This document shows positions 1-64,000 of a stretch of DNA of 64,000 nucleotides, piece after piece (positions within the stretch are counted from its first letter, which is position 1; every line of letters begins with the position of its first letter). The DNA comes from Candidatus Brocadia pituitae (GTDB taxonomy: Bacteria > Planctomycetota > Brocadiia > Brocadiales > Brocadiaceae). The position numbers were made by a program, and so were the translations under genes. The notes beneath the pieces are model-generated. The model was not told the DNA's origin, ran no database searches, and saw only the letters and a program-made list of their open reading frames with translations. The stretch lies in contig AP021856.1 in assembly GCA_017347445.1 (NCBI GenBank), forward strand, positions 1,868,613 to 1,932,612, written 5' to 3'.

Positions 1-16
1 CTTAAGGATGAATGCG

Positions 17-979
17 CTATGACAGCATAATGAACTTCAAATAGGGTTCCGCGAGATGTATTCCATCGATGGGAAAGTCTAAGCCCTGCGATGAGACACC
101 AATGAGTTTGTACGGCTTTGAGGTAAAGTTTTTTATCTTTGGCAGCAATTGAAAAAATTTTGAAAAGCTCATTTTTGCCAGGTTTGTGGAAAAGATGAGG
201 ATGCCGTCTTCGCGAAGGAGATTAAGCCCCCGTCCAAGTAATTGAGGGAAATCCTTCTCTACGGTAAATACCGTTGTTTTGCTCGTAGAGAAACTGGGAG
301 GATCAATGATGATCATATCAAAGGCGCGCCCCTTTTTCTGAAATATTTTCGTCCAATCCCACACATCTCCAACGATGAACTCATGATGCTTTGCGTCCAG
401 TTGGTTCAGCAGGAAATTCTTTTTGCCCCATTCAATTGCCTTCTTCGACAAGTCTATATTGGTCGTCCTGACTGCCCCCCCAAGTCCTGCATACACTGAG
501 AAGGATGCGGTATAACAAAAGCAGTTCAACACCTCCTTGTCTTTTGCTAAGGCTTGCACCTTCTTTCTGTTGTCCCGCTGGTCTAAGAACAACCCGGTCC
601 CACCGCCTTCCGTGAATGATATATTGAATGGTATGCTGTTTTCCAGCACGACAAAATTTTCTGGAATTTTCAGGCCGGAAACCAGATGCGTTTTGATGTC
701 TTCTCCCTTTAACCGTATCTTTTCCGTGACGGTTTTGGGTGCCAGGAGTTCATTCAGGGCTTGGTAAATACTGTTCTTGCTGTGTTTTTCATACGGTGTA
801 AAATATTGCACAAGGATATTTTTATCATAGACGTCTATCGTCACCTCAGGCAAGGCATCTCCGTAAGAGTTTATCAGGCGGTAGACGTTTGTGCCGGTGA
901 GATGGAGATATTGTTTCCGTAATACCCACGCTTTATGAATGATTGAGTTATAGGATAATAGCATCTTTCTTTGGAACAA
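17..979 (-). CDS. Class I SAM-dependent RNA methyltransferase (RlmI/RlmK-like)
   Basis: Probable 23S rRNA methyltransferase that transfers a methyl group from S-adenosylmethionine to a base of large-subunit rRNA. The 320-residue protein has the FLDQRDNR element at about residues 131-138 that precedes the SAM fold in the RlmI/RlmK group, a SAM-binding strand-loop around 150-168 (NCFCYTASF), and DPPSFS at about 226-231, the catalytic-loop form typical of RNA cytosine or guanine methylases. It lacks an obvious N-terminal PUA domain, so the exact target base is not settled. It is divergent from the zinc-ribbon gene to its right, with under 100 bp between them for both promoters. Family assignment is firm; the substrate is inference. 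Confidence 0.85.
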   Translation of the reverse strand: MFQRKMLLSYNSIIHKAWVLRKQYLHLTGTNVYRLINSYGDALPEVTIDVYDKNILVQYFTPYEKHSKNSIYQALNELLAPKTVTEKIRLKGEDIKTHLVSGLKIPENFVVLENSIPFNISFTEGGGTGLFLDQRDNRKKVQALAKDKEVLNCFCYTASFSVYAGLGGAVRTTNIDLSKKAIEWGKKNFLLNQLDAKHHEFIVGDVWDWTKIFQKKGRAFDMIIIDPPSFSTSKTTVFTVEKDFPQLLGRGLNLLREDGILIFSTNLAKMSFSKFFQLLPKIKNFTSKPYKLIGVSSQGLDFPIDGIHLAEPYLKFIMLS

Positions 980-1058
980 AATAATTTTTTGTCGTGTTTG
1001 TTGTAATGTGAATTTTCCGCTGGTTTTTATTACTCATACTCGTAAGGAGGCTGAATGC

Positions 1059-1343
1059 ATGATAACGAAGAAATTTTTTGTATGCCCCCAATGTGGGAAC
1101 AATAAAGAGTTTAAAATTTTCACAAGCAATTTTCATGTTGTCAAACAATCCCCAGAGCTAGGTATCAGGACGGAGGAAAGCGGTGCTTTGCCCAGTCTAC
1201 GACAAAACGACAACTACATTGAATGCCCGCGTTGTTTTCAACGGTTTGATTATGATAGTGCTGCAACTGCGGCAAAAAAAGGTAACCAGTCAAGACAAGG
1301 TCTCCGAAAAGCCGTTGTGTCCTCCACGGTGTCTCATCCCTGA
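1059..1343 (+). CDS. Small zinc-ribbon protein
   Basis: Protein of 94 residues with two CxxC knuckles (CPQCGN near the N-terminus and CPRCFQ in the middle), which would bind one structural zinc. I placed the start at 1059 rather than the longer in-frame opening at 1008 because an AAGGAGG ribosome-binding site at 1044-1050 lies eight bases upstream. The C-terminal 25 residues are basic and serine-rich and probably disordered. No enzymatic motif is visible; a nucleic-acid or protein-binding role is a guess. The stop codon lies in the loop of a hairpin that looks like the gene's own terminator. Confidence 0.7.
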   Translation: MITKKFFVCPQCGNNKEFKIFTSNFHVVKQSPELGIRTEESGALPSLRQNDNYIECPRCFQRFDYDSAATAAKKGNQSRQGLRKAVVSSTVSHP

Positions 1344-1355
1344 GGATGGGACACC
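1328..1355 (+). terminator. Rho-independent-type hairpin at the end of the zinc-ribbon gene
   Basis: A 12-bp stem (1328-1339 with 1344-1355, one U-G pair) closes on a four-base loop, followed by a CT-rich tract with TTTT. The TGA stop codon of the zinc-ribbon gene (1341-1343) falls in the loop. It also separates this gene from the convergent CDF transporter gene. Confidence 0.6.
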
Positions 1356-1414
1356 CTCTCTTTTCTCATCGCGCAGTACATAGATTTTTCAAAAAACGAA
1401 GGTGTTCTTATTCT

Positions 1415-2266
1415 TCAGACCGGGTCTATATGGACAAATGCCTTGTGAATACTCTCAAGAGACTCTACTGCCCGTTGCACGTTTTTCCCGATGTCGTGTG
1501 CTTGTGTCAGCGTCAATGTCTGGTCTAATGAGATATGAATTTCAACATGTATATAATTTCCTACATAGTGCGCCCGGACGTCGTGAATACCCCTGATGCC
1601 TGAAACGGCCGTTGCCTTCGTTTTAATCTCTTTCATAATACTATCTTCCGGTTGCCTGCCCATAAGGTAATCAATATTTTGCACACCTATCTTGTACCCT
1701 GAATAAATGATCCAAAAACTGATAAGGGTCGCTGCAATACTATCTATCTGAGCATACCCGAAGAATCCACAACCAATTCCGACAAGGGCAGTCGACGATA
1801 TATAGACATCGTTTCTGCTGTCGATAGAGCTTGCTAGTAATGCGGGGCTGTTGATCTTACGGCTTACCTTTTTAAAATAGGAGGACATAATCAACTTCAT
1901 AACGATGGATATGAGGAGTACTATTATTGCCGGGACGCCGATGGTATGGGCATGGGTTTCCGTGAGCTTAAAAAGAGAGGTGTGCAGGATTTCAAATCCT
2001 AAAATACCGGCAAAAATTGCCACAAGTAAACCCGCTATAGGCTCTGCCCGATGGTGACCAAAGGGATGGCCCTCATCTGCCTGTTTTGACGATGCCTTTA
2101 CGGCAAAGAAGATAATCACAGAAGAGAGGATGTCGGTAAGTGAGTTGAATGCATCAGAAATAACGGCCAGGCTGTTTGACATAATGCCAGCAGTGATCTT
2201 AATTGCAAAGAGGAAGGCATTGCAAACGACCAGCATAATAGTTGCCTGACGGCCCTTATTTTCCAT
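1415..2266 (-). CDS. Cation diffusion facilitator (CDF) family metal exporter
   Basis: Inner-membrane divalent-cation/proton antiporter of 283 residues, the usual length for the family. About six hydrophobic segments are followed by a roughly 80-residue cytoplasmic domain rich in His and Asp. The first transport half-site reads N-S-L-T-D (Asn41, Asp45) rather than DxxxD, while the second reads D-S-R-N-D. This N/DxxxD pattern is reported for manganese-type CDF proteins, so Mn(II) efflux is more likely than zinc, though this is inference. The HPFGHHRAEP loop near residue 67 is also typical. It converges with the zinc-ribbon gene and has no operon partners. Confidence 0.88.
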   Translation of the reverse strand: MENKGRQATIMLVVCNAFLFAIKITAGIMSNSLAVISDAFNSLTDILSSVIIFFAVKASSKQADEGHPFGHHRAEPIAGLLVAIFAGILGFEILHTSLFKLTETHAHTIGVPAIIVLLISIVMKLIMSSYFKKVSRKINSPALLASSIDSRNDVYISSTALVGIGCGFFGYAQIDSIAATLISFWIIYSGYKIGVQNIDYLMGRQPEDSIMKEIKTKATAVSGIRGIHDVRAHYVGNYIHVEIHISLDQTLTLTQAHDIGKNVQRAVESLESIHKAFVHIDPV

Positions 2267-2397
2267 GAGTAGTAACCCTTGTTATTCTATAAAAAAGTGG
2301 CATGTCTTACACCAAAGTTGTTAATATGTACAAGATTTTGATATGAAATACAACGAAATACTTTTCTCCTTTACTCATGAATCTTTCCATTGTAAAT

Positions 2398-2547
2398 TAT
2401 AATCGTAAAAACTCCCTTCTATGGTGAAGCAAAAACGGTTACTGGTTCCTGTTCTGGTATTCATGCAAATACTACGAACATCTTAATCGATTGCGGTGTC
2501 TTTCTGCTCATGCAGACTTGGATGAACTGCCTGACTGGTTTGGTTAA
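2398..2547 (+). pseudogene. Remnant of a metallo-beta-lactamase-fold (RMMBL-type) hydrolase
   Basis: Two pieces of one family are joined out of frame. From about 2398 one frame reads GEAKTVTGSC then NILIDCGVF, matching the usual N-terminal region of MBL/RNA metallohydrolases (G-x-TVTGS followed by ILIDCG). Directly after, another frame reads LSAHADLDELPDWFG and a TAA at 2545-2547, matching the SAHAD-containing RMMBL motif near the C-terminus. Hundreds of codons, including the HxHxDH site, are missing. The family match is my reading of motifs; a similarity search with both frames would test it. Confidence 0.6.
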
Positions 2548-2560
2548 TTTAATGTTAGCA

Positions 2561-2633
2561 AATTTCAACCACCCCCCATAATCCCCCCCCGTAAACAGGG
2601 GGACAGGGGGAGGTCGTCGAAGGCCTAACTAAA
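2561..2633. repeat. Dispersed C-run/G-run repeat, copy A
   Basis: The segment beginning AATTTCAACCACCCCCC and continuing through runs of G to GTCGTCGAAGG is nearly the same as the segment at 61491-61560 (copy C). Both consist of facing C-tracts and G-tracts that could fold into a hairpin, plus a shared tail ending in GAAGG and TAA-rich sequence. A structurally similar but less alike element lies at 8299-8374. The remainder of 2548-2900 holds a short palindrome (GCGACCAG around T at 2669-2685) and no gene that I can see. Confidence 0.7.
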
Positions 2634-2703
2634 TACGCAGGAATTTCAATCTTTTTGACTTATGGAGAGCGACCAGTCTGGTCGCCCTACAATGAGAGAA
2701 ACT

Positions 2704-2735
2704 TAAAGTCGCTGCCACAGGCAACCTCATTAAAA
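2704..2735. repeat. Short dispersed repeat (copy 1 of 2)
   Basis: AAAGTCGCTGCCACAGGCA and the following CCTCATTAAA recur with few changes at 8403-8433 (GTCGCTGCCAAAGGCAGCC then TGATTTAAA). The core GCTGCC..AGGCA.C is itself a small imperfect palindrome. In both places it lies downstream of a C/G-run element. Confidence 0.55.
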
Positions 2736-2900
2736 AGATCACGATGTGTCTTTGTGATACATGGTGAAGAAAAAACTGCTGTAGAATTTGCATGAACTAT
2801 TAAGCATCGGTTACAATTCGATGTTTATGTCCCTGATATCCTGGTAGGAATTTAACTATAGGTATTTTCTGATAGAGAGGAGAAAAGGAATAAAAGACGA

Positions 2901-3557
2901 ATGCGTATCCCATTGACCAAATATGGAATAAGAGAACTGATTCTCTTTGGTGTCCCCTGTGTGGCAGGAGTAGGGTTATCACTTGTGTTCTTGCCCTGGA
3001 TTGTACCTCTGCCACTCTTTGTTTTAGCCTTTATCCTTAATTTTTTTCGTGATCCAGACAGAGATACTCCGCGAGGCGACGACCTCATTATTGCACCTGC
3101 GGATGGCACGGTGTCTCATATTGTGCAGGTCTTTGAGGATAATTACCTGCACTGTCATGCAACAAAGATCAGCATTTTTATGTCTGTGCTGAACGTGCAC
3201 GTAAACCGCGCGCCGGTACACGGGCGTGTTGAGTACGTAAAACACACGAAAGGGAAATTCCTTGATGCCAGAGATGACGAATGTTTCCGAAGCAACGAAA
3301 GTAATCTGATGGGTCTATCTCTCAGAGGAAATGATACAAAGATTGCAGTAAAACAGATTGCAGGCAGGATCGCCAGGCGCATTGTATGCGCATGCACGAT
3401 AGGTGACATTGTAAAGCAGGGGCAGCGGTTCGGCATGATCAAATTTGGTTCACGGGTGGAAGTCTTTGTTCCGGACTCGGTGCCGTTTAAGGTGATGGTC
3501 AGTGTTGGTGACAAAGTGACGGCGGGGAAAACGATACTTGGGAAGATAGGTGGATAG
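2901..3557 (+). CDS. psd: Phosphatidylserine decarboxylase, archaeal-type proenzyme
   Basis: Converts phosphatidylserine to phosphatidylethanolamine at the inner membrane. The 218-residue protein has two hydrophobic segments near the N-terminus (about residues 10-48), the NFFRDPDR element, the ADGTVSHI region, the VNRAPVHG histidine motif and a C-terminal GSRVEVFVP, where self-cleavage between Gly and Ser forms the pyruvoyl cofactor. Length and GSR rather than GST place it with the shorter family of PSD proenzymes. A purine-rich GAGAGGAGAAAAGG precedes the ATG. The next gene in the same direction is riboflavin synthase, about 160 bp away, so co-transcription is possible but not shown. Confidence 0.93.
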   Translation: MRIPLTKYGIRELILFGVPCVAGVGLSLVFLPWIVPLPLFVLAFILNFFRDPDRDTPRGDDLIIAPADGTVSHIVQVFEDNYLHCHATKISIFMSVLNVHVNRAPVHGRVEYVKHTKGKFLDARDDECFRSNESNLMGLSLRGNDTKIAVKQIAGRIARRIVCACTIGDIVKQGQRFGMIKFGSRVEVFVPDSVPFKVMVSVGDKVTAGKTILGKIGG

Positions 3558-3718
3558 GAATCTTGTATAGCGTTTCTTGAAAACAGGGGCATTTCCACGT
3601 ATGGTAGCCGCAGGTTTGAGCCTGCGTGGAATTTGTGATAAACCCTTTATGTATGTCCCTGGAATGCGCCATAAAGGGACGCGGTCACCTGATGAAATTT
3701 CTTAATATACATTTATTT

Positions 3719-4363
3719 ATGTTTACGGGCATGATTGAATCCATGGCAATCGTAAAAAACTTGTCTCTAAAGGCGGGGGGGGGAGTACTGTTTTTAGATT
3801 TTTCTGGCCTTCGCAATGACCTTGTGCTGGGAGAAAGTATTGCCATCAATGGGGCGTGCCTCACGGTGAGGGAGATTTCCGGCACAATAGCAAATTTTGA
3901 TATTTCCGGTGAAACCCTGAAAAAAACTGCATTGGGGAAATTACAACATGCTGAAAAAGTGAATATCGAACGAGCCTTAAAAATGGGGGATAGGCTGGGT
4001 GGACATTTTGTTACCGGCCATGTGGATGGTATAGGCATGGTAAAAGAAAAGAAGCAGTCTGCGGATCAGTGTACCATATCCTTTTCGATAGAAAAAAAAG
4101 TTACTGATATGATGATTGAAAAGGGATCTGTCGCCATAGACGGTATCAGCCTCACGATCGTTGACCTTGCAGATGGCCTTTTCTCCGTGGCATTGATCCC
4201 CTACACCTTAGCCGCAACGACTCTGGGATTCAGGAAGATAGGGGATCTGGTGAACATCGAGACTGATCTGATGGGGAAGTGGATTAAAAGGCATTTGGCA
4301 AATATTCAGGATAAAAAGGGTAGTATTACCCAGGAGCAATTAATAGAACAAGGGTTTTTCTAA
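3719..4363 (+). CDS. ribE: Riboflavin synthase, alpha subunit
   Basis: Catalyses dismutation of two 6,7-dimethyl-8-ribityllumazine molecules into riboflavin and a pyrimidine. Two lumazine-binding repeats are visible: the first starts with MFTGMIES and the second contains GHFVTGHVDGIG. I chose 3719 because the family nearly always starts MFTGxIE; the open frame extends upstream to 3626 but that extension has no family character. No strong ribosome-binding site precedes 3719, which is the weak point of this choice. The 214-residue length is normal. The gene is not next to other rib genes here. It is followed at once by a decayed ATPase gene. Confidence 0.92.
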   Translation: MFTGMIESMAIVKNLSLKAGGGVLFLDFSGLRNDLVLGESIAINGACLTVREISGTIANFDISGETLKKTALGKLQHAEKVNIERALKMGDRLGGHFVTGHVDGIGMVKEKKQSADQCTISFSIEKKVTDMMIEKGSVAIDGISLTIVDLADGLFSVALIPYTLAATTLGFRKIGDLVNIETDLMGKWIKRHLANIQDKKGSITQEQLIEQGFF

Positions 4364-4378
4364 ACCCATGGTACTAGA

Positions 4379-4770
4379 GAATGTGAGTATATTGATTTTA
4401 CTGACGCATCTGATGGCCAGCAGGCCACGGCTTTAATGCATGTGTTATTAAATCGGGAAGGGCCTCCACTTATAATCGATCAACCTGAAGATGATTTGGA
4501 TAACCAAATGGTTTCCGACATAGCAACTTTAATTTGGTAATCTAAGAAAAATAGACAGTTAATAGTTACCCGCTACAACGCAAACATCGTAGTTAATAGG
4601 GATCAGAGCTAGTTATCTGTAGTGATTATAAGGTTGCTGGGGATCAATCGAAAGGCGAAATTAAAAAACTTGGCGCAATTGACATCAAAGAAATTTGGAA
4701 TGAAATTACAGAGGTTATGGAAGGTGGCGAAGAGGCCTTCAAATTAAGGAAGGAAAAATACGGTTGTTGA
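4379..4770 (+). pseudogene. 3' remnant of a P-loop ATPase gene (TrlF/RloC-like SMC-type AAA)
   Basis: The frame from 4379 reads DFTDASDGQQATALM and then IIDQPEDDLDNQM, the Walker B/D-loop of SMC-like ATPases found in TrlF- and RloC-type proteins. After LIW an in-frame TAA interrupts it; the frame then continues SKKNRQLIVTRYNANIVVN, where the family has an H-loop of the form THNANIVVN, so the conserved His is changed to Arg-Tyr. A frameshift follows near 4603, and the frame from 4606 continues ELVICSDYKVAG and later GAIDIKEIWNEITEV to a stop at 4768-4770. With a stop, a lost H-loop and a frameshift, the gene is dead. Exact family is inference. Confidence 0.7.
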
Positions 4771-4937
4771 AAAGAACTTACCTTAACCACGCGAAACCCA
4801 GACGAGCTTGAACCCGCAAGATACTTAAAATCGTACAACCCCCAAAGGTCGTTTCCATTAAAAAATATACCTCCGTTTTGCCCAAAGTGAGTCAGTCACC
4901 CACCTTATCAGATAAATCTAAATGGCTATTTGGTTGC

Positions 4938-4993
4938 TATCATAACATCGTGAACTGATTTTTAATGCTCAGAAATATCATAACATCGTGAAC
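4938..4993. repeat. Left terminal repeat pair of the rve-type IS
   Basis: Two identical 18-bp copies at 4938-4955 and 4976-4993 in direct orientation, inverted relative to the pair at 6492-6535. Doubled binding sites at each end suggest that the transposase binds two sites per end. Confidence 0.85.
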
Positions 4994-5006
4994 ATAATCA
5001 GATAAA

Positions 5007-5065
5007 GGGCAGGCATGGTTAACGGAAGGAGTCCGTAGGACGACTGGAGTTAACCATGCCTGCCC
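5007..5065. other. Long perfect stem-loop inside the insertion sequence
   Basis: Seventeen bases at 5007-5023 (GGGCAGGCATGGTTAAC) are exactly complementary to 5049-5065, with a 25-base loop that itself contains GTCC-GTA-GGAC. It lies between the left terminal repeats and the 3' end of the transposase gene, so it could end transposase transcription or block read-in from outside; there is no clear T-tract on either side. Confidence 0.75.
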
Positions 5066-5148
5066 GCCAAAAAAATTAAACAATGTGTAACGAAAACAAA
5101 CTCGTACTCTCTCTACAATAATCTGTTGTGTCCCCTGAGAAATAGGTT

Positions 5149-6453
5149 TTATAAGGTTTGTCGTTTCTTTTTGTCTTTCCGTAAGGAATCGATTATATGA
5201 CCCTTTATGGGAAAAGAAAAAGTCTTGATCGTCTTACCCTCGTGTTTTACCACCAGTTTCTTGTGTTGCGTAAAAATGGTTGCAACAAGGTACTGCCCTT
5301 CAAGCTTCTTCCTGATAAAGTATTGATTACCGTTAATTTCAACTTTACCATGCGTGCCTACCTTCCTTATAAAGGAAATATTCCCTTTTGCAACGGGAAT
5401 ATCCAAACAACCCCGTGCATCCAGGTAAGGTTCGAGATTGAACCCTATGGGTATCTGTTTCAGAGACTCCCACAAAGAGTCTCTCAGTACTCCAGGAAAC
5501 CGCGTACCATGGTCTTTTTGAGTAAGTCCTCGGTGCGGTTTTTTATACTGATAGTACCTCAGAAACCGCTCATTGACTTTCTTCAATCGTGCAAGGGAGA
5601 GACACCTATGTCTTCTCAGTACCCTTTCCTGCCAAAGATCGTTAAAACTCTCAACCGTGGCATTTCTTCCCGGCTCGCCTTGTGGAATAAATACCACGTG
5701 AATACCCAAAAGCAGATGAAGGCGAATAACCTGAGAAATACTGTACGGATATCTCCCACCTCCCGTGGCAGCCATTTCATTGTCCATCTGCGATGCCTCT
5801 GGGATTCCAAGGTTTCTCCATGCCTCAAGCAGATGTTTGCACAGAGAAATCGACTGTTTGTCGGTAAACTGACTCGCCCAGACAGTACGTCCTGCAACAT
5901 CAACCGTATGAAACGTATAAAACCGGATAACCTTGTCAGTACCCCTGAGATATCTTGGCCCCACAAGATCAGTCTGGTGGAGTTCTCCCATCTTTTCAGC
6001 TTTAAAGTAAGGGTAGGGGTGTTTTTTCCCCTTTTCCTTACGTCCTTGTTTATTGCCTGTTTTCCCATATCGAGAAAGTATTCGTGCAATAGTAGGTATC
6101 GATGGAATATCCCGTATCTTCTTCTGTTCGAGTTCCCAGTGGATAACTTCCGCTCCTATCCCAGAAAAAGCAGAACGGCGTGTCTTGTGAGTCTCCAGTT
6201 CTTCCCGAAGAGAAAGTATTTTCTTTATCAATCGCCCAGATATTTTTCTCCAAATTCGTCTCGGTGCACGACTGCGATCTTTGAGACCTTTATTCCCGTA
6301 TTCTTTGTATCTTCTAAGCCATTTATGCAGCCATCCACGACTCCTTTGTACCAACTGAAGTATCTTATTGAATCCGTGCCCCTTTTTATACAACTGAATC
6401 GCTTGGTGCCGTTTCTCATATTCTCTATGATTCTCCATCGTCTCCTCCTCCAA
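5149..6453 (-). CDS. Transposase with HTH and rve integrase core (IS481-like)
   Basis: The 434-residue protein has an N-terminal helix-turn-helix (about residues 12-60, ending GLKDRSRAPRR), then a retroviral-integrase catalytic core with the acidic triad visible as HQTDLVG, QMDNEMAATGG and GRNATVESFNDLW. The C-terminal part (after about residue 330) is a small beta-rich domain with KVEINGNQYF. All three catalytic residues are present, so it may be active. The assignment to the IS481 group rests on the HTH plus rve layout; IS30- or IS3-type OrfB relatives are the alternatives. Confidence 0.85.
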   Translation of the reverse strand: MEEETMENHREYEKRHQAIQLYKKGHGFNKILQLVQRSRGWLHKWLRRYKEYGNKGLKDRSRAPRRIWRKISGRLIKKILSLREELETHKTRRSAFSGIGAEVIHWELEQKKIRDIPSIPTIARILSRYGKTGNKQGRKEKGKKHPYPYFKAEKMGELHQTDLVGPRYLRGTDKVIRFYTFHTVDVAGRTVWASQFTDKQSISLCKHLLEAWRNLGIPEASQMDNEMAATGGGRYPYSISQVIRLHLLLGIHVVFIPQGEPGRNATVESFNDLWQERVLRRHRCLSLARLKKVNERFLRYYQYKKPHRGLTQKDHGTRFPGVLRDSLWESLKQIPIGFNLEPYLDARGCLDIPVAKGNISFIRKVGTHGKVEINGNQYFIRKKLEGQYLVATIFTQHKKLVVKHEGKTIKTFSFPIKGHIIDSLRKDKKKRQTL

Positions 6454-6491
6454 AAATGTTTTTGGAGAAAGTTTAGACGATCTTCTACAAA

Positions 6492-6535
6492 GTTCACGAT
6501 GTTATGATATTTTTTAAGTTCACGATGTTATGATA
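6492..6535. repeat. Right terminal repeat pair of the rve-type IS
   Basis: Two copies of GTTCACGATGTTATGATA at 6492-6509 and 6518-6535, inverse of the left pair. The inner copy lies 39 bp upstream of the transposase start and may overlap its promoter. Confidence 0.85.
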
Positions 6536-6595
6536 TAAACCCGCTATTCTTGTAAATAAGACACCGTTAAAAATTGACTTGCTATCTTTTTGATC

Positions 6596-7174
6596 TCAGT
6601 CTCGCGAATCATATTTGAACTTTTTACCGTAAAGCGATTTATAATTAATGACTAATGATAGTCTACTTATCAATGTTACAAAATCTTCAAAACTTTGTGT
6701 TTTAAGAATTGGAAATACAATCTGCAAAATACATTTCTTCTCTTTTGCGGCAAAATGATAATCCTTATTGAAAATCTCGAATGCTTTATGATTTACTATT
6801 TTCCCTTTTAATACTCTTGTTGAAATTGTTTCGGCGTCTTCAATGTTTTTAATTCCAGTATCTATATTATCAAATAAAACTTTAAAATCCTGTATAACTG
6901 CCGGTCCCAATCCATTATTCAACAATTCTATCACTATTTTTCCCGTTGATATTGTTTCACCAGAAGGGCTCTTGTTGCTATTTCTATGTCTATAAGTAAA
7001 AGTTGTAATATGCGGTTTTACAGATAGTTTATTATGCCTCCTAATAGACCAAGCCTCATATATTGTAACAAATAAAGCACAGAGTGCTATTATTGTGCTT
7101 ACATTATGCTCAATAAAATTCCTAATATTGTTTATTATATCCACGAATTTACCTTGGGAGACTTGATATGACAA
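6596..7174 (-). CDS. Hypothetical membrane-anchored protein
   Basis: The 192-residue protein has one hydrophobic segment at about residues 22-46 (STIIALCALFVTIYEAW), then a soluble domain. I recognise no family. Its composition is markedly A/T-rich compared with the psd and ribE genes, and it lies between an insertion sequence and the aspartic-protease pair, which suggests accessory DNA. The likely topology is a single N-terminal anchor with the bulk on one side; the side cannot be read from the sequence. Confidence 0.55.
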   Translation of the reverse strand: MSYQVSQGKFVDIINNIRNFIEHNVSTIIALCALFVTIYEAWSIRRHNKLSVKPHITTFTYRHRNSNKSPSGETISTGKIVIELLNNGLGPAVIQDFKVLFDNIDTGIKNIEDAETISTRVLKGKIVNHKAFEIFNKDYHFAAKEKKCILQIVFPILKTQSFEDFVTLISRLSLVINYKSLYGKKFKYDSRD

Positions 7175-7370
7175 GTAGTTTGTGTATGCTCAAACTTAAA
7201 CAAAAAGGTTACATATTACAACTTTAATTTTCTTAGTTAATTCTCAGGCAAAATAAATACTTAAAACTAAAACGAAAGTTCTTTGTTGTAATGAATTTTT
7301 GTGACATTCATAGGCTCCTTGGTTCCCCAAACATGTTTCTTAGATCCTAGCACAAATGATCACGAAAAGC

Positions 7371-7790
7371 TTAGAGGAGCTTTATTGAAAAGGATTTGTT
7401 GGGATAGTTAATTATTAAAACAAATCGACTGAGAAAATTATTAACACCCAACAAAACAATAGGAAGATTATATACAAAATCTACAGGTGTGTCTGGAATA
7501 GTATAAAGAAGTTCTCCAGATGTGGAATGATATATTTCAAATTTAGTCGTGTGTCTGTAGACAGAGGCTTTCCCGCTACCAGTAGTAATTGTTTTGGGTA
7601 TCCCTGCATGAAGGTTGTGACCTAATTCATCGGCAATAAAGGCCGGTACTGCGCATTCATCAGCACCCGTATCTATAAGACCAAAAGTTTTATAACTTTT
7701 ATTAGTAAGAGGATTAATTATTTTTAGGGCGAGATAAGGACGATAAATACCACTTTTGAAGTCTGTAAAGGGACAGTTATTTATAGGCAT
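7371..7790 (-). CDS. Retropepsin-like clan AA aspartic protease
   Basis: Single-lobe aspartic protease of 139 residues, a size that implies a homodimer with one Asp from each chain. The catalytic motif LIDTGADECAVP is at about residues 36-47 and the flap region with GSGKASVY follows. No signal peptide is seen, so it is probably cytoplasmic. Its ATG overlaps the TAA of the upstream DUF5678 gene by one base (TAATG), implying translational coupling. Targets of these bacterial retropepsin-like proteins are mostly unknown. Confidence 0.8.
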   Translation of the reverse strand: MPINNCPFTDFKSGIYRPYLALKIINPLTNKSYKTFGLIDTGADECAVPAFIADELGHNLHAGIPKTITTGSGKASVYRHTTKFEIYHSTSGELLYTIPDTPVDFVYNLPIVLLGVNNFLSRFVLIINYPNKSFSIKLL

Positions 7791-7984
7791 TAGTAAATTT
7801 GAATTACACCCTTTTCCGGAACATAGAAAACTACCGGCTCATCAATTCCTAACTCTCTTGCTTCTCTTAACACCTTTACAGGATCACCGCCATGACATAT
7901 CACTTCTCTATCTGTAAAAGACCTCGTCGCAACATACTCTCCGCTATATTTTTCAGAATCATTTAATAAACAAATTGGTTCCAT
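7790..7984 (-). CDS. Small DUF5678-like protein coupled to the aspartic protease
   Basis: A 64-residue protein with the pattern seen in DUF5678 proteins: YSGEYVATRSF, then VICHGGDPVKVLREARELG, then VVFYVPEKGVIQIY at the C-terminus. I start it at 7984, where GGAGAGGGG lies about ten bases upstream; the frame extends to 8017 but without a better signal. The overlap with the protease gene suggests that the two act together, perhaps as substrate or inhibitor and protease, which is inference. Confidence 0.7.
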   Translation of the reverse strand: MEPICLLNDSEKYSGEYVATRSFTDREVICHGGDPVKVLREARELGIDEPVVFYVPEKGVIQIY

Positions 7985-8157
7985 TTTTAACGTATCCCCT
8001 CTCCAGAAAGTCTGCAATAAAATAAATCATGAAATATCCCATGGAGAATTAAAGAAAAATTTATAACGAAAAACTACTTATAGAAATTAGTGACACATTG
8101 GTGACGGTATTTTTGGCAATTTAAAATCGCTAAGTTATTGATAGTAAACAACTATTA

Positions 8158-8250
8158 TGGCGGAGAGGCCGGGATTCGAACCCGGGGTAGAGATTTTGTC
8201 TCTACAACGGTTTAGCAAACCGTCGCTTTCAGCCGCTCAGCCACCTCTCC
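8158..8250 (-). tRNA. tRNA-Ser (GCU anticodon)
   Basis: On the minus strand the sequence folds as a class II tRNA: acceptor GGAGAGG pairs with CCTCTCC, followed by G and an encoded CCA; the D arm contains TGGCTGAGCGG; the anticodon arm is ACGGT-TTGCTAA-ACCGT with anticodon GCU; the long variable arm is GTAGAGA...TCTCTAC; and the T arm carries GGTTCGAATCC. The long variable arm and GCU anticodon identify serine (AGC/AGU codons). Confidence 0.95.
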
Positions 8251-8298
8251 GGACTGGTATCACCCTGTAAAAAACGTCTTTTTTTCAGCAATCCTCTT

Positions 8299-8374
8299 CA
8301 CAACCCCCTGAATCCCCATTTTCTAAGGGGGAATTGAGAAAATCTCCCTTAATAAAGGGGGCAAGGGGGTTGTG
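8299..8374. repeat. Dispersed C-run/G-run hairpin element, copy B
   Basis: CACAACCCCC at 8299-8308 is inverted at 8365-8374 (GGGGGTTGTG) and followed by TTTTTTT. Between them are further facing C and G tracts. The layout resembles the elements at 2561 and 61491 though the sequence is less alike. It lies between the two serine tRNA genes and could end transcription of the upstream tRNA. Confidence 0.6.
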
Positions 8375-8402
8375 TTTTTTTGCTGACATTGCCATTCATC
8401 TA

Positions 8403-8433
8403 AAAGTCGCTGCCAAAGGCAGCCTGATTTAAA
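8403..8433. repeat. Short dispersed repeat (copy 2 of 2)
   Basis: GTCGCTGCCAAAGGCAGCC followed by TGATTTAAA matches the copy at 2704-2735 closely. The second arm of the internal palindrome (GGCTGCC / GGCAGCC) is better preserved here. Confidence 0.55.
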
Positions 8434-8596
8434 TGGAGGATCTCCCCTTTTTCTGGCACTTAGTTGCAGCTCTACAGTATTCTGTCATCTCCTTGAGGTT
8501 ATTTTTCAACAAAACAACCACGGATATCCTTTCTCCATACTCAAGATATGCGTGGTTTATTCCTGAGAGTTAAGCGCTAATACCTCTGACAGTACA

Positions 8597-8686
8597 TGGC
8601 GGAGGGAGTAGGATTCGAACCCACGGGAGACTTTCGCCTCCAGCAGTTTTCAAGACTGCCGCCATAGTCCACTCGGCCATCCCTCC
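8597..8686 (-). tRNA. tRNA-Ser (UGA anticodon)
   Basis: Minus-strand class II tRNA: acceptor GGAGGGA pairs with the 3' TACTCCCTCC-type end (G then encoded CCA), the D arm contains TGGCCGAGTGG, the anticodon arm is GCAGT-CTTGAAA-ACTGC with anticodon UGA, the variable arm is GGAGGCGAAAGTCTCC-like, and the T arm has GGTTCGAATCC. It reads UCN serine codons. It is about 30 bp downstream of the DUF151 gene's stop and shares its direction. Confidence 0.95.
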
Positions 8687-8715
8687 TCGGGTTTATGAAC
8701 CTGTCAGGAACAGGG

Positions 8716-9123
8716 TTATAACTCACTTTCCGATTTACAAACTTCCTCTAATACCTTTGGAGAAACAAAGATCGGCGTATTCTTTTGCATTGCTACCGCA
8801 ATAGCGTCACTGGGTCTTGAATCAATTTCTACCATTAAACCGTTCTGCTGCAATACGATCTTTGCATAAAAGGTATTATTCCTCAGGTCGTTAATTACGA
8901 TTTTTATTATTCCCGCATGTAGACCTTCAATAATGTTGCCTATCAGATCGTGTGTCAAAGGACGCGGTGTGGTAACCCCCTTCACTGCCCGGTCGATTGC
9001 CCATGCCTCGTGGAGACCAATGACGATCGGGAAACTTCGTTGCCCTTCCCGTTCCTTCAAAACAATAATCTGGTGATCGCTGGTCTCCGTAATGATGATC
9101 TTTGAAAGTTCCATCGGAATCAT
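8716..9123 (-). CDS. Bifunctional nuclease family protein (DUF151)
   Basis: The 135-residue protein shows the hallmarks of the DUF151 family: an N-terminal strand with hydrophobic repeat, FPIVIGLHEAWAI near residue 31, RPLTHDLIGNIIEGL in the middle, and SRPSDAIAVAMQKNTPIFV near the C-terminus. Members are reported to have nuclease activity in plants and actinobacteria; the biochemical role in this lineage is unknown. A sigma-70-type promoter lies about 80 bp upstream. The stop is followed by the UGA-serine tRNA gene on the same strand. Confidence 0.88.
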   Translation of the reverse strand: MIPMELSKIIITETSDHQIIVLKEREGQRSFPIVIGLHEAWAIDRAVKGVTTPRPLTHDLIGNIIEGLHAGIIKIVINDLRNNTFYAKIVLQQNGLMVEIDSRPSDAIAVAMQKNTPIFVSPKVLEEVCKSESEL

Positions 9124-9205
9124 ACCGCATCCCCTTTTTTAGAGCGATAATTTTGCGAGCACAAACAGGCCATCATATTTTCCTGTACCGGACAAACTAG
9201 CTGAA

Positions 9206-9233
9206 ATTGTAGCACATTGACCCCTTTTGTCAA
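9206..9233 (-). promoter_or_regulatory. Sigma-70-type promoter for the DUF151 gene
   Basis: On the minus strand TTGACA (9228-9233) is separated by 16 bases from TACAAT (9206-9211), close to consensus, with transcription expected from about 9199. It points at the DUF151 gene starting at 9123. Its presence argues that the 88-codon open frame covering 9120-9386 is not a gene. Confidence 0.75.
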
Positions 9234-9384
9234 ATAATTTTTCAGTTTTAGGGGTGCTGTTGCTCCCTGCAAACGGTCTAAAACCTTGCAGTGACCTGAA
9301 ACGTTATTGACACTTACCTGTTCTGGCTGATATACTAACTTCCCGTCAACAATAACCCCTTGACGTTTTCTATCAGAAAAAGGC

Positions 9385-10152
9385 ATGAACTCGTTATCCT
9401 CCCATTTTTATAACAAAACAGCCACTGGAAATAGACTTGCAAATAGGGAATCGTATTATCATCGTTCAAAAAACTTAGCAAGGAGTTTTTTGTTTATCCT
9501 GCCATTATTGGTCTTATATGAAGTTGGCATTGCATTGCAAGGGTCAGGCATAAAGAATGCCTCAGATGTCTTTGTCGAAAAGATTTTTAGTCTGTTGGGC
9601 AAAAATGGTTCTTTGATATTTAATTTTCTGGTTATTGCCTTCTTGCTGATATCAATTATTTACATAGAAAAAAAATATCAACTGGATTTTATAACCTTCA
9701 TTTTCATGTTTTTAGAAAGTGTGGTGTATGCCTTTTTTATAGGGAATGTTCTTGGGTACGTTGTGTATAAAATATTATTTCCTTATGCACTGGCAATGCC
9801 TTTTTCCATGAATGCGTGGTTGGGAGTTATTCTTTCAATCGGGGCAGGGGTATATGAAGAGATTGTATTCCGTCTTTTGCTTATCACGGCATTATCCTTT
9901 ATCTTTGCAACGCTCTTAAAAATCTCCAAGCCCGTCAGCAAAATATTAAGCATCATGATGGGCGCCTTGCTCTTTGCCGCTATGCACTATGTGGGAACTT
10001 TAGGTGATATTTTTACGAACACGAATTTTACCTTCAGGGCATTGTCGGGAATCGTCTTGTCCACCATCTTTCTGTTTCGGGGGTTGGGTGTTGCCGTTTA
10101 CACTCATGCTATTTACGATGTGCTTTCCGTGTTAAAACCGTTTCATATTTGA
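9385..10152 (+). CDS. CPBP-family intramembrane metalloprotease
   Basis: Polytopic membrane protein of 255 residues with about seven hydrophobic segments. The family's catalytic pattern is present: EE at residues 158-159 followed by R163 (GAGVYEEIVFR), FAAMH with His201, and a third motif with His near 241 (THAIYDVL). Related proteins are CAAX-type proteases (Rce1) and bacteriocin self-immunity proteins. The neighbour ubiX begins 10 bp downstream, suggesting an operon with ubiX and mazG, although no functional link is evident. The start may be one of several in-frame positions in the first 30 codons. Confidence 0.85.
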   Translation: MNSLSSHFYNKTATGNRLANRESYYHRSKNLARSFLFILPLLVLYEVGIALQGSGIKNASDVFVEKIFSLLGKNGSLIFNFLVIAFLLISIIYIEKKYQLDFITFIFMFLESVVYAFFIGNVLGYVVYKILFPYALAMPFSMNAWLGVILSIGAGVYEEIVFRLLLITALSFIFATLLKISKPVSKILSIMMGALLFAAMHYVGTLGDIFTNTNFTFRALSGIVLSTIFLFRGLGVAVYTHAIYDVLSVLKPFHI

Positions 10153-10162
10153 GGGGGGTAGG

Positions 10163-10777
10163 GTGGAAAATATTGTCGTCGGCATTACCGGAGCCAGCGG
10201 AGCCATTTATGCCCAACGCCTGCTGCAAATCCTTTGCAGAAAAGAATACAATATCCATTTGTCGATATCGGATGCTGCAGTCCTCGTTATCAAACATGAG
10301 TTGGGAATTGACTTACATTACTATCGTTTTAATCTTGTACAATTTTTGGGTTATACTACCGACAATATTACCCATTATAATAACTCGGACATTGGCGCGA
10401 CTATCGCCAGTAGTCGCTATCCAACCAAGGCAATGATCATTGTTCCATGCAGTATGAACACCCTGTGCTCTGTTGCCCATGGTATTTCCCATAATCTTAT
10501 TCAACGCGCGGCAAGCATCACTCTTAAAGAGGGCCGAAAGCTCATAGTGGTGCCACGCGAAACGCCATTATCTTCTATCCATCTGGAAGCTATGCTAAAA
10601 TTATCCTCTATAGGGGCATGCGTCTTACCAGCCATGCCCGGGTTTTATCATCAACCAAAAACGATAGATGAACAGGTGAATTTTGTTGTGGCGAAGATGT
10701 TGGACGTATTACAGATAAAACACGACCTCATTCCTGAATGGCACGGAGAAGCATTTACCAGGACAGCGGATGGATAA
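10163..10777 (+). CDS. ubiX: Flavin prenyltransferase UbiX
   Basis: Makes prenylated FMN, the cofactor of UbiD-type decarboxylases, from FMN and dimethylallyl phosphate. The 204-residue protein begins ENIVVGITGASGAIYAQ, the flavin-binding loop, and contains VVPCSMNTLCSVAHG, LIQRAASITLKEGRKLIVVPRETP and the LPAMPGFYH stretch of the family. It starts with GTG at 10163, preceded by GAGGGGGG. A UbiD partner is not in the window. In an organism without ubiquinone the pair would serve menaquinone or other decarboxylations, which is inference. Confidence 0.95.
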   Translation: MENIVVGITGASGAIYAQRLLQILCRKEYNIHLSISDAAVLVIKHELGIDLHYYRFNLVQFLGYTTDNITHYNNSDIGATIASSRYPTKAMIIVPCSMNTLCSVAHGISHNLIQRAASITLKEGRKLIVVPRETPLSSIHLEAMLKLSSIGACVLPAMPGFYHQPKTIDEQVNFVVAKMLDVLQIKHDLIPEWHGEAFTRTADG

Positions 10778-10801
10778 AATCATTGCGAACCTTGTTACAC
10801 C

Positions 10802-11089
10802 ATGGAAATTGATCAATTCCAAAAACTTATTGAGGATACCTATTTAAAAAAAGACGCACAACGCGGTCTTTCTAAAACCTTTATGTGGTTTGCAGAAGAG
10901 GTTGGGGAACTTTCCCGTGCGCTGAGAGAGAACAACAAAGAAGAGATGAAAAAAGAGTTTGCCGATGTGCTTGCCTGGCTCTTTACCCTGGCAAGTTTAT
11001 CGGGTATTAAAATGGAAGAAACCCTTGGTAAATACACCACGGGGTGTCCCGTTTGTAAAAAAATTCCATGTATTTGTGAAGAGAAATAG
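10802..11089 (+). CDS. MazG-like nucleotide pyrophosphohydrolase
   Basis: A 95-residue all-alpha NTP-PPase with the metal-binding pattern EEVGEL near residues 30-35 and EEMKKEFADVLAWL near 46-59 (E..E and E..D). The C-terminal 20 residues carry CPVCKKIPCIC, a small cysteine cluster that may bind zinc, which is an extension beyond the minimal MazG fold. Probably clears non-canonical nucleotides. It lies between ubiX and sppA in the same direction with short gaps. Confidence 0.85.
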   Translation: MEIDQFQKLIEDTYLKKDAQRGLSKTFMWFAEEVGELSRALRENNKEEMKKEFADVLAWLFTLASLSGIKMEETLGKYTTGCPVCKKIPCICEEK

Positions 11090-11100
11090 AGAAGGGGTTT

Positions 11101-12186
11101 ATGACAAGCACAACATATGACAATATGCCGCCGGGATCAGGGTGGCAACCGGTATACATTAAAAAATCGAAGGGCGCTGGTTTTTGGGTTGCCGTGGGAC
11201 TTGCCTTGTTTTTCTTCTTATGTACTTTGCTGTTCTTTGTCCTCTTTATTAGTTCTCTTGTGCTCAACAAGGTGCTCGTAACAAGCAATTCAACAAAAGA
11301 CAGGAAATATGTTGAGGAAACTATTGTCGAAGGAAGCGGGGAAAACAAGGTTGCCATTATCCCCATCAAGGGCATATTGAGTAATGAGTCGGCAGAGGGT
11401 CTCTTTCTGGAAAAACCCAGCATTGTCGAGATCGTAAAGCAACAACTCGATCAGGCCGCAGACGATACACAGGTAAAAGCGGTTCTGTTAGAAGTCGATA
11501 GTCCTGGCGGCGGTATTACCGCAAGCGATATGATCTATCATCAGATTACAACATTTAAAGCCAGGACGCAGAAAAAGGTGGTTGTCTATATGCAGGACAT
11601 CGCTGCATCGGGTGGATACTACATCTCCGCTGCAGCGGACGCTATTATTGCGCATCCTACAACGATTACGGGCAGTATTGGGGTGATTATGCCATTAATC
11701 AATGTTGCGGAACTCATTAGCCGGTATGGCATCAAAGACAATTCCATTGCATCGGGGAACTTAAAAGAAATCGGCTCTCCGCTGAAACAGATGACGGCAG
11801 ACGAGGCAGACGTGTTAAAAGGCATCATTGATGAAATGTATCTGCAATTCATTAAGGTAATTTCCACGGGAAGGAACCTGGATATTGAAGTGGTAAAAAA
11901 GATTGCTGACGGAAGGATCTATACCGGTAAACAAGCCCTTGAAAAAGGGTTAGTTGATGAATTAGGCTACCAGGAAGACGCCATTAATCTGACAAAAAAA
12001 CTGGCTGGGCTTACTGAAGCAACAATCGTACGTTATGAAAAACATTACGGAATGGCTGACCTTTTTGGGTTAATGACCAGAAAATTTTTCCAAAATAATA
12101 CGATACGGCTTGATATTTCTCAATTACAAGAACAGAGTGATTGCAGACCTATGTACCTTTGGAATGGGTATTCCAGGGGTGAATAG
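11101..12186 (+). CDS. sppA: Signal peptide peptidase SppA, short form
   Basis: Membrane serine protease of the S49 family that degrades cleaved signal peptides. The 361-residue protein has a cytoplasmic lead, a membrane segment at about residues 28-55, then one peptidase domain: EVDSPGGGI at 131-139, the nucleophile Ser170 in IAASGGYY and the general-base Lys222 in SGNLKEIGSP. This is the 36-kDa type, which works as an octamer, not the 67-kDa double-domain type. The gene follows mazG by 11 bp and is probably co-transcribed with it. Confidence 0.93.
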   Translation: MTSTTYDNMPPGSGWQPVYIKKSKGAGFWVAVGLALFFFLCTLLFFVLFISSLVLNKVLVTSNSTKDRKYVEETIVEGSGENKVAIIPIKGILSNESAEGLFLEKPSIVEIVKQQLDQAADDTQVKAVLLEVDSPGGGITASDMIYHQITTFKARTQKKVVVYMQDIAASGGYYISAAADAIIAHPTTITGSIGVIMPLINVAELISRYGIKDNSIASGNLKEIGSPLKQMTADEADVLKGIIDEMYLQFIKVISTGRNLDIEVVKKIADGRIYTGKQALEKGLVDELGYQEDAINLTKKLAGLTEATIVRYEKHYGMADLFGLMTRKFFQNNTIRLDISQLQEQSDCRPMYLWNGYSRGE

Positions 12187-12257
12187 TTTATGAACTGCAA
12201 TGCAGGATTAGGCTAAAGGATAAAATGATCTTGATTTATTTATGAAGGAAGGGGATT

Positions 12258-12683
12258 GTGAAAAAGTCAATTTACTTGTTGCCATTATTAGCGTTACTGT
12301 TGTTTTCTTATTCTTATGCTGATGATGTAAATGTTATCAAAAAAGGCAGTTATGCCGTCAATTTGGAGAGTAAACCCATTAAGGCGAATAGCAGTATAGT
12401 TGAATATTTTGATATTGATTCTATAGGCAACAAAATACCTGACCAGATTTTTGCAACGGTTGAAACAGGTGATTGGGTTTCCTCTTTACCAAACACTGTT
12501 TTTGTAAGTGATTCTAACAATATTGCAGATAAATGCATTGAATACTGGGATGTAAGTTTTGCAAAGGTTAAGGATGGTGGCAGGGTAACTTTTACAAGAA
12601 CCATAATAAACAATGACAGTGTTGATAGGGAATCCTATTCCTGGAACTTAGAAATTAGATATCAATTTGTTAAATATCGTTAA
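12258..12683 (+). CDS. Hypothetical exported protein
   Basis: Starts with GTG at 12258 after a GAAGGAAGGGG ribosome-binding site. The first 21 residues (KKSIYLLPLLALLLFSYSYA, cleavage after YADD or SYA) form a clear signal peptide. The mature part, about 120 residues, is rich in beta-type sequence, contains no cysteine apart from one, and matches no family that I recognise. Periplasmic or surface location is likely. It follows sppA by about 70 bp in the same direction. Confidence 0.7.
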   Translation: MKKSIYLLPLLALLLFSYSYADDVNVIKKGSYAVNLESKPIKANSSIVEYFDIDSIGNKIPDQIFATVETGDWVSSLPNTVFVSDSNNIADKCIEYWDVSFAKVKDGGRVTFTRTIINNDSVDRESYSWNLEIRYQFVKYR

Positions 12684-12698
12684 ATCGTAATAATTAAA

Positions 12699-12749
12699 AT
12701 GGTTCGAGTTCGTTTTGCGCCTTCGCTTATTGGACTCTTACAATTCTGA
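12699..12749 (+). pseudogene. 5' stub of a second gltX copy
   Basis: The frame from ATG at 12699 reads MVRVRFAPSLIGLLQF then TGA at 12747. The true gltX start at 13310 reads MIRVRFAPSPTGLLHI, and the DNA of the two stretches matches at about 40 of the first 46 bases. The homology stops there. The MNT gene's ATG (12751) begins one base after the stub's stop, so ribosomes finishing the stub could restart on it. Confidence 0.75.
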
Positions 12750-12750
12750 C

Positions 12751-13110
12751 ATGAATGATAAAATAATTAAAAATTTTTTGGAGTTGATTAAACCGTTAAC
12801 GCAACACATCGCAGAAATCTATCTTTTCGGTTCACGGTGCAGGGATGACTGGCGACCTGATTCAGATTACGACCTCCTCATTGTTCTTGAAAGGAAGGAT
12901 AGATTTATTATTGACCAGCTGTATGATGCAGTAATGGAAATTTTACTTTCTACAGCCAGACTCATATCACTTAAAATATTTACCGTTTCAGAATTTGATC
13001 GCCTGAAATCCATCCCAACTCCGTTCATAAGCAATGTTATAAAAGAAGGAATAAAAATTGGACACTACAACAAAAGCACTCATCATTGGGTATGTGCAGA
13101 AGGCAAATAA
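12751..13110 (+). CDS. Minimal nucleotidyltransferase (MNT) domain protein, antitoxin type
   Basis: A 119-residue protein of the MNT family with the catalytic pattern LFGSRCRDDWRPDSDYDLLIV (GS followed by DxD) at about residues 22-41. MNT proteins partner HEPN RNases, which they inactivate by AMP transfer. The start at 12751 fits family length; the frame extends upstream to 12715 but that part overlaps the gltX stub. The reading frame overlaps the downstream HEPN relic by about 50 bases, more than usual, and its final 19 residues (after KIGHYNK) may be abnormal. Confidence 0.8.
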   Translation: MNDKIIKNFLELIKPLTQHIAEIYLFGSRCRDDWRPDSDYDLLIVLERKDRFIIDQLYDAVMEILLSTARLISLKIFTVSEFDRLKSIPTPFISNVIKEGIKIGHYNKSTHHWVCAEGK

Positions 13111-13264
13111 AAAATTAGAAGTTGCGGAGAAACTACTGAAATCATCCGACTATGAGGTGTTCTCCTATATAGACAAAGCAACAGCGGAAACGGCAATATC
13201 TGAAGCAAAGGAATTTCTCAAGTAAACAACAGCGTATTTAGAAAGATTGGGAGTGACTTTTTAG
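13058..13264 (+). pseudogene. Decayed HEPN-domain toxin gene
   Basis: The frame starting TTG at 13058 reads ALIIGYVQKANKKLEVAEKLL, the first helix of HEPN proteins, then jumps after SSDYE to VFSYIDKATAETAISEAKEFLK, which is the last helix. The middle of the domain, which should carry the RNase motif R-x(4-6)-H, is missing. An in-frame TAA at 13223-13225 is followed by TTAYLERLG in the same frame up to TAG at 13262, so the original C-terminus is also cut off. The toxin is therefore expected to be dead while the MNT partner is intact. Confidence 0.7.
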
Positions 13265-13309
13265 CCGTTTGTACAGAAGCTTATCAAGATATTACTTTAC
13301 TAAACAATT

Positions 13310-14755
13310 ATGATTCGCGTTCGTTTTGCGCCTTCACCTACAGGTCTCTTACATATCGGAAATGCACGCATGGCCGTTTTTAACTGGTTATTTGCACGAC
13401 GGCATAAAGGCACCTTTCTCCTGAGGATCGAGGATACCGATGTTGTCCGTTCTGAGAAAAAGTATAGAGACCAACTCATCGGAGACCTGCGCTGGTTAGG
13501 ATTGGCCTGGCAGGAAGGACCTGATGTGGGTGGTCCATACGGTCCCTATTTACAGTCAGAACGTTTGCATATCTATCATGATATCTGCCAGAGATTCTTA
13601 CAAGAAGGGCTTGCATACCGATGCTATTGTACGCCGGAGGAATTGGAAGAACGCAGACAGATTGCGAAAAGAGCAGGACAGCCACCGCGATATGACAACC
13701 GGTGTCGCAACTTATCGGAACAACAAAAACAGGCGTTTGAGACATCCGGGCTGAATTCTACCGTCCGTTTTAAAGTGCCGGAGGAGTTACTCGTCTTTGA
13801 AGATTTAATTCGTGGGACATGTCAGTTTGACATGAGTTTGTTTGGTGATTTTGTGATTATGCGGTCAGATGGAACGCCTTCGTTCCACTTTGCCGTTGCT
13901 GTGGATGACACCCTGATGCAGATTACCCACGTCATCCGGGGAGAGGACCATCTGTCAAATACGCCGTGTCATATCTTGCTTTTTCATGCATTGGGTCAAA
14001 AACCTCCGCAATTCGCCCATCTGTCGCTTACCATGGGTGCAGATCGAGCCCTCCTGAGCAAACGGCATGGGGCATTTTCTCTTTCAGAATACCGTAAATT
14101 GGGTTATTTGCCGGAGGCGCTTCTTAACTACATGATGCTTCTCGGTTGGGCGCCAAAAGACAAAAAAGACAAATTTAAAGCTGACGATATTATCGATACG
14201 TTTGAGATCGGCGCGATGAGCAAGGCATCATCGGTATTTGACCAGCAAAAATTAGATTGGTTAAGCGGGCAATACCTCCGGGAGGCAGAGATAGAAAGGC
14301 TTGTCAATTTAGCGATCCCGTACCTGCAAGCTGCAGACCTTGTTACCTCAGATGAAAATGCAATTGACATGACCGCCTTGAGACTGATCGTGGATACGGT
14401 GCGAAACAACATATCCTGTATGTCTCAAATTACCCAGGAGGCAAATATCTTTTTTAGAGATGTTGTTGTCAGTGAACAGCATGTTGAGTTTCTATCGTCA
14501 GAGATCACGCAGTCGATACTTTTGTCTTTTTACCAGGAACTCGGTAAGATAAACTCACTTTCTCCTGAAATTTTCAAAGATATTCTAAAAGCCGTTCAAA
14601 AAGAGACAAAAGTGAATGGTAAGGGGCTTTATCTGCCTGTCAGGATTGCCCTAGCCGGCAGGGAACATGGGCCGGAACTTTATGCTATTGCCAATATTTT
14701 GGGTGTTGATACTTGCAAGAAAAGGATCGAACGTTTTCTTTTGGTGAAAAAGTAA
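13310..14755 (+). CDS. gltX: Glutamate--tRNA ligase
   Basis: Class I aminoacyl-tRNA synthetase that charges tRNA-Glu. The 481-residue protein has the HIGH-type motif in PSPTGLLHIGNAR (residues 8-20), a cysteine-containing insertion near residues 105-125 (YRCYCTPEEL), the GEDH stretch at about 205 and the KMSKS-type LLSKRHG at about 245. The C-terminal anticodon-binding domain is complete, with VRIALAGREHGPEL near 444. Length is usual. The gene is preceded by a toxin-antitoxin relic and a stub of its own 5' end, which implies a rearrangement upstream of it. Confidence 0.96.
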   Translation: MIRVRFAPSPTGLLHIGNARMAVFNWLFARRHKGTFLLRIEDTDVVRSEKKYRDQLIGDLRWLGLAWQEGPDVGGPYGPYLQSERLHIYHDICQRFLQEGLAYRCYCTPEELEERRQIAKRAGQPPRYDNRCRNLSEQQKQAFETSGLNSTVRFKVPEELLVFEDLIRGTCQFDMSLFGDFVIMRSDGTPSFHFAVAVDDTLMQITHVIRGEDHLSNTPCHILLFHALGQKPPQFAHLSLTMGADRALLSKRHGAFSLSEYRKLGYLPEALLNYMMLLGWAPKDKKDKFKADDIIDTFEIGAMSKASSVFDQQKLDWLSGQYLREAEIERLVNLAIPYLQAADLVTSDENAIDMTALRLIVDTVRNNISCMSQITQEANIFFRDVVVSEQHVEFLSSEITQSILLSFYQELGKINSLSPEIFKDILKAVQKETKVNGKGLYLPVRIALAGREHGPELYAIANILGVDTCKKRIERFLLVKK

Positions 14756-14811
14756 CTATTCCGTTACGGTAGTAGTTCACCCGGCTAAATGCTTTGGTAA
14801 GGAGATGTATT

Positions 14812-15369
14812 ATGGCACAAATTGTTGTTGAAAAAGAGGCGAAAAGATACACCTACGAGGATTACTGTAATATCTCAGACGACAAGCGATATGAACTTAT
14901 TGACGGGGAATTACTCATGACGCCATCTCCAATTACGAGACATCAAAGGATTTCTGGTAAACTTGAATTTATCCTAAAGAGATTTATAATGGAAAATCAA
15001 CTTGGAGAACTCTTTTATGCTCCTTATGATGTGCATTTTGATAACGAGAATGTTGTTCAACCCGACATCCTCTTTATTTCAAAGGACAGATCGGGGATTA
15101 TTGGAGAGAAAAATGTCCAGGGCGCCCCTGATCTCGTGGTAGAAATAATCTCAGAGAATAGCGCTTATCGGGATATGGTGCAGAAGAAGAAACTGTATGC
15201 GAAGTTTGGTGTAAAGGAATACTGGATAGTAATTCCGGAAGGTGAGGAGATAGAGATTTACACCCTGAAGGAAAATGCCTATCAGCTTTATCAGGCATAC
15301 GGCAAAGGCAATAGCCTCGAATCCCCCTTGCTGAAAGGTTTGACACTAAAAGTAATGGATATATTTTGA
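14812..15369 (+). CDS. Uma2 family (DUF820) endonuclease-fold protein
   Basis: A protein of 185 residues with a PD-(D/E)xK nuclease fold: YELIDGELLMTPSP near residues 26-39, VQPDILFIS near 82, and PDLVVEIISENS then KLYAKFGVKEYWIV as the catalytic core, with D, E and K in place. The start at 14812 has TAAGGAGATG about ten bases upstream. Uma2 proteins are common in cyanobacteria and planctomycetes and often accompany mobile DNA, but their biological target is not established. No partner gene is adjacent. Confidence 0.85.
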   Translation: MAQIVVEKEAKRYTYEDYCNISDDKRYELIDGELLMTPSPITRHQRISGKLEFILKRFIMENQLGELFYAPYDVHFDNENVVQPDILFISKDRSGIIGEKNVQGAPDLVVEIISENSAYRDMVQKKKLYAKFGVKEYWIVIPEGEEIEIYTLKENAYQLYQAYGKGNSLESPLLKGLTLKVMDIF

Positions 15370-15523
15370 TGCTTTATGATACCCCGTTACAGCTAAGCAG
15401 CAACCAGTCTCCTTTAAAATTTGCCGTAAGCTCGGTTGAACGAAAAGGGGGGATGGGGTATTTTTGTACCAGTAATATAGAGAAACTATTATAAAATAGC
15501 TTTGGGATTTTAAGAATTCAATC

Positions 15524-17017
15524 ATGGCACTAAAATTTTACAATTCACTAACGAAAAAGAAGGAAATCTTTACCCCCTTGCATGAAGGTCTTGTGAACAT
15601 GTATGTCTGCGGTCCAACCGTGTATGACCACCCGCATATCGGACATGCCAAGAGCTATGTGAGTTTTGACGTAATTGTCCGTTACCTTCGATACCTGGGT
15701 TATAAAGTTCGCTATGTACAGAACATTACCGACGTTGGACACCTGACCGACAATGCTGACACCGGTGAGGACAAGATACTCAAGCGTGCACAGAGAGAAC
15801 GGCTGGAACCCGCAGAACTCGTCGAGATTTATACCCGAAGTTATTTCGAGGATATGGATGCCCTGAACAATGTGAGGCCGGATATCTCGCCACGGGCAAC
15901 GGCACATATCCCTGAACAAATTGAACTCGTGGAAAAGTTAATTGAAAAAGGGTTTGCCTATGTATCAAACGGTTCCGTCTATTTTAACGTCAATAATTTT
16001 AAGGAATATGGAAAACTCTCCGGCAGAATACAGGAGGAACTGGAGGCAGGTGCACGCATAGAAATCAATCCTGAAAAAAGAAACCCTGCTGATTTTGCGC
16101 TCTGGAAGAAGGCAGAGCCCGGTCACATCATGCGGTGGAAAAGTCCCTGGGGAGAGGGATTTCCAGGCTGGCATCTTGAATGTTCCGCCATGTCGATGAA
16201 ATATCTCGGACAGACCCTGGATATTCATGGGGGCGGACTGGAAAATATCTTTCCCCATCATGAATGTGAGATTGCCCAGAGTGAAGCGGCGAATCGTGTT
16301 CCTTTCGTGAAATACTGGATACATAACAACATGGTTACCGTAAATGGCCAAAAAATGGGAAAATCCCTTGGAAATTTTATTACCCTCAAGGATGCCTTTA
16401 AAAAATACCATCCGTTCACGGTCCGGTTCTTCATCCTCAATACCCACTACCGCAGCCCGTTGGACTTTAGTAACGAGGCGCTGGATGCTGCAGACAAAGG
16501 TCTCGAACGGTTACTCAATACCATAAAAAACCTGTGGGAACGGATCGATTCCGCAAAGGATGGGTCACTTCCTGATGTCCTCTCCGAAAGGTTGGAACAC
16601 TGCAAAAAGGCATTCATCGAGGCAATGGACGAAGACATCAACACCTCCAGCGCAATTGCCGCCCTTTTTGACTTGTCAAAAGAGGTCAATACCTTGCTTA
16701 ACTCTGGCCAGGAGATCAGTAAGAAATGTCTGGAAGACGTTGACGCACTGTATCAGCAACTTGGCGGCGATATCCTGGGGATTATCCCGAAACGCAGTGA
16801 TAGAAGGCCAAAGACACTGGCTACAACCTTTGAATTTTCTTGGCAAGTAGAAGATAAAACAACTGAAGATATCATGAAAGTGCTTGTCGACACCCGCAAT
16901 GAACTGCGGAAGGCTAAACAGTGGCAGTTATCGGATTTCATCCGTAACAAACTCTCGGAAATAGGCATCGCGCTGGATGATAAACCAGACGGTACCACAT
17001 GGAAAAAGACAAAATAA
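15524..17017 (+). CDS. cysS: Cysteine--tRNA ligase
   Basis: Class I synthetase charging tRNA-Cys. The 497-residue protein has the zinc ligands and substrate site of the family: YVCGPTVYDHPHIGHAKSY (residues 27-45, Cys29 and HIGH), GWHLECSAMSM, and HHECEIAQSEA. The signature loop KMGKSLGNF (about residue 273) replaces KMSKS. The C-terminal helical and DALR-type domains are present. The HD-domain gene begins only six bases after the stop, so the two are probably one transcript. Confidence 0.97.
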   Translation: MALKFYNSLTKKKEIFTPLHEGLVNMYVCGPTVYDHPHIGHAKSYVSFDVIVRYLRYLGYKVRYVQNITDVGHLTDNADTGEDKILKRAQRERLEPAELVEIYTRSYFEDMDALNNVRPDISPRATAHIPEQIELVEKLIEKGFAYVSNGSVYFNVNNFKEYGKLSGRIQEELEAGARIEINPEKRNPADFALWKKAEPGHIMRWKSPWGEGFPGWHLECSAMSMKYLGQTLDIHGGGLENIFPHHECEIAQSEAANRVPFVKYWIHNNMVTVNGQKMGKSLGNFITLKDAFKKYHPFTVRFFILNTHYRSPLDFSNEALDAADKGLERLLNTIKNLWERIDSAKDGSLPDVLSERLEHCKKAFIEAMDEDINTSSAIAALFDLSKEVNTLLNSGQEISKKCLEDVDALYQQLGGDILGIIPKRSDRRPKTLATTFEFSWQVEDKTTEDIMKVLVDTRNELRKAKQWQLSDFIRNKLSEIGIALDDKPDGTTWKKTK

Positions 17018-17023
17018 GAAAAT

Positions 17024-17677
17024 ATGATTACATTAGAACAAGTCAAAAACCATCCGGACGTCAAGGTATGTATAAAAAGAGCCAATGATTTTTTAGGGGT
17101 GATTGGTTATACGGAACATGGAGAACGTCACGGAAATTATGTAGCGAGAAACGCGCGAAAAATTTTACAAGAACTTGGTTATGATGCAAATACGTGTGAA
17201 CTTGCGGCCATTTCCGGATACATTCATGATATTGGAAACGTGGTCAGCCGTCATTCGCATCAGGAACATAGTGCGCACTTAGCCGGTCAATTCTTACGAG
17301 AGCTCAACATGCCCGTGGAAGACCGTGTGCTCGTCATGAGTGCGGTAGGCAATCATGACGAAGGCACCTGCGACATTGTCAGTCCAGTATCTGCGGCGCT
17401 TATTATCGCAGATAAATCCGATGTCCACCGGTCGAGGGTAAGAAGCACAAAGGAGATCACCTTTGACATCCACGACCGGGTCAATTACGCCGTAACAAAA
17501 TCTGAGCTGTTTATAGACGTACCCAAAAAGGCAATCACCCTCAATCTTGATATTGACAAGGAGATCTCGGATATGGTTGAATATTTTGAGATCTTTACCG
17601 CCCGCATGGTTGCCTGCCGTCGCGCCGCAAAACTCCTCGGGTGTACGTTTGACGTAAAGGTAAATGGCGCGATGTAA
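17024..17677 (+). CDS. HD-domain phosphohydrolase
   Basis: A metal-dependent phosphohydrolase of 217 residues. The HD pattern is visible as H...GYIHDIGN (about residue 67) with a further HSHQEHSAHLA and NHDEGTC downstream supplying metal ligands. The N-terminal part is short, with no sensor domain. The substrate is unknown; HD proteins of this size act on nucleotides or phosphoesters. It shares the cysS transcript. A stem-loop follows at 17689-17718. Confidence 0.8.
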   Translation: MITLEQVKNHPDVKVCIKRANDFLGVIGYTEHGERHGNYVARNARKILQELGYDANTCELAAISGYIHDIGNVVSRHSHQEHSAHLAGQFLRELNMPVEDRVLVMSAVGNHDEGTCDIVSPVSAALIIADKSDVHRSRVRSTKEITFDIHDRVNYAVTKSELFIDVPKKAITLNLDIDKEISDMVEYFEIFTARMVACRRAAKLLGCTFDVKVNGAM

Positions 17678-17688
17678 TGTTATTAGGT

Positions 17689-17718
17689 GCTGAAGAGATA
17701 AATTTTTACCTCTTCAGC
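17689..17718 (+). terminator. Hairpin after the HD-domain gene
   Basis: GCTGAAGAG (17689-17697) pairs with CTCTTCAGC (17710-17718), nine perfect base pairs and a 12-base loop, starting 12 bases after the stop codon. The following tract is A/T-rich (AAAAATATTTCTTT) rather than a clean T-run, so efficiency is uncertain. Confidence 0.55.
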
Positions 17719-17807
17719 AAAAATATTTCTTTAACACATAACACAGCACAGCCGCAACCAAGCCTCCTCTATCGGTAGGATAAGCGTCCCTGCTTGTCAT
17801 TATGACG

Positions 17808-17987
17808 TCAACTTAGATGCTCCCTTGATATTCCCGCCAATTTCAAATGTTCGAGGCTATTGAGCAATGTCTTACGCCCGGACGTAAATATGGCGTAAAT
17901 GGTCTTTCTGAAGAATGGATAATCTGTTATTTACAAACTGCTTATACCATAAATACGGAGGTTCGTCGAATGTACCGGCGTAAAATC
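17808..17987 (-). pseudogene. Broken fragment of a second rsmA (ksgA) gene
   Basis: On the minus strand the frame reads FTPVHSTNLRIYG, then TAA, then ITDYPFFRKTIYAIFTSGRKTLLNSLEHL and AGISREHLS, ending in TGA at 17808. The intact rsmA (29914-30879) has in the same order RPEVHSAIVRI, ITDYPLFKNIIHAIFTSRRKT, NSLERL and ISREHLKG. Only this C-terminal part survives, with an internal stop and an early end. The DNA differs at many positions from the intact copy, so it is not a recent duplicate. Nothing else recognisable lies in 17988-18152. Confidence 0.8.
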
Positions 17988-18152
17988 AGGGCTAGTAAAA
18001 TAACACATTAGTAACGAAATATATAAGTATTATCCAACAGTGTAATAATGCAGTAATTACCAATACAATATGAATCGTAACCAACATGTCCAAATACCAG
18101 GTCAAACCTAACCAATTCCAGCGTTTTTTTGCGATTGCCCTTTCTACAGCTA

Positions 18153-19297
18153 GTGTATACTTGCAAAAATAAGTTAAATATAGTAGACTCCTTTTATTTC
18201 TATATGAAGGAGGTCTGCCATGCCAAGAAAAGCACCAATACCTTGTTGTTCGGAGCAAGATCGGCAGATTCTTGCCGAATGGGCTAATAGTCGGAGTGCA
18301 GAGTGGAGGCTTGTTGGACGAGCTAAAATCATGAACATGCTGCTTGCCGGAGAGCAGGTGAATAAGGTGGCCACAGCCCTTGGGACATCCCAGAAAACTG
18401 TTATTGAGTGGCGTGGTCGCTTTAGTACAAACGGGATCAAAGGCTTGTACGATCTGCCTCGTTCCGGCAAACCTGCGAAATATGATAAGGAGTTTCGCAA
18501 TCAGGTTTTGAAGACATTGGAGCTTGAGCCGCCAAAAGGACAGGCAAGTTGGGATGGTCCCTCCCTTGCAAAGCATTTGGGGGCATCAGACGATGCCATC
18601 TGGCGTATTCTTCGAAAGGAAGGCATTTGCCTTGCGCGGCAAAGAAGCTGGTGTGTGAGTACTGACCCGGAATTTACGACCAAGGCGGCTGATATCGTAG
18701 GTTTATACCTGTCCCCGCCAGAGAATGCCATAGTGATTTCTGTTGACGAAAAGCCAAGTATACAAGCTTTAGAGCGAACCAAAGGCTATGTATGTACAAG
18801 CAACAGAAAAATCGTACATGGTCTTAAAAGTACCTATAAGCGTCATGGGACGCTGAACCTGTTTGCAGCTCTCAACGTGGCAACAGGAACTATTCATACG
18901 CAAACAACAGAATTAAAAAGACGAGTGGAATTTCTGGCATTCATGGATCAACTGCTTTTGGATTTACCGGATAGCGACAAGAAGGAAATCCATGTTATTC
19001 TCGACAACTACTGTATTCACAAGCGAAACGGGGAATGGTTGGCAGCACACCCGAATGTTAAATTCCATTTTACACCTACTTCTGCAAGTTGGCTCAATCA
19101 GGTGGAAATATGGTTTGGTATTCTTTCGAGAAAAGCTTTGAAGAACGCCAGCTTTAAAAGTGTTGAGCAATTGAGGTGTGCAATCGAGGCATTCATCGAA
19201 GCTTATCAACCGAATGCAAAACCTTTCGTGTGGCGTAAGAGAGAGGTTAAGGGTTCGCAATTAAGAAATACTATAATGAATTTATGCAATTAAGCAC
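18153..19297. mobile_element. IS630-family insertion sequence
   Basis: The element is 1145 bp, bounded by TA on both sides (18151-18152 and 19298-19299), the target duplication expected for IS630. The ends are imperfect inverted repeats: the left begins GTGTATACTTGCAAAAAT and the right, inverted, GTGCTTAATTGCATAAAT. It carries one intact transposase gene. It is inserted in the stop codon of the cytochrome peroxidase gene. Confidence 0.9.
18220..19293 (+). CDS. IS630-family transposase
   Basis: DDE transposase of 357 residues. The N-terminal half holds two helix-turn-helix regions (VNKVATALGTSQKTVIEW around residue 47 and LAKHLGASDDAIWRIL around 108). The catalytic core has Asp in VISVDEKPSIQ, Asp in VILDNYCIH and Glu in SWLNQVEIWF, with 33 residues between the second Asp and Glu as expected for IS630. 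Ribosome-binding site GAAGGAGG lies just upstream. All catalytic residues are present, so the element may still be mobile. Confidence 0.95.
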   Translation: MPRKAPIPCCSEQDRQILAEWANSRSAEWRLVGRAKIMNMLLAGEQVNKVATALGTSQKTVIEWRGRFSTNGIKGLYDLPRSGKPAKYDKEFRNQVLKTLELEPPKGQASWDGPSLAKHLGASDDAIWRILRKEGICLARQRSWCVSTDPEFTTKAADIVGLYLSPPENAIVISVDEKPSIQALERTKGYVCTSNRKIVHGLKSTYKRHGTLNLFAALNVATGTIHTQTTELKRRVEFLAFMDQLLLDLPDSDKKEIHVILDNYCIHKRNGEWLAAHPNVKFHFTPTSASWLNQVEIWFGILSRKALKNASFKSVEQLRCAIEAFIEAYQPNAKPFVWRKREVKGSQLRNTIMNLCN

Positions 19298-21576
19298 TAG
19301 AACGGTGTGATCTCCAGAAAACATTTGAGTGGTGTTGCAGAACCGCCGGCACCCACAGCCGGGATATCCATCAAATTGTCAGTGCCGTCCGGGTTGTCTC
19401 CGTTAGGAACCGACAACTGCGGATGGTCGAACGGCGCTCGTTGCCAACGCACACGTTCGTCCGTGAGGGAGAGCATGAAGGCCACCAGGCTACTTTTTTG
19501 AGCGCCGAATAAATTAAGAAACACTATAGCCGGGGCCTTTGTCGTGGCATTGGGAAAGTCACCGCCGGCATTATAGAAATCCAATACCTGCGTCAGCGTG
19601 GACTTACCTCCGTTGTGGAAATAGGGGCCGTTTAACTCCACATTGCGCAGACCAGACGTCTTGAATGCGCTGGTAACATTGGCATTCTCGGTCTTATGGA
19701 GAGGACCAGATAACAGTGGGAATCCCGATTTGTTCACTATCTGATCAGGAAACACCGTAGTTCCTGTGCCGCAGCAGCCCAGGCTGTTTCCTGGGATCTT
19801 GATGAAGGTCGGATCCGGCAGCGACTGAAAGAACTTTGTCCACGACAAGGGTTTCGTGTCGCCGGAATCTGGTCCGTCGAGCCCACCGCCAAGTCCTGTG
19901 TCATCAATGGTGGGACGAACGCCTATGTCGTACCAGCCGGTGTCATAGGTAGCCACAGGAAGGTCTATTGGCGGTACTGTAACCTTGGATTTGCTGGTTA
20001 CATTAACGGCGTATGTATTAGGGTCAAAGGTAATGGCATCCGCCCCGAGTGGCACGGAACTCAGCGGACCTGGTGGTGCCCAGCTCATATTCATAAACAT
20101 CCGTTCCATCCTGAGATCAAAACGTGCCCCCTTGAATGCTCTGCCCTCTGTTTCATTACCCATACCCGACAGATTACCCACGGAGGCGCTGGTGGTCTCG
20201 GCGCCCAGGTGGCACCCGATACAACCTACACCGGAGCCTGACTGGATTGGAAACGAAGGCGGAGGAGCCACAGGTAACTCAAAGAGAGCAAGTCCCTCCA
20301 TGATATCAGCACGAGTGATACTTATTCCTTCTTCTGCAAGCCGCCTCACCGTCTGGTCAAGGAGAGTGGGGTCATTACCTGTCAGTGCTCCGGTAAGCGG
20401 GTCAAATGTTCTTGTCGCCAGGTACTGATCCATAGGGGAATCGTTCGACACCAGGGTGGCCTCGTAGAGCATGATGGAGAGTCCCCAGAAGAGAGAGAAG
20501 TTGGCTTCCATCATTGAATAGGATTTACCATCCACGGTGATTTTTTCCCAGGTATTCCACCACTCAGGCCGGAAGGCATCCTGGATCATAGATGCGTAAG
20601 TGGTCTTAAGGCCGGTTGGGGTATCCGCAACGGCGCCCAGCACGCTGTCGGCCGGACTCACTTGCTGGAGTCTCAGCGGCTTCAGGAAAAGCGCCTTCTT
20701 TCCGACATCCGGGAAGGTTCGCCCGGCGGCGGACATCTCTGCGTGGCTAAGCAGTGGCCCCACGGCCTGTGACGCCAGGCTTGCATTTTGGATGTTGATA
20801 ACAACTTTAACCGGGGTTCCTCCAGTGTGCGCCACCCAGACGTGGGCGGAGGTATCTCTGCTCCCGAACGGGTTCACGCCATTGAAATCCGGCTGGGCAC
20901 GTCCATCCCAAAAGTTGCGGTGGTTGAAAACCGCATTGATCACGGTCGGCGCGTTCCGCCGTGTCACCTGACGAAAACCGGTGGGGGTTGTTGTCAACTC
21001 CGCACCGAACTCGTCTATGCCTAGAAAATTGCTTTTACGAACACCCTGAGAGCCGATGATATCATCGTAATTCTTGTTGATAGGGAAAGATGATGGCGGG
21101 AGTTCGGCGTTCGGCTTGGGGAGGACGTCAAATGTCTCGTTGGGACCTGGGTTGAGCTGGTTTATGGTTCGTACGTCAGCACCTGCATGGAAGTGGCATG
21201 TGGCGCATGCCGTCTTATTGTCGCTACCCATCTGCATGTCCCAAAACAGGGCCTTGCCCAACCTGATGGCAGCTTTAGGATCCGCGATGTACTCTGAAAG
21301 ATCGGCTCTCAGCGTCGGTAAACCGGTGGTCTCATCCGGCGGGAAAATCGGATTAGGCACCGTCTTGAGTGATTCCATATGAATAGCGGGCTCTGCCCCG
21401 GGGCCAAAACCCTCTCCTGGGCACGTAAATGTCTGCACCTGAGCTTGCGAAACGTCAGTCAGAAACCCCAAACCCATCAGAGCTACTACAATTACTGTCT
21501 TACTGAATGAAAGTTGATTTAGGACGATCTTTCCAATGCAAATTACATCATAAAACCCTCTCGCAAAACTCTTCAT
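19297..21576 (-). CDS. Di-heme cytochrome c peroxidase/MauG-family protein, long form
   Basis: Exported c-type cytochrome of 759 residues, about twice the length of bacterial CcpA. An N-terminal hydrophobic stretch at about residues 28-45 ends in SQAQV, a likely signal peptidase site. Two heme-binding motifs are visible, CATCH (about residue 120) and CIGCH (about 450), each followed by sequence of the CCP/MauG type; GPYFHNGGKSTLTQVLDFY near the C-terminus is also typical. Periplasmic location follows. Its start has GGAGGAATATT in front. It is the last gene of the copper block, 167 bp after the RND pump. The IS630 element abuts its stop codon, of which the last base is the terminal base of the element. 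Confidence 0.88.
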   Translation of the reverse strand: MKSFARGFYDVICIGKIVLNQLSFSKTVIVVALMGLGFLTDVSQAQVQTFTCPGEGFGPGAEPAIHMESLKTVPNPIFPPDETTGLPTLRADLSEYIADPKAAIRLGKALFWDMQMGSDNKTACATCHFHAGADVRTINQLNPGPNETFDVLPKPNAELPPSSFPINKNYDDIIGSQGVRKSNFLGIDEFGAELTTTPTGFRQVTRRNAPTVINAVFNHRNFWDGRAQPDFNGVNPFGSRDTSAHVWVAHTGGTPVKVVINIQNASLASQAVGPLLSHAEMSAAGRTFPDVGKKALFLKPLRLQQVSPADSVLGAVADTPTGLKTTYASMIQDAFRPEWWNTWEKITVDGKSYSMMEANFSLFWGLSIMLYEATLVSNDSPMDQYLATRTFDPLTGALTGNDPTLLDQTVRRLAEEGISITRADIMEGLALFELPVAPPPSFPIQSGSGVGCIGCHLGAETTSASVGNLSGMGNETEGRAFKGARFDLRMERMFMNMSWAPPGPLSSVPLGADAITFDPNTYAVNVTSKSKVTVPPIDLPVATYDTGWYDIGVRPTIDDTGLGGGLDGPDSGDTKPLSWTKFFQSLPDPTFIKIPGNSLGCCGTGTTVFPDQIVNKSGFPLLSGPLHKTENANVTSAFKTSGLRNVELNGPYFHNGGKSTLTQVLDFYNAGGDFPNATTKAPAIVFLNLFGAQKSSLVAFMLSLTDERVRWQRAPFDHPQLSVPNGDNPDGTDNLMDIPAVGAGGSATPLKCFLEITPF

Positions 21577-21743
21577 AATATTCCTCCATTTATTTTGAAA
21601 AAACGTGTCTTTCTGTCAGATGAGCCGATAAATGCAATACCATGGTGTATCCAAATCTACGTAATAATTAACAACATGAACGATAGTAAACATAAAGAGT
21701 ACATTGTCATTCCTTTGAAGCAGGTGCTTCGTCTTGATGTCTC

Positions 21744-24700
21744 TTACAAAATTGCTAAATTGCGATTGTTTGCTCCTTGAGCGCAGGGTCCTTTCTTCAT
21801 CTCAAAATGCCACTTCCATATCTCGTAAATTACCGGGTATACGAGCAACTCCAGCAAAAAAGAGGTGAATATCCCTCCAATCAGAGGCGCAGCGATCCGT
21901 TTCATGACGTCGGAACCCGTGCCAATAGACCACATGATAGGTACGAGTCCAAAGAACGTAGTGGCCACGGTCATAAATTTGGGTCGTATCCGTTTGACCG
22001 CTCCCCGGATAATTGCACTGTGCAACTCACTCAGGTTGCCAAGCCGTCCTTCTTTTTTTGCCTGTTCATACGAAAGGTCGAGATAGAGGAGCATGAAGAT
22101 CCCTGTTTCAGCATCTACCCCCAGCAAGGCGATCAACCCTACCCACACCCCGATGCTCATGTTATAACCAAGCAGATATAAAAGCCACACTGCACCGATG
22201 GCAGAAAATGGTACCGCCAGCAGGACAATGAATGTCCTGGTCATCGACCGTGTGTTCAGATAAAGCAGGAACAAGACCAGCAAAAAAGTCAGTGGCACAA
22301 CAATCTTCAGGCGCGCCCAGATCCGCTCCATAGCTTCATATTGTCCGCTCCAGGATATGGCATAGCCAGGCGGCAGTATTACGGTATCCCTTATCAGTGG
22401 CCCGGCCTCTGCAATGTAGCTGCCAGCGTCCCGCCCATCAATGTCCACGTAAACATACCCGGTCAGCATGCCGTCTTCGTCCCGAATCATAGAGGGCCCG
22501 GCAGTTGCACGGATCCGAGCGAGCTGGTCAAGCGGAACCTGTCTCAGTCCTTCCGGAGCAGACACGAGAACACGTTCCAGGTCTCCCATATCTGTACGGA
22601 AATCACGCATATAGCGCACATTGACCGGATAACGTTCCCGCCCCTCCACGGCGGTGGTTACATTTTCACCACCGATAGCGTTCTGGACTGCTGCCTGTGC
22701 TTCATCAATATTCAAACCGTACAACGCCAGTTCATTGCGATCCCATTCAATGTCGAGAAAGTATCCGCTGCCGGTGCGCTCCGCAAAAACGCTGCGGGTT
22801 CCTCTGACGGAAGGCAATATGGATTCAATTTGCGTCCCCAGCTCTTCAATTACCCCGACATCTGAACCAGAAATCTTGAGACCTATCGGAGTGCGTATGC
22901 CGGTGGATAGCATGTCGATCCGTCCTTTGATTGGCATGGTCCAGCCATTGGCCAGCCCGGGTAGCCGTAAAGCGTTGTTCAATTCGGTGATTAGTTGTTC
23001 CTGAGAAATGTGATCAGGGGTAACGTGGCGCAAGATCACTTTGAACCATTCCGGAGCCCACGCCGAATACCAGGTGTTCACCCGGCGCCATTCAGCCATG
23101 GGGTGGAGCGTGATTACGGTTTCAAACATGGACAGAGGCGCAGGGTCAGTAGAGGTTTCCGCCCGGCCGGCCTTGCCCAGCACCCGATCAACTTCCGGGA
23201 ACTGTTTGATGATGCGGTCAGTAACCTGGAGCAGCTTCTGCGTTTCCGTAATGGAAATGCCAGGCATGGTGGAAGGCATATACAGAAGCGCTCCTTCATC
23301 CAAAGGGGGCATGAACTCTGATCCCAGTTTCTGAAATACCGGAATGGTGACGGCAATCATAGCCAGCGCGCCAGTGATTACCACCCCCTTATGCTGTAGC
23401 GACCATTCGACCGCTGGCTGATAAAGACGGATCAGGAAGCGGCTAATGGGGTGCCTCTCCTCAGCATGGATGGTCCCCACCAGGACACGGTTCGCCGCCC
23501 GGCTTAGCCATACCGGGCGAAAGTTGAAATTCTTCAGGAACATAAATGTGACCCGCAAGGCCGGATCCAAGGTAATCGCCAGAACGGCTGCAATTATCAT
23601 GGCGAGATTTTTCGTGTAGGCAAGAGGCTTAAAAAGTCGCCCTTCCTGCGCCTCCAGGGTGAGGACGGGAAGGAATGAGACAGCGATCACCAGCAGGGCA
23701 AAAAAACTCGGTCCGGCGACCTGCTTTACGGCGTTGATCACAACCGCCTGGCTATTCTCACGACTGCCTGAACATTTCCATTCCTCCAGTTTTTTGTGGG
23801 TCTGCTCCACCACCACGATGGACGCATCCACCATTGCTCCAATGGCTATGGCAATGCCACCAAGAGACATAATATTAGCATTTACTCCCATGAGCCGGAA
23901 CGGGATAAAGGAAAGGAGCACGGCAACCGGAATGGTAATCGCCGGTATGATGGCACTAGGGAAATGCCAGAGAAAGAAGAGTATAACAAGCGTCACGGTT
24001 ACGATGATTTCCATCAGGTTAATCTTCAGATTATCGATGGCCCGCAGAATCAGGTCAGAACGGTCATAAATGGGAAGCACCCTCACACCGGAAGGAAGCC
24101 CTGGCTCGATCTCCCGGATTTTGACCTTCACCCGTTTAATGACATCCAGTGCATTTTGTCCCTGCCTCATGATAACGATTCCGGAAACGACTTCTCCCGT
24201 ACCGTCCAGGTCAGAAACTCCCCTGCGGATATCCGGTCCCAAAACTACTTGCCCTATATCTTTTACACGAATAGGGACGCCAGTTTCACTGGTCGTGACA
24301 ACGATGTTTTCAAGGTCACGGCTGGAACGCGCGTAACCACGGCTTCGCACCATATATTCAGTTCCGCCAAACTCTACCAGACGTCCCCCTGCTTCATCGT
24401 TGCCGCCGCGCACCGCATCCACCACGCGTCGTATTGAAATACCGTAAGATTGAAGCAGGTTGGGGTCCACATTTACCTGATACTGCTTTCCAAAACCACC
24501 GATGGGGGCCACTTCTGCAACTCCCGGAACGGACTTCAGATAGTAGCGCAGGTACCAGTCCTGATAAGAACGGAGTTCAGCCAGGCTGTACTGACCAGTT
24601 GAATCCACGAGGGCATATTGGAAGATCCAGCCCAGACCAGTGGCATCCGGCCCCAGTTCGGTTTTTACCCCCTGGGGAAGATGCGGCAACACTGAGGCAA

Positions 24701-25052
24701 GATATTCCTGCGTCCGGGACCGTGCCCAATAGATGTCCGTACCCTCCTCAAAAACAACATAGACAAAGGAGTAACCAAAATCTGAAAAACCTCGCACAGC
24801 TTTCACCCTGGGCGCACCCAGCATTGCTGTCACAATGGGATAGGTTACCTGGTCTTCGAGGATGTCCGGACTGCGATCCCAGCGCGAATAAATGATCACC
24901 TGTGTATCGCTGAGGTCAGGGATGGCGTCCATGGGGACTTGGTGCATTGACCACCAACCCAACAGGCAGGCAGCGGCTACCATCAGAAAGACGATAGCCC
25001 GATTTTTTACCGATAAATCAATGATCTGGTTAATCATGGATGGAATCTCCAT
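21744..25052 (-). CDS. cusA: CusA/CzcA-type heavy-metal RND efflux pump
   Basis: Inner-membrane proton-driven pump of 1102 residues, about 1,040 being usual. Family features include the N-terminal IPDLSDTQVIIYSRW, PDATGLGWIFQYAL, the transmembrane stretch GAMVDASIVVVEQTHKKLE, and GVDAETGIFMLLYLD. Methionines at positions used by CusA for Cu(I)/Ag(I) appear conserved (LYMPSTMPGIS and DMLSTGIRTPIGL), which favours copper or silver over zinc or cobalt. Its start overlaps the end of the adaptor gene by 23 bp. An outer-membrane CusC-type channel is not in the block and would have to come from elsewhere. Confidence 0.92.
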   Translation of the reverse strand: MEIPSMINQIIDLSVKNRAIVFLMVAAACLLGWWSMHQVPMDAIPDLSDTQVIIYSRWDRSPDILEDQVTYPIVTAMLGAPRVKAVRGFSDFGYSFVYVVFEEGTDIYWARSRTQEYLASVLPHLPQGVKTELGPDATGLGWIFQYALVDSTGQYSLAELRSYQDWYLRYYLKSVPGVAEVAPIGGFGKQYQVNVDPNLLQSYGISIRRVVDAVRGGNDEAGGRLVEFGGTEYMVRSRGYARSSRDLENIVVTTSETGVPIRVKDIGQVVLGPDIRRGVSDLDGTGEVVSGIVIMRQGQNALDVIKRVKVKIREIEPGLPSGVRVLPIYDRSDLILRAIDNLKINLMEIIVTVTLVILFFLWHFPSAIIPAITIPVAVLLSFIPFRLMGVNANIMSLGGIAIAIGAMVDASIVVVEQTHKKLEEWKCSGSRENSQAVVINAVKQVAGPSFFALLVIAVSFLPVLTLEAQEGRLFKPLAYTKNLAMIIAAVLAITLDPALRVTFMFLKNFNFRPVWLSRAANRVLVGTIHAEERHPISRFLIRLYQPAVEWSLQHKGVVITGALAMIAVTIPVFQKLGSEFMPPLDEGALLYMPSTMPGISITETQKLLQVTDRIIKQFPEVDRVLGKAGRAETSTDPAPLSMFETVITLHPMAEWRRVNTWYSAWAPEWFKVILRHVTPDHISQEQLITELNNALRLPGLANGWTMPIKGRIDMLSTGIRTPIGLKISGSDVGVIEELGTQIESILPSVRGTRSVFAERTGSGYFLDIEWDRNELALYGLNIDEAQAAVQNAIGGENVTTAVEGRERYPVNVRYMRDFRTDMGDLERVLVSAPEGLRQVPLDQLARIRATAGPSMIRDEDGMLTGYVYVDIDGRDAGSYIAEAGPLIRDTVILPPGYAISWSGQYEAMERIWARLKIVVPLTFLLVLFLLYLNTRSMTRTFIVLLAVPFSAIGAVWLLYLLGYNMSIGVWVGLIALLGVDAETGIFMLLYLDLSYEQAKKEGRLGNLSELHSAIIRGAVKRIRPKFMTVATTFFGLVPIMWSIGTGSDVMKRIAAPLIGGIFTSFLLELLVYPVIYEIWKWHFEMKKGPCAQGANNRNLAIL

Positions 25053-26874
25053 GGTGTAGAGGGTTCGATTGTTGACTGTCTTTAGCTATCATTTTCACGT
25101 AGTACTCGATTGCCCCAGAGAATTTGTCCATACATTGTTCACTGCAGAAATAGAGAGACACGCCTTCATATTCGATTTTCAAGGCCTTCTCTTCATGGAC
25201 AAACATTCCACAAACGATATCCCGAGAGAATCCATTCATGGCAGACCCTCTGTTGCCCGCGGGTATTGCAGGCAAGTTCTCTCCTTCAGGATTTTCCGTG
25301 AACTGGCCATACTCTTCATCAAACCTATCCTTGCATTCCCCGGAACAGAAGTAATACGTCGTGTCTGCACAGACGCTTGTCCATCCCGTCTTTTTCACCT
25401 TGCCGGAATACACCTCCATGCCGCACACCGGGTCTTTTTCAGGCATACCAAAGAGACCAGCAGCCGCAAGGTTCATCCGGCTCTCGGAATCGATAAGGAA
25501 GTTACCCGAAACGACGATCTGTTCTCCGGGCATTAACCCTTCAACGATCTCCACACGGTCGTTCAGGTACCAGCCTGTTTTTACCGGGCGGGGCTCAAAA
25601 TATCCGTTACCAAGGGAAACAAAAACAGTCTTCCTCCGTCCTGAATCGAGGATCGCATCCGCAGGAACAGTAACGGCAAACGGGCGGGGGATAAGAAACT
25701 CAATATCTACAAACATATCCGGACGAAATACAAAGCCGGGATTATCCACCTCCAGACGCACCTTCAGTACGCGTGCGACAATATCAAACTGAGGCAGAAT
25801 GTCTGTTACCTGTGCCATAAATGCCTGATCCTGATGTGGAAGAGAAATCCGTGCGTGCGTTCCTGGCTTGATGTACTTCGCTTCGTGCTCGAAGACATTT
25901 GCCAGAATCCAGACCTTGCTGAGATCGGCTATTCTATACCATTCTGTTCCCTTCTCGAATTTCATGCCGGAAGTAGCGTTTCGTGCAAGCACGAATCCAG
26001 ACGCGGGGGCGTATATTCTGAAAGTTGCGGGCACTTCCCGCGTACGCCTGATCTCCTCGATCTGAATGGCGGATATCCCCAGATTTAACAGTCTATCATC
26101 TGCTATTTGCAGACTTTCCATAGCCGCTCGTGCCTGTGCCGGGGTTTCCGTCATGCCTGCTTTCTGATTGTCCAACGTCTCAAGGGTAACCATGTACGCC
26201 TGAATCGGGTAGCGGGCCTCGGGTGCGGAAAACGTTGCAAGCCATTGGCCCTTCGTAACCTGACTGCCAGTGGTCACGGTCGATATCTCGCGGATCACAC
26301 CCTCCGCCCCGGCATTTAGCCGGTAAAGCCTGGTTTCGTCTGGTGCAACCTGCCCAAAGACACGAAGTGTTTGAATGCCGAATGTTTTCTCTACAGTGCT
26401 TACGCGTATGCCGGTAATCTGCTGTTTTTCCGGGGAGACATGGATGGCGCCGGGAGACAAAGGAGTCCGGTGGCCATCAATGCTTGCCATCACTGGCCCA
26501 TCCTCAGAGTAAACGGGTTCCAGCGGCATACCGCAAGGAGCTACTCCGGGCTTATCGGATGTGTGCGCCGGGTTCATAGGATCAAGATAGTAAAGAACCT
26601 GTCTTTCTTCGTGAGAACTATCCCTGGTAACTAAGCGTTGGTTATTCATGGTTCCCGCCAGGAATGCACCGGCAATCAATAAAAATAACAGGATACCATA
26701 CACCGTTTTTTTCACACCATGCCCCTCTTTCGTATACTGACGTAGATAACCGTCTGTTCCGTATGCTTTACGGATGTCTTCATGAACAAATCCCTCAGTT
26801 TCAGAAAAAGTTAATAATTGCCCGCGAAAAGGTTTAGTCCTCACCCAAGGAGATACCTTTAGACGATCGTCCAC
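25030..26874 (-). CDS. cusB: CusB-like RND periplasmic adaptor with heavy-metal-binding and two YHS-type domains
   Basis: Membrane-fusion protein of 614 residues linking an RND pump to an outer-membrane channel. Order of parts: an N-terminal membrane segment near residues 55-75, a heavy-metal-binding stretch (YYLDPMNPAHTS with APCGMPLEPVY), the lipoyl/barrel-sandwich and beta-barrel domains, and then two cysteine-rich YHS-type modules at the C-terminus: DPVCGMEVYSG with YYFCSGECKDRF, and DIVCGMFVHEE with LYFCSEQCMDKF. The YHS tail probably binds copper. The frame opens with GTG at 26874 inside the oxidase gene; a second GTG at 26715 with GAGGGG four bases in front would give a more usual 561-residue protein, and I consider that start at least as likely. 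Confidence 0.88.
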   Translation of the reverse strand: MDDRLKVSPWVRTKPFRGQLLTFSETEGFVHEDIRKAYGTDGYLRQYTKEGHGVKKTVYGILLFLLIAGAFLAGTMNNQRLVTRDSSHEERQVLYYLDPMNPAHTSDKPGVAPCGMPLEPVYSEDGPVMASIDGHRTPLSPGAIHVSPEKQQITGIRVSTVEKTFGIQTLRVFGQVAPDETRLYRLNAGAEGVIREISTVTTGSQVTKGQWLATFSAPEARYPIQAYMVTLETLDNQKAGMTETPAQARAAMESLQIADDRLLNLGISAIQIEEIRRTREVPATFRIYAPASGFVLARNATSGMKFEKGTEWYRIADLSKVWILANVFEHEAKYIKPGTHARISLPHQDQAFMAQVTDILPQFDIVARVLKVRLEVDNPGFVFRPDMFVDIEFLIPRPFAVTVPADAILDSGRRKTVFVSLGNGYFEPRPVKTGWYLNDRVEIVEGLMPGEQIVVSGNFLIDSESRMNLAAAGLFGMPEKDPVCGMEVYSGKVKKTGWTSVCADTTYYFCSGECKDRFDEEYGQFTENPEGENLPAIPAGNRGSAMNGFSRDIVCGMFVHEEKALKIEYEGVSLYFCSEQCMDKFSGAIEYYVKMIAKDSQQSNPLHHGDSIHD

Positions 26875-29117
26875 CCGAACATCATGGCGTGATCTTCATG
26901 CGCCAGATTGTGGCAATGAGCAACATACGAGCCTTTGAAAGTCCTGAACATCCGGTATACCACTACCTCTTCTCCTGGTTCAAGGGCTATCACGTCCTCC
27001 TTCCCAATGTCATCAGGGTGGTCGTGTCCGTCATAGGTTTTGTTATAGAGATTGGGGTCCTTGATCTGTGGGGTAAGCACACCATCGCGCGATATGACGC
27101 GATGCTCCTCCATGTGGAGGTGCATCGGATGTACCCAGCCGCCTCCCCCATTCTTAAAGGTCCAGAGCTCAGCAGCTCCCAGGATCGGAAAGGCGAGTGA
27201 TGTCGTTGGATCAAAGGGTCGATTATTGATTAGCCACTGAATTTCTCCTCCGAACTTTCCGCTACGTTGCAGCACAAAAGTTCTTCTGGGCAGGTCACTG
27301 AGCCTGGTTGGTATGGCCGGCAGGGCTCGCATTACCAGTATCGGGAGGCCACTGGAGTCCAGCGCGAGCGAACAATCATTATTCAGAAATACCCCGCGAT
27401 CGATGCCATTATCCGGAACGTCTTCTTCATTTGTCGATACCACCGGTATCCGCGAAAAGTTAGTTGTCGTTGGATACACCAGCGGATCAACGCTGTTGTC
27501 CGGTGCATCGTCACCAATGATAATCTTCAGCACCGGCACGCGGAAGTCTTTATCAAAGTCCGCATCTGGAATTTTGCTTATCAAAGGCAAACCGTCATCG
27601 TCAGGGGTTATGTCTTCACTATTCGGTTTGCGTCCGGTGGTCATCTGCTTGATGTTCACCAGATAGATTATATCCCCTTTTTTGGTTGGAGTACCATCCA
27701 TGTATCTGGAGAAGTCCACGATCACCTCCCGGCGCTTCGCCGGCCAGATCTCGATGGAATTCCGCAGGATTGGGTACGGCAACAATCCGCCATCGGTCGC
27801 GATCTGAACCATCTTCATGCACTGCTGTCCGTCGGGTAGCTGATACTGCCCCTGAAGTTTGTCGCCGGTTAATCCCAGGTCCTTCGCCGCCACTGGGCCT
27901 TTTATCGAACGCATGAGTTTAAGATCATAAATTCGCGCGATCGAGGCATCAAGAAAGCGAAGCCGGTACCTCCGCCTTTTGACCTCAAAGACCGGGTACG
28001 CCGTGCCATTTACTGTAAAGACGTCTCCCACAAAGCCGTGGTTGGGAAAGTCGCGATAGAATGTTTTCCCCCACCACTCCGGGTGGGTCTCGCCGCATCC
28101 GTTATGAAAATCCTGATGTTGAGTGACACCGTCGTCCAACCGGCAATCATAGATAACGATCGGGATGTCATAGTCAATGCGGCCCGTCGCTGTATTCCTG
28201 ACGCCGGGCAGCCGATACCCTTTGGTTTCGTCCCCATTATCATGGTTGTTTATAGGATCATAGATGGGGTAGAGGCCGACCATCCCCTTGTAGACGTTTG
28301 CCCCGGTATGATCCATGCGGTGGTCGTGGAACCACAAGAAGGACTGCTTCTCCTTGTAATCACCGCCCGCAGGCCAGTTGAGATAGAGGTTGTCGCACCA
28401 CTCCTGTGGCTTGTAGCCGCCTGGTTTGTAGTTTGGGTTACCGTCGCTTTCTGGTGCAGTATGACCATTGTGCAGGTGCGTAAGGAACGACCAGTCTTCA
28501 GCCCCAAAGTTCTGACGATCAAGGTTTTCAGGGTTCTGGTCAAGCTCGTTCACGAATCGCACACAGCATGGTTGACCATATGACGCATAAATCATGGGGC
28601 CTGGGAACGTTCCGTTGAATCCATAGATGGTGCTGGGCGGCAGACTATCAACCGTGCCATCAGCGTTCTGAGTTACGGTAGTGCCTAACGGGAGTTTCAC
28701 AGGATTGCCGTTTTTGTCTATGGGCAGCACCGGCGACGTGGTGAAATTATGTTTTCCCACCTGCAAAGCGATCCTGTAGAAGACAGGATCCGGTAGTCCG
28801 AGATGACCACAACCGATCTGATGAACCCCGCCGTATGAATCCTGAATGCTACCTGTTTGCGGGTTCGGCGGGGTTACTGGACTCGACGGAGAAAGCGGCT
28901 CCGGGATGGGAAGCGGATCATGAAACGGATTGAGAATCAGCGGACTGGTTGGGAAGACCTCGATAGGGGACAGGCCGGTGCATTGTTTTCCGTAGGCCTT
29001 GGCGAGGCCGATGCCCCTGGTGCTGATAAGGGTTGAGCCACCTAGCACAACCCCAGTTTTAAGCCCCATCTTTAACATCTCTCTTCTGTTAAAATTTTTT
29101 TGTTTTTTCATTTTCAT
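26859..29117 (-). CDS. Tat-exported multicopper oxidase
   Basis: The 752-residue protein starts with a twin-arginine signal (NRREMLKMGLKTGVVLGG, residues 10-27) and has all four copper-ligand regions: HLHNGH (214-219), WFHDHRMDHTG (about 265), HPMHLHMEEHRV (near 690) and HCHNLAHEDHAMM (from 734). The arrangement with MHLH and a Met after the last His indicates a type 1 site of the CotA/bilirubin-oxidase/phenoxazinone-synthase group. A proline-rich linker fills residues 50-90. Probable role: oxidise Cu(I) to less toxic Cu(II) in the periplasm, or oxidise another metal such as Mn(II); the sequence does not decide. It is first in the copper block, with AAAGGAGAGAG before the ATG. Confidence 0.92.
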   Translation of the reverse strand: MKMKKQKNFNRREMLKMGLKTGVVLGGSTLISTRGIGLAKAYGKQCTGLSPIEVFPTSPLILNPFHDPLPIPEPLSPSSPVTPPNPQTGSIQDSYGGVHQIGCGHLGLPDPVFYRIALQVGKHNFTTSPVLPIDKNGNPVKLPLGTTVTQNADGTVDSLPPSTIYGFNGTFPGPMIYASYGQPCCVRFVNELDQNPENLDRQNFGAEDWSFLTHLHNGHTAPESDGNPNYKPGGYKPQEWCDNLYLNWPAGGDYKEKQSFLWFHDHRMDHTGANVYKGMVGLYPIYDPINNHDNGDETKGYRLPGVRNTATGRIDYDIPIVIYDCRLDDGVTQHQDFHNGCGETHPEWWGKTFYRDFPNHGFVGDVFTVNGTAYPVFEVKRRRYRLRFLDASIARIYDLKLMRSIKGPVAAKDLGLTGDKLQGQYQLPDGQQCMKMVQIATDGGLLPYPILRNSIEIWPAKRREVIVDFSRYMDGTPTKKGDIIYLVNIKQMTTGRKPNSEDITPDDDGLPLISKIPDADFDKDFRVPVLKIIIGDDAPDNSVDPLVYPTTTNFSRIPVVSTNEEDVPDNGIDRGVFLNNDCSLALDSSGLPILVMRALPAIPTRLSDLPRRTFVLQRSGKFGGEIQWLINNRPFDPTTSLAFPILGAAELWTFKNGGGGWVHPMHLHMEEHRVISRDGVLTPQIKDPNLYNKTYDGHDHPDDIGKEDVIALEPGEEVVVYRMFRTFKGSYVAHCHNLAHEDHAMMFGWTIV

Positions 29118-29480
29118 CTCTCTCCTTTAAAGTAAGTATATTTATTATTTCATGTTCAATATTCGATGTTTGAATCCTCACGAAAAGAATAGCGCTATCT
29201 TAATCTGCCACATTCATGATAGTCGCTATTCACCTTTTCGTTTCCCTTGGGTATAGTCCAGAATATCTTTTTATATTGAAATGGTTGAACGTTTATAGCA
29301 AACGCAGAAAAGAAGTTAGCATGTGTTGGTTGCGAGCACATTGAATTCCCTCATTGGATAGGAGATAAGCAATGTTGATGCCAAATATGGAATGAAATAT
29401 AATTCTCCTCAAAAGCCCTGTATTTATTGGGTTTTGCGCAGGTTTTAAATTTTCTACTCTAGCCACAAAAAACCGATAAG

Positions 29481-29654
29481 TGTAACAGCCTATGTAACAT
29501 CTTTTAACAAAATAATTGGCTTATCAAAGACCAAAGGAGATGCGGAAATACCGTTAAGATATGAAAAATAAGCGTTTAGGTGATGGAAGATGGACGATTT
29601 GTACGACAAAATAAAGTGTAACACAAAGTGTAACATTTAGTGTAACAGTGTAAC
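29481..29654. promoter_or_regulatory. Cluster of six TGTAAC repeats upstream of the copper block
   Basis: TGTAAC occurs at 29481, 29493, 29617, 29629, 29641 and 29649. The pair at 29481/29493 and the three at 29617/29629/29641 are spaced exactly 12 bases. They lie in the 797-bp space between rsmA and the multicopper oxidase gene, 360-540 bp upstream of the oxidase start. They may be regulator sites; no known motif is claimed. The rest of 29118-29480 shows no gene. Confidence 0.4.
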
Positions 29655-29750
29655 ATTGATTGATAGTATTGCATGTTTTTACAGCATCTCAAAAGTCATT
29701 TTTCCGCAAAAGAATCGGTAATGATGCTGAAGGGATTTTAAAGATTTCTT

Positions 29751-29987
29751 TTGATCCTTGACGGCGATACTGGAAGATTGGAGGATTGGAAAGACAAGGT
29801 GAAGAAACTCATCGAGCGCTGTTTGTGGCATATTCAGTACCAGACAAAGTGTGTGTTGTGGCAGGAAGGAGCCAAACACATGGGCAGTGAGTGGCTGCGC
29901 GTGATCCCGGAACTCATAATGATCTGCGCAGTACGGCCATTGGTAGATTGTGAGAAGATGATAGATCCAAGAAGAAACGATTCGTAA
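29751..29987 (+). CDS. Unrecognised open frame overlapping the end of rsmA
   Basis: A 78-residue frame opening with TTG (LILDGDTGRLEDWKD, later CLWHIQYQTKCVLWQ and PELIMICAVRPLV). An in-frame stop lies just upstream at 29739. The last 74 bases overlap the 3' end of rsmA on the opposite strand. The amino-acid pattern looks protein-like but I recognise no family; it may be a fragment of a larger gene such as a transposase. Treat as doubtful. Confidence 0.25.
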   Translation: MILDGDTGRLEDWKDKVKKLIERCLWHIQYQTKCVLWQEGAKHMGSEWLRVIPELIMICAVRPLVDCEKMIDPRRNDS

Positions 29988-30879
29988 GAGCGATTAACTG
30001 ATCGAGGGTTAAAACTTCTCCCCTTACCCGTTCATCCAGTTGCATATCCTTAAGTATTCCCTTGAGGTGTTCTCTGGAAATTGTAAGAACGTCTAATCTT
30101 TCAAGACTATTGATCAATGTCTTGCGCCGGGAAGTAAATATTGCGTGGATGATATTTTTGAACAATGGATAGTCTGTTATACTGTCTGCATACTTCTCCT
30201 TGCGAACAACTATCCTGACAATGGCTGAATGAACCTCTGGCCTTGGCCAGAATACCTCCGGGGGCAAGGTCTTTACCACTTCCACTTCGGAATATAACCG
30301 GGTAATTACTGATAATATGCCATATTCCCGTGTTCCCGGAATTGCTAACATCCGTTCCGTAATCTCTTTCTGAAGCATGAGTACCAACAAATCGATCGGT
30401 AGAGTATCTTCTAAAAGGTTAATAATTACGGGTGTGCTGATATGGTATGGCAGATTGGAGACTACTTTTATGCGGGGTTGATTGTGTTCTCTCATCCAAT
30501 TGAGCATCAGAGAGGTTACGTGTGGGTTCAGTTCGTGCTTTGTTTCTAAAATATCCGCATTCACGAGGGTTACATTGTTATATACTTTAAGGATGTCCGA
30601 CGACAGTTCAAATAACTTTTTATCTACCTCTATCGTAAACACATGCCGGGACCTGGCGGCCAGTAACCTTGTTAATCCACCGGTTCCGGTACCAATCTCC
30701 AGGACAACATCGTCTTCCTTCAGGTCTGCAATCTCGGGAATACACAACAAGATATTCTGATCAACAAGAAAATTCTGGCCAAATCGCTTGTTGGGGGTAA
30801 TTCCTCTTCGGCTAAAAATCTGCTTCAGTACTGACGGGGTATGGGGTATAAAGCTTATTTCTTCCTGTGGCATGGACAT
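29914..30879 (-). CDS. rsmA: 16S rRNA dimethyladenosine transferase
   Basis: Dimethylates two adjacent adenines in the 3'-terminal loop of 16S rRNA, late in small-subunit assembly. The 321-residue protein is longer than the usual 270, mostly by a C-terminal tail after LTLDQLIALTNRF. Motifs: FGQNFLVDQNIL (about residue 34), SAM-binding VLEIGTGTGGLTRLL (about 58) and the target-adenine loop VSNLPYHIS (about 140). A broken divergent fragment of the same gene lies 12 kb to the left in the same orientation. Confidence 0.95.
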   Translation of the reverse strand: MSMPQEEISFIPHTPSVLKQIFSRRGITPNKRFGQNFLVDQNILLCIPEIADLKEDDVVLEIGTGTGGLTRLLAARSRHVFTIEVDKKLFELSSDILKVYNNVTLVNADILETKHELNPHVTSLMLNWMREHNQPRIKVVSNLPYHISTPVIINLLEDTLPIDLLVLMLQKEITERMLAIPGTREYGILSVITRLYSEVEVVKTLPPEVFWPRPEVHSAIVRIVVRKEKYADSITDYPLFKNIIHAIFTSRRKTLINSLERLDVLTISREHLKGILKDMQLDERVRGEVLTLDQLIALTNRFFLDLSSSHNLPMAVLRRSL

Positions 30880-30959
30880 CTTAATATCTCATTCATATCT
30901 ATAAACATACTTTACCGCAGAGACGCTGAGAATGCAAAGAATGGCTATTCTATTAAACT

Positions 30960-31040
30960 TTATAACATCCTTCTTATCCCCTGCTTTATAACGGTAATAT
31001 TGAAATTTATGAGGAGCCCTAATTTCCCATCCTCCAAGAC
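30960..31040 (-). pseudogene. C-terminal scrap of a GxxExxxY-family protein
   Basis: On the minus strand the frame reads LEDGKLGLLINFNITVIKQG then IRRML and a stop at 30960-30962. This resembles the GLLINFN-x(5)-LKxGI-x-R ending of GxxExxxY (PD-DExK family 5) proteins. Only about 25 codons survive. The flanking phrases GCAGAGACGCTGAG and CTCTGCGTCTCTGTGG, typical of sequence around such genes, support the reading. The rest of 30880-31128 shows no other gene. Confidence 0.45.
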
Positions 31041-31128
31041 AATACCCACACCCAAGCTTTAATCGTTTATACTCTACTGAAAGTGTCCTCTGCGTCTCTG
31101 TGGTATGTTTCTGGTATAAAAAAACTGT

Positions 31129-31488
31129 TTATACCAACTCTTCGTCCTCTGGTTGCCAGGCGGGTTCTACAATACACAAGAATTTTAAATCGTTCTGCCC
31201 GGCGTTTCTAATACATTGTATTGCATTGGGCGGGATGTAAATAGCTTGACCCGGACGCACTTCGACAGACTCGTGATCAATATACATAATTCCCTTGCCT
31301 TCCAGGATGTAATATACCTCCGGGTGTTTTAATTTATGGCGATATGAAGTTTCACCCCGCTTAACAACGGCATGCGCCAGGCTGTAACGGAGCTTCACCT
31401 CCTCCTTACCGGGATGCAGAAGTTCACGGAGGATGGCATTATCTCCCGCTATAAACTCTTCACAGTTTTGAACGTCTTTTATAAACAT
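31129..31488 (-). CDS. Single-domain cupin protein
   Basis: A 119-residue cupin with both barrel motifs: the first around HKLKHPEVYYILEGKG (His, His and Glu metal ligands) and the second around PGQAIYIPPNAIQCIRNAG, where the usual His is replaced by Gln, so metal binding may be reduced. I start it at 31488; the frame extends to 31527 but that would overlap pdxA. It ends in an acidic tail (PEDEELV). It lies 10 bp behind pdxA and is probably co-transcribed; a sugar isomerase or regulatory role is possible but unproved. Confidence 0.8.
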   Translation of the reverse strand: MFIKDVQNCEEFIAGDNAILRELLHPGKEEVKLRYSLAHAVVKRGETSYRHKLKHPEVYYILEGKGIMYIDHESVEVRPGQAIYIPPNAIQCIRNAGQNDLKFLCIVEPAWQPEDEELV

Positions 31489-31498
31489 TGATACCAAC

Positions 31499-32515
31499 TT
31501 ATCCCCTCTTACGCCTCGACATGTCAACTGCCATTTTTATCGCTTCCATCATGGAATGAGGATTGGCAACCCCCTTACCCGCGATATCATAAGCAGTCCC
31601 GTGGTCAGGCGACGTACGAATAAAGGGGATCCCCAGGGTAATATTCACTCCCGTCTCAAATGCATGAAGTTTCAAGGGAATTGCTCCCTGATCGTGATAG
31701 AGAGCCACAACCGCGTCACAAACGTTCTTAAGCGCCTTATAATATATTGTATCGGCTGAAACCGGGCCGTGACAATCAACTCCCTTTTTCCTTGCCCTTT
31801 CGATTGCCGGAATGATAACCTTTCGCTCCTCGTCCCCAAAGATGCCTTCCTCACCTGCATGCGGGTTAAGGCCGCAAACGGCAAGCTTCGGTCTCTTTAT
31901 TCCGAAGAACTGCTTCAAATGATTGTCGGTAATGATTATTGTTCCCAAGATGTTGTCCACCGTGATTGATTGCGGCACCTCTTTGAGGGCAATATGCGTC
32001 GTTGCAAAGGCAACCCGGAGCTTCCCGCCCACCATCAGCATAACGACACGCTTGACACCCGAAAATATCTGAAGCATCTCTGTATGTCCCGGATAACCAT
32101 ATCCGCCGAGATGGATGGCCTCCTTGCAAATCGGTGCAGTGACAAGGGCGTCAACGTGGCTGCTCAAGGCGAGATTGATTCCCCTGATGACGCATTGAAC
32201 GGACAAGTCGCCTCCCTCTGCCGTTGGTTTCTTCTGTTTCATAAGGCCTGAGTTAACATTGCCAATATTTATCAGCGAGACAGGATGTGTTGAATCTTTA
32301 TCCGGTAAGTGAGAAATCTCCTGGTAAGATACCGGGAAGTCCAAATCCCGGGCTGTCAGATCGAATACTCTCTTATTGCCGATAATAACATATTGTGCTG
32401 ACTTTCGTATGGTTGGAGAATTTAACGATTTTAAGATGATTTCCGGACCGATTCCACAGGGATCACCCATGGTAATCCCGATCAGTAATTTTGATTTTTT
32501 ATCTTTTCTCAGCAT
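31499..32515 (-). CDS. pdxA: 4-hydroxythreonine-4-phosphate dehydrogenase
   Basis: Pyridoxal-phosphate synthesis enzyme that oxidises 4-phosphohydroxy-L-threonine using NAD(P), with a divalent metal. The 338-residue protein begins GITMGDPCGIGPEI and contains YGYPGHTEMLQ, NPHAGEEGIFG (metal His) and YHDQGAIPLKLHAF with SPDHGTAYDIAG near the C-terminus, all family signatures. Length is standard. The cupin gene follows directly. The organism therefore uses the DXP-dependent vitamin B6 route, which is inference from this gene alone. Confidence 0.95.
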   Translation of the reverse strand: MLRKDKKSKLLIGITMGDPCGIGPEIILKSLNSPTIRKSAQYVIIGNKRVFDLTARDLDFPVSYQEISHLPDKDSTHPVSLINIGNVNSGLMKQKKPTAEGGDLSVQCVIRGINLALSSHVDALVTAPICKEAIHLGGYGYPGHTEMLQIFSGVKRVVMLMVGGKLRVAFATTHIALKEVPQSITVDNILGTIIITDNHLKQFFGIKRPKLAVCGLNPHAGEEGIFGDEERKVIIPAIERARKKGVDCHGPVSADTIYYKALKNVCDAVVALYHDQGAIPLKLHAFETGVNITLGIPFIRTSPDHGTAYDIAGKGVANPHSMMEAIKMAVDMSRRKRG

Positions 32516-32790
32516 TGTCTGTTAATGATAATGGTAATATTTTTAGCAAAATATGAATAATATGGACCTTGTCAGGGTTGACTTGCGAATTCGTTAATGC
32601 ATTTTTTAAGATTATACCCTTTTTGGTGCTTATGGCAATAAATTTTCCCTTTAGAGGCTTTTCCGGATGCTTAAGTATACCCTTGTTTTATAGGCGAGGA
32701 ATATCAAATAATGAAAAATATACCTGACTTCGCCCAAAAAAAGTGCACTAATATCATGACTTATTAATAACGAGACATATAATGTGATCT

Positions 32791-32901
32791 ATGAGACAAA
32801 CCGAAATATATCTAACCGAAGAGGACGGGATGGCGTTGAAGGCTTTTTGTTCGAGGGGGCAGCACAGGGCAAGGGAAATCAACCGGGTGCACGAAGCCTG
32901 A
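32791..32901 (+). pseudogene. N-terminal scrap of an IS630-type transposase
   Basis: The frame from ATG 32791 reads RQTEIYLTEEDGMALKAF then RGQHRAREINRVHEA and a TGA at 32899. The pattern L-T-x-E-x-x-x-L-K-x-F-x-x-x-G-x-x-x-A-R-x-x-x-R is the start of IS630-family transposases of the type other than the one at 18220. No catalytic part follows. The rest of 32516-32937 shows no gene. Confidence 0.4.
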
Positions 32902-32937
32902 TTTTGTTCGGTTCATAGGCCGGCTGGTAGAAAAGGT

Positions 32938-33255
32938 CTATGCCGGAGCACAGTAGAGTCCAAGGGATTTATATTTTATGGCATCTTTTTCGCTAAAAGG
33001 ATCTTTCACCAGTTGATGGTCTTTCACAATTGATGAGAAATTGGAGACTTTCTCTTCTAAGGCAATAAGGCGTTTGCTCGGAGTGAGTGAAATAAGTGAT
33101 CCTTTGTAGTAATAGGTGTAATCAACTTCTTTTGATTCTCTGGCCAACGCAAGACGGCCACAGAGAACAATACAGACCATGATCAAACATTTTACAAAAC
33201 ATGGCTGCCTGGCAGAGATCATATTGTCAATATACGTGTTTTGTCGGGTGAACAT
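32938..33255 (-). CDS. Small exported protein, possibly a truncated S8-peptidase N-terminus
   Basis: A 105-residue protein with a well-formed ribosome-binding site (AAAGGAGG, six bases before ATG). A hydrophobic segment at about residues 19-38 (FVKCLIMVCIVLCGRLALA) ending in ALARES looks like a signal peptide with a long N-terminal region. The mature part reads YYYKGSLISLTPSKRLIAL, a style I associate with propeptides of bacterial subtilisin-like proteases, but no catalytic domain follows the stop. It may be a broken protease gene or a free propeptide-like protein. Both views are inference. Confidence 0.55.
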   Translation of the reverse strand: MFTRQNTYIDNMISARQPCFVKCLIMVCIVLCGRLALARESKEVDYTYYYKGSLISLTPSKRLIALEEKVSNFSSIVKDHQLVKDPFSEKDAIKYKSLGLYCAPA

Positions 33256-33327
33256 AATAAACCTCCTTTGTTTCCAACCTTCTTCTGACTCATGGTTTTC
33301 TCGAAATCTTTATACGGGACTTGGGCG

Positions 33328-33567
33328 TTACCGCGATGATTGGCAGGAACTGTCATTTCCGTCACCGGTAAGTGTGCTGGTAAACAATGACTGTCCTTTT
33401 GTATGTTGTTTGTTCTGTGAGATTGTTCCGGCATAGAGTACTTTACCATTATTTCCCATTAACTTAAATACCTCACTATTCTGAAAGACACCATCAGGGA
33501 TAAGTGAGGTTAAAATAACACACCCTATTATGGTATGAAATAATTTTACAACTCTTTTCAACTTCAC
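33328..33567 (-). CDS. Small hypothetical exported protein
   Basis: A 79-residue frame starting with GTG at 33567, eight bases after GGAGGA. The first 27 residues (KLKRVVKLFHTIIGCVILTSLIPDG) could be a signal peptide. The rest is Ser/Asn/Gly-rich and matches nothing that I know. It lies between the TssB-TssC fusion gene and the small exported protein at 32938, all on the minus strand, so it may be a late gene of the secretion cluster or unrelated. Confidence 0.4.
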   Translation of the reverse strand: MKLKRVVKLFHTIIGCVILTSLIPDGVFQNSEVFKLMGNNGKVLYAGTISQNKQHTKGQSLFTSTLTGDGNDSSCQSSR

Positions 33568-33621
33568 AATCATCTCCTCCATTCTATATGCATATTTTCA
33601 TAACCTTTATTGTATGAACAA

Positions 33622-35175
33622 TTAAATCCACCGTCCCGCTAAGTGGGTCGGGGGAATAGCCAGCGACTGAAGACGTGCTAGCCGAATAATATCATGATTT
33701 TTGTAAGACAAGAGAGGCATGATGCCTTTATCCAAAACAATTTCAACGGTTTGTTCAGTAAAGACGACCTCAGCGCAGGGCTTGGTCAGGGATTCATCTT
33801 TCTGCTTGTAAACATGCAAGGGCAAGCCTTCGATATCCTGAACAATGCCGGATTGAAAATCCCAGCCGTATTGAGTAAACGTTTGTCCCAGCAAATAAAC
33901 ACAGGCAAAGGAAGGGTTACCCCATAGATAATGATTATGATTCGGTGAATCGGGAAATTCTTCAAATGCAAAACCTTCTATTGCATCCGTCTCCGCGCCG
34001 TAAGGAAGACGGAGTAAGAATCGCGGCATGGCAAGGCCGACATATGAAGACTCCGGAAGTTTTCTAAGAGTTTCCCATGTTTGAATACCTTCTGTGTCTG
34101 TAGATTTTCTCCAATCTTCGGGGTTTGGCGTCTCAGCTAAGGATTCACAACAGAAAACTTTGTCACTTGCAGCTGAAATAAAGGGAGACCCGGCTGCCTT
34201 TGCAATCTTTGCCATGCGACCAAGCAATTCTATATCTTTAGCGTTCCGTCCAAAGGTATAATTCCCAGCAAGAACTGCCCATGGTTCGCCACCAAAAGTT
34301 TCAACTGTCTGTTCTACAAGAAGTTTGTAAATCCCGGTTGATCGCAGGTCTTCTGAAGCGCTAAGGTCAGCAAACAACTCTGGCTTCGATATATCGAGTA
34401 AATACACCTTGAGATTGGCCTCGGTCTCCAGTCTTGAGACAAGAAAATAGACTGACCGCCATGCGGATTCAATGGCCTGAAAATCAGGGTGGTGTAGGAC
34501 CATACGCATCAATTCGCCGGTAGCGGCATCTACTGCTGACAACATCTCTGCCTGCTGCGGATGGGTATTTGGCGCTAAATGAGGTTTGACAATCTGGTGC
34601 AAAAAATTATCCCACTCTGAAGGTCCCCGGTATGATTCTTTCTCTGGCTTTTTTTCCTGAGTTTCTTCAAGAACCTGATCAAGTAGGTTACCTGGTATTT
34701 GTCCGGATTTATTTTTTAAAGGTTTTTCTGTATCTACCGGACATACAGAAGATTCGGGAGTTTTGTCTTTACAGTGTAGATCATTTGCCAATGCGGCAAA
34801 AGTTGAGGGATCTTTTAGACCCTGACGAGTCTCCTTTAATGCCTGAAAGACCTCAAGGTTTTCGAAGAGACGATCTGGATGAAAATCTTCAAGCTCAGAA
34901 AATTTGATACGAACTGGTGGAGATTCTTTTCCCAGGATAGAAAGCTTGATTTCAACGCCAAGTTTTCCCAACACCTGAGCGAAATTGTCCCCATCAACAA
35001 GAAGAGGTTTCCGGTTTGTTAATGTAGGCTCACAGACACCACGGTTTGTACGCCCACTAAAATCACCAAAAATGGCGATTCTAAATGGCATCTCTGGATC
35101 AGGCACGCCTTGACTCTTTTCCATCGACGAAACTATATTGACATCAATCTTTCCAAATGAGATAGGTTTTGACAT
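33622..35175 (-). CDS. TssB-TssC fusion: second contractile-sheath-type protein
   Basis: The 517-residue protein joins the two sheath subunits of a type VI secretion system. Residues 1-120 resemble TssB (PFRIAIFGDFSGR, then FSELEDFHPDRLFEN, which matches the ESLDDFHPEN of the free TssB here). Residues about 185-517 resemble TssC (DAATGELMRMVLHHPDFQ, ESAWRSVYFL, LLGRMAKIAKAAGSPFISAAS, PRFLLRLPYGAETD). A Pro/Lys/Glu-rich linker separates them. Separate tssB and tssC genes are present at 44590 and 43078, so this is an additional protein. It may cap or modify the sheath or act with the effectors encoded just upstream. Fusion proteins of this kind are known in other T6SS clusters; their job is not settled. 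Confidence 0.85.
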   Translation of the reverse strand: MSKPISFGKIDVNIVSSMEKSQGVPDPEMPFRIAIFGDFSGRTNRGVCEPTLTNRKPLLVDGDNFAQVLGKLGVEIKLSILGKESPPVRIKFSELEDFHPDRLFENLEVFQALKETRQGLKDPSTFAALANDLHCKDKTPESSVCPVDTEKPLKNKSGQIPGNLLDQVLEETQEKKPEKESYRGPSEWDNFLHQIVKPHLAPNTHPQQAEMLSAVDAATGELMRMVLHHPDFQAIESAWRSVYFLVSRLETEANLKVYLLDISKPELFADLSASEDLRSTGIYKLLVEQTVETFGGEPWAVLAGNYTFGRNAKDIELLGRMAKIAKAAGSPFISAASDKVFCCESLAETPNPEDWRKSTDTEGIQTWETLRKLPESSYVGLAMPRFLLRLPYGAETDAIEGFAFEEFPDSPNHNHYLWGNPSFACVYLLGQTFTQYGWDFQSGIVQDIEGLPLHVYKQKDESLTKPCAEVVFTEQTVEIVLDKGIMPLLSYKNHDIIRLARLQSLAIPPTHLAGRWI

Positions 35176-35193
35176 AAGGACACCATAAATTGT

Positions 35194-35553
35194 TTAAATG
35201 TCAGTTACTTCTACTGTAACATTCCGACCATCCTTGGGTTTAATATCATCATAGATTTTCTTCATCTCACTCTCGTTGATTACAATGCAACCGTTCGACC
35301 ATTCCGAGTTTTTACCCATGTGGATAAAAATTCCTGAAAATCCATGAACGCCTGGAATATAGATAGCTTCACGTGGATTTCCGGCCGAATTTACCTTAGT
35401 ATTCATTGTTGTTGCTGAACATGCGCTATACGTTCCTGCTGGTATTTTTTTAACTAAGTCCCACCAACACTTGGTCGACAAATTAATAGAACCCTTGTAT
35501 GTTAGTGTACCTTCACTCTTATCACGTTTAACCACCACTTTGTAATCAGGCAT
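35194..35553 (-). CDS. Candidate T6SS effector: L,D-transpeptidase-like / DUF5675-like protein
   Basis: A 119-residue protein with a GIFIHMGKNSEWSNGCIVI motif (His78, Gly88-Cys89), the HxG...S/GC pattern of L,D-transpeptidase-like proteins and of DUF5675 proteins. IPAGTYSACSATTMN near residue 37 also suits that fold. Cys89 and His78 would be the catalytic pair acting on peptidoglycan cross-links. No signal peptide is present, as expected for cargo delivered by T6SS. TAGGAG precedes the ATG; it lies 32 bp behind the amidase-like gene and 18 bp before the sheath fusion. No obvious immunity gene is adjacent. Function is inference. Confidence 0.6.
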   Translation of the reverse strand: MPDYKVVVKRDKSEGTLTYKGSINLSTKCWWDLVKKIPAGTYSACSATTMNTKVNSAGNPREAIYIPGVHGFSGIFIHMGKNSEWSNGCIVINESEMKKIYDDIKPKDGRNVTVEVTDI

Positions 35554-35585
35554 TTTTATCTCCTATGTTAAATTATCTTAGAAGT

Positions 35586-36086
35586 TCAACATTGCCCCCA
35601 ATAAACAGGACGTGCCACACGGGGCAACAAACCAAACCACAGCGAATTTTGTTGTCTCGGATAATGATGAATGAAACCTAACATGGTTTGTACTTCCACT
35701 CTATCTCTGGTGTTACTATAATGCCAAATATGACCATTCAAAATTATACCAATATGTTTTCTGGGTACATTTTGTATATGCACCGGATTTCCACGAAAAT
35801 TTGTTCTTGCGCTAACAAAAATTAAACCTGATATTTCTGTTGGGCAATTATCAAATTCATAAACAACGGGGCATCGCGCAAAAACTTCATGAACTCGTAG
35901 ATTTGCGCCAAAGCCCTGTTGCGCATTGTTTGAAACAACCGAGTCGCATGTGTATCCAAAATGCAAATTTATGACATGACTTACAAAGTGTGCACAATGA
36001 TTGTTATTATTATTTGTATATCCATTAAGACAAATCTCACTGATATTTTTTGCTACGTAGCTGTTGAGTAGTTCTAAATTTAACAT
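35586..36086 (-). CDS. Candidate T6SS effector: NlpC/P60-like amidase
   Basis: A protein of 166 residues with a cysteine-peptidase pattern: Cys31 in NNHCAHFVSHV and His111 in RKHIGIILNGHIWHYSN, the C...H layout of NlpC/P60 and CHAP amidases that cut peptide stems of the cell wall. No export signal is seen. I start it at 36086 where GGAG lies eight to eleven bases upstream; the frame runs to 36134. It follows clpV by about 150 bp and precedes the L,D-transpeptidase-like gene, in line with cargo genes placed inside the secretion cluster. The effector role is inferred from motif and position. Confidence 0.6.
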   Translation of the reverse strand: MLNLELLNSYVAKNISEICLNGYTNNNNNHCAHFVSHVINLHFGYTCDSVVSNNAQQGFGANLRVHEVFARCPVVYEFDNCPTEISGLIFVSARTNFRGNPVHIQNVPRKHIGIILNGHIWHYSNTRDRVEVQTMLGFIHHYPRQQNSLWFGLLPRVARPVYWGQC

Positions 36087-36235
36087 AAGTTTTCTCCATT
36101 TATCAAACTGAGTATGACAATGTTTGAAAAGCATTGAAAATAGCCACTTTCAAAGGAATTATTTTATGAGAAATTCAAATACATCAATGCTTGTTAGTTT
36201 TCTCTTCTTGTCTTTCCGTGTTAATTGCAAATCAA

Positions 36236-38875
36236 TTACTCTATATCAAACCTAAACCCCTCCCCACCCAAAGACACCTTCACCTCCTTTATCTGCTCTC
36301 CGTTGGCCATTCTGGATAAGAGCTCTTTCGACATCTCCGGCAGCAGGGTGTTCGTTAAAATATGGTCGATGTTTCTTGCACCGCTTTCAACCTCTTTGCA
36401 ACGGCCCGCAATGGACTCAATCAATTCATCATGGTACTGGAATACAACATTCCTGTTTTCGTGCATGCGCTTTGCGATGCGGCCTAGTTTGAGCTTGACG
36501 ATGAGTCGCATATTCTTATCCGTAATTGGAAAATAAGGCACGACCTTCAGTCGGCCAAGAAAGGCGGGTTTGAAACGTTTCAGTAACTCAGGCCTTATCA
36601 TCTCTGTGAGGCCTTGCCAGTCCGGCATAGTCTCTTTGTCTGCACAGACCTTCATAATGGTATCCGTGCCCAGATTTGACGTAAGGATAATCAAGGTGTT
36701 TTTAAAATCAATCCTTCTGCCTTCACCGTCTTCCAATGTCCCCTTATCAAATACCTGATAAAAGAGTTCCATTACATCCGGGTGGGCTTTTTCCACTTCA
36801 TCCAGCAGTACCACGCTGTAAGGCTTTTTCCTTACCGCCTCGGTCAATACTCCACCTTCTCCATATCCCACATAGCCTGGCGGAGAACCTTTCAGGCCTG
36901 AAACCGTATGCGCCTCCTGATACTCTGACATGTTGATGGTGATAACGTTCTGTTCACCACCATACAGGAGCTCGGAGAGAGCAAGGGCGGTTTCTGTCTT
37001 GCCGACCCCGCTTGGTCCTACAAAGAACAACACCGCGGTTGGCTTTGAAGGGTCTTCAATCCCTGCATGCGCTGTCTGTATCATTTGTGCGATGGACTTC
37101 AGTGCATGGTCCTGCCCAATAATCCTTTCCGCCAGTAAATTTTCCATCCTGAGTACGGTGTCTATTTCATCAGTGAGCATACGTCCCGTGGGTATGCCAG
37201 TCCACCCTGAAATTACCCCGGAAATGATTTCCGTATCCACGGCAATCTGAACCAGCGGTGAATCCTGCTGTACCCCGGCAAGTTCCTTTTCTAACCCTTT
37301 TAGTTGTTCCTGCTTTTGGATTAATTCAGCGCTGGCAGGATCTTTTTCATGAATTTCCTGTATCTCTTGTCGTACATCCCTTATTTTAGAGACGATATCC
37401 ACTTCTTTTTTCCACCTGTCGTTTAGCAAGTCGAGATGGGATTGTGTTGCCTCTTTCTCTTTTTTAAGGGCCTGAATGCGTACCGTGTGGTCATGGCCTA
37501 TAAGGGATTCTCTTTGCAGTATCTTCAGCTCTCTGTCTATTTGGCCGATCATCCGTGTGACTTCCTCAATGGCAGGGGGTATTGTGGTCTGACCAATGGC
37601 CACCCTGGCGCACGCCGTGTCAAGCACGCTGACGGACTTGTCGGGAAGTTGTCTGGCCGTAAGGTAACGATGGGATAAGCGGACTGCATCATTCAATGCA
37701 CCATCGGTAATCATGACTTTATGGTGCTTTTCAAGAAATGGCGCAATTGCCCGCATCATCATCACCGCCTTTTTTTCGTCCGGCTCCTCTACCTTGATTA
37801 CCTGAAACCGACGGGCCAGGGCGGCATCTTTTTCAAAATACTTCTTGTATTCCGACCATGTTGTCGCTGCAATGGTTCGTAATTCGCCCCGCGCTAAGGC
37901 TGGTTTGAGCAGGTTGGCTGCATCACTCGAACCTGCGGCCCCGCCTGCACCGATAAGTGTATGGGCTTCATCTATAAAAAGAATAATGGGTATGGGAGAC
38001 GCCTTTACCTCATTGATAACAGATTTAAGTCTATTCTCGAATTCTCCCTTTATGCCGGCACCTGCCTGAAGGAGCCCCAGATCAAGTGTGTGGACTGCTA
38101 CATTTTTCAAAGGCGGGGGTATATTTCCTTCCACGATCCTGAGGGCAAAACCTTCCACCACGGCAGTCTTACCCACGCCAGCCTCTCCTGTCAGTATGGG
38201 ATTGTTTTGCCTGCGGCGTATGAGGATATCTATCATCTGTCTGATTTCAAAGTCACGACCGAGGACCGGGTCTATCTCACCTTTACGTGCCCTTTCCGTC
38301 AGGTTGATTGTGTACTGATCCAGTGCCCGCGCCCCTTTTGGTATAATACCAGTTGTTGTTTTATCAGTGGTTTTCTCAGGTAGAGCAGTCTCTTTATCCT
38401 CACAGGAATTAGCAGTAAGATCAGCAAAATTCTGGCTTAAGGTCTCCACAGATATCTTTTTGAATTCTTTGGAGCTTGATATCAGCATCCTTGCCATTTC
38501 ATCATTGCTCAACAGAGAAAGAAGAATATGTCCTGAACGGATACTGGTTACCATAAAATCAACGGAGGCAAGGAGCCATGCATCTTTGATCATGTTCGGT
38601 ATGTGGGGAGAAAGGGCAGGTGTACGGGCGTTCCCTGTCTTGAATTGTTCCATTGCGGACGTAAGATCACCAATCAACCGGGTTTCATTAATCTCAAAGT
38701 ATCGGAGTATCTTTTGTAGATCCGTGTCGGGTACATCAAGGAGTTTGATGAAGAAGTGTTCAATATCAACTTCGTAATGGGTCTGTGACAGACAAAGACC
38801 AGCGGCGGATTCCAGCGCTTTTCGGCAGGTGTCATTCAGTTTTCCTATTAAAGATTTGAGGTTTGATTTCACCAT
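36236..38875 (-). CDS. clpV: T6SS sheath-disassembly ATPase ClpV (TssH)
   Basis: AAA+ unfoldase of 879 residues that extracts TssC N-termini to recycle contracted sheath. Two ATPase modules are present: Walker A GEAGVGKT with Walker B ILFIDEAH in the first, and GPSGVGKT with VVLLDEVEKAHP in the second. The N-terminal ClpN domain (residues about 1-150) replaces the usual Clp repeat. The gene is on the minus strand with the other tss genes, downstream of tssG by about 140 bp and followed by the two candidate effectors. Its presence indicates a T6SS of the proteobacterial type (class i). Confidence 0.95.
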   Translation of the reverse strand: MVKSNLKSLIGKLNDTCRKALESAAGLCLSQTHYEVDIEHFFIKLLDVPDTDLQKILRYFEINETRLIGDLTSAMEQFKTGNARTPALSPHIPNMIKDAWLLASVDFMVTSIRSGHILLSLLSNDEMARMLISSSKEFKKISVETLSQNFADLTANSCEDKETALPEKTTDKTTTGIIPKGARALDQYTINLTERARKGEIDPVLGRDFEIRQMIDILIRRRQNNPILTGEAGVGKTAVVEGFALRIVEGNIPPPLKNVAVHTLDLGLLQAGAGIKGEFENRLKSVINEVKASPIPIILFIDEAHTLIGAGGAAGSSDAANLLKPALARGELRTIAATTWSEYKKYFEKDAALARRFQVIKVEEPDEKKAVMMMRAIAPFLEKHHKVMITDGALNDAVRLSHRYLTARQLPDKSVSVLDTACARVAIGQTTIPPAIEEVTRMIGQIDRELKILQRESLIGHDHTVRIQALKKEKEATQSHLDLLNDRWKKEVDIVSKIRDVRQEIQEIHEKDPASAELIQKQEQLKGLEKELAGVQQDSPLVQIAVDTEIISGVISGWTGIPTGRMLTDEIDTVLRMENLLAERIIGQDHALKSIAQMIQTAHAGIEDPSKPTAVLFFVGPSGVGKTETALALSELLYGGEQNVITINMSEYQEAHTVSGLKGSPPGYVGYGEGGVLTEAVRKKPYSVVLLDEVEKAHPDVMELFYQVFDKGTLEDGEGRRIDFKNTLIILTSNLGTDTIMKVCADKETMPDWQGLTEMIRPELLKRFKPAFLGRLKVVPYFPITDKNMRLIVKLKLGRIAKRMHENRNVVFQYHDELIESIAGRCKEVESGARNIDHILTNTLLPEMSKELLSRMANGEQIKEVKVSLGGEGFRFDIE

Positions 38876-39016
38876 GAGATAACTCCTATTTTTGATTTTT
38901 CAGCCACGGATTTACACAGACATACAATCAGTTATTGAGCCACAAACAAATACAGACGTAATAGTGCTTGTGCAGATAGAATGAACATACTATTTTCAAT
39001 GCCTTGTATAAATCTA

Positions 39017-40090
39017 TCACGTGTCAGCAGAATCCAGTTCCTGAAATACCACAGAAGGATGGTGATCATGAATTACGCCGGGACTCTTTATCCATGTTGA
39101 CCAACCGAGGAGTGCAGGAGCAGGCGCATCCTTACCTAAGATACATAATGAAACTTCCTCACGTTTAAGAACAAGAGAAATCTCGAACTCGTATTCTATA
39201 CCAACCATATATCTGATAAGGGAGAAACAAGGTTTAAGCATGTTGCCCGTGGGCAAGAAACGAAAAAATTCATCCCGACCCAATGGTCCCAGATGGACCC
39301 GAAATTTCGTTTGGTTTTCCCACACATAACTTCCACAAACCGTATTGACCCCAAGTTGTATGTTTGCCAGGCCAAGGTGTGTTTGATCTTCCGGGCTTAT
39401 CTGAACCATTCTATCAATAAACTGCTGAACACGTACCGATGTCCCGGCAAAATATTCCACGGTAGCCTCAATTGTAAAAGAGGAAGGGACCTGTCTCGAC
39501 AGAAGCCCGCTGTAAAAATACACCAGCGATTTCTCCGGTAATCCAATCGTTTCAACCAGGCCGGGTGTTCCCAGCCCGATCAAACTTAAAAAATGTGATG
39601 ATAGCCTGTCTTTATTTCCTGGCAAATAGGTCGCAGACAATCGATACTTTTTCCAAGCCAAATAAAAAAGAGAAATGAACCGATGGTGAAATATATTAAA
39701 GAATGCGGTAATAGCTGAATGCTTTTCCTTCTTTTTGTCCGTATCTTTTGCCTTCCGGTACATCTCGTCCATCTCCATGGCAAGTTCATTGTACCAGTAT
39801 GGCAAAACTCCGGAAGGGCCAATAAGCCCCATAAAGGCAACTTGCATGTCCACAGGTCTCTCGTTACATTCATGTTCTAACTGAGAGATATCGCTGGGGG
39901 GAAAGGCAAATCCCGGTTTAGATGAAAATCGTACCGCTTCTTTTGCCGGCTCCAGGGTTTGTCCAATTGGCTTTTTTTCAGGAAAAAGATTTTCCAGTAA
40001 ACTGACTGCCTTAAAAAAAGAAAACCGATAAAATTCTTTCAGAAGGCGGTCTTTTAAAGAAGTACCTGATTGCCACTTCTGGGCGCCCAT
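39017..40090 (-). CDS. tssG: T6SS baseplate protein TssG
   Basis: Baseplate wedge component of 357 residues. The ImpH/VasB-family signature is seen in FYRFSFFKAVSLLENLFPE near residue 21 and FSSKPGFAFPPSDI near 52, followed by MAFMGLIGPSGVLPYWY around 86-100 and the C-terminal LGPLGRDEFFRFLPTG region. The start overlaps the end of tssF by 37 bp, indicating coupled translation of the two wedge partners. Confidence 0.93.
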   Translation of the reverse strand: MGAQKWQSGTSLKDRLLKEFYRFSFFKAVSLLENLFPEKKPIGQTLEPAKEAVRFSSKPGFAFPPSDISQLEHECNERPVDMQVAFMGLIGPSGVLPYWYNELAMEMDEMYRKAKDTDKKKEKHSAITAFFNIFHHRFISLFYLAWKKYRLSATYLPGNKDRLSSHFLSLIGLGTPGLVETIGLPEKSLVYFYSGLLSRQVPSSFTIEATVEYFAGTSVRVQQFIDRMVQISPEDQTHLGLANIQLGVNTVCGSYVWENQTKFRVHLGPLGRDEFFRFLPTGNMLKPCFSLIRYMVGIEYEFEISLVLKREEVSLCILGKDAPAPALLGWSTWIKSPGVIHDHHPSVVFQELDSADT

Positions 40091-41847
40091 GTTTTTAACA
40101 CCTCTTTATTTTGTATTGTTTTTGCAACCATCTGAGAAAATGAATTGACAGAAACATACTGTCCCAAAAACCGTTCTAAGACAGATGCAAACAGATACAG
40201 CCCTGTTCCGACAAATTTATTTTCATCGAAATCAATTGTAACCCGAACGCCGCGGCAAAAGGATTGGCCAATTCTCCTGGTAACATGTTGTGAATGGAGT
40301 GATACGATTCCCTGTATCTGTTGCCTTGTAGAGGGAGAATTGTCAAAGTCATACAACCTGAGGATTTCTTTCAGGTTGTCTTCACCGCCATGCACGAGTG
40401 ACAGATAGTTAAGAGAAAGGTGAGAAATAAGCTGCCAATGTAATGCACCACCAAGATTTGGACGGCGTACTGATGTAGGTTTTATGATGCTGCTTATCCG
40501 GGCAACAGGAGCCTTGATCTCCATCGTAAAATCACCATCTGGATCACCGAAGGGAAGACGGGGCGGCAGGTCTCGATTGGTACAGGTAGTGTGAACCGTT
40601 ACGATTTCAGCCTCAGGGTCAATTAACCTGAAATTTAAGTCAGTAAATGAAAGGAAAACCTCTGTCCCTTCATCACCTTTCCTGCCTGAAGGTCTGCGCT
40701 GTACATACCAGTAAGCTCTGTCTTCATCGGCAAGATGATGCCGTAAGGAATAAAAAGGTCTGAATTCGGTTTCCTTGCCAGGAGCAGAAACAGAAGTTGC
40801 GGTAACCTTATCAATAGTATAAACTTCGGTGGCATCCTGTCTTCTGATATTTGGTATTACGTGATATTCCGTCTTCAGATGTTCTACCCGTATGGGTTCT
40901 GCAATGCGGCGAAACAGATTAACAACAGGTGCCGCATTAAGACAAAAAGTATTTTTATCAATGACAAGATCAGATTTCACATTCCTGTTAAGGTAAAACC
41001 AAATTTCCATGGTATCAGTGAATTCCTTGTCTTTTATTTTTCCCATCCCCCGAAGGTCAAAAAAGAGGAATTTTTCCGGAAAACAAAAGTATTCAAAAAG
41101 CAGAAGGTAACCAGAAAAAGACCTTGAGGAATACGGAAGCATGCCCTCATCAGAACTAAAACCAACTGCACCTACATCATCCCCGCTCAGGGGTATTTTT
41201 ACTTTATTTCCCTGCTTATTTGTTATCCGGCATTCCACATGACAAATGTTATTAAACAGGAGTTCATAGAGATGAAAGATATGCTGATAAGGACCATGAA
41301 GGAAAAAACGCAGTTTTTCCCAACCAAGCTGTGAAATACTGAGGCCATGAAAGGTCTTTAATGTTATAGCAATTGCTTGAGAAGCACCTTTTACAAGGGT
41401 ACCCGGGTCCTGAAGTTCTGCGGTTACTATTTCAATGGGCCAAAGCATAACAGGATAACTCGTGGTAAACTGGCAGGGTGTGCCGTTAACCGGTTTTGAA
41501 TAGAGCAGGGTATTTTTATCGATCCGGTATCCAGCATCCATTATGTTCTGTTGTATCGGATCAAATTTAACAATGGCCATAGATGGTATAGGATTTACAT
41601 AATGAGGATAGATAATATTCAGTAATGACTCTGTTATTTCCGGAAAATCGTCATCGATCTTTTTCCGTATGCGTCCGCTAATAAAGGCAAATGCCTCTAT
41701 CAGCCGCTCAGTATGAGGATCATCACACTTATCAGGCTCAAGAAGCAGCCGTCCGGCAATTTTTGGATATTTTTTTGCAAATTCCACCCCCATCTGCCGG
41801 ATAAAGGTAAGTTCCTGCTCATAATAATAAAGAAGTTTGTCATCCAT
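40054..41847 (-). CDS. tssF: T6SS baseplate protein TssF
   Basis: Baseplate wedge component of 597 residues that with TssG forms the TssF2G complex. Family features include the start YYEQELTFIRQMGVEFAKKYP, the LIEAFAFISGRIRKKIDDDFPEI stretch near residue 50 and the C-terminal LYLFASVLERFLGQYVSVNSF. It follows tssE by five bases and overlaps tssG. Length matches the family. Confidence 0.95.
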   Translation of the reverse strand: MDDKLLYYYEQELTFIRQMGVEFAKKYPKIAGRLLLEPDKCDDPHTERLIEAFAFISGRIRKKIDDDFPEITESLLNIIYPHYVNPIPSMAIVKFDPIQQNIMDAGYRIDKNTLLYSKPVNGTPCQFTTSYPVMLWPIEIVTAELQDPGTLVKGASQAIAITLKTFHGLSISQLGWEKLRFFLHGPYQHIFHLYELLFNNICHVECRITNKQGNKVKIPLSGDDVGAVGFSSDEGMLPYSSRSFSGYLLLFEYFCFPEKFLFFDLRGMGKIKDKEFTDTMEIWFYLNRNVKSDLVIDKNTFCLNAAPVVNLFRRIAEPIRVEHLKTEYHVIPNIRRQDATEVYTIDKVTATSVSAPGKETEFRPFYSLRHHLADEDRAYWYVQRRPSGRKGDEGTEVFLSFTDLNFRLIDPEAEIVTVHTTCTNRDLPPRLPFGDPDGDFTMEIKAPVARISSIIKPTSVRRPNLGGALHWQLISHLSLNYLSLVHGGEDNLKEILRLYDFDNSPSTRQQIQGIVSLHSQHVTRRIGQSFCRGVRVTIDFDENKFVGTGLYLFASVLERFLGQYVSVNSFSQMVAKTIQNKEVLKTWAPRSGNQVLL

Positions 41848-41852
41848 AACTT

Positions 41853-42329
41853 TTATGCTGTAACCGAGTAGCTTTGCTTGTTAACATCACAAATGGTATC
41901 AAAGGTAACGGGTTCTTTTATTGGTTCCACAACCATCAATGCGGAGATCCTGAACTTTAAGCTTTGTCTGTCTGGTGAATGCTCTTCAAAATGGATAGAA
42001 ACATTTTTTAATCTGGACTCAAACTGTGAAATCGTTTTCTCCAGTTCATATCGCAGTTGCTGTTTCAGGGACGGACTTTTAGGATTTTTAGAGGTAAAAT
42101 CGCGTAAACCATAGGTATAAACTGAATCAATAAGCTCCCGATATGATTGTGGAGGTTCGATAAGAATGCGCCTTGAGTTTAAGAGATTTTCCAAATCCCT
42201 CTTTACCGATGCTTTAATCTGACTAATACTGAGGGATCGGTTCTGGACAGACTCAGACGGGACCTCCGGTTCCCGATCAATGAGTCTGTCCAGGATAGAT
42301 GTTTGTAAACTCTGCTGTTCTTGTCTCAT
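41853..42329 (-). CDS. tssE: T6SS baseplate protein TssE (gp25-like)
   Basis: Baseplate component of 158 residues that starts sheath polymerisation. The gp25-like pattern is visible: LLNSRR near residue 50, LIDSVYTYGLRDFTS around 66-80, and a C-terminal FRISALMVVEP stretch. It has a short N-terminal extension with PEVPSESVQNRSLS. It lies 11 bp after hcp and 5 bp before tssF in the same operon. Confidence 0.9.
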   Translation of the reverse strand: MRQEQQSLQTSILDRLIDREPEVPSESVQNRSLSISQIKASVKRDLENLLNSRRILIEPPQSYRELIDSVYTYGLRDFTSKNPKSPSLKQQLRYELEKTISQFESRLKNVSIHFEEHSPDRQSLKFRISALMVVEPIKEPVTFDTICDVNKQSYSVTA

Positions 42330-42340
42330 TTCTAAAAAAG

Positions 42341-42838
42341 CTATACCTTCTTATTCTTCTCCAAATCCCAGCCGGCTGCGACCTGTCCTCCGCCAGAACC
42401 ATCTGCGCGTTTTTGCTGGGTATAAATCCACTCAATCTTGCCATAATTAAATGCCACCTCTTCAAGAGGTAAGGTTTCTGTCCCTCCTGCAGATCCGCCC
42501 GGACGGACAGAACTAATAATACAATTGCTTAATTTGTATTCCATGTATTTCACCTTATCTCCTCCTGCCCGGCATAGTTCAAGGATCACAGACTTAATAT
42601 GAGTTCCATCAGCGCAACTCACCGCTATCTTTGGCGATCCCTTATCAAGCGCCTTGACAATGGAAAAATCCTGAAAATCTGCCCGTTGCGATGTCGCCCC
42701 TCCGGCAGTACTTGCTGACCCGGATGCCGTCTGTGATATCCCGGTACTATAGGAAAGTATCTCTATCCAGTTTGCATGTTTATCATCAGTGCTTTCTCCA
42801 TCTATACCATCGATCTTTAAAAATGCATCAAAAGCCAT
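42341..42838 (-). CDS. hcp: T6SS tube protein Hcp (TssD)
   Basis: Forms the hexameric inner tube of the secretion system and is secreted. The 165-residue protein has the family start AFDAFLKIDGIDGES, the SYSTGISQ loop and DFSIVKALDKGSPKI, with EVAFNYGKIEWIYTQQKR near the C-terminus, typical of Hcp1-type proteins. Length is standard. A 240-bp gap upstream, before tssC, is A/T-rich and may hold a promoter, since hcp is usually needed in large amounts. Confidence 0.96.
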   Translation of the reverse strand: MAFDAFLKIDGIDGESTDDKHANWIEILSYSTGISQTASGSASTAGGATSQRADFQDFSIVKALDKGSPKIAVSCADGTHIKSVILELCRAGGDKVKYMEYKLSNCIISSVRPGGSAGGTETLPLEEVAFNYGKIEWIYTQQKRADGSGGGQVAAGWDLEKNKKV

Positions 42839-43077
42839 ACTCTTCTCCCTTCTTTTTTCTATAAAAGTTAATAAAGTAAGATTGCTAAACTTAAATTACG
42901 ATGTATTTAATTACCATATATTCCCCAGGACAGCATAACCTCAACCAAGTCCCCTCTATCAAGAGGAGAGTGCTTTACGTCGTTAACTCAGCCGAACGAT
43001 GAAATGGCCGTGTAATAACCTCGATGAAAATTGCCACGGACTACATAAACACGTAATGTTTATCGTCAGTAATTTTC

Positions 43078-44574
43078 CTATCCTTTTGCAGGCGGAGGTA
43101 ATTCCGCAACCAATCGTAAGGAAATTGTCAATTCATCCAGCTGGTAATGGGGCTTGAGAAAAGCCACAGCTTTATAAACGCCTGGCTTACCCGGCACTTC
43201 ACTCACATCAACCCTTGCCTCCCGTAAAGGAAATTTAGCCTTCAATTCCTGACCGGCATCATCATCCAGAAGGACGTAATTACTAATCCACCGGTTGAGA
43301 AAATCCTCTGCATTCTTGCGCGTCATGAAGCTGCCAATCTTATCCCTCATAATAGACTTGAGGTAGTGGGCAAACCTTGAAACGGCTAGCATATACTGTA
43401 GCTGGGAAGAGAGTCTTGCATTCGCATTTGCAGAATCCGTATCATAAACCTTTGGTTTGTTAGCTGTTTGTGTACTAAAAAAAGCCGCATAATCTGTTCC
43501 CTTGCAGTGTACCAGCGGAATGAAACCAAGATCGGCAAATTCCTTTTCACGCCTATCAGTAATAGCAATTTCTGTAGGGCACTTTAACGCAACCTCCCCT
43601 TCGTCAGTCTTAAATGTGTGGACCGGTAGTCCTTCTACAAGTCCTCCTCCCTCAACACCTCGAATGGCCGCTGTCCAGTGATACTTTGCAAATGCATCAG
43701 TAATGCGTGCTCCGAGCGCATATGCTGCATTAGACCAGAGATATTTACTATGGTCTGTACCCTCCACATCCTCCTCGTAATCAAAGGATTCAACAGGCAC
43801 ATTATCCTTGCCATAGGGCAGTCTCATAAGGATATGAGGCATTGTCAGCGCTACGTATCGGGAATCTTCAGAATTACGAAATGATTTCCATTTCGCATAC
43901 TCAACGCTCTGAAATATCTTCGCCAGGTCCCGTGGGCCGCCAAGTTCGGTGAAACTATCCCAATTAAAGAGCTTTGGTGACGCAGCAGAAATAAATGGTG
44001 CATGAGCCGCTGCCGCGACCTGAGATATTTTTTCAAGAAGCGACATATCTTGCGGATGATTACTAAACTCATAATCCCCTATCAAGGCACCATACGCCTC
44101 CCCGCCAAACATACCAAATTCATGTTCATACACCATCTTAAAGAGTGCCGATTGGTCAAATTCACTTGCCTTTTCAATGTCTTTGAGAAGCTCTTGTTTT
44201 GAAATATTCAATACCTTGATCTTCAGTTTTTCCCCTGTCTCGCTGTTTTGTACAAGGTAGTTCAATCCCCTCCAGGAGGCCTCTAGTTTCTGAAACTCAG
44301 GGAAATGCATAATTTCATTCAATTGTTTTGAAATGAGATCATCTATTGCACTGATCCTCGTATTGATCATAGCTTCTGTATTCTTTGAAACCACGATGGT
44401 TTTTTCCATGATCTGGTTGACAAACTCACCGATGACATCCTTTGCCCATGTCTTTTGACTTTCATCGCGAATCATACGGCCTTCTTCTATGATCTTTTCT
44501 AATAAACTCTTTTCCGCCGGAGCCGCTTCTGCCTGAGCAGCCTCCGTTTTTACCTGTTCTTCTTTTTCTGGCAT
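43078..44574 (-). CDS. tssC: T6SS sheath large subunit TssC
   Basis: Large contractile-sheath protein of 498 residues. Recognisable parts are IDDLISKQLNEIMHFPEFQKLE, SWRGLNYLV, PFISAASPKLF, MPHILMRLPYG and the C-terminal VRELPPPAKG-like end LVAELPPPAKG. An N-terminal Ala/Glu-rich lead (TEAAQAEAAPAEKS) precedes the sheath fold. It follows tssB by 15 bases, matching the universal tssB-tssC pairing. Confidence 0.96.
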   Translation of the reverse strand: MPEKEEQVKTEAAQAEAAPAEKSLLEKIIEEGRMIRDESQKTWAKDVIGEFVNQIMEKTIVVSKNTEAMINTRISAIDDLISKQLNEIMHFPEFQKLEASWRGLNYLVQNSETGEKLKIKVLNISKQELLKDIEKASEFDQSALFKMVYEHEFGMFGGEAYGALIGDYEFSNHPQDMSLLEKISQVAAAAHAPFISAASPKLFNWDSFTELGGPRDLAKIFQSVEYAKWKSFRNSEDSRYVALTMPHILMRLPYGKDNVPVESFDYEEDVEGTDHSKYLWSNAAYALGARITDAFAKYHWTAAIRGVEGGGLVEGLPVHTFKTDEGEVALKCPTEIAITDRREKEFADLGFIPLVHCKGTDYAAFFSTQTANKPKVYDTDSANANARLSSQLQYMLAVSRFAHYLKSIMRDKIGSFMTRKNAEDFLNRWISNYVLLDDDAGQELKAKFPLREARVDVSEVPGKPGVYKAVAFLKPHYQLDELTISLRLVAELPPPAKG

Positions 44575-44589
44575 ACTCCTTCCCTCCTT

Positions 44590-45117
44590 TTAATCTTTCT
44601 TTTGTTCTTCTGGTTTTTTTATACCGGACTCCTCCCCAAGTTTCTGCAGAGAATCGGTGCTTGTAATAACATTTTGAAGAAGTTCATCCAACTTATCATT
44701 ACCATCCAATTTACTCAGCAGGTCAGATAACTTGCGCCGCGCCTCCACCAGTTTCCGTAAGGGTTCTATCTGCACTGCAACGTTTTCCGGATGGAAATCG
44801 TCCAGTGATTCAAATTTCAGCTCAACCCCTACTTTTGTATCCTCCTGCGTGAGCTTATTGTCAACCTTAAATGCCAGCCTCGGTTTCATCCCAGCGAGTA
44901 CATTGTTGAAATTGTCCCTGTCTATTTCAAGGTATTTTCTCTCCTTTACCTTCGGAAGAGGTTCAGCTGGCTTTCCGGAAAAATCCCCTACGACACCGAC
45001 GACAAAAGGAATCTCCTTCATCTGAATAGCGCCACCAATCTCCACATCGTAAGTTATATGCACCCTTGGCGACCTCACCCTGTCAAGTTTGTGCTGTAAA
45101 CTTTCTGGCATAACCAT
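44590..45117 (-). CDS. tssB: T6SS sheath small subunit TssB
   Basis: Small contractile-sheath protein of 175 residues. The pattern RVHITYDVEIGGAIQMKE, LPFVVGVVGDFSG, RKYLEIDRDNFNNV and FESLDDFHPENVA is that of the ImpB/VipA family. A longer than usual C-terminal tail after LDELLQNVI is rich in Lys and Glu. The gene is the first after a 290-bp gap that holds a long hairpin. Confidence 0.96.
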   Translation of the reverse strand: MVMPESLQHKLDRVRSPRVHITYDVEIGGAIQMKEIPFVVGVVGDFSGKPAEPLPKVKERKYLEIDRDNFNNVLAGMKPRLAFKVDNKLTQEDTKVGVELKFESLDDFHPENVAVQIEPLRKLVEARRKLSDLLSKLDGNDKLDELLQNVITSTDSLQKLGEESGIKKPEEQKKD

Positions 45118-45287
45118 CCCTCCTTATAAAAAATTACTGAAAACGTTTCGATACGGTAACTGAGAAATATATTTCGATACTATAGTAGTCCTTGGGTGTA
45201 TTCCCAGTTACTTGCAAAAACCGGGTGAACGGCATGGCTGAGTACATCTTATAAAATTATAGCGGCAAGGCGTGCCTTGCCATCACA

Positions 45288-45364
45288 GTAGGGTGGGCAT
45301 CGCCCACCAAAAAACAGGTAATGTAAGCGAATGCGTTGTGTTTGGTGGGCGATGCCCACCCTAC
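45288..45364. repeat. Perfect 24-bp inverted repeat between tssA and tssB
   Basis: GTAGGGTGGGCATCGCCCAC with AAA (45288-45311) is repeated as exact inverse at 45341-45364, with a 29-base loop. Each arm is also partly self-complementary (GGGTGGGC with GCCCACC), so alternative cruciform folds exist. Elements with this sequence style are common dispersed repeats in several bacterial groups. It splits the secretion operon and could act as a processing or attenuation site. The rest of the 45118-45409 gap shows no gene. Confidence 0.85.
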
Positions 45365-45409
45365 CCGGTTAATCAATTTACAGAAATCGGGAATGCACCC
45401 GTAGTCCCT

Positions 45410-46792
45410 TCAGTAAGTAATTGCCTTGGTAATATCGGTAGTGCAAATCTTTTTAAACAGTTCTTTTGCCCTTTCTTTATCAGCTTCAGGAGGGGTTCCC
45501 GATATCAGGCATTGATAGAGAGCATCGTGTATCTCCGCTATCCACATGGGTGATTCCCAACGCTCTAAATGTAACTCATTTATCAATGCGTATAACTCCT
45601 CCATAATGGGTCTGGCCAAATCAGGTCTTTGGGCCTTCAGGCAGAGTTTGACCATAAGGAGTCGAAAGCGATTTTTTTCCCGCACCGAAGGCATGCTGGA
45701 TGAAACTCCGTAAATATGACTTAGTGCAGCCCGTATCCCCTCGTTCTTTAATTTTTTAAGAGCATCTTCCCATACGATCTTTTCCTTAGATTCAGAATCC
45801 GAAAATTGGTTTGCACTGCCTAAGCCATCAGACCCATGCCTGGTTAATGGAGAGCTTGTATCTTCATCTTCTTTTTTTCCGCCCTGCAATGAAGCATCCG
45901 TTTCCGCATTCTGTTCCGGGGGTGGAGCGCGCCTGTTTTTTTCTTTCAGTATCAATTCTGCCACCTTATCCTTTGAAACAAATTGTTCCACATCAGCAAG
46001 TGCCTTCCTGAATTCAGCCAATCTTGGGGCAGTAGACTTTGGTTTTTCGTCTTTTGGGGCGTGAGAAACAAATTTTTGATCAACGATTTTTTCAAATTCA
46101 TCAAAAGCCTCACGACACTGCCTTATCTTTTCTTCCAGTTCAAAATAATATGCTCCGGTTGAAATATCGATTGCAGCATCAAAATCCTCGGCAGTCAATT
46201 TTCCGTCAGCTACCATTTCATCCCGATCTTTCTTCTTTTTTTCATCTACATCCCCGTATTGATTACGGGTATTCTTTTCATAGCCAACCTTACGGGACTC
46301 TTTCCATTTCAGCCAGGAATAACCTGGCGATACCTTGCTGTCCGTGATGGGAATCTGCTTTATCATGGACGCTTTTCCTTCTGTTTCATTTGCATTAATA
46401 ACTTCCAGCACATTGACCCTGGACTCTAAATCTTCTCCTTCAATTTCGGGATAGATACTATCCCAATAATTCATTAATAGACCAGTGAGAATTTTAAAAC
46501 CTAACGCGAGTCCTTCAAAACCATCCGTTTTAGTTAATGCCTCCGTAAGCCAGACAGCTAATTGTAGATCTTTTGTCTTATGAGTAAGCGCGTCAATCGA
46601 TAATTCACTGACTTTATTCCAGTCTACCTTCTTGATTTCATGCCTCCAGTCGCCTTGGTTAAGTTCATCTTCCTCCCTTCGGGCTTCCTTCAGCTCATCA
46701 TAGACGCTGTCGTACCGGAGGTTTTCACCTGCTTTCTTTTCACCAGGAATTGGGGACAATAGGGCATCCAAATCAATCTTTATTTTCATCAT
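45410..46792 (-). CDS. tssA: T6SS protein TssA (ImpA family)
   Basis: The 460-residue protein coordinates tube-sheath assembly. It begins DLDALLSPIPGEKKAGENLRYD, the ImpA N-terminal signature, followed by the WLTEALTKTDGFEGLALGF helix region. The middle contains a charged low-complexity stretch (PPPEQNAETDASLQGG), and the C-terminus LVKLCLKAQRPDLARPIMEEL to LERWESPMWIAEIHDALY resembles the VasJ-type TssA end. Its start overlaps the stop of tagJ by four bases. Confidence 0.93.
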   Translation of the reverse strand: MMKIKIDLDALLSPIPGEKKAGENLRYDSVYDELKEARREEDELNQGDWRHEIKKVDWNKVSELSIDALTHKTKDLQLAVWLTEALTKTDGFEGLALGFKILTGLLMNYWDSIYPEIEGEDLESRVNVLEVINANETEGKASMIKQIPITDSKVSPGYSWLKWKESRKVGYEKNTRNQYGDVDEKKKKDRDEMVADGKLTAEDFDAAIDISTGAYYFELEEKIRQCREAFDEFEKIVDQKFVSHAPKDEKPKSTAPRLAEFRKALADVEQFVSKDKVAELILKEKNRRAPPPEQNAETDASLQGGKKEDEDTSSPLTRHGSDGLGSANQFSDSESKEKIVWEDALKKLKNEGIRAALSHIYGVSSSMPSVREKNRFRLLMVKLCLKAQRPDLARPIMEELYALINELHLERWESPMWIAEIHDALYQCLISGTPPEADKERAKELFKKICTTDITKAITY

Positions 46793-47598
46793 GGTTTTTC
46801 TGTTCTGTTAGAAGTTGAAAACGTAACCTCACGTAGTTCCAAAATGGGAATTTCATCTTCGCCTATCTGAAAAATGCGCTGCCCCGACCCCTTTGAAAAT
46901 GGTCCGCCAAGAGAAATCCAGTCGGTCATCCTCCCCATCTTTATCCGGTCGTCACGGTGAGACAACGAATCGTAATACAGCACCGGCAAGTAACAATGCA
47001 AACCAAGCCCTTCCTGTGTCGTAATACGGGCTGCTATCCAAAGATAATCAAAAAGCGTTTTGGGCGGAGAGATAATAATTTCTTTTAAAGAGTCAAAAGG
47101 CATCCATATATACTGTTCATGAACGATTGTTTCGAGAAAAATGGATACCAAGGTATCCGTATCTCGGATACCAGTAAAGCTCTTACCATTTGCAGTTCCC
47201 GATATAACGGGTCGCTGTTCATCTATTCGGTTAAACAGGTCAGAGGCCTCCTCTGTTTTTCTTTCAGTAAGCTTCTCCAGAGCAGAAAAGTACCTTTCGG
47301 CATAGGGCGGCGCTTTTGGCAAGAAAGCAGGACGACTGTTCCTTTTAAAGACTTCACTGCGAAGCCTTTCTGCCCGGATCAGATTTTTGTAAACCTGCAC
47401 CCCTGTCTCCCGGCTGGAATCCTGAGTTGCAATGATATCGAGGTGTTGTTCCGCCTTATCCCATTCACCACAGAAAGAAAGTACCTGAAACAGGAGTGTT
47501 CGCCGGCTCATATCTGCAGGCGATGACTTTACTTCTTCAATCAATTGTTCGCGTGCCTTTGAAAGATTGCTTGCTTTTACAAGATCTCTTGTGTCCAT
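46789..47598 (-). CDS. tagJ: T6SS accessory protein TagJ (ImpE/SciE)
   Basis: Accessory protein of about 270 residues that in other systems binds TssB and ClpV. The N-terminal TPR-like half reads AREQLIEEVKSSPADMSRR then LFQVLSFCGEWDKAEQHLD, the ImpE signature; the C-terminal half contains FDYLWIAARITTQEGLGL and VLYYDSLSHRDDRIKMGR, which is the ImpE domain core. I chose 47598 where AAGGAA lies ten bases upstream; frames upstream to 47658 would overlap tagF. Position after tagF and before tssA is consistent. Confidence 0.9.
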   Translation of the reverse strand: MDTRDLVKASNLSKAREQLIEEVKSSPADMSRRTLLFQVLSFCGEWDKAEQHLDIIATQDSSRETGVQVYKNLIRAERLRSEVFKRNSRPAFLPKAPPYAERYFSALEKLTERKTEEASDLFNRIDEQRPVISGTANGKSFTGIRDTDTLVSIFLETIVHEQYIWMPFDSLKEIIISPPKTLFDYLWIAARITTQEGLGLHCYLPVLYYDSLSHRDDRIKMGRMTDWISLGGPFSKGSGQRIFQIGEDEIPILELREVTFSTSNRTEKP

Positions 47599-47612
47599 AG
47601 TAATGTATTCCT

Positions 47613-48407
47613 TCATACAGAGACAATTCCACTTGATTCTGAAAAACTTACGGACCAAAACTTAGGAAAATCGTCCTGAGTTAAAGGACGTCTCAAAAGC
47701 GCCAGATACACCTGTTCCATGATCCCGCCCATAAAAATGGCATTTGGAGCAGCGTTAAGCTGTTCCTTTAAAAGAAAGTGCCAATAATGAATCAACATAG
47801 TCTGGCTATAAAACAGTTTGTTATTCAGGCAAAGAATAAATTCTGTCTTCTTTGACAACTCAGACGTTACACTTTCGATGCGCTTAGTATCTTGAGGAGA
47901 GGTGCGCATGTAATTATTAACAAGTTCTGTAGCGCTCTCTCTCTTTGCTTTAGAATCAGGCCAATCAGTAACAGGTGATCGAATATTCTGCACCTCGGCT
48001 TCCATTTTTTTTAAATCACTATGCGTTTGAGCCGACAGGTATTCGATCTGATTCCAGGTATTTTCGCAGGCAAACGGCAGGAATTCCCACTGTTCTTCCC
48101 AGTCCTTAAGGGAACCCGTTCCCATAATCAGCAGCGGGTAAGGCCTGCCGAGCTTATCGCTGCTATCTTTTACCAGACCGCACACGAGCATTCCTTTCCT
48201 GGACCCCTTCGCCCAGAAACGCCACGAACATGCTTTATGACTCGTTCTATTTTTTGAGGTTTGCATGGTATAACCCTTTTCAACCCAAACTGAAAAATAT
48301 TTCATCAATGGAAAGGCATTTCCACATTGAAAAAAATCTCTGGACACCGGATGTTTACCATAAGCTGCCCAGCGCCAATCTTGTTCAGATTTCAATGATC
48401 CCAACAT
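47613..48407 (-). CDS. tagF: T6SS regulator TagF-like protein
   Basis: Protein of 264 residues of the family first named BMA_A0400. The pattern YGKHPVSRDFFQCG near residue 14 and the PLLIMG stretch near 90 are typical of TagF N-terminal domains, which repress secretion post-translationally in Pseudomonas by binding FHA or kinase-related partners. The C-terminal PP2C-like domain seen in PppA-TagF fusions is absent. It overlaps tssM by 16 bp. Confidence 0.85.
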   Translation of the reverse strand: MLGSLKSEQDWRWAAYGKHPVSRDFFQCGNAFPLMKYFSVWVEKGYTMQTSKNRTSHKACSWRFWAKGSRKGMLVCGLVKDSSDKLGRPYPLLIMGTGSLKDWEEQWEFLPFACENTWNQIEYLSAQTHSDLKKMEAEVQNIRSPVTDWPDSKAKRESATELVNNYMRTSPQDTKRIESVTSELSKKTEFILCLNNKLFYSQTMLIHYWHFLLKEQLNAAPNAIFMGGIMEQVYLALLRRPLTQDDFPKFWSVSFSESSGIVSV

Positions 48408-51400
48408 GATGCAATATTCCTGGGCACGGATTCCTGAAGAGAAGCAAAATGTTCAAGAAGCGCCTGATGTCCTCTGAATTCATATTTTACCTTGATATAT
48501 TTGATTCCTAAACGTTCCATACATGTCCGCTGATCGTCATGAAAATCCCCTGCAGTAAAAGTATGCTGACCGCCCGGAAAATCACGCAAAAAATTTGGGA
48601 AGGCCTGTGCGCCTTCGTATTGCTTTATGAGGTTAATGTTTTCACCTACATCAATCTGTAAAAAAACATCACCACAGGTTTCTGGTATCCAACGAAAGGT
48701 TTCCTGAACAGGATAATTTTTGTTTGTTAAACTCTGCGTGCTGCCAGAACATCTCATCTCCAGCCGCGTGCTATGAGGCTTTTTTTTTGCGTCGGGATTA
48801 ACATCAAAAGGAATTGCCTTGATGGTAACATCGTATGCTGCCTGTATTGACTTGGCAGTTTTATATCCTTCGGTTGTAAACGTTAAAAAATGTTCCTCGA
48901 AGGGTATCATTTCTCCCATTACCTTCCTGGCATAATATCCTTTTTTCGGGTCACGGTCCAAAAAAGGAGAGGCATGCCCGCGAATAAATTTTGTGGCATA
49001 ACCTTCCTGCCCCAGCAGAACAAGGTTTACATTCTTTTGTTGAGATGTGCCTTCAAGTTCCATAAGCACTTCCTTTTCCCATAACTTCTGGAGATTACAA
49101 GCCGTTTCCCTGATAGTATATTTTTTCAGAAATTCCAGCGGGCCACTGATTACTAGCCAGAACATGTGCATGTCAGAACCGGCGCTGTCCATCGCAGCCT
49201 TGAGACTGGCGAGAGAATTATGTGCTGTCAAAAAAGCAGATTTCCCGGTGGCTGCGTCTTCAGAAAAGACTTGTGCTGCCATCTGAAATGCAACTTCACG
49301 GGAAGACGAAACCCGCGTTATTTCTGTTAAAGCCTTCAGATAATCATGCAACGCATTTGCAATATGCCTCTGTGTTTCCAGGTTTTTTGTGAGGCCTGTC
49401 TTTTGGCTTATTTTTCCAAGGAGTTGTTCTCCTTTTTTTACAACGGTTGAAAACATACCCGTTCCTGAACCCGCGGCAGGATTAAGCGTATGGAGCCTCG
49501 TATTATTTATTGAATAAACGCTCATAATCCATGGAGGCAAATCTTCCTCTTTGGTGACTGGTTCCAATTCTTCAGCCATTCTCTCCAATAATGAAAAATA
49601 GGGGTCTTGTTGTATTGCGATTTTCTTCGCTACTTCTTTCCATGCTTGTATGTCAGGTAATGCACGTCCGTCAACAGAGACAACTAATCTGTCGATCCCT
49701 TTAGAAAACCCATTGCCAAAATCATGCCACGAATCTTTGTAGGCCTTCTGATAGGATGTTTGAAATGCTGATTTCTGACTGGCAATAATAAGGGGGTCGC
49801 CAAGAGCAGTTTCTATCTCGGCAAGAAAGGCATCGATCTCTTTTTTCCCTTTCTTAGTAAACGCCCGCGGTATGACAGATTCCGGTGACGCTGACCCTGT
49901 GCCGCCCCAAAAAGAGCCTAATGAAACCTCCGGAATGGACAAAGATGGATCCGTATTAACCCAGGGAATAAGCCAATCAAAGTTTGTCTTCCTTATCGTG
50001 AGCATATGCTTTAACCACTTCTGAAGTTTATTCATCTCTTCATTGAGAGTATTTGCATTTTCATTCATATCCTGCCACACGATGTGGTAAAGATAGAGAT
50101 CAGAAAAATTCTCCCGGATATCCGGCGCCAATTCTTTATCGTCTGTCACAACAGAGGCAGTCCGAAATGGCTGAGGTCTGGCACGAAGACTCTCAAGCCC
50201 TTCACCTTCCAGACGAGCTCGCATCAGATTAATGCATCTTACCAGGCAGGCAATATCACCACCGTAATTCTCATAGCTACTGTTGCCGGATGAATGTATT
50301 ATCCTCGACTCCATCCTTTCATTAAACTGCTTGAAGAACTGATCCCGAAACTGATTACAGTATTTAATCTTGAGAAAACCCTCCACTTTTTTGCTTTCAT
50401 TCAGTCCAAATCGCGGAATCCACCAGGTGCGGTTTTGATCCTCTATGTTTAAGATACTATCCTTAAATTCAGCCATAACTCCTGCATCAGGAATCAATTC
50501 TCCGCTTAAAATGGTGGGTTTTAAAAATTTCATAGGAACGTCTCTTATAATCTTCAGGTTTTTAACAAAGGAAAAGCTCAGTACACCACAAAGAGCCAGA
50601 CACATGATAAACCATGAAGACAAACCAAGATTTCTTGTAAGTTTCCCCCACTCCACAGCCTGGGTGGTGGGGGCAAAAAGCCGCCTGTCTGTGGGGAGGA
50701 TTCTTGAAAAAAAATCATGAAGAAACAAACCCTTACTGGTACCCGGCAACACTTCTTTTTCTCCAATAAGCCCCAGGGCATTTAAAAAATGAGAAAAAGG
50801 ACGCCCCTCCTGACGTCCGCTGCTGAAAAAAAGACCCCTGAAAATTGCTGTCTCCTGATAGGGATTTTCCCGAAACGCTTCCTTCATAAACGCGCCAAGA
50901 CCTCTTTTCAGATTTTTGAACTCTTCGGGAAAAAGTAAGATGCCCGGATGTATCTCTTCGGATTCAGGTTGATGAAGGAAAAGCAGACGAAGGCTCCTTA
51001 ATCGTTCCCCTATGGTATGAATGGCTTCTTCCTGAAATGCAATTACATCGGTTGACAGATTCTTGTTGATGACGCCCATAGGCTGTTCGAGGCCCTTTTC
51101 CGGCAAATGCTCACAAAACTTTGTCATTCCCTGGATTAGATCACACTTGGTAACAAGCACGTAAACCGGGAACTTAAACCCCAACACCCGCATCAATTCG
51201 TCGATGCGGAGACGGATATTGCGACCGTCTTCTTCCAGTGTTTCAGATGAGGCTTCCAGGAGTTTATTTGCGGCAACAGAAACGATAACGCCATTGATAG
51301 GCTCTCTTTTCCGGTATTTTACTAAAAGATTGAGAAACTTATGCCATTCTTCCTTATCCCGTCCTTCATCGATCGGTATAGACCATCTCCCCGCGGTATC

Positions 51401-51919
51401 AAGAATAATCGCCTGCTCAAAAAACCACCAGTCGCAATTCCGTGTCCCTGATATACCAGGAGTCTTGTTTATTTCTGAGAACGATGAAGAAAGGTTGGCA
51501 CTGTTAATAGCAGTAGTTTTCCCTGTGCCACTTTCGCCGATAATTAAATACCACGGCAGCACATACAGGGGATTTCCAAACTTCCTCAGATGTGAGCGTT
51601 TTAATGCCTCGACACCGCTCTTCCATTTATCCTGAAGTTCTTTGAGTTCTTCTCTCTCTTTTCCCTTAAGGGCTGCAAGATGCCGCTCATTCTGATCGAT
51701 AACCTGCTGAACAAACTTTTTTTCCCGCTGTCTGAGCAATATTTTCCGGAGAAAATACCCACCTGCACAAAGTCCTGCGATACCCAGTAAAACAATGAAC
51801 CCTATCCACCATGGCCATGCCAGGCTAAGCGTAAGCCCGAAAGCAAAGAGGGAAATTAAAATAATTATTGCGATAATGAGGAAAATCTTGAGAAACTTTA
51901 CGATAAGATCTTTCATCAC
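48392..51919 (-). CDS. tssM: T6SS membrane-complex protein TssM (IcmF)
   Basis: Inner-membrane ATPase-like protein of 1175 residues linking cytoplasm to TssJ. Two N-terminal membrane segments (about residues 9-30 and 33-50) are followed by Walker A GESGTGKT near 128 and the IcmF-type GTRNCDWWF, with a third membrane segment near residue 440 (WFIMCLALCGVLSFSFV). The periplasmic part ends with the PFP GGQ-like DFPGGQHTFTAGDF typical of TssM. It has all expected parts and starts nine bases after tssL. Confidence 0.96.
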   Translation of the reverse strand: MMKDLIVKFLKIFLIIAIIILISLFAFGLTLSLAWPWWIGFIVLLGIAGLCAGGYFLRKILLRQREKKFVQQVIDQNERHLAALKGKEREELKELQDKWKSGVEALKRSHLRKFGNPLYVLPWYLIIGESGTGKTTAINSANLSSSFSEINKTPGISGTRNCDWWFFEQAIILDTAGRWSIPIDEGRDKEEWHKFLNLLVKYRKREPINGVIVSVAANKLLEASSETLEEDGRNIRLRIDELMRVLGFKFPVYVLVTKCDLIQGMTKFCEHLPEKGLEQPMGVINKNLSTDVIAFQEEAIHTIGERLRSLRLLFLHQPESEEIHPGILLFPEEFKNLKRGLGAFMKEAFRENPYQETAIFRGLFFSSGRQEGRPFSHFLNALGLIGEKEVLPGTSKGLFLHDFFSRILPTDRRLFAPTTQAVEWGKLTRNLGLSSWFIMCLALCGVLSFSFVKNLKIIRDVPMKFLKPTILSGELIPDAGVMAEFKDSILNIEDQNRTWWIPRFGLNESKKVEGFLKIKYCNQFRDQFFKQFNERMESRIIHSSGNSSYENYGGDIACLVRCINLMRARLEGEGLESLRARPQPFRTASVVTDDKELAPDIRENFSDLYLYHIVWQDMNENANTLNEEMNKLQKWLKHMLTIRKTNFDWLIPWVNTDPSLSIPEVSLGSFWGGTGSASPESVIPRAFTKKGKKEIDAFLAEIETALGDPLIIASQKSAFQTSYQKAYKDSWHDFGNGFSKGIDRLVVSVDGRALPDIQAWKEVAKKIAIQQDPYFSLLERMAEELEPVTKEEDLPPWIMSVYSINNTRLHTLNPAAGSGTGMFSTVVKKGEQLLGKISQKTGLTKNLETQRHIANALHDYLKALTEITRVSSSREVAFQMAAQVFSEDAATGKSAFLTAHNSLASLKAAMDSAGSDMHMFWLVISGPLEFLKKYTIRETACNLQKLWEKEVLMELEGTSQQKNVNLVLLGQEGYATKFIRGHASPFLDRDPKKGYYARKVMGEMIPFEEHFLTFTTEGYKTAKSIQAAYDVTIKAIPFDVNPDAKKKPHSTRLEMRCSGSTQSLTNKNYPVQETFRWIPETCGDVFLQIDVGENINLIKQYEGAQAFPNFLRDFPGGQHTFTAGDFHDDQRTCMERLGIKYIKVKYEFRGHQALLEHFASLQESVPRNIASCWDH

Positions 51920-51927
51920 GAGTGTAC

Positions 51928-52593
51928 CTATAAAATGTTATTTCCGATACTCCCCAGGACAAACCGGTAGATTAAGAATAACAATCCAAAAAAGAGCACC
52001 GATCCTGCACCGCTGGCAATAGCAACCACGGGGAACCGGAATTTCTTCCTTTTACGACCGTCCGGAACGACTTCATTTGGATAAGCTTCCGGAAACAATT
52101 CTGCTCTTTCAAGCGAAGGAAGCCCTACGGAACTTCCCATAAGGATTTTGAGATTGGATGTTTTCAGTTGCTCCAGAAGGTATTCGTCTCCTTTATGGCA
52201 GTAACGTCCGGTAAAACCCAGGGAGAGGCAGAAATAAAAAACCTCCCTCACCTGCCCCTGATGAAGTCCCAGGGCGTTTAATCTCTCAAAAAACTCTTCT
52301 CCGGCATCTGTAGTGCTGTAATAGACACGCTGAAGCGACTTTTTCTGCCACTGGTTTTTTTGAGCCCACGCAGAATTCAGAATAACTTCATCTGCCCAGG
52401 CACATACGGCAAAACGAGCGTGATCATAATCCTCGCGCGGAAAAAGGTCGTTCTTAAGGCACTCTTCACTTTTCGTGAGTAGTCTTACAATATCAGCCTT
52501 TACCTGTTCATATCTTGGTTGTTTTACGGTAACCGTTTTCTGAAAATACACCACATAGGCAATAAGCTCTATAAAATAATCCGTTAAATGCAT
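51928..52593 (-). CDS. tssL: T6SS membrane-complex protein TssL (DotU)
   Basis: Protein of 221 residues with a cytoplasmic helical domain and a C-terminal membrane anchor (SVLFFGLLFLIYRFVLG). The DotU pattern AVCAWADEVILNSAW and FFERLNAL, FYFCLSLGFTGRY is clear. No peptidoglycan-binding OmpA domain is fused, so this is the short form. I start at 52593, where TAAGGAA lies seven bases upstream, rather than the TTG two codons earlier. Confidence 0.95.
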   Translation of the reverse strand: MHLTDYFIELIAYVVYFQKTVTVKQPRYEQVKADIVRLLTKSEECLKNDLFPREDYDHARFAVCAWADEVILNSAWAQKNQWQKKSLQRVYYSTTDAGEEFFERLNALGLHQGQVREVFYFCLSLGFTGRYCHKGDEYLLEQLKTSNLKILMGSSVGLPSLERAELFPEAYPNEVVPDGRKRKKFRFPVVAIASGAGSVLFFGLLFLIYRFVLGSIGNNIL

Positions 52594-52701
52594 CTGCAAT
52601 TTCCTTACTGAGTAATTTTCAGATAATAAAATTCCTTGAGATATGTAAGGCTTTTCACGGTATCATTCCCTTACAACACGAGCAGAATTTTCTTTAAATT
52701 A

Positions 52702-54090
52702 TTATTTTCCCACAACCATCAGTTCGACCTCTAAATCTTCCGGTGCATTATCCCAGTACAGGGCGATATTGTTTCCCTTTGTTACCAACGCCCATTGGTC
52801 ACTATGGTGATCAATGGCAAAATACGTAGCATGCGCCCTTCTGGGTAATTGTGGCGGCGCCACGGAAAGATGTTCCAATTTTATGCCAGAAATCGCTTTT
52901 GCAATAAGAATTGGTAAACGTTCCCGTGATCCCAGCTTGGCAATCGTCGTCACATAATGAATCAGGGATTTTGGGTCCTCTTCGGTATTAAACACCAGAT
53001 AAAATCGGTTACGGCCTTCAAACATCCCTGGTTTCAAATCCGCGGTATAATAAGTGCCATCATAAACCATACGGATTACGTAATCCGGCCCGGCGGTAAT
53101 TTTATCTAAAAGTTGAATAATTAAGGACTGTGCAGCAGAAAAACATTCCCAGAGTTTCCAGTGATCATAACCGGGAAGCGCGCTGACTCCTCCTTCTGTC
53201 TCACCCAGCACGTTGACTCGTTCATCAAAAGAAGAGAGTTCGCCAATCACTTGTCTCAACGTTCCGTAAACACTCCAGGGATGTATCTGCTGTGTTTCCG
53301 TAATATGATAAAGAAGGGGGGCATAACGGTTCAGCGACCTCAGGGCCAGTAAATAGACCATATCCCTTGTTCCAAATTCAGCCGTCTGAATTCCTCTTTG
53401 CATTTTATAAGCCTCAAGCTGATGACAACGGGCGGTAATCTGATCTCTGGTCTCCTTGACAAGCTTCATAAGAGGCTCCGAACTGGTAATGGTGAGACAC
53501 GGTGGAATAAAATGCTGGGATAATACAACCTTTTCCCCCATCCTTTCTAACTGAGCAACGGGTAAAAGCACATAATCTCCCGCTTGTTCCCGCTCTGTTT
53601 CCCAGAATACCCTGAGCACGTAGTGAAGTCTTTTAACGTTGCCTTTCGGTCCGCAGACGTGTAAATCTGCAACTTCTTCTGCATCTCGTGATGTAACAAA
53701 ACGCGTTGTTGCCGCCGGAAAGGAATCCAAGGTCTCAAGGACAGTAACATTTTCACCGGTGTTATTCCATTTTTTGAGCCCAACATAGACTGGCAGCGGT
53801 TTACCGCCTTCAATCCAGGCCTCATCAAAGCGGCGGGCCTCTACCATTGCATTGTCAGGTAAAACTGCATAAGTTCCATCCTGAAACAAAAAGGTTCCAT
53901 TCACGAGATTAAATATTCCGTTTCCTAATGCCGCCTCCTGAATCTCCATTTTGCTTATCCCCCAGAAGTCTGGCTCAAGATATTGAAGAAAGGGCGCTAA
54001 AAGCGACCGAAAGGATAGATCCAGTAGCTGAAAATGCTGCGGCTGTAAAAGGAGACCCTGCTCCCAGAAGAGTGCTCGTTGAATATCCAT
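52702..54090 (-). CDS. tssK: T6SS baseplate-membrane linker TssK
   Basis: Trimeric connector between baseplate and membrane complex, 462 residues. It begins ALFWEQGLLLQPQHFQLLD, the family hallmark, with LEPDFWGISKMEIQ next and RERLPILIAKAISGIKLEHL near the C-terminal part. Its ATG overlaps the stop of tssJ by one base (TAATG), implying coupled translation. Confidence 0.96.
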   Translation of the reverse strand: MDIQRALFWEQGLLLQPQHFQLLDLSFRSLLAPFLQYLEPDFWGISKMEIQEAALGNGIFNLVNGTFLFQDGTYAVLPDNAMVEARRFDEAWIEGGKPLPVYVGLKKWNNTGENVTVLETLDSFPAATTRFVTSRDAEEVADLHVCGPKGNVKRLHYVLRVFWETEREQAGDYVLLPVAQLERMGEKVVLSQHFIPPCLTITSSEPLMKLVKETRDQITARCHQLEAYKMQRGIQTAEFGTRDMVYLLALRSLNRYAPLLYHITETQQIHPWSVYGTLRQVIGELSSFDERVNVLGETEGGVSALPGYDHWKLWECFSAAQSLIIQLLDKITAGPDYVIRMVYDGTYYTADLKPGMFEGRNRFYLVFNTEEDPKSLIHYVTTIAKLGSRERLPILIAKAISGIKLEHLSVAPPQLPRRAHATYFAIDHHSDQWALVTKGNNIALYWDNAPEDLEVELMVVGK

Positions 54091-54599
54091 TACTTCACCA
54101 TGAATCCTTTTATCTTTTCCCGTCCCAGATAAAGTTCGGCATCCAGTTTCTTTGGCTTTTTTCCAAAAAAGCTAACCGGTATTTGATGAGTACGCACCGC
54201 TTCATCCTTTTGTGCCATATAATATCCGGTTACCATACCAACATATTTCGTACCTTCTGCCCTGTCTAAGGTTTTGGTTGCCTCCTCTCCCGGATAAATT
54301 ACAAACGACTTGGAAGACGTCACGCTTGCATCGAAGTTGTTACACTGTAATAATTTTGACAGCCCCTCATTTTCATCTTTGAGTTCGTTAAATGCATTCA
54401 GACTTCGAAGTTGATAGATACCAAGCACCAGCGTATGCGGCTCTCCGTCATAATAATTCAAATCCTGGTCGCTTCTGATGTGTATCCGGATTGCACCTTC
54501 GCCATAAATATCATAATCCGGCTTTCGACCACTCCCGGCACATGAACAGAGCAATGTCATAAGCAAAAAAACGAACCATATCTTTACCGTATTTTTCAT
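54090..54599 (-). CDS. tssJ: T6SS outer-membrane lipoprotein TssJ
   Basis: Outer-membrane lipoprotein of 169 residues. The signal peptide ends in a lipobox (LLCSC, lipidated Cys near residue 20). The mature part has the transthyretin-like features of TssJ, including VLGIYQLRSLNAFNEL and FVIYPGEEATKTLDR. It overlaps the upstream TagH-like gene by four bases (ATGA) and the downstream tssK by one, so membrane and baseplate genes are tightly coupled. Confidence 0.95.
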   Translation of the reverse strand: MKNTVKIWFVFLLMTLLCSCAGSGRKPDYDIYGEGAIRIHIRSDQDLNYYDGEPHTLVLGIYQLRSLNAFNELKDENEGLSKLLQCNNFDASVTSSKSFVIYPGEEATKTLDRAEGTKYVGMVTGYYMAQKDEAVRTHQIPVSFFGKKPKKLDAELYLGREKIKGFMVK

Positions 54600-55354
54600 G
54601 CTATGCCTCTTTTTTCTATTTTATATAATTTTTGGCAAGTCTTCTCAAATTCTCTTAACAATTCTTCCGTGAAACGGCCGGAATCGAACCAGCCTTTACA
54701 CTCCTGAAATTTGTCCTTGTAAATATCGAAAAGCTCAGCCCTGCGCAGGGCGCCAAATTTTAAACCGCCTTTATTTGATTCAGAGATACGGGCAGGGTCT
54801 AATTCTTCCAGCATTTGTTTTACCCGGGTCTTGGCAGCCTCCTGAAAAGCCTTGTGTGATACCAAAAAGGCCGTTTTGATTTGATCCAGATAGCTTTGAA
54901 GAGATTCAGTCCCTTCTTCTTTCTCAAGATTTGAACCGATAACGTGTCGTATGGTTTCCAATTTAACATTTTCCCCAAAAAGGCATGTATGGATAACACG
55001 TATGATGGTATTTATGGTATCAAAAAGCGTGTGCAAGGATTTTGCTAATTTATCGGTTAGTTCTCCGGAAGAAAGCTTCGCCCCGGTGATTTCTTTTCCC
55101 AGCAACAGGGAAAAGAGCCGGGAAAACTCCCTTGACTCAAGGGAAAGGGCTTTTTCTTTTCCGGTGTTCCGGCTTTTAAATTGTTGACTCAGTTTCATCA
55201 GGAGTTCCATCCCTTCACTGGGTGATCTATCCCGTATTTGGCTTTCTACATAGTTTTCAATCAATCTTTCGGCGTTTGCATAATCAGCATGGTACAGCGT
55301 CCTGATTTCATCAGACATAGCCTGAATATTGTCGTGACTATTCTTTCCTGCCAT
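54596..55354 (-). CDS. tagH: TagH-like T6SS protein lacking an FHA domain
   Basis: Protein of 252 residues that resembles only the C-terminal half of TagH (T6SS-associated FHA protein): FLVSHKAFQEAAKTRVKQML, then LDPARISE, GALRRAELFDIYKDKFQE and FTEELLREFEKTCQKLYK. An FHA module (GR...S...N H...N G patterns) cannot be found at its N-terminus or elsewhere in the cluster. The gene starts inside the end of the upstream T-V-x-L repeat gene (17-bp overlap). In other systems TagH's FHA half reads kinase signals; here that half is missing. Confidence 0.75.
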   Translation of the reverse strand: MAGKNSHDNIQAMSDEIRTLYHADYANAERLIENYVESQIRDRSPSEGMELLMKLSQQFKSRNTGKEKALSLESREFSRLFSLLLGKEITGAKLSSGELTDKLAKSLHTLFDTINTIIRVIHTCLFGENVKLETIRHVIGSNLEKEEGTESLQSYLDQIKTAFLVSHKAFQEAAKTRVKQMLEELDPARISESNKGGLKFGALRRAELFDIYKDKFQECKGWFDSGRFTEELLREFEKTCQKLYKIEKRGIA

Positions 55355-57602
55355 TTTTGTATTTTACCTTTTCTGGTTTCAGGATAACGGTTTCTGCTAT
55401 GAAATCCGCTTCGTTAATCCTTTTTGCCTTGTTTTTATCAAGTTCTAAATGGTCGTTACCTTTTGTTATGACGTCTTTTTTGTTTTCGTGAGAATCACTT
55501 GCTATGACTTTTAGGGGTGTTTGTAATGGCCTTTTATCTGTTTCCCGGGCAGAGATGATAACCGTTTCTGGTACCGAATTCCCGGATTTTTCAATCTTTT
55601 CCGGGGGGAGTTCTTTCTGGAAACCTTTAAGAGAAAGAATAACGGTTTCGTCTAATTCTTCCCGATTTGCAGACTGCTTTGCGTCCTTTTTGCCTTTCCC
55701 GGATGGGAGGAGAACGGTTTCGGGGATGATATCCCGGGCTTCTTTATCCTTGTCCTTTTCAACGGCGGTTTCTTTTTTAAGATCTTTTAAAATAAGGGTA
55801 ACGGTTTTATCCGGATCTGACACTTCTTTTCCAAACTCTGCACTCCTTTTGCTGATAATTTTCATGAGAATTCCGTAAATCGTCTTATCTGCCACGGAGA
55901 ATCCCTGATCTTGTTCTATGGGTGCTTGTTCAGGAAAACTTCCAGAAGCAGAGATACTGCCGGTCTTGTCTGATACTTTCCTGTCGGGAAGTATTTCTGG
56001 TGATCTGCCTGCCGTTCCGGAATACCGCCCTTTTTGTTCGTCGAACAGGTTACGCCTGATCTCTTCTCTTACTTGCTCTAGTTCCTGGAAAAAGCCCTCG
56101 GACCATGCTGTAGTCTTATTGCGAAATGCCGTCATTAGCAAAGACCATCCCAGATGAAGCGTTCGCTCCCAGAGAGATTGCCAATCCTTTTTTACCTGTT
56201 TTCCTTCCGGAGCCCAGAAGATATTTTCAGGAAGGAATTGAGCGCACAATTCTTCTCCATATCGTTTTTCACACGATGCATCATTATCCGCAAGTCTTTG
56301 ATCCATCGCTGCACTTAAGGAGGGATAGATTTTTGAAATATCCTGCTTTTTGTTAACTAAAAAAGTATAAAACCAGAAAAGCCCTAAGGAAAAAAGGCCG
56401 TCAGACGAAGGAGACTTCGGAAGTGACGCTGTTTCTGTCAGCCTGCTGCTGATATCAAGATATGTAACCGTAAAATTCCAGAAAAAGGGCAGGAATCCGC
56501 CTTGATCGGCAAGCTTAATCCAAATACGGTCCAGGGAGAACCTGGTACCCACCGTCACAGCGAGGTTATTTCCTGACCGAAAGTTTTGCAGGAAGCCGGC
56601 CAAAAAAGAAAGCTTTAAATACATAATTTCCAGGAAACGTCTCTCGTCGTGATCAAAGAGAACTGGTGCCGTGTTAAAGCAATTTTGCCTGATTGCCTTT
56701 AGGCAATTTACCCTACCAAACTCCTGTTTTGCCCTTAACGGCGCTTCTATCTCCTCAAACGGTGCACCTGAGACAAGAGATAAAAAATCGATGGCATTCA
56801 ATGACATCGCCTGAAACAGTAACAGAGAAAATGGATAAAAGGAGAAGGGTATAATTCTTGACACGGCCTTGCCGTTTAATCCATAACATTCCTGATGATA
56901 CGGGCACTCCCCGCAGGGGAACTGGGTATCGGTATATGCCTTTTTGGGCAATTGGGCAAATTCCTTTATTAATGCCCACCGGTCTTTTACAGAAGGGGGG
57001 TCGAAACGGTCCGACTCATACCCATAAAAATCTTGTTTACCCGACGCGTAACAGGAAGGACAGAACAAGTAACGTTTCAGCGATTGTGTATATGACTGCA
57101 ATCCTGCGCTGATAAGAAGGTTATCATCTTCACATTGTTGAAGGGAGAGTCCGCATTTTGGACACGGTGGGTGGAAATAGGACTGCCGGGTATTGCAAAA
57201 AAAGAGGGGAGACATGAGCGCTAATTCCTCTTTTTCATTGATTTGGTTGGAAAGAATCATCAGCGGCTCGTTTTGATTCCCGTGTGTATAAAAAGAAAAT
57301 GCCTTCTGCCATGAGCCTTCAACGTCTTTGTTATTAACGGGCCGTAAGTCATCCTTTGTTATGAGATACTGATCTCTCTGCACGAAAAGAAATACCTTCC
57401 GTATATCACTTTCTGCATCCGTGACAAATTGCGCTTCGATGAGACGTGCAAGGGGATCCGATTCAGAGACAATCAAAAAAGGAAAAGAGGCCTTACCCAA
57501 TACGGCGGTATCCTGAGATATAAGAGATGGTCGCAAAGAGATGCCACCTCCGGGGTGAAGCAAATAGGGTAGTAAAGAATGTTTCCCGTCATGTTCCTTC
57601 AT
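55338..57602 (-). CDS. First gene of the T6SS cluster: large protein with cysteine clusters and a T-V-x-L repeat tail
   Basis: A 754-residue protein that I cannot assign to a family. The first 250 residues contain CPKCGLSLQQC, FCPSC and CGECPYHQEC, three cysteine clusters resembling zinc knuckles. The middle is helical. The last 160 residues are charged, apparently disordered, and carry five copies of a short motif, [D/P/A]-[K/E]-T-V-x-[L/I]: DKTVTL, PETVLL, DETVIL, PETVII and AETVIL, with the Thr at about residues 600, 629, 653, 680 and 738. Such spaced Thr motifs in disordered acidic surroundings look like sites for phosphorylation and FHA binding. It begins the operon and overlaps the TagH-like gene. 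Confidence 0.65.
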   Translation of the reverse strand: MKEHDGKHSLLPYLLHPGGGISLRPSLISQDTAVLGKASFPFLIVSESDPLARLIEAQFVTDAESDIRKVFLFVQRDQYLITKDDLRPVNNKDVEGSWQKAFSFYTHGNQNEPLMILSNQINEKEELALMSPLFFCNTRQSYFHPPCPKCGLSLQQCEDDNLLISAGLQSYTQSLKRYLFCPSCYASGKQDFYGYESDRFDPPSVKDRWALIKEFAQLPKKAYTDTQFPCGECPYHQECYGLNGKAVSRIIPFSFYPFSLLLFQAMSLNAIDFLSLVSGAPFEEIEAPLRAKQEFGRVNCLKAIRQNCFNTAPVLFDHDERRFLEIMYLKLSFLAGFLQNFRSGNNLAVTVGTRFSLDRIWIKLADQGGFLPFFWNFTVTYLDISSRLTETASLPKSPSSDGLFSLGLFWFYTFLVNKKQDISKIYPSLSAAMDQRLADNDASCEKRYGEELCAQFLPENIFWAPEGKQVKKDWQSLWERTLHLGWSLLMTAFRNKTTAWSEGFFQELEQVREEIRRNLFDEQKGRYSGTAGRSPEILPDRKVSDKTGSISASGSFPEQAPIEQDQGFSVADKTIYGILMKIISKRSAEFGKEVSDPDKTVTLILKDLKKETAVEKDKDKEARDIIPETVLLPSGKGKKDAKQSANREELDETVILSLKGFQKELPPEKIEKSGNSVPETVIISARETDKRPLQTPLKVIASDSHENKKDVITKGNDHLELDKNKAKRINEADFIAETVILKPEKVKYKNGRKE

Positions 57603-57720
57603 GACAAACCTCTTGATGCTCGTTAAACCACATCCGGATCCAGGAAGATATCTATAAATAAAAAAACCTTACTGCTAAATACGTTCAGACATATTCGGCA
57701 GTAAGGCTGTCTTTTTCAAA

Positions 57721-57760
57721 GCCGTTTGAACGGTTTAAGCGGTTTAAACTGTTTAAACGG
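57721..57760. repeat. Run of GTTTAAACGG-type repeats before the T6SS operon
   Basis: CGGTTTAAGCGGTTTAAACTG and the flanking TTTGAACGG and GTTTAAACGG form four near-copies of a ten-base unit, CNGTTTAAACGG-like, which are palindromic in part. It lies 120-160 bp upstream of the first secretion gene. May be a regulator site or a terminator for transcription coming from the methyltransferase side. Confidence 0.45.
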
Positions 57761-57967
57761 ATCGCAAGACCCTATTACTTTGCGTCCCATGATCGCTCAT
57801 GGTTTGCCATTATCGTGATGTAAACTCATATGCGCAATTCAAATGCCTTGGATGATTAAAATAGAATATTATTGATAACTATTTCCCAAGACTCATGTTT
57901 TTAAATGCTTATGAAAGGAAATGGCTTGCAAAAATTTTTATGGTAGTTAATCGTAACTTTAAAAAAA

Positions 57968-58021
57968 GTGTGCCATGTCACACTTTTGTGCCGTCACATT
58001 TGTGTGTCATGACACACTTTT
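57968..58021. promoter_or_regulatory. Tandem palindromic sites (GTGTG-CATG-CACAC type) upstream of the T6SS operon
   Basis: GTGTGCCATGTCACAC (57968-57983) is followed by GTGCCGTCACA and GTGTGTCATGACACAC (57998-58019). The first and last are nearly identical 16-bp palindromes, 30 bp apart, with a degenerate copy between. They lie 370-420 bp before the first secretion gene and 190 bp after the methyltransferase stop. Their symmetry and spacing suit binding of a dimeric regulator, which is inference. The remaining parts of 57603-58212 hold the repeats listed and no gene that I can see. Confidence 0.5.
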
Positions 58022-58088
58022 TTCAGTGATGCATAGTCTGTAAAACTTTGAAAATGAAAATAGTGGTGGTGTTTACCGAGCAGTGTAG

Positions 58089-58152
58089 GGGCGAAGCATT
58101 TGCTATCATTAGCATACATGTGTTCATATACAAGGCAGCAAATGCTTCGCCC
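58089..58152. repeat. 16-bp inverted repeat (GGGCGAAGCATTTGCT)
   Basis: The arm at 58089-58104 is exactly inverted at 58137-58152 (AGCAAATGCTTCGCCC) across a 32-base loop, followed by TTTTTT at 58158-58163. Pattern and base content match known dispersed hairpins in environmental genomes. It could end transcription toward the methyltransferase gene. Confidence 0.7.
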
Positions 58153-58212
58153 ATACTTTTTTAAACAACTAAATTGTTACAAGGATTGCAAGTGTTTTGA
58201 AAAAATCTGCGA

Positions 58213-59712
58213 TTATATAAAATCGGTATTTGAATCAAACGGCAAGAGAAATCCGCGCTCAACGAGACCGCGAATCACCTGGCAAAAAATGGGTCTGATT
58301 TTTTCAAGATCGACACCAGGGGCATTGGCTATTTCAGCTAACAGGTCTTTAAGTTGTCGCTGTCCGTCACATTTGACAATCACATTTGCCATGTATGAGT
58401 CAATGTTTCCAGAGTAGGCAAGGCCTCGTGATATATGCAGTCGGATTGTTTCATCCACCCATCCGGCAACGGATGGTTTTGCTATGCGCTCCATACATAC
58501 ATCCGGAGAAACCCGGAATCGCGTATTCAGCAACAGGGAGTCTTCCCGGACAGTTTCCAGGAAATCCTGCAACTCAAACCCCCTTACCATAGAATCACCA
58601 CAGGGTCCGAGCATCTTTTCTGGCGCATCATCAGCCCGGTACCAGTATTTACCTTTAGCCGACCGGCGCATCGTAATTAAACCGGCACTCATGGCGGTAA
58701 TGTCTTGCTGATCATAGTAGGTCATCCATTTTTCAAAATGCCGGTCAAAATCTTCTGGTGCTTCTTTTTCCGTATGCCGGATCCAGGTGGCGGCATAGGT
58801 CGCCGCATCGCGTGTCTCTGAGCGCATCACCCATACATCACAACCCGTGCCCTGAAACCAGCCACGCAGCCGTTCTCTCCAGTCCTGCCCGGCATGCTCC
58901 GTCCAGTTACAAAGGATGTGACAATAGCCACCTTTGTTCAGAAACTGTGGAACCTGGCTAACGATCTTCTGGCAGACCTGGTCTGCCTCCATCCCGCTGT
59001 CCCGGTAAATGTACTTCATTTCCGGTGAGATGACAAAGGGGGGATTCGTAACTATCAGATCAAACATACGTCCCTGTACCGGCTCAAAGAGATCCCCTTC
59101 AAGACACGCAACATGGGATAATCCATTGAGCCTTGCATTAAAGGATGCCATGTGTACTGCACGGGGATTCTTGTCCACGGCAAGTACCCGGCTGCTGTGC
59201 CTGGCAGCAAGAAAGGCCTGAATACCGCAGCCTGTGCCCAGATCAAGGGACATGCCGGCCTGCCTTCGCACGGTAAGATTGGCCAGCGTCAGAGTGCTCC
59301 TGCCAATCCCCATAACATAATCCTTTTTGCGTTCGGTTTGAAGCATCCGGGTGGAGTCAAATGCTATCAACAGCCCATGAAAAGGCATCAGTTTGACGGC
59401 CGCTTTTACCCGCGTACCGTCAGCATGAATGAGACCCGCCTCGGCCAATTTTTCAAGCATCATTGGCTGGAATGCGCGCTGAACCTCTTTCCTGTCACAG
59501 GGGACCTCTATCAGGAACAGGCGTATGAGTGTATCGAGTGGTGTGCCCTGGTTTGTGCGACGCAGCAAAAGGGGCACATCTTCTCCCCTGAGGGAAGGAA
59601 TGTCTTTAATCCCCAATACTTCAAGGATCGCCGCATCGGTATAACGTGCTGCCTCAAACACGTCCCGAAGACGTTTGAAATCATCCGGATGTTGGAAGGA
59701 AGAAAAAGACAT
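58213..59712 (-). CDS. Large SAM-dependent methyltransferase (PrmC/HemK-like core)
   Basis: A 499-residue protein with a class I methyltransferase core at about residues 135-290: SAM loop DLGTGCGIQAFLAARHSS, LAVDKNPRAVHMASFNARLN, and the NPPFVIS catalytic motif, which is used by N5-glutamine and adenine or guanine methylases. N- and C-terminal regions (about 130 and 200 residues) are not part of that core; the N-terminal part may be a substrate-binding domain like that in PrmB-type or RlmG-type enzymes. It lies between the T6SS operator region and the AbrB-like gene. Substrate unknown. Confidence 0.8.
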   Translation of the reverse strand: MSFSSFQHPDDFKRLRDVFEAARYTDAAILEVLGIKDIPSLRGEDVPLLLRRTNQGTPLDTLIRLFLIEVPCDRKEVQRAFQPMMLEKLAEAGLIHADGTRVKAAVKLMPFHGLLIAFDSTRMLQTERKKDYVMGIGRSTLTLANLTVRRQAGMSLDLGTGCGIQAFLAARHSSRVLAVDKNPRAVHMASFNARLNGLSHVACLEGDLFEPVQGRMFDLIVTNPPFVISPEMKYIYRDSGMEADQVCQKIVSQVPQFLNKGGYCHILCNWTEHAGQDWRERLRGWFQGTGCDVWVMRSETRDAATYAATWIRHTEKEAPEDFDRHFEKWMTYYDQQDITAMSAGLITMRRSAKGKYWYRADDAPEKMLGPCGDSMVRGFELQDFLETVREDSLLLNTRFRVSPDVCMERIAKPSVAGWVDETIRLHISRGLAYSGNIDSYMANVIVKCDGQRQLKDLLAEIANAPGVDLEKIRPIFCQVIRGLVERGFLLPFDSNTDFI

Positions 59713-59727
59713 CAGAGGGTTGATAGG

Positions 59728-60009
59728 TTAGTGCTCTTCAATTTTAAGGGCAGTAATTGCATCTTTCGCATTATCAAAAGGCCCCAATACCTCGCCCTTG
59801 GCAATAGAAGCGTCCGCTTCCGCCTCTTTCTTCTGCCATTCCGGGGTATAAAAATACGACTGGTCAGGGTGAATAACCTTCACAGGTTTTATTACCAAAC
59901 CCTCTTTCTGACTTTCTATTTCTAAGTAATCACCGATTGAAACATTAAACTTCTTGCGAAGCTCTTGCGGTATGGTGATTTGATAATTTTGTTTGATCTT
60001 AACGAGCGG
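59728..60009 (-). CDS. AbrB/MazE-type DNA-binding protein
   Basis: Small swapped-hairpin AbrB-fold protein of 93 residues. The start (GAGGAGG at nine bases upstream of ATG 60009) gives [21 protein letters not shown] then [10 protein letters not shown] and [10 protein letters not shown], the full AbrB pattern. A C-terminal tail with [19 protein letters not shown] looks like a partner-binding region of antitoxins. The usual toxin gene is not directly after it; the methyltransferase gene is, 15 bp downstream. About 317 bp of A/T-rich sequence upstream (60010-60326) contain no gene that I can see. Confidence 0.85.
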
Positions 60010-60326
60010 CATCTTAGCCCTCCTCACGGTTTATTAAAGTTATAAATTATAATTCTTGTAATCTTTTAATTTATAATATTCCCAGGCTAATCATTTGTCA
60101 AAGCAAATCACAGGAAATAATTTTTAAAATGGCTTCTTATTTTTCAATAATAATCTTCTCTTCAATAATAGCTGTAATATCTTTGTATTGTATTTCAACC
60201 TATCCGCGCTCATCGGCGTAGATCTGTGGCTAAAAAATTTTAAGTTAGTGAAGAATGAGTTGAGTAAATTTAGATATATCGTGCAGGTACTGCAAAATTT
60301 TACCTTTTTTTACGCATGTGACATCC

Positions 60327-60728
60327 TTAGAGAGCAGATAGGTTGGTGCTCTTTAGTGAAGTATGTTTTGCTATCAGATCAAAATAACTATCCAGATGGT
60401 ATAACATATTTCCATTTTTTATTGCTGAAATTGCAATCATTAAGTCAGTAGCCGGAATAGTAAGTCCTTTTGACCGAAGTGAGGAACCTAATAAAGATGC
60501 CTCAAAAAAATCATGCATAGATAGAGAAACATAATGAAATCCTTTGAAGTCGGAACTTACCTTATTAAATTCAGTATTTTTTGATATGCCACTTAGGATC
60601 TCGACAACAATAATTCCGTTGATGGCAACAAGGTCTAAAGAAATAGCTTTTTTTACCGTGTCCTGGATTTTTTTCATTCCATCTGCTCGGTAATAAGGAA
60701 TCCATACTGAGCTGTCAACAAGTATCAT
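60327..60728 (-). CDS. vapC: VapC-type PIN-domain toxin
   Basis: RNase toxin of 133 residues. The PIN acidic residues are seen in LVDSSVWIPYYR (Asp near residue 4), VVEILSGIS (Glu near 44), PATDLMIAISAI (Asp near 96) and the later HLDSYFDLIAK. Its ATG overlaps the stop of the antitoxin gene by four bases, the usual VapBC layout, so the pair is coupled in translation. Confidence 0.9.
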   Translation of the reverse strand: MILVDSSVWIPYYRADGMKKIQDTVKKAISLDLVAINGIIVVEILSGISKNTEFNKVSSDFKGFHYVSLSMHDFFEASLLGSSLRSKGLTIPATDLMIAISAIKNGNMLYHLDSYFDLIAKHTSLKSTNLSAL

Positions 60729-60928
60729 CCTTTTTCCCTTAACCGTAATAACTCTTTAAGGTCTATGTCTATCTTGATTTTACCGGCATGTTCTATCGCA
60801 TCTTCTCTTCTTTTCCTTCTTACGATTTCCCGTAATGCTTCTTCAATAACCTCTTTTTTTGTTTTCTTTCTTAAAATGGATTTCGCTTCTTCTAAAAGTT
60901 TTTCGTCAAGCGATATACTCATCCGCAT
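60725..60928 (-). CDS. vapB: VapB-type antitoxin
   Basis: Protein of 67 residues with a ribbon-helix-helix start (MRMSISLDEKLLEEAKSI) and a charged tail that would neutralise VapC. I start at 60928 with AGGAGG seven to twelve bases upstream; the frame opens at 60994 but without a ribosome-binding site. A sigma-70-like promoter is 40-60 bp upstream. Family assignment (VapB, RHH type) is by pattern. Confidence 0.85.
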   Translation of the reverse strand: MRMSISLDEKLLEEAKSILRKKTKKEVIEEALREIVRRKRREDAIEHAGKIKIDIDLKELLRLREKG

Positions 60929-60962
60929 TTTACACCTCCTGTATACACCTAAAATATGCACC

Positions 60963-60991
60963 ATGTTAGTGTGTCTATTTTGTTTTGTCAA
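60963..60991 (-). promoter_or_regulatory. Sigma-70-like promoter for vapBC
   Basis: On the minus strand TTGACA (60986-60991), 17 bases, then TAACAT (60963-60968). It is 35 bp upstream of the vapB start. The intervening sequence GGTGCATATTTTAGGTGTATAC has partial symmetry that VapB might bind. Confidence 0.55.
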
Positions 60992-61026
60992 CAATAAACA
61001 CCGGATAAGTTATAATTTTTGAATAA

Positions 61027-61211
61027 ATGCCCAAAGGGCAGAAAGGGTATAGCCAGGGGTATAAGCCCCTGGACAAGAAAACATCAACAAGAAATAACCC
61101 CAAAGGGGTGGAAGAAAAGGAGTTTTCCTTTCGCCCTTTTAGGGCTAATCCTTTATGATTCGTTTGCAGGGGGCTTCACCCCCTGCTATTTACTGAAAGC
61201 CCTTCGGGCAT
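61027..61211. repeat. MITE-like element with hairpin-rich interior
   Basis: ATGCCCAAAGGGC at 61027 is inverted with one mismatch as GCCCTTCGGGCAT at 61199-61211. Between them are several hairpins: CCAGGGG with CCCCTGG, ACCCC with GGGGT, and GCAGGGGG with CCCCCTGC. No coding frame is convincing. Size (185 bp) and terminal inverted repeats suit a miniature non-autonomous element, though no target duplication was found. Confidence 0.55.
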
Positions 61212-61490
61212 GAAAATTGATATGTTTTTATATTTACCCATTCACGTAATTCCTGTTCTTTTTGTTTTTATGTGATTCTTTCATTCGCAAAAAAATTTAA
61301 GTAAGTAAAAAATTCCTTAGCCCTTTTTAATCTGTTTACATGAATCCCATCAACTTTTTAAATTTTTTCCTTGCATTTGCCTAACGATTTTCTATATATT
61401 TCAGTCAATTTTGGTTTGCGACCCATGTTCCTTTGTATTTCCATAACGTATAGCCACAGACCTGCTCAGGCGAATATCTTGCCGGTAAGG

Positions 61491-61560
61491 AATTTCAATT
61501 ACCCCCCATAATCCCCCCGTTTACGGGGGGAAACAGGGGGGAAAGTCGCCGAAGGTTTAA
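61491..61560. repeat. Dispersed C-run/G-run repeat, copy C
   Basis: Matches copy A (2561-2633) from AATTTCAATTACCCCCC through ATAATCCCCCCGT, then the G-runs and GTCGCCGAAGG, ending in TTTAATTAACC. It lies 53 bp before the vgrG start, in the space upstream of that gene, so it may form part of the leader. No other feature is visible in 61212-61490. Confidence 0.7.
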
Positions 61561-61613
61561 TTAACCGGTAAAGGCCTCTGTATATCTGGTGGCAATCATG
61601 CGGCAATAAAAAA

Positions 61614-63791
61614 ATGCCCTATACTCAGGATAACAGACTCATCGCAATTGAAACCCCGCTTGGCAAGGACGCCCTGTTGCTTACCGGCTTCCATGGCACA
61701 GAAGGACTGTCTACGCCATTTAGCTTCGAACTCGACCTGCTCTCGGAAAACCACAGCATACCATTTACGGACATCATCGGAAAAAACGTTGCCGTTTCTG
61801 TTCTGTTAACGCACGGGAAACGTTACTTTCATGGCCTGATCTCACGCTTTTCACAAGGGAGGGGCGGTGGTGAAGCAGGTAGTGACCCTCGCTTTTCTTA
61901 TTATTCTGCCACCATGGTCCCGTGGCTTTGGTTGCTCACAAAGACTGCTGATTCAAGGATATTTCAGAACCTCTCTGTCCCGGACATCGTGGAAAAGATC
62001 TTTCAGGAAAAAGGATTTTTAGACTTTAAGAACAAACTCCAGGGCAGTTATGATACGTGGGATTACTGCGTCCAATACCGTGAGACAGACTTTAACTTTG
62101 TTAGCAGACTGCTTGAGGAAGAAGGAATTTATTACTTTTTCGAACATGAAAACAATAAACATACCCTCATCCTGGCCGATACACCAGAGGAACATAAACC
62201 CTGCCCAAAGCAGGAGACTGCCCGGTATCAGATAAGCGCCGGTGGCTGGCTTGAAGAAGATACGATCTCCAGTCTTGAAATAATGCAGGAGATTACAGCA
62301 GGAAAATATACCCTGAAAGACTTCAATTTTGAAACGCCCAATACCGATCTGAAGATAGAGGCGCCCAGCCAAAAGGCACTGGGGCCGGGAGAGCGGGAGA
62401 TTTATGATTATCCGGGTGGATATGGCAAGAGGAACAGGGGCGATACGTTGGCCAATGTACGCATGCAGGAGGTAGAGGCAGGCGTCACCACCATAACTGG
62501 TTCGGGTGAATGCCGTGCATTTACGAGCGGATACAAGTTCGACCTGAAAGATTATTACCGGAAGGATATGAATAACAAGGCATACGTCTTAACCTCCCTG
62601 GGTCATTCGGCAAGGCAGGGATATGCCACCGAAGATGCGATATCTGAATTTTCCTATGCCAACAATTTTACCTGCATCCCCTTTGAAATACCCTATCGCT
62701 CGTTACGGAGGACGCCAAAGCCCGTTGTCGAAGGAGTTCAGACGGCCATCGTGGTAGGGCCTGCCGGTGAAGAGATTTACACCGATGAACACGGCCGTGT
62801 AAAGGTCCAATTTCACTGGGACAGGGAGGGGAAGAAAGATGATAAAAGCTCTTGCTGGATACGGGTCAGCCAGGTTCATGCTGGTAAGGGGTTTGGAGGT
62901 ATCGACATTCCCCGCATTGGCGAAGAGGTGATTATCGATTTTCTCGAAGGCGACCCTGATTGTCCTATTATTACGGGCCGGGTTTATAATGGTAACAATA
63001 AACCACCTACCGGACTACCAAGTGCAGGTATGGTCAGCGGTTTGAAATCGAACAGCACTCCTGGGGGCGGCGGTGACAACACAATCATGCTGGATGACAC
63101 CAAGGGGAAGGAGAAAATCACGATCCATGGCCAGTACAACATGGATACTACCGTTGACAATGATCAGTCGAACACCATCGGAAACAACCGCACGACCAGT
63201 GTAGGGGTAAATGATTCAGAATCGGTAGGCGCCGATCAAAGCATTACGGTCGGAGGGAACCGGACAGAAGCAGTTAGCGGAACGGAGACTATTACGATCG
63301 GTGGCCATCGAACGAAAACGGTCGGCGGCGGCGAGACTATCACCGTGCAAGGTGTTGAGACGACCACCATCACTGCCGCGGAGGTGCATTCCGTTGGTGC
63401 AGGACGTATGCATAACGTGGGTGCCGGTGAAGCCATCGAAGTGGGTGGTGCGCAAATGGTGAGTGTTGGAGGTGCGCAGATGGTGAGTGTAGGAGGCATA
63501 CAAAAGGTGAATGTCGGTGCACTGCAGTCCGTAAGTGTGGGAGGATCACACAAACTCAGCGCAGCGGCGATCAGTCAGACCTCCAAGGGACCGTTCAAGA
63601 TCAAGGCGGGAGCCGTCTGCACCATCGAGGCGCCGACCATCATTCTCAAGGCAGGCGGGAGCAAGATCATCATGAACTCTGGCGGAATAACTATTAAAGG
63701 GGCCAAGGTCACCGTCAAGGGTGACGGCAAAGTTACGATCAACGGCGGCGGTGGCATAAAGTTGAAAGGTCCTGCTATCGGGGAGAATTGA
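61614..63791 (+). CDS. vgrG: T6SS spike protein VgrG (TssI)
   Basis: Trimeric puncturing spike of 725 residues. The gp27-like part (residues 1-about 370) contains FHGTEGLSTPFSFELDL, YRETDFNFVSRLLEEEGIYY and YSYRSLR-type sequence (PYRSLRRTPKPVVEGVQTA); the gp5-like OB domain has GRVKVQFHWDREGKKDD then WIRVSQVHAGKGFGG and GEEVIIDFLEGDPDCPIITGRVYN. The C-terminal beta-helix has many VGG-x(5) repeats, some as 24-bp tandem copies in the DNA near 63436-63493, and ends with a DUF2345-like part. It is on the plus strand, opposite to the main cluster. No strong ribosome-binding site precedes it. Confidence 0.96.
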   Translation: MPYTQDNRLIAIETPLGKDALLLTGFHGTEGLSTPFSFELDLLSENHSIPFTDIIGKNVAVSVLLTHGKRYFHGLISRFSQGRGGGEAGSDPRFSYYSATMVPWLWLLTKTADSRIFQNLSVPDIVEKIFQEKGFLDFKNKLQGSYDTWDYCVQYRETDFNFVSRLLEEEGIYYFFEHENNKHTLILADTPEEHKPCPKQETARYQISAGGWLEEDTISSLEIMQEITAGKYTLKDFNFETPNTDLKIEAPSQKALGPGEREIYDYPGGYGKRNRGDTLANVRMQEVEAGVTTITGSGECRAFTSGYKFDLKDYYRKDMNNKAYVLTSLGHSARQGYATEDAISEFSYANNFTCIPFEIPYRSLRRTPKPVVEGVQTAIVVGPAGEEIYTDEHGRVKVQFHWDREGKKDDKSSCWIRVSQVHAGKGFGGIDIPRIGEEVIIDFLEGDPDCPIITGRVYNGNNKPPTGLPSAGMVSGLKSNSTPGGGGDNTIMLDDTKGKEKITIHGQYNMDTTVDNDQSNTIGNNRTTSVGVNDSESVGADQSITVGGNRTEAVSGTETITIGGHRTKTVGGGETITVQGVETTTITAAEVHSVGAGRMHNVGAGEAIEVGGAQMVSVGGAQMVSVGGIQKVNVGALQSVSVGGSHKLSAAAISQTSKGPFKIKAGAVCTIEAPTIILKAGGSKIIMNSGGITIKGAKVTVKGDGKVTINGGGGIKLKGPAIGEN

Positions 63792-63794
63792 ACT

Positions 63795-64000
63795 ATGGGA
63801 AACATAAATTACAAGGATTTGGACATGACACTTACTGAAATGGAAGGGTTGGTCAACCTGGCCAGGGAGGGCGTGGCAATCGCCACTTTTGGAGGTTTCA
63901 GCAACGCAGGTCGATTTTTAGTGATCCTGAAAGACGACCCGCAACCTGTTATCGCGCTTTCCACTGTGGGGCTTGGAAGCGAGGATGCGGGTGCTCGAAT
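63795..64000 (+). CDS. Gene following vgrG, cut by the window end
   Basis: A frame that starts with ATG at 63795, three bases after the vgrG stop, and stays open to the end of the window (68 codons): NINYKDLDMTLTEMEGLVNL, ATFGGFSNAGRFLVIL and ALSTVGLGSEDAGAR. I recognise no family. Its position directly after vgrG makes it a candidate adaptor, chaperone or cargo gene of the spike. No ribosome-binding site other than sequence inside vgrG precedes it. Confidence 0.6.
   Translation, partial: MGNINYKDLDMTLTEMEGLVNLAREGVAIATFGGFSNAGRFLVILKDDPQPVIALSTVGLGSEDAGAR

Follow-up and report, generated by a model that had tools for sequence, protein, structure and literature searches.

A pseudokinase at the head of a T6SS operon in Candidatus Brocadia pituitae, and its tail as a probable phosphothreonine docking array

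The first gene of a T6SS operon in Candidatus Brocadia pituitae encodes a protein, P1 (also P0001), which combines a protein-kinase fold with dead catalytic residues and a predicted disordered tail bearing five copies of a conserved TVxL motif. It is likely, in our judgement, that P1 acts as a pseudokinase scaffold of the T6SS, with its tail serving as an array of phosphothreonine docking sites for a tandem-FHA protein acting in trans and being reset by a PP2C phosphatase. The best reading of the whole is a rewired T6SS threonine-phosphorylation switch. Control of the T6SS by threonine phosphorylation is known mainly in Proteobacteria, where it involves one or a few phosphosites. The same control logic appears here to be built on a multivalent scaffold that is read by an FHA protein acting in trans; this arrangement appears conserved in several phyla, one of its lineages keeping only the tail. 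We lean towards seeing in it an undescribed class of T6SS switch, shared by Desulfobacterota, Nitrospirota, Geobacterales and anammox-type planctomycetes, in which a pseudokinase scaffold carries a multisite phosphothreonine tail, the FHA domain has moved to a tandem adaptor, and the minimal form is the tail-only protein of genome G542. No description of a T6SS pseudokinase scaffold or of an ETVIL–FHA pairing was found in the open-access literature searched.

The P1 Gene and Its Operon

The window is the whole stretch of 64,000 nucleotides that was analysed, and all features located in it below lie on its minus strand. P1 is a protein of 754 residues with an ATG start (55338..57602). The original prediction gave the right coordinates without the strand, and its placement of the gene at the head of an operon is borne out: the ORF is real and is the first of a co-directional T6SS operon running from 57602 to 39017, in the order P1, P2, TssJ, TssK, TssL, TssM, TagF, ImpE, TssA, TssB, TssC, Hcp, TssE, TssF, TssG. 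P2 (54596..55354) is followed by the TssJ lipoprotein (54090..54599, PF12790), TssK (52702..54090, PF05936), TssL (51928..52599, PF09850), TssM (48392..51919, PF14331) and TagF (47613..48407, PF09867). Within the remaining block (39017..47658), ImpE, TssA and TssB were assigned by domain search and the other genes by sequence reading and synteny with a genome of the same genus (G003). The prediction was silent on the dead-kinase core, on the FHA domain missing from gene 2 and on a displaced island of kinase, phosphatase and FHA genes.

G003 encodes a full-length P1 homologue, 59% identical, in which all five tail sites are present. A search based on the aligned cysteine region recovered 31 named loci, four of them planctomycete or unclassified and the rest labelled Desulfobacterota/Deltaproteobacteria, Nitrospirota, Geobacter and, in one case, a Deferribacteres MAG. 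A 30-member alignment of the family was used for the residue comparisons.

A Kinase-Fold Core That Has Lost Its Catalytic Residues

The core of P1 (residues 8–525; 56028..57581) is modelled by AlphaFold2 with pLDDT values mostly between 70 and 95. In the predicted structure, the part from residue 8 to 512 superposes by VIA-align on protein kinases, among them IRAK4 with a Z score of 14.8 (rmsd 3.4 over 244 aligned residues) and on the IRAK3 pseudokinase with a Z score of 14.5. The fold assignment rests on this match and not on Foldseek, which returned no E value below 0.14 for the whole P1 model, a result that is not significant. Pfam gave no match for P1 or its sister homologue, and a phmmer search of the PDB with the G143 homologue yielded marginal kinase matches only. 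The fold is also backed by the sequence relation of P1 to L109 (G143) and L110 (G167), distant homologues from planctomycetes that retain AIK/ALK and HLDLKPEN. These active-looking proteins have the cysteine insert and the kinase core in common with P1; they differ from it by the presence of the catalytic motifs and the absence of the TVxL tail. No T6SS gene was found near the G143 homologue.

The residue table shows that the catalytic residues of the P1 core are lost: the VAIK lysine is Phe, the HRD aspartate is Arg and the catalytic asparagine is Arg. Among the other 27 homologues, L109 and L110 excluded, the VAIK lysine is Leu in 25 and the HRD aspartate is kept in none.

The N-terminal cysteine clusters, which had been flagged as unexplained, fall within an insert of this fold (residues 136–239; 56886..57197). 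Nine cysteines (C136, C147, C150, C157, C181, C184, C230, C233 and C239) are invariant in 30/30 homologues and thus probably form a metal site. The insert is most likely a metal-binding module, zinc ribbon-like, with zinc as the likely metal.

A Conserved Short Linear Motif in the Tail

The five TVxL copies are exactly as had been claimed and were confirmed in the translation: DKTVTL (residues 598–603, T600; 55794..55811), PETVLL (627–632, T629; 55707..55724), DETVIL (651–656, T653; 55635..55652), PETVII (678–683, T680; 55554..55571) and AETVIL (736–741, T738; 55380..55397), the third and fifth being supported by the alignment as well. Chance was rejected as the origin of this repetition by a shuffle test, the tail (residues 590–754) holding five TVx[LIV] matches against a shuffle mean of 0.15 and a maximum of 4 in 20,000 shuffles. 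The pattern is absent from residues 1–589 of P1, and no other ORF of the T6SS loci scanned carries two or more copies. Predicted pLDDT is below 40 across residues 590–754, which is consistent with the disorder proposed for the tail. Two details of the original description need adjusting. The spacing is uneven in part (29, 24, 27 and 58 residues), but it is not very irregular, since the family median is 29 with a second cluster near 58–60, as if one motif copy were missing from the longer intervals. The residue directly before the threonine is Glu, and once Lys; Pro, Asp and Ala sit at −2, not at −1.

In P1 and 26 homologues, 100 strict copies were counted, mostly three to six per protein, and a looser pattern occurs three to seven times in 26 of these 27 proteins, which belong to Desulfobacterota, Nitrospirota and Geobacter and to two genomes of anammox type. 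The exception, L101, is almost motif-less, yet its genome has a tandem-FHA gene (the weakest match, E=7e-25). The family conserves a short linear motif with the consensus [LIV]-x-E-T-V-I-[LI]-S-P: [LIV] at −3, Glu at −1 (79/100), Thr at 0, Val/Ile at +1, Ile/Val at +2, Leu/Ile at +3, Ser at +4 and Pro at +5. The residue at +3 is Leu in 60 strict copies, Ile in 29, Val in 5, Met in 4 and Phe in 2; a hydrophobic residue there was demanded by the strict search pattern, and it is the preference for Leu and Ile that constitutes the finding. As the original prediction would have it, the motif copies are conserved and the linkers vary: pairwise identity over seven homologue pairs is 84% in the motifs and 49% in the linkers (Fisher p=5e-17, to be read as a strong trend because the columns are not independent).

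Among instances matched on their flanks, 73 have Thr at position 0, one has Ala and none has Ser, even though Ser is commoner than Thr in the tails overall. Such a preference is expected of an FHA ligand, because FHA domains are specific for phosphothreonine. The helix ahead of the tail (residues 570–591; 55830..55895; consensus AIxxILxxIxxKW), seen in both the alignment and the AlphaFold2 model, is likewise conserved. Most of the kinase C-lobe is missing in four homologues (L100, L102, L105 and L106), and their motifs are kept.

The motif resembles ligands for which FHA binding has been proved by ITC or crystal structure (PMC3953482, PMC6733907). The T6SS Fha protein of Agrobacterium binds the TssL peptide DLP-pT-VVEI and not its unphosphorylated form (PMC3953482), and in the crystal structure of the Bdellovibrio DgcB FHA domain with a peptide that includes LEK-pT-SIVAS, the Val at +3, an important position, lies in a pocket (PMC6733907). 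The P1-family sites LDKTVILSP and LEKTVVIST (L100/L102) are comparable to these, and the family motif shares with them an acidic −1 residue and [IL] at +3. It thus combines Thr rather than Ser at position 0 with a hydrophobic +3.

An FHA Reader in Trans

No FHA, kinase or phosphatase gene is present in the cluster, as had been remarked, but gene 2 turns out to be an FHA-less TagH/Fha C-terminal domain and all three functions are encoded elsewhere in the genome. P2 matches PF20232 (T6SS_FHA_C) at E=1e-4 and 22.6 bits, just under the cut-off of 23.7; 24/27 family members match at E≤0.01, the best at 4.6e-24. An FHA domain was found neither in the window protein nor in the family members, with the exception of L108/G253. 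Since gene 2 is the C-terminal domain only, the FHA reader would have to act in trans. P2 follows the P1-family gene in nearly all Desulfobacterota and Nitrospirota loci examined. In the planctomycete G253, the gene after P1 combines an FHA and a TagH_C domain, and in the planctomycete G194, P1, FHA and TagH_C are fused in one protein; the P1 of both genomes lacks the motif tail. With FHA in cis and no motifs there, the simplest reading is that FHA was lost in cis here and replaced by motifs and a trans-acting FHA protein, a direction of change that we infer.

The original prediction turned on the presence in the genome of FHA proteins and Ser/Thr kinases. Both are there, including two full-length Hanks kinases. 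An island at 2.437–2.453 Mb, on the same chromosome as the T6SS and 0.5 Mb away from it, encodes a 557-aa tandem-FHA/TPR protein, a 682-aa kinase (2.448 Mb), a PP2C phosphatase and a 243-aa tandem-FHA protein, P0005 (2.452 Mb). In the sister genome G003, the kinase, PP2C and both tandem-FHA genes lie directly downstream of the T6SS operon. The first FHA domain, FHA1, of the tandem-FHA protein keeps its Gly-Arg and Ser-Arg-x-His in 32/32 sequences; FHA2 is degenerate, its phosphate-binding Arg being lost in most of these. The 557-aa protein itself holds one motif-like site, FEERTVVVSTP and FEEKTVIVSTP in the window's genome and its sister, taken together.

The gene for the 243-aa protein tends to occur in the genomes that have P1 or its motif tail. 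Among 98 anammox relatives, a P0005 orthologue occurs only in the two P1-bearing genomes, all other matches having E values of 1e-13 or worse and being different proteins. Among 27 other P1 genomes, 23 have an orthologue, and no match was found in four, mostly MAGs that are perhaps incomplete. Of the 117 Geobacter sp. OR-1 relatives, 38 have TssK, 6 have P1 and 7 have a P0005 orthologue. Each of the six P1 genes adjoins a P0005 orthologue. The seventh genome, G542, has between its tandem-FHA gene and P2 a 143-aa ORF without kinase core, which contains LTETVILTP, VPETVIITP and LDETIILPP together with the conserved preceding helix. Tail and FHA gene thus agree in 7/7 against 0/110 genomes (p=2e-11, not corrected for phylogeny). 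Seven P1-less T6SSs inspected in the same set have no P1, P2 or FHA gene upstream of TssJ. The link of the FHA reader to the T6SS rests on these Geobacter relatives, where the genes occur together and side by side, and on synteny in G003. The suggestion of FHA proteins as candidate readers of TVxL therefore finds support, at the level of sequence, in the constancy of the threonine, the conservation of the motif and the co-occurrence of the FHA gene.

Other partners also lie beside P1 in relatives: a Ser/Thr kinase in L082, L087, L089, L092, L099 and L101 (a CHASE2-kinase in three of these), a tandem-FHA gene in L089, L095 and L098, and PP2C in L089 and L105. The kinase varies in type, being CHASE2-type or other beside P1 in relatives and DUF4384-type in the window's genome.

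Proposed Switch and Alternatives

In the proposed scheme, an ancestral kinase would have decayed into the P1 scaffold, with its dead kinase domain and its cysteine-rich, probably zinc-binding insert. A separate Ser/Thr kinase would phosphorylate the tail at the consensus [LIV]-x-E-pT-V-I-[LI]-S-P. In Candidatus Brocadia pituitae it would most likely be the 682-aa kinase, and in some relatives the CHASE2-sensor or other kinase encoded beside P1; because the neighbouring kinase differs in type between genomes, the 682-aa kinase stays a candidate. Once phosphorylated, the motifs would very probably dock the partner FHA protein, directly through FHA1 of the 243-aa tandem-FHA protein, while P1 and P2 would position the complex at the T6SS. 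With multiple docking sites, recruitment to the baseplate or membrane complex could be graded or clustered, through which T6SS assembly may be affected, and the PP2C phosphatase would reset the tail. Several points speak against this proposal: the kinase is not orthologous throughout, the island lies far from the operon, L101 is nearly motif-less, and four of the 27 genomes gave no match to the tandem-FHA protein.

The tail could instead be a multivalent motif that works without phosphate, its TVIL strand adding to a β-sheet or groove of P2 or another T6SS protein, and the FHA gene being linked to the system otherwise. The strongly hydrophobic +1 to +3 positions would suit such strand addition, as would the regular presence of P2 after the P1 family in the Desulfobacterota and Nitrospirota loci and the conservation of the pre-tail helix. 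We consider it unlikely, because strand addition would tolerate Ser, Val or Ile at position 0, where none of them is ever seen and Thr accounts for 73/74, because the −1 and +3 residues match proven FHA ligands, and because the tail-only G542 protein directly adjoins the FHA gene.

A phosphorylated tail might also act mainly by driving condensate formation rather than by stoichiometric docking. Condensates are typically designed in this way, from a multivalent disordered tail and a tandem-FHA partner, and PpkA–Fha condensates are reported to recruit T6SS parts in Acidovorax citrulli (PMC12607579). The degenerate phosphate-binding Arg of FHA2, owing to which each FHA protein may be monovalent, speaks against this as the main function, and we regard it as quite improbable. 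Even less credit can be given to P1 as an active PpkA-like kinase that phosphorylates its own tail. P1 does have the kinase fold, kinases often autophosphorylate their tails, and L109 and L110 keep their catalytic motifs, but the catalytic residues are lost family-wide, several homologues are without most of the C-lobe and one lacks the whole core. P1 as an active kinase was rejected on the loss of the VAIK Lys, the HRD Asp and the Asn. The pseudokinase scaffold with a phosphothreonine docking tail is retained as the preferred reading.

The family offers a natural deletion series, in which the core is complete, has lost its C-lobe or is absent so that just the tail is left, and the brief consensus peptide makes a directly testable pair with a named FHA protein. 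The switch is a likely T6SS trigger for anammox-type and for sulfate- and iron-reducing bacteria, for which none was described in the open-access papers found.

Comparison with Known Systems

The closest parallels are found in the PpkA/PppA/Fha1-TagH pathway of the Pseudomonas H1-T6SS and the PpkA–TssL–Fha pathway of Agrobacterium, which comprise a T6SS-linked kinase, a PP2C phosphatase and an FHA reader, for all of which the present system has candidates. They likewise have an FHA_C protein in the operon, and their phosphothreonine stands in a TV-hydrophobic context (TssL DLPpTVVEI), as the putative one does here. In contrast, the ligand here would be the repeated tail of a dead kinase, instead of TssL or Fha itself; the FHA_C protein has no FHA domain, which is supplied by a separate tandem-FHA protein; and kinase and phosphatase can be unlinked. 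P1 thus differs from active PpkA in its catalytic residues, and P2 from full TagH/Fha in lacking FHA. Among FHA systems of the DgcB/GarA/OdhI type, DgcB also has a short disordered tail, whose L-x-[EK]-pT-x-I-[VIL]-like site is recognised by FHA, but there the FHA protein bears a single site, on itself, whereas three to seven sites are carried here by another protein. IRAK3-like pseudokinases resemble P1 in having a kinase fold without catalytic residues and, presumably, a scaffold role; P1 differs from them as a bacterial, T6SS-linked protein with a nine-cysteine insert and a putative docking tail.

Distribution of P1 and of the T6SS

P1, the 754-residue pseudokinase-like protein with a TVxL tail that heads the T6SS operon (P1 gene at 55338-57602, minus strand), was found in only 2 of 11 congeneric genomes, those of the window and of its sister G003, and the T6SS itself (39017-57602) is probably confined to the same two. 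Since the nearest relatives of P1 outside the genus belong to Desulfobacterota and Nitrospirota, this restricted occurrence suggests horizontal acquisition of P1 and the T6SS.

Two neighbouring minus-strand genes are also kept in G003. The 182-residue gene following ClpV (35586-36134) retains its place in the gene order. The other (33622-35175), adjoined by ordinary TssB and TssC genes, encodes a 517-residue TssC-like protein whose start resembles TssB, and which is possibly a TssB–TssC-like fusion.

P1-related proteins and signalling genes

Variants of P1 are observed in relatives. A single protein of genome G194 (locus L073, 10910-15304, minus strand) combines a kinase-like domain, in which the HRD loop is degraded, with an FHA domain and a TagH C-terminal domain. 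In the draft genome G144 (locus L026), the homologue is broken near position 1432, directly before the HLALD loop, by a single in-frame TAG, which may be a sequencing error or a genuine split. At three further loci (L082, L087 and L092), CHASE2-sensor kinase genes lie about 40-800 bases upstream of P1, pointing to an extracellular signal feeding the P1-type T6SS.

Elsewhere on the window's chromosome, between the FHA and kinase genes of an island (L020), lies a gene also kept in G003 (L020 10618-12588, about 2.4466-2.4486 Mb); its 656-residue product is named Sel1-like and caspase-like (peptidase C14) by sequence reading alone. The island's 557-residue tandem-FHA/TPR protein (L020 1257-2930) carries, between its two FHA domains, one conserved site, EE[RK]TV[VI]VSTP, similar to the P1 tail consensus [LIV]-x-E-T-V-I-[LI]-S-P.
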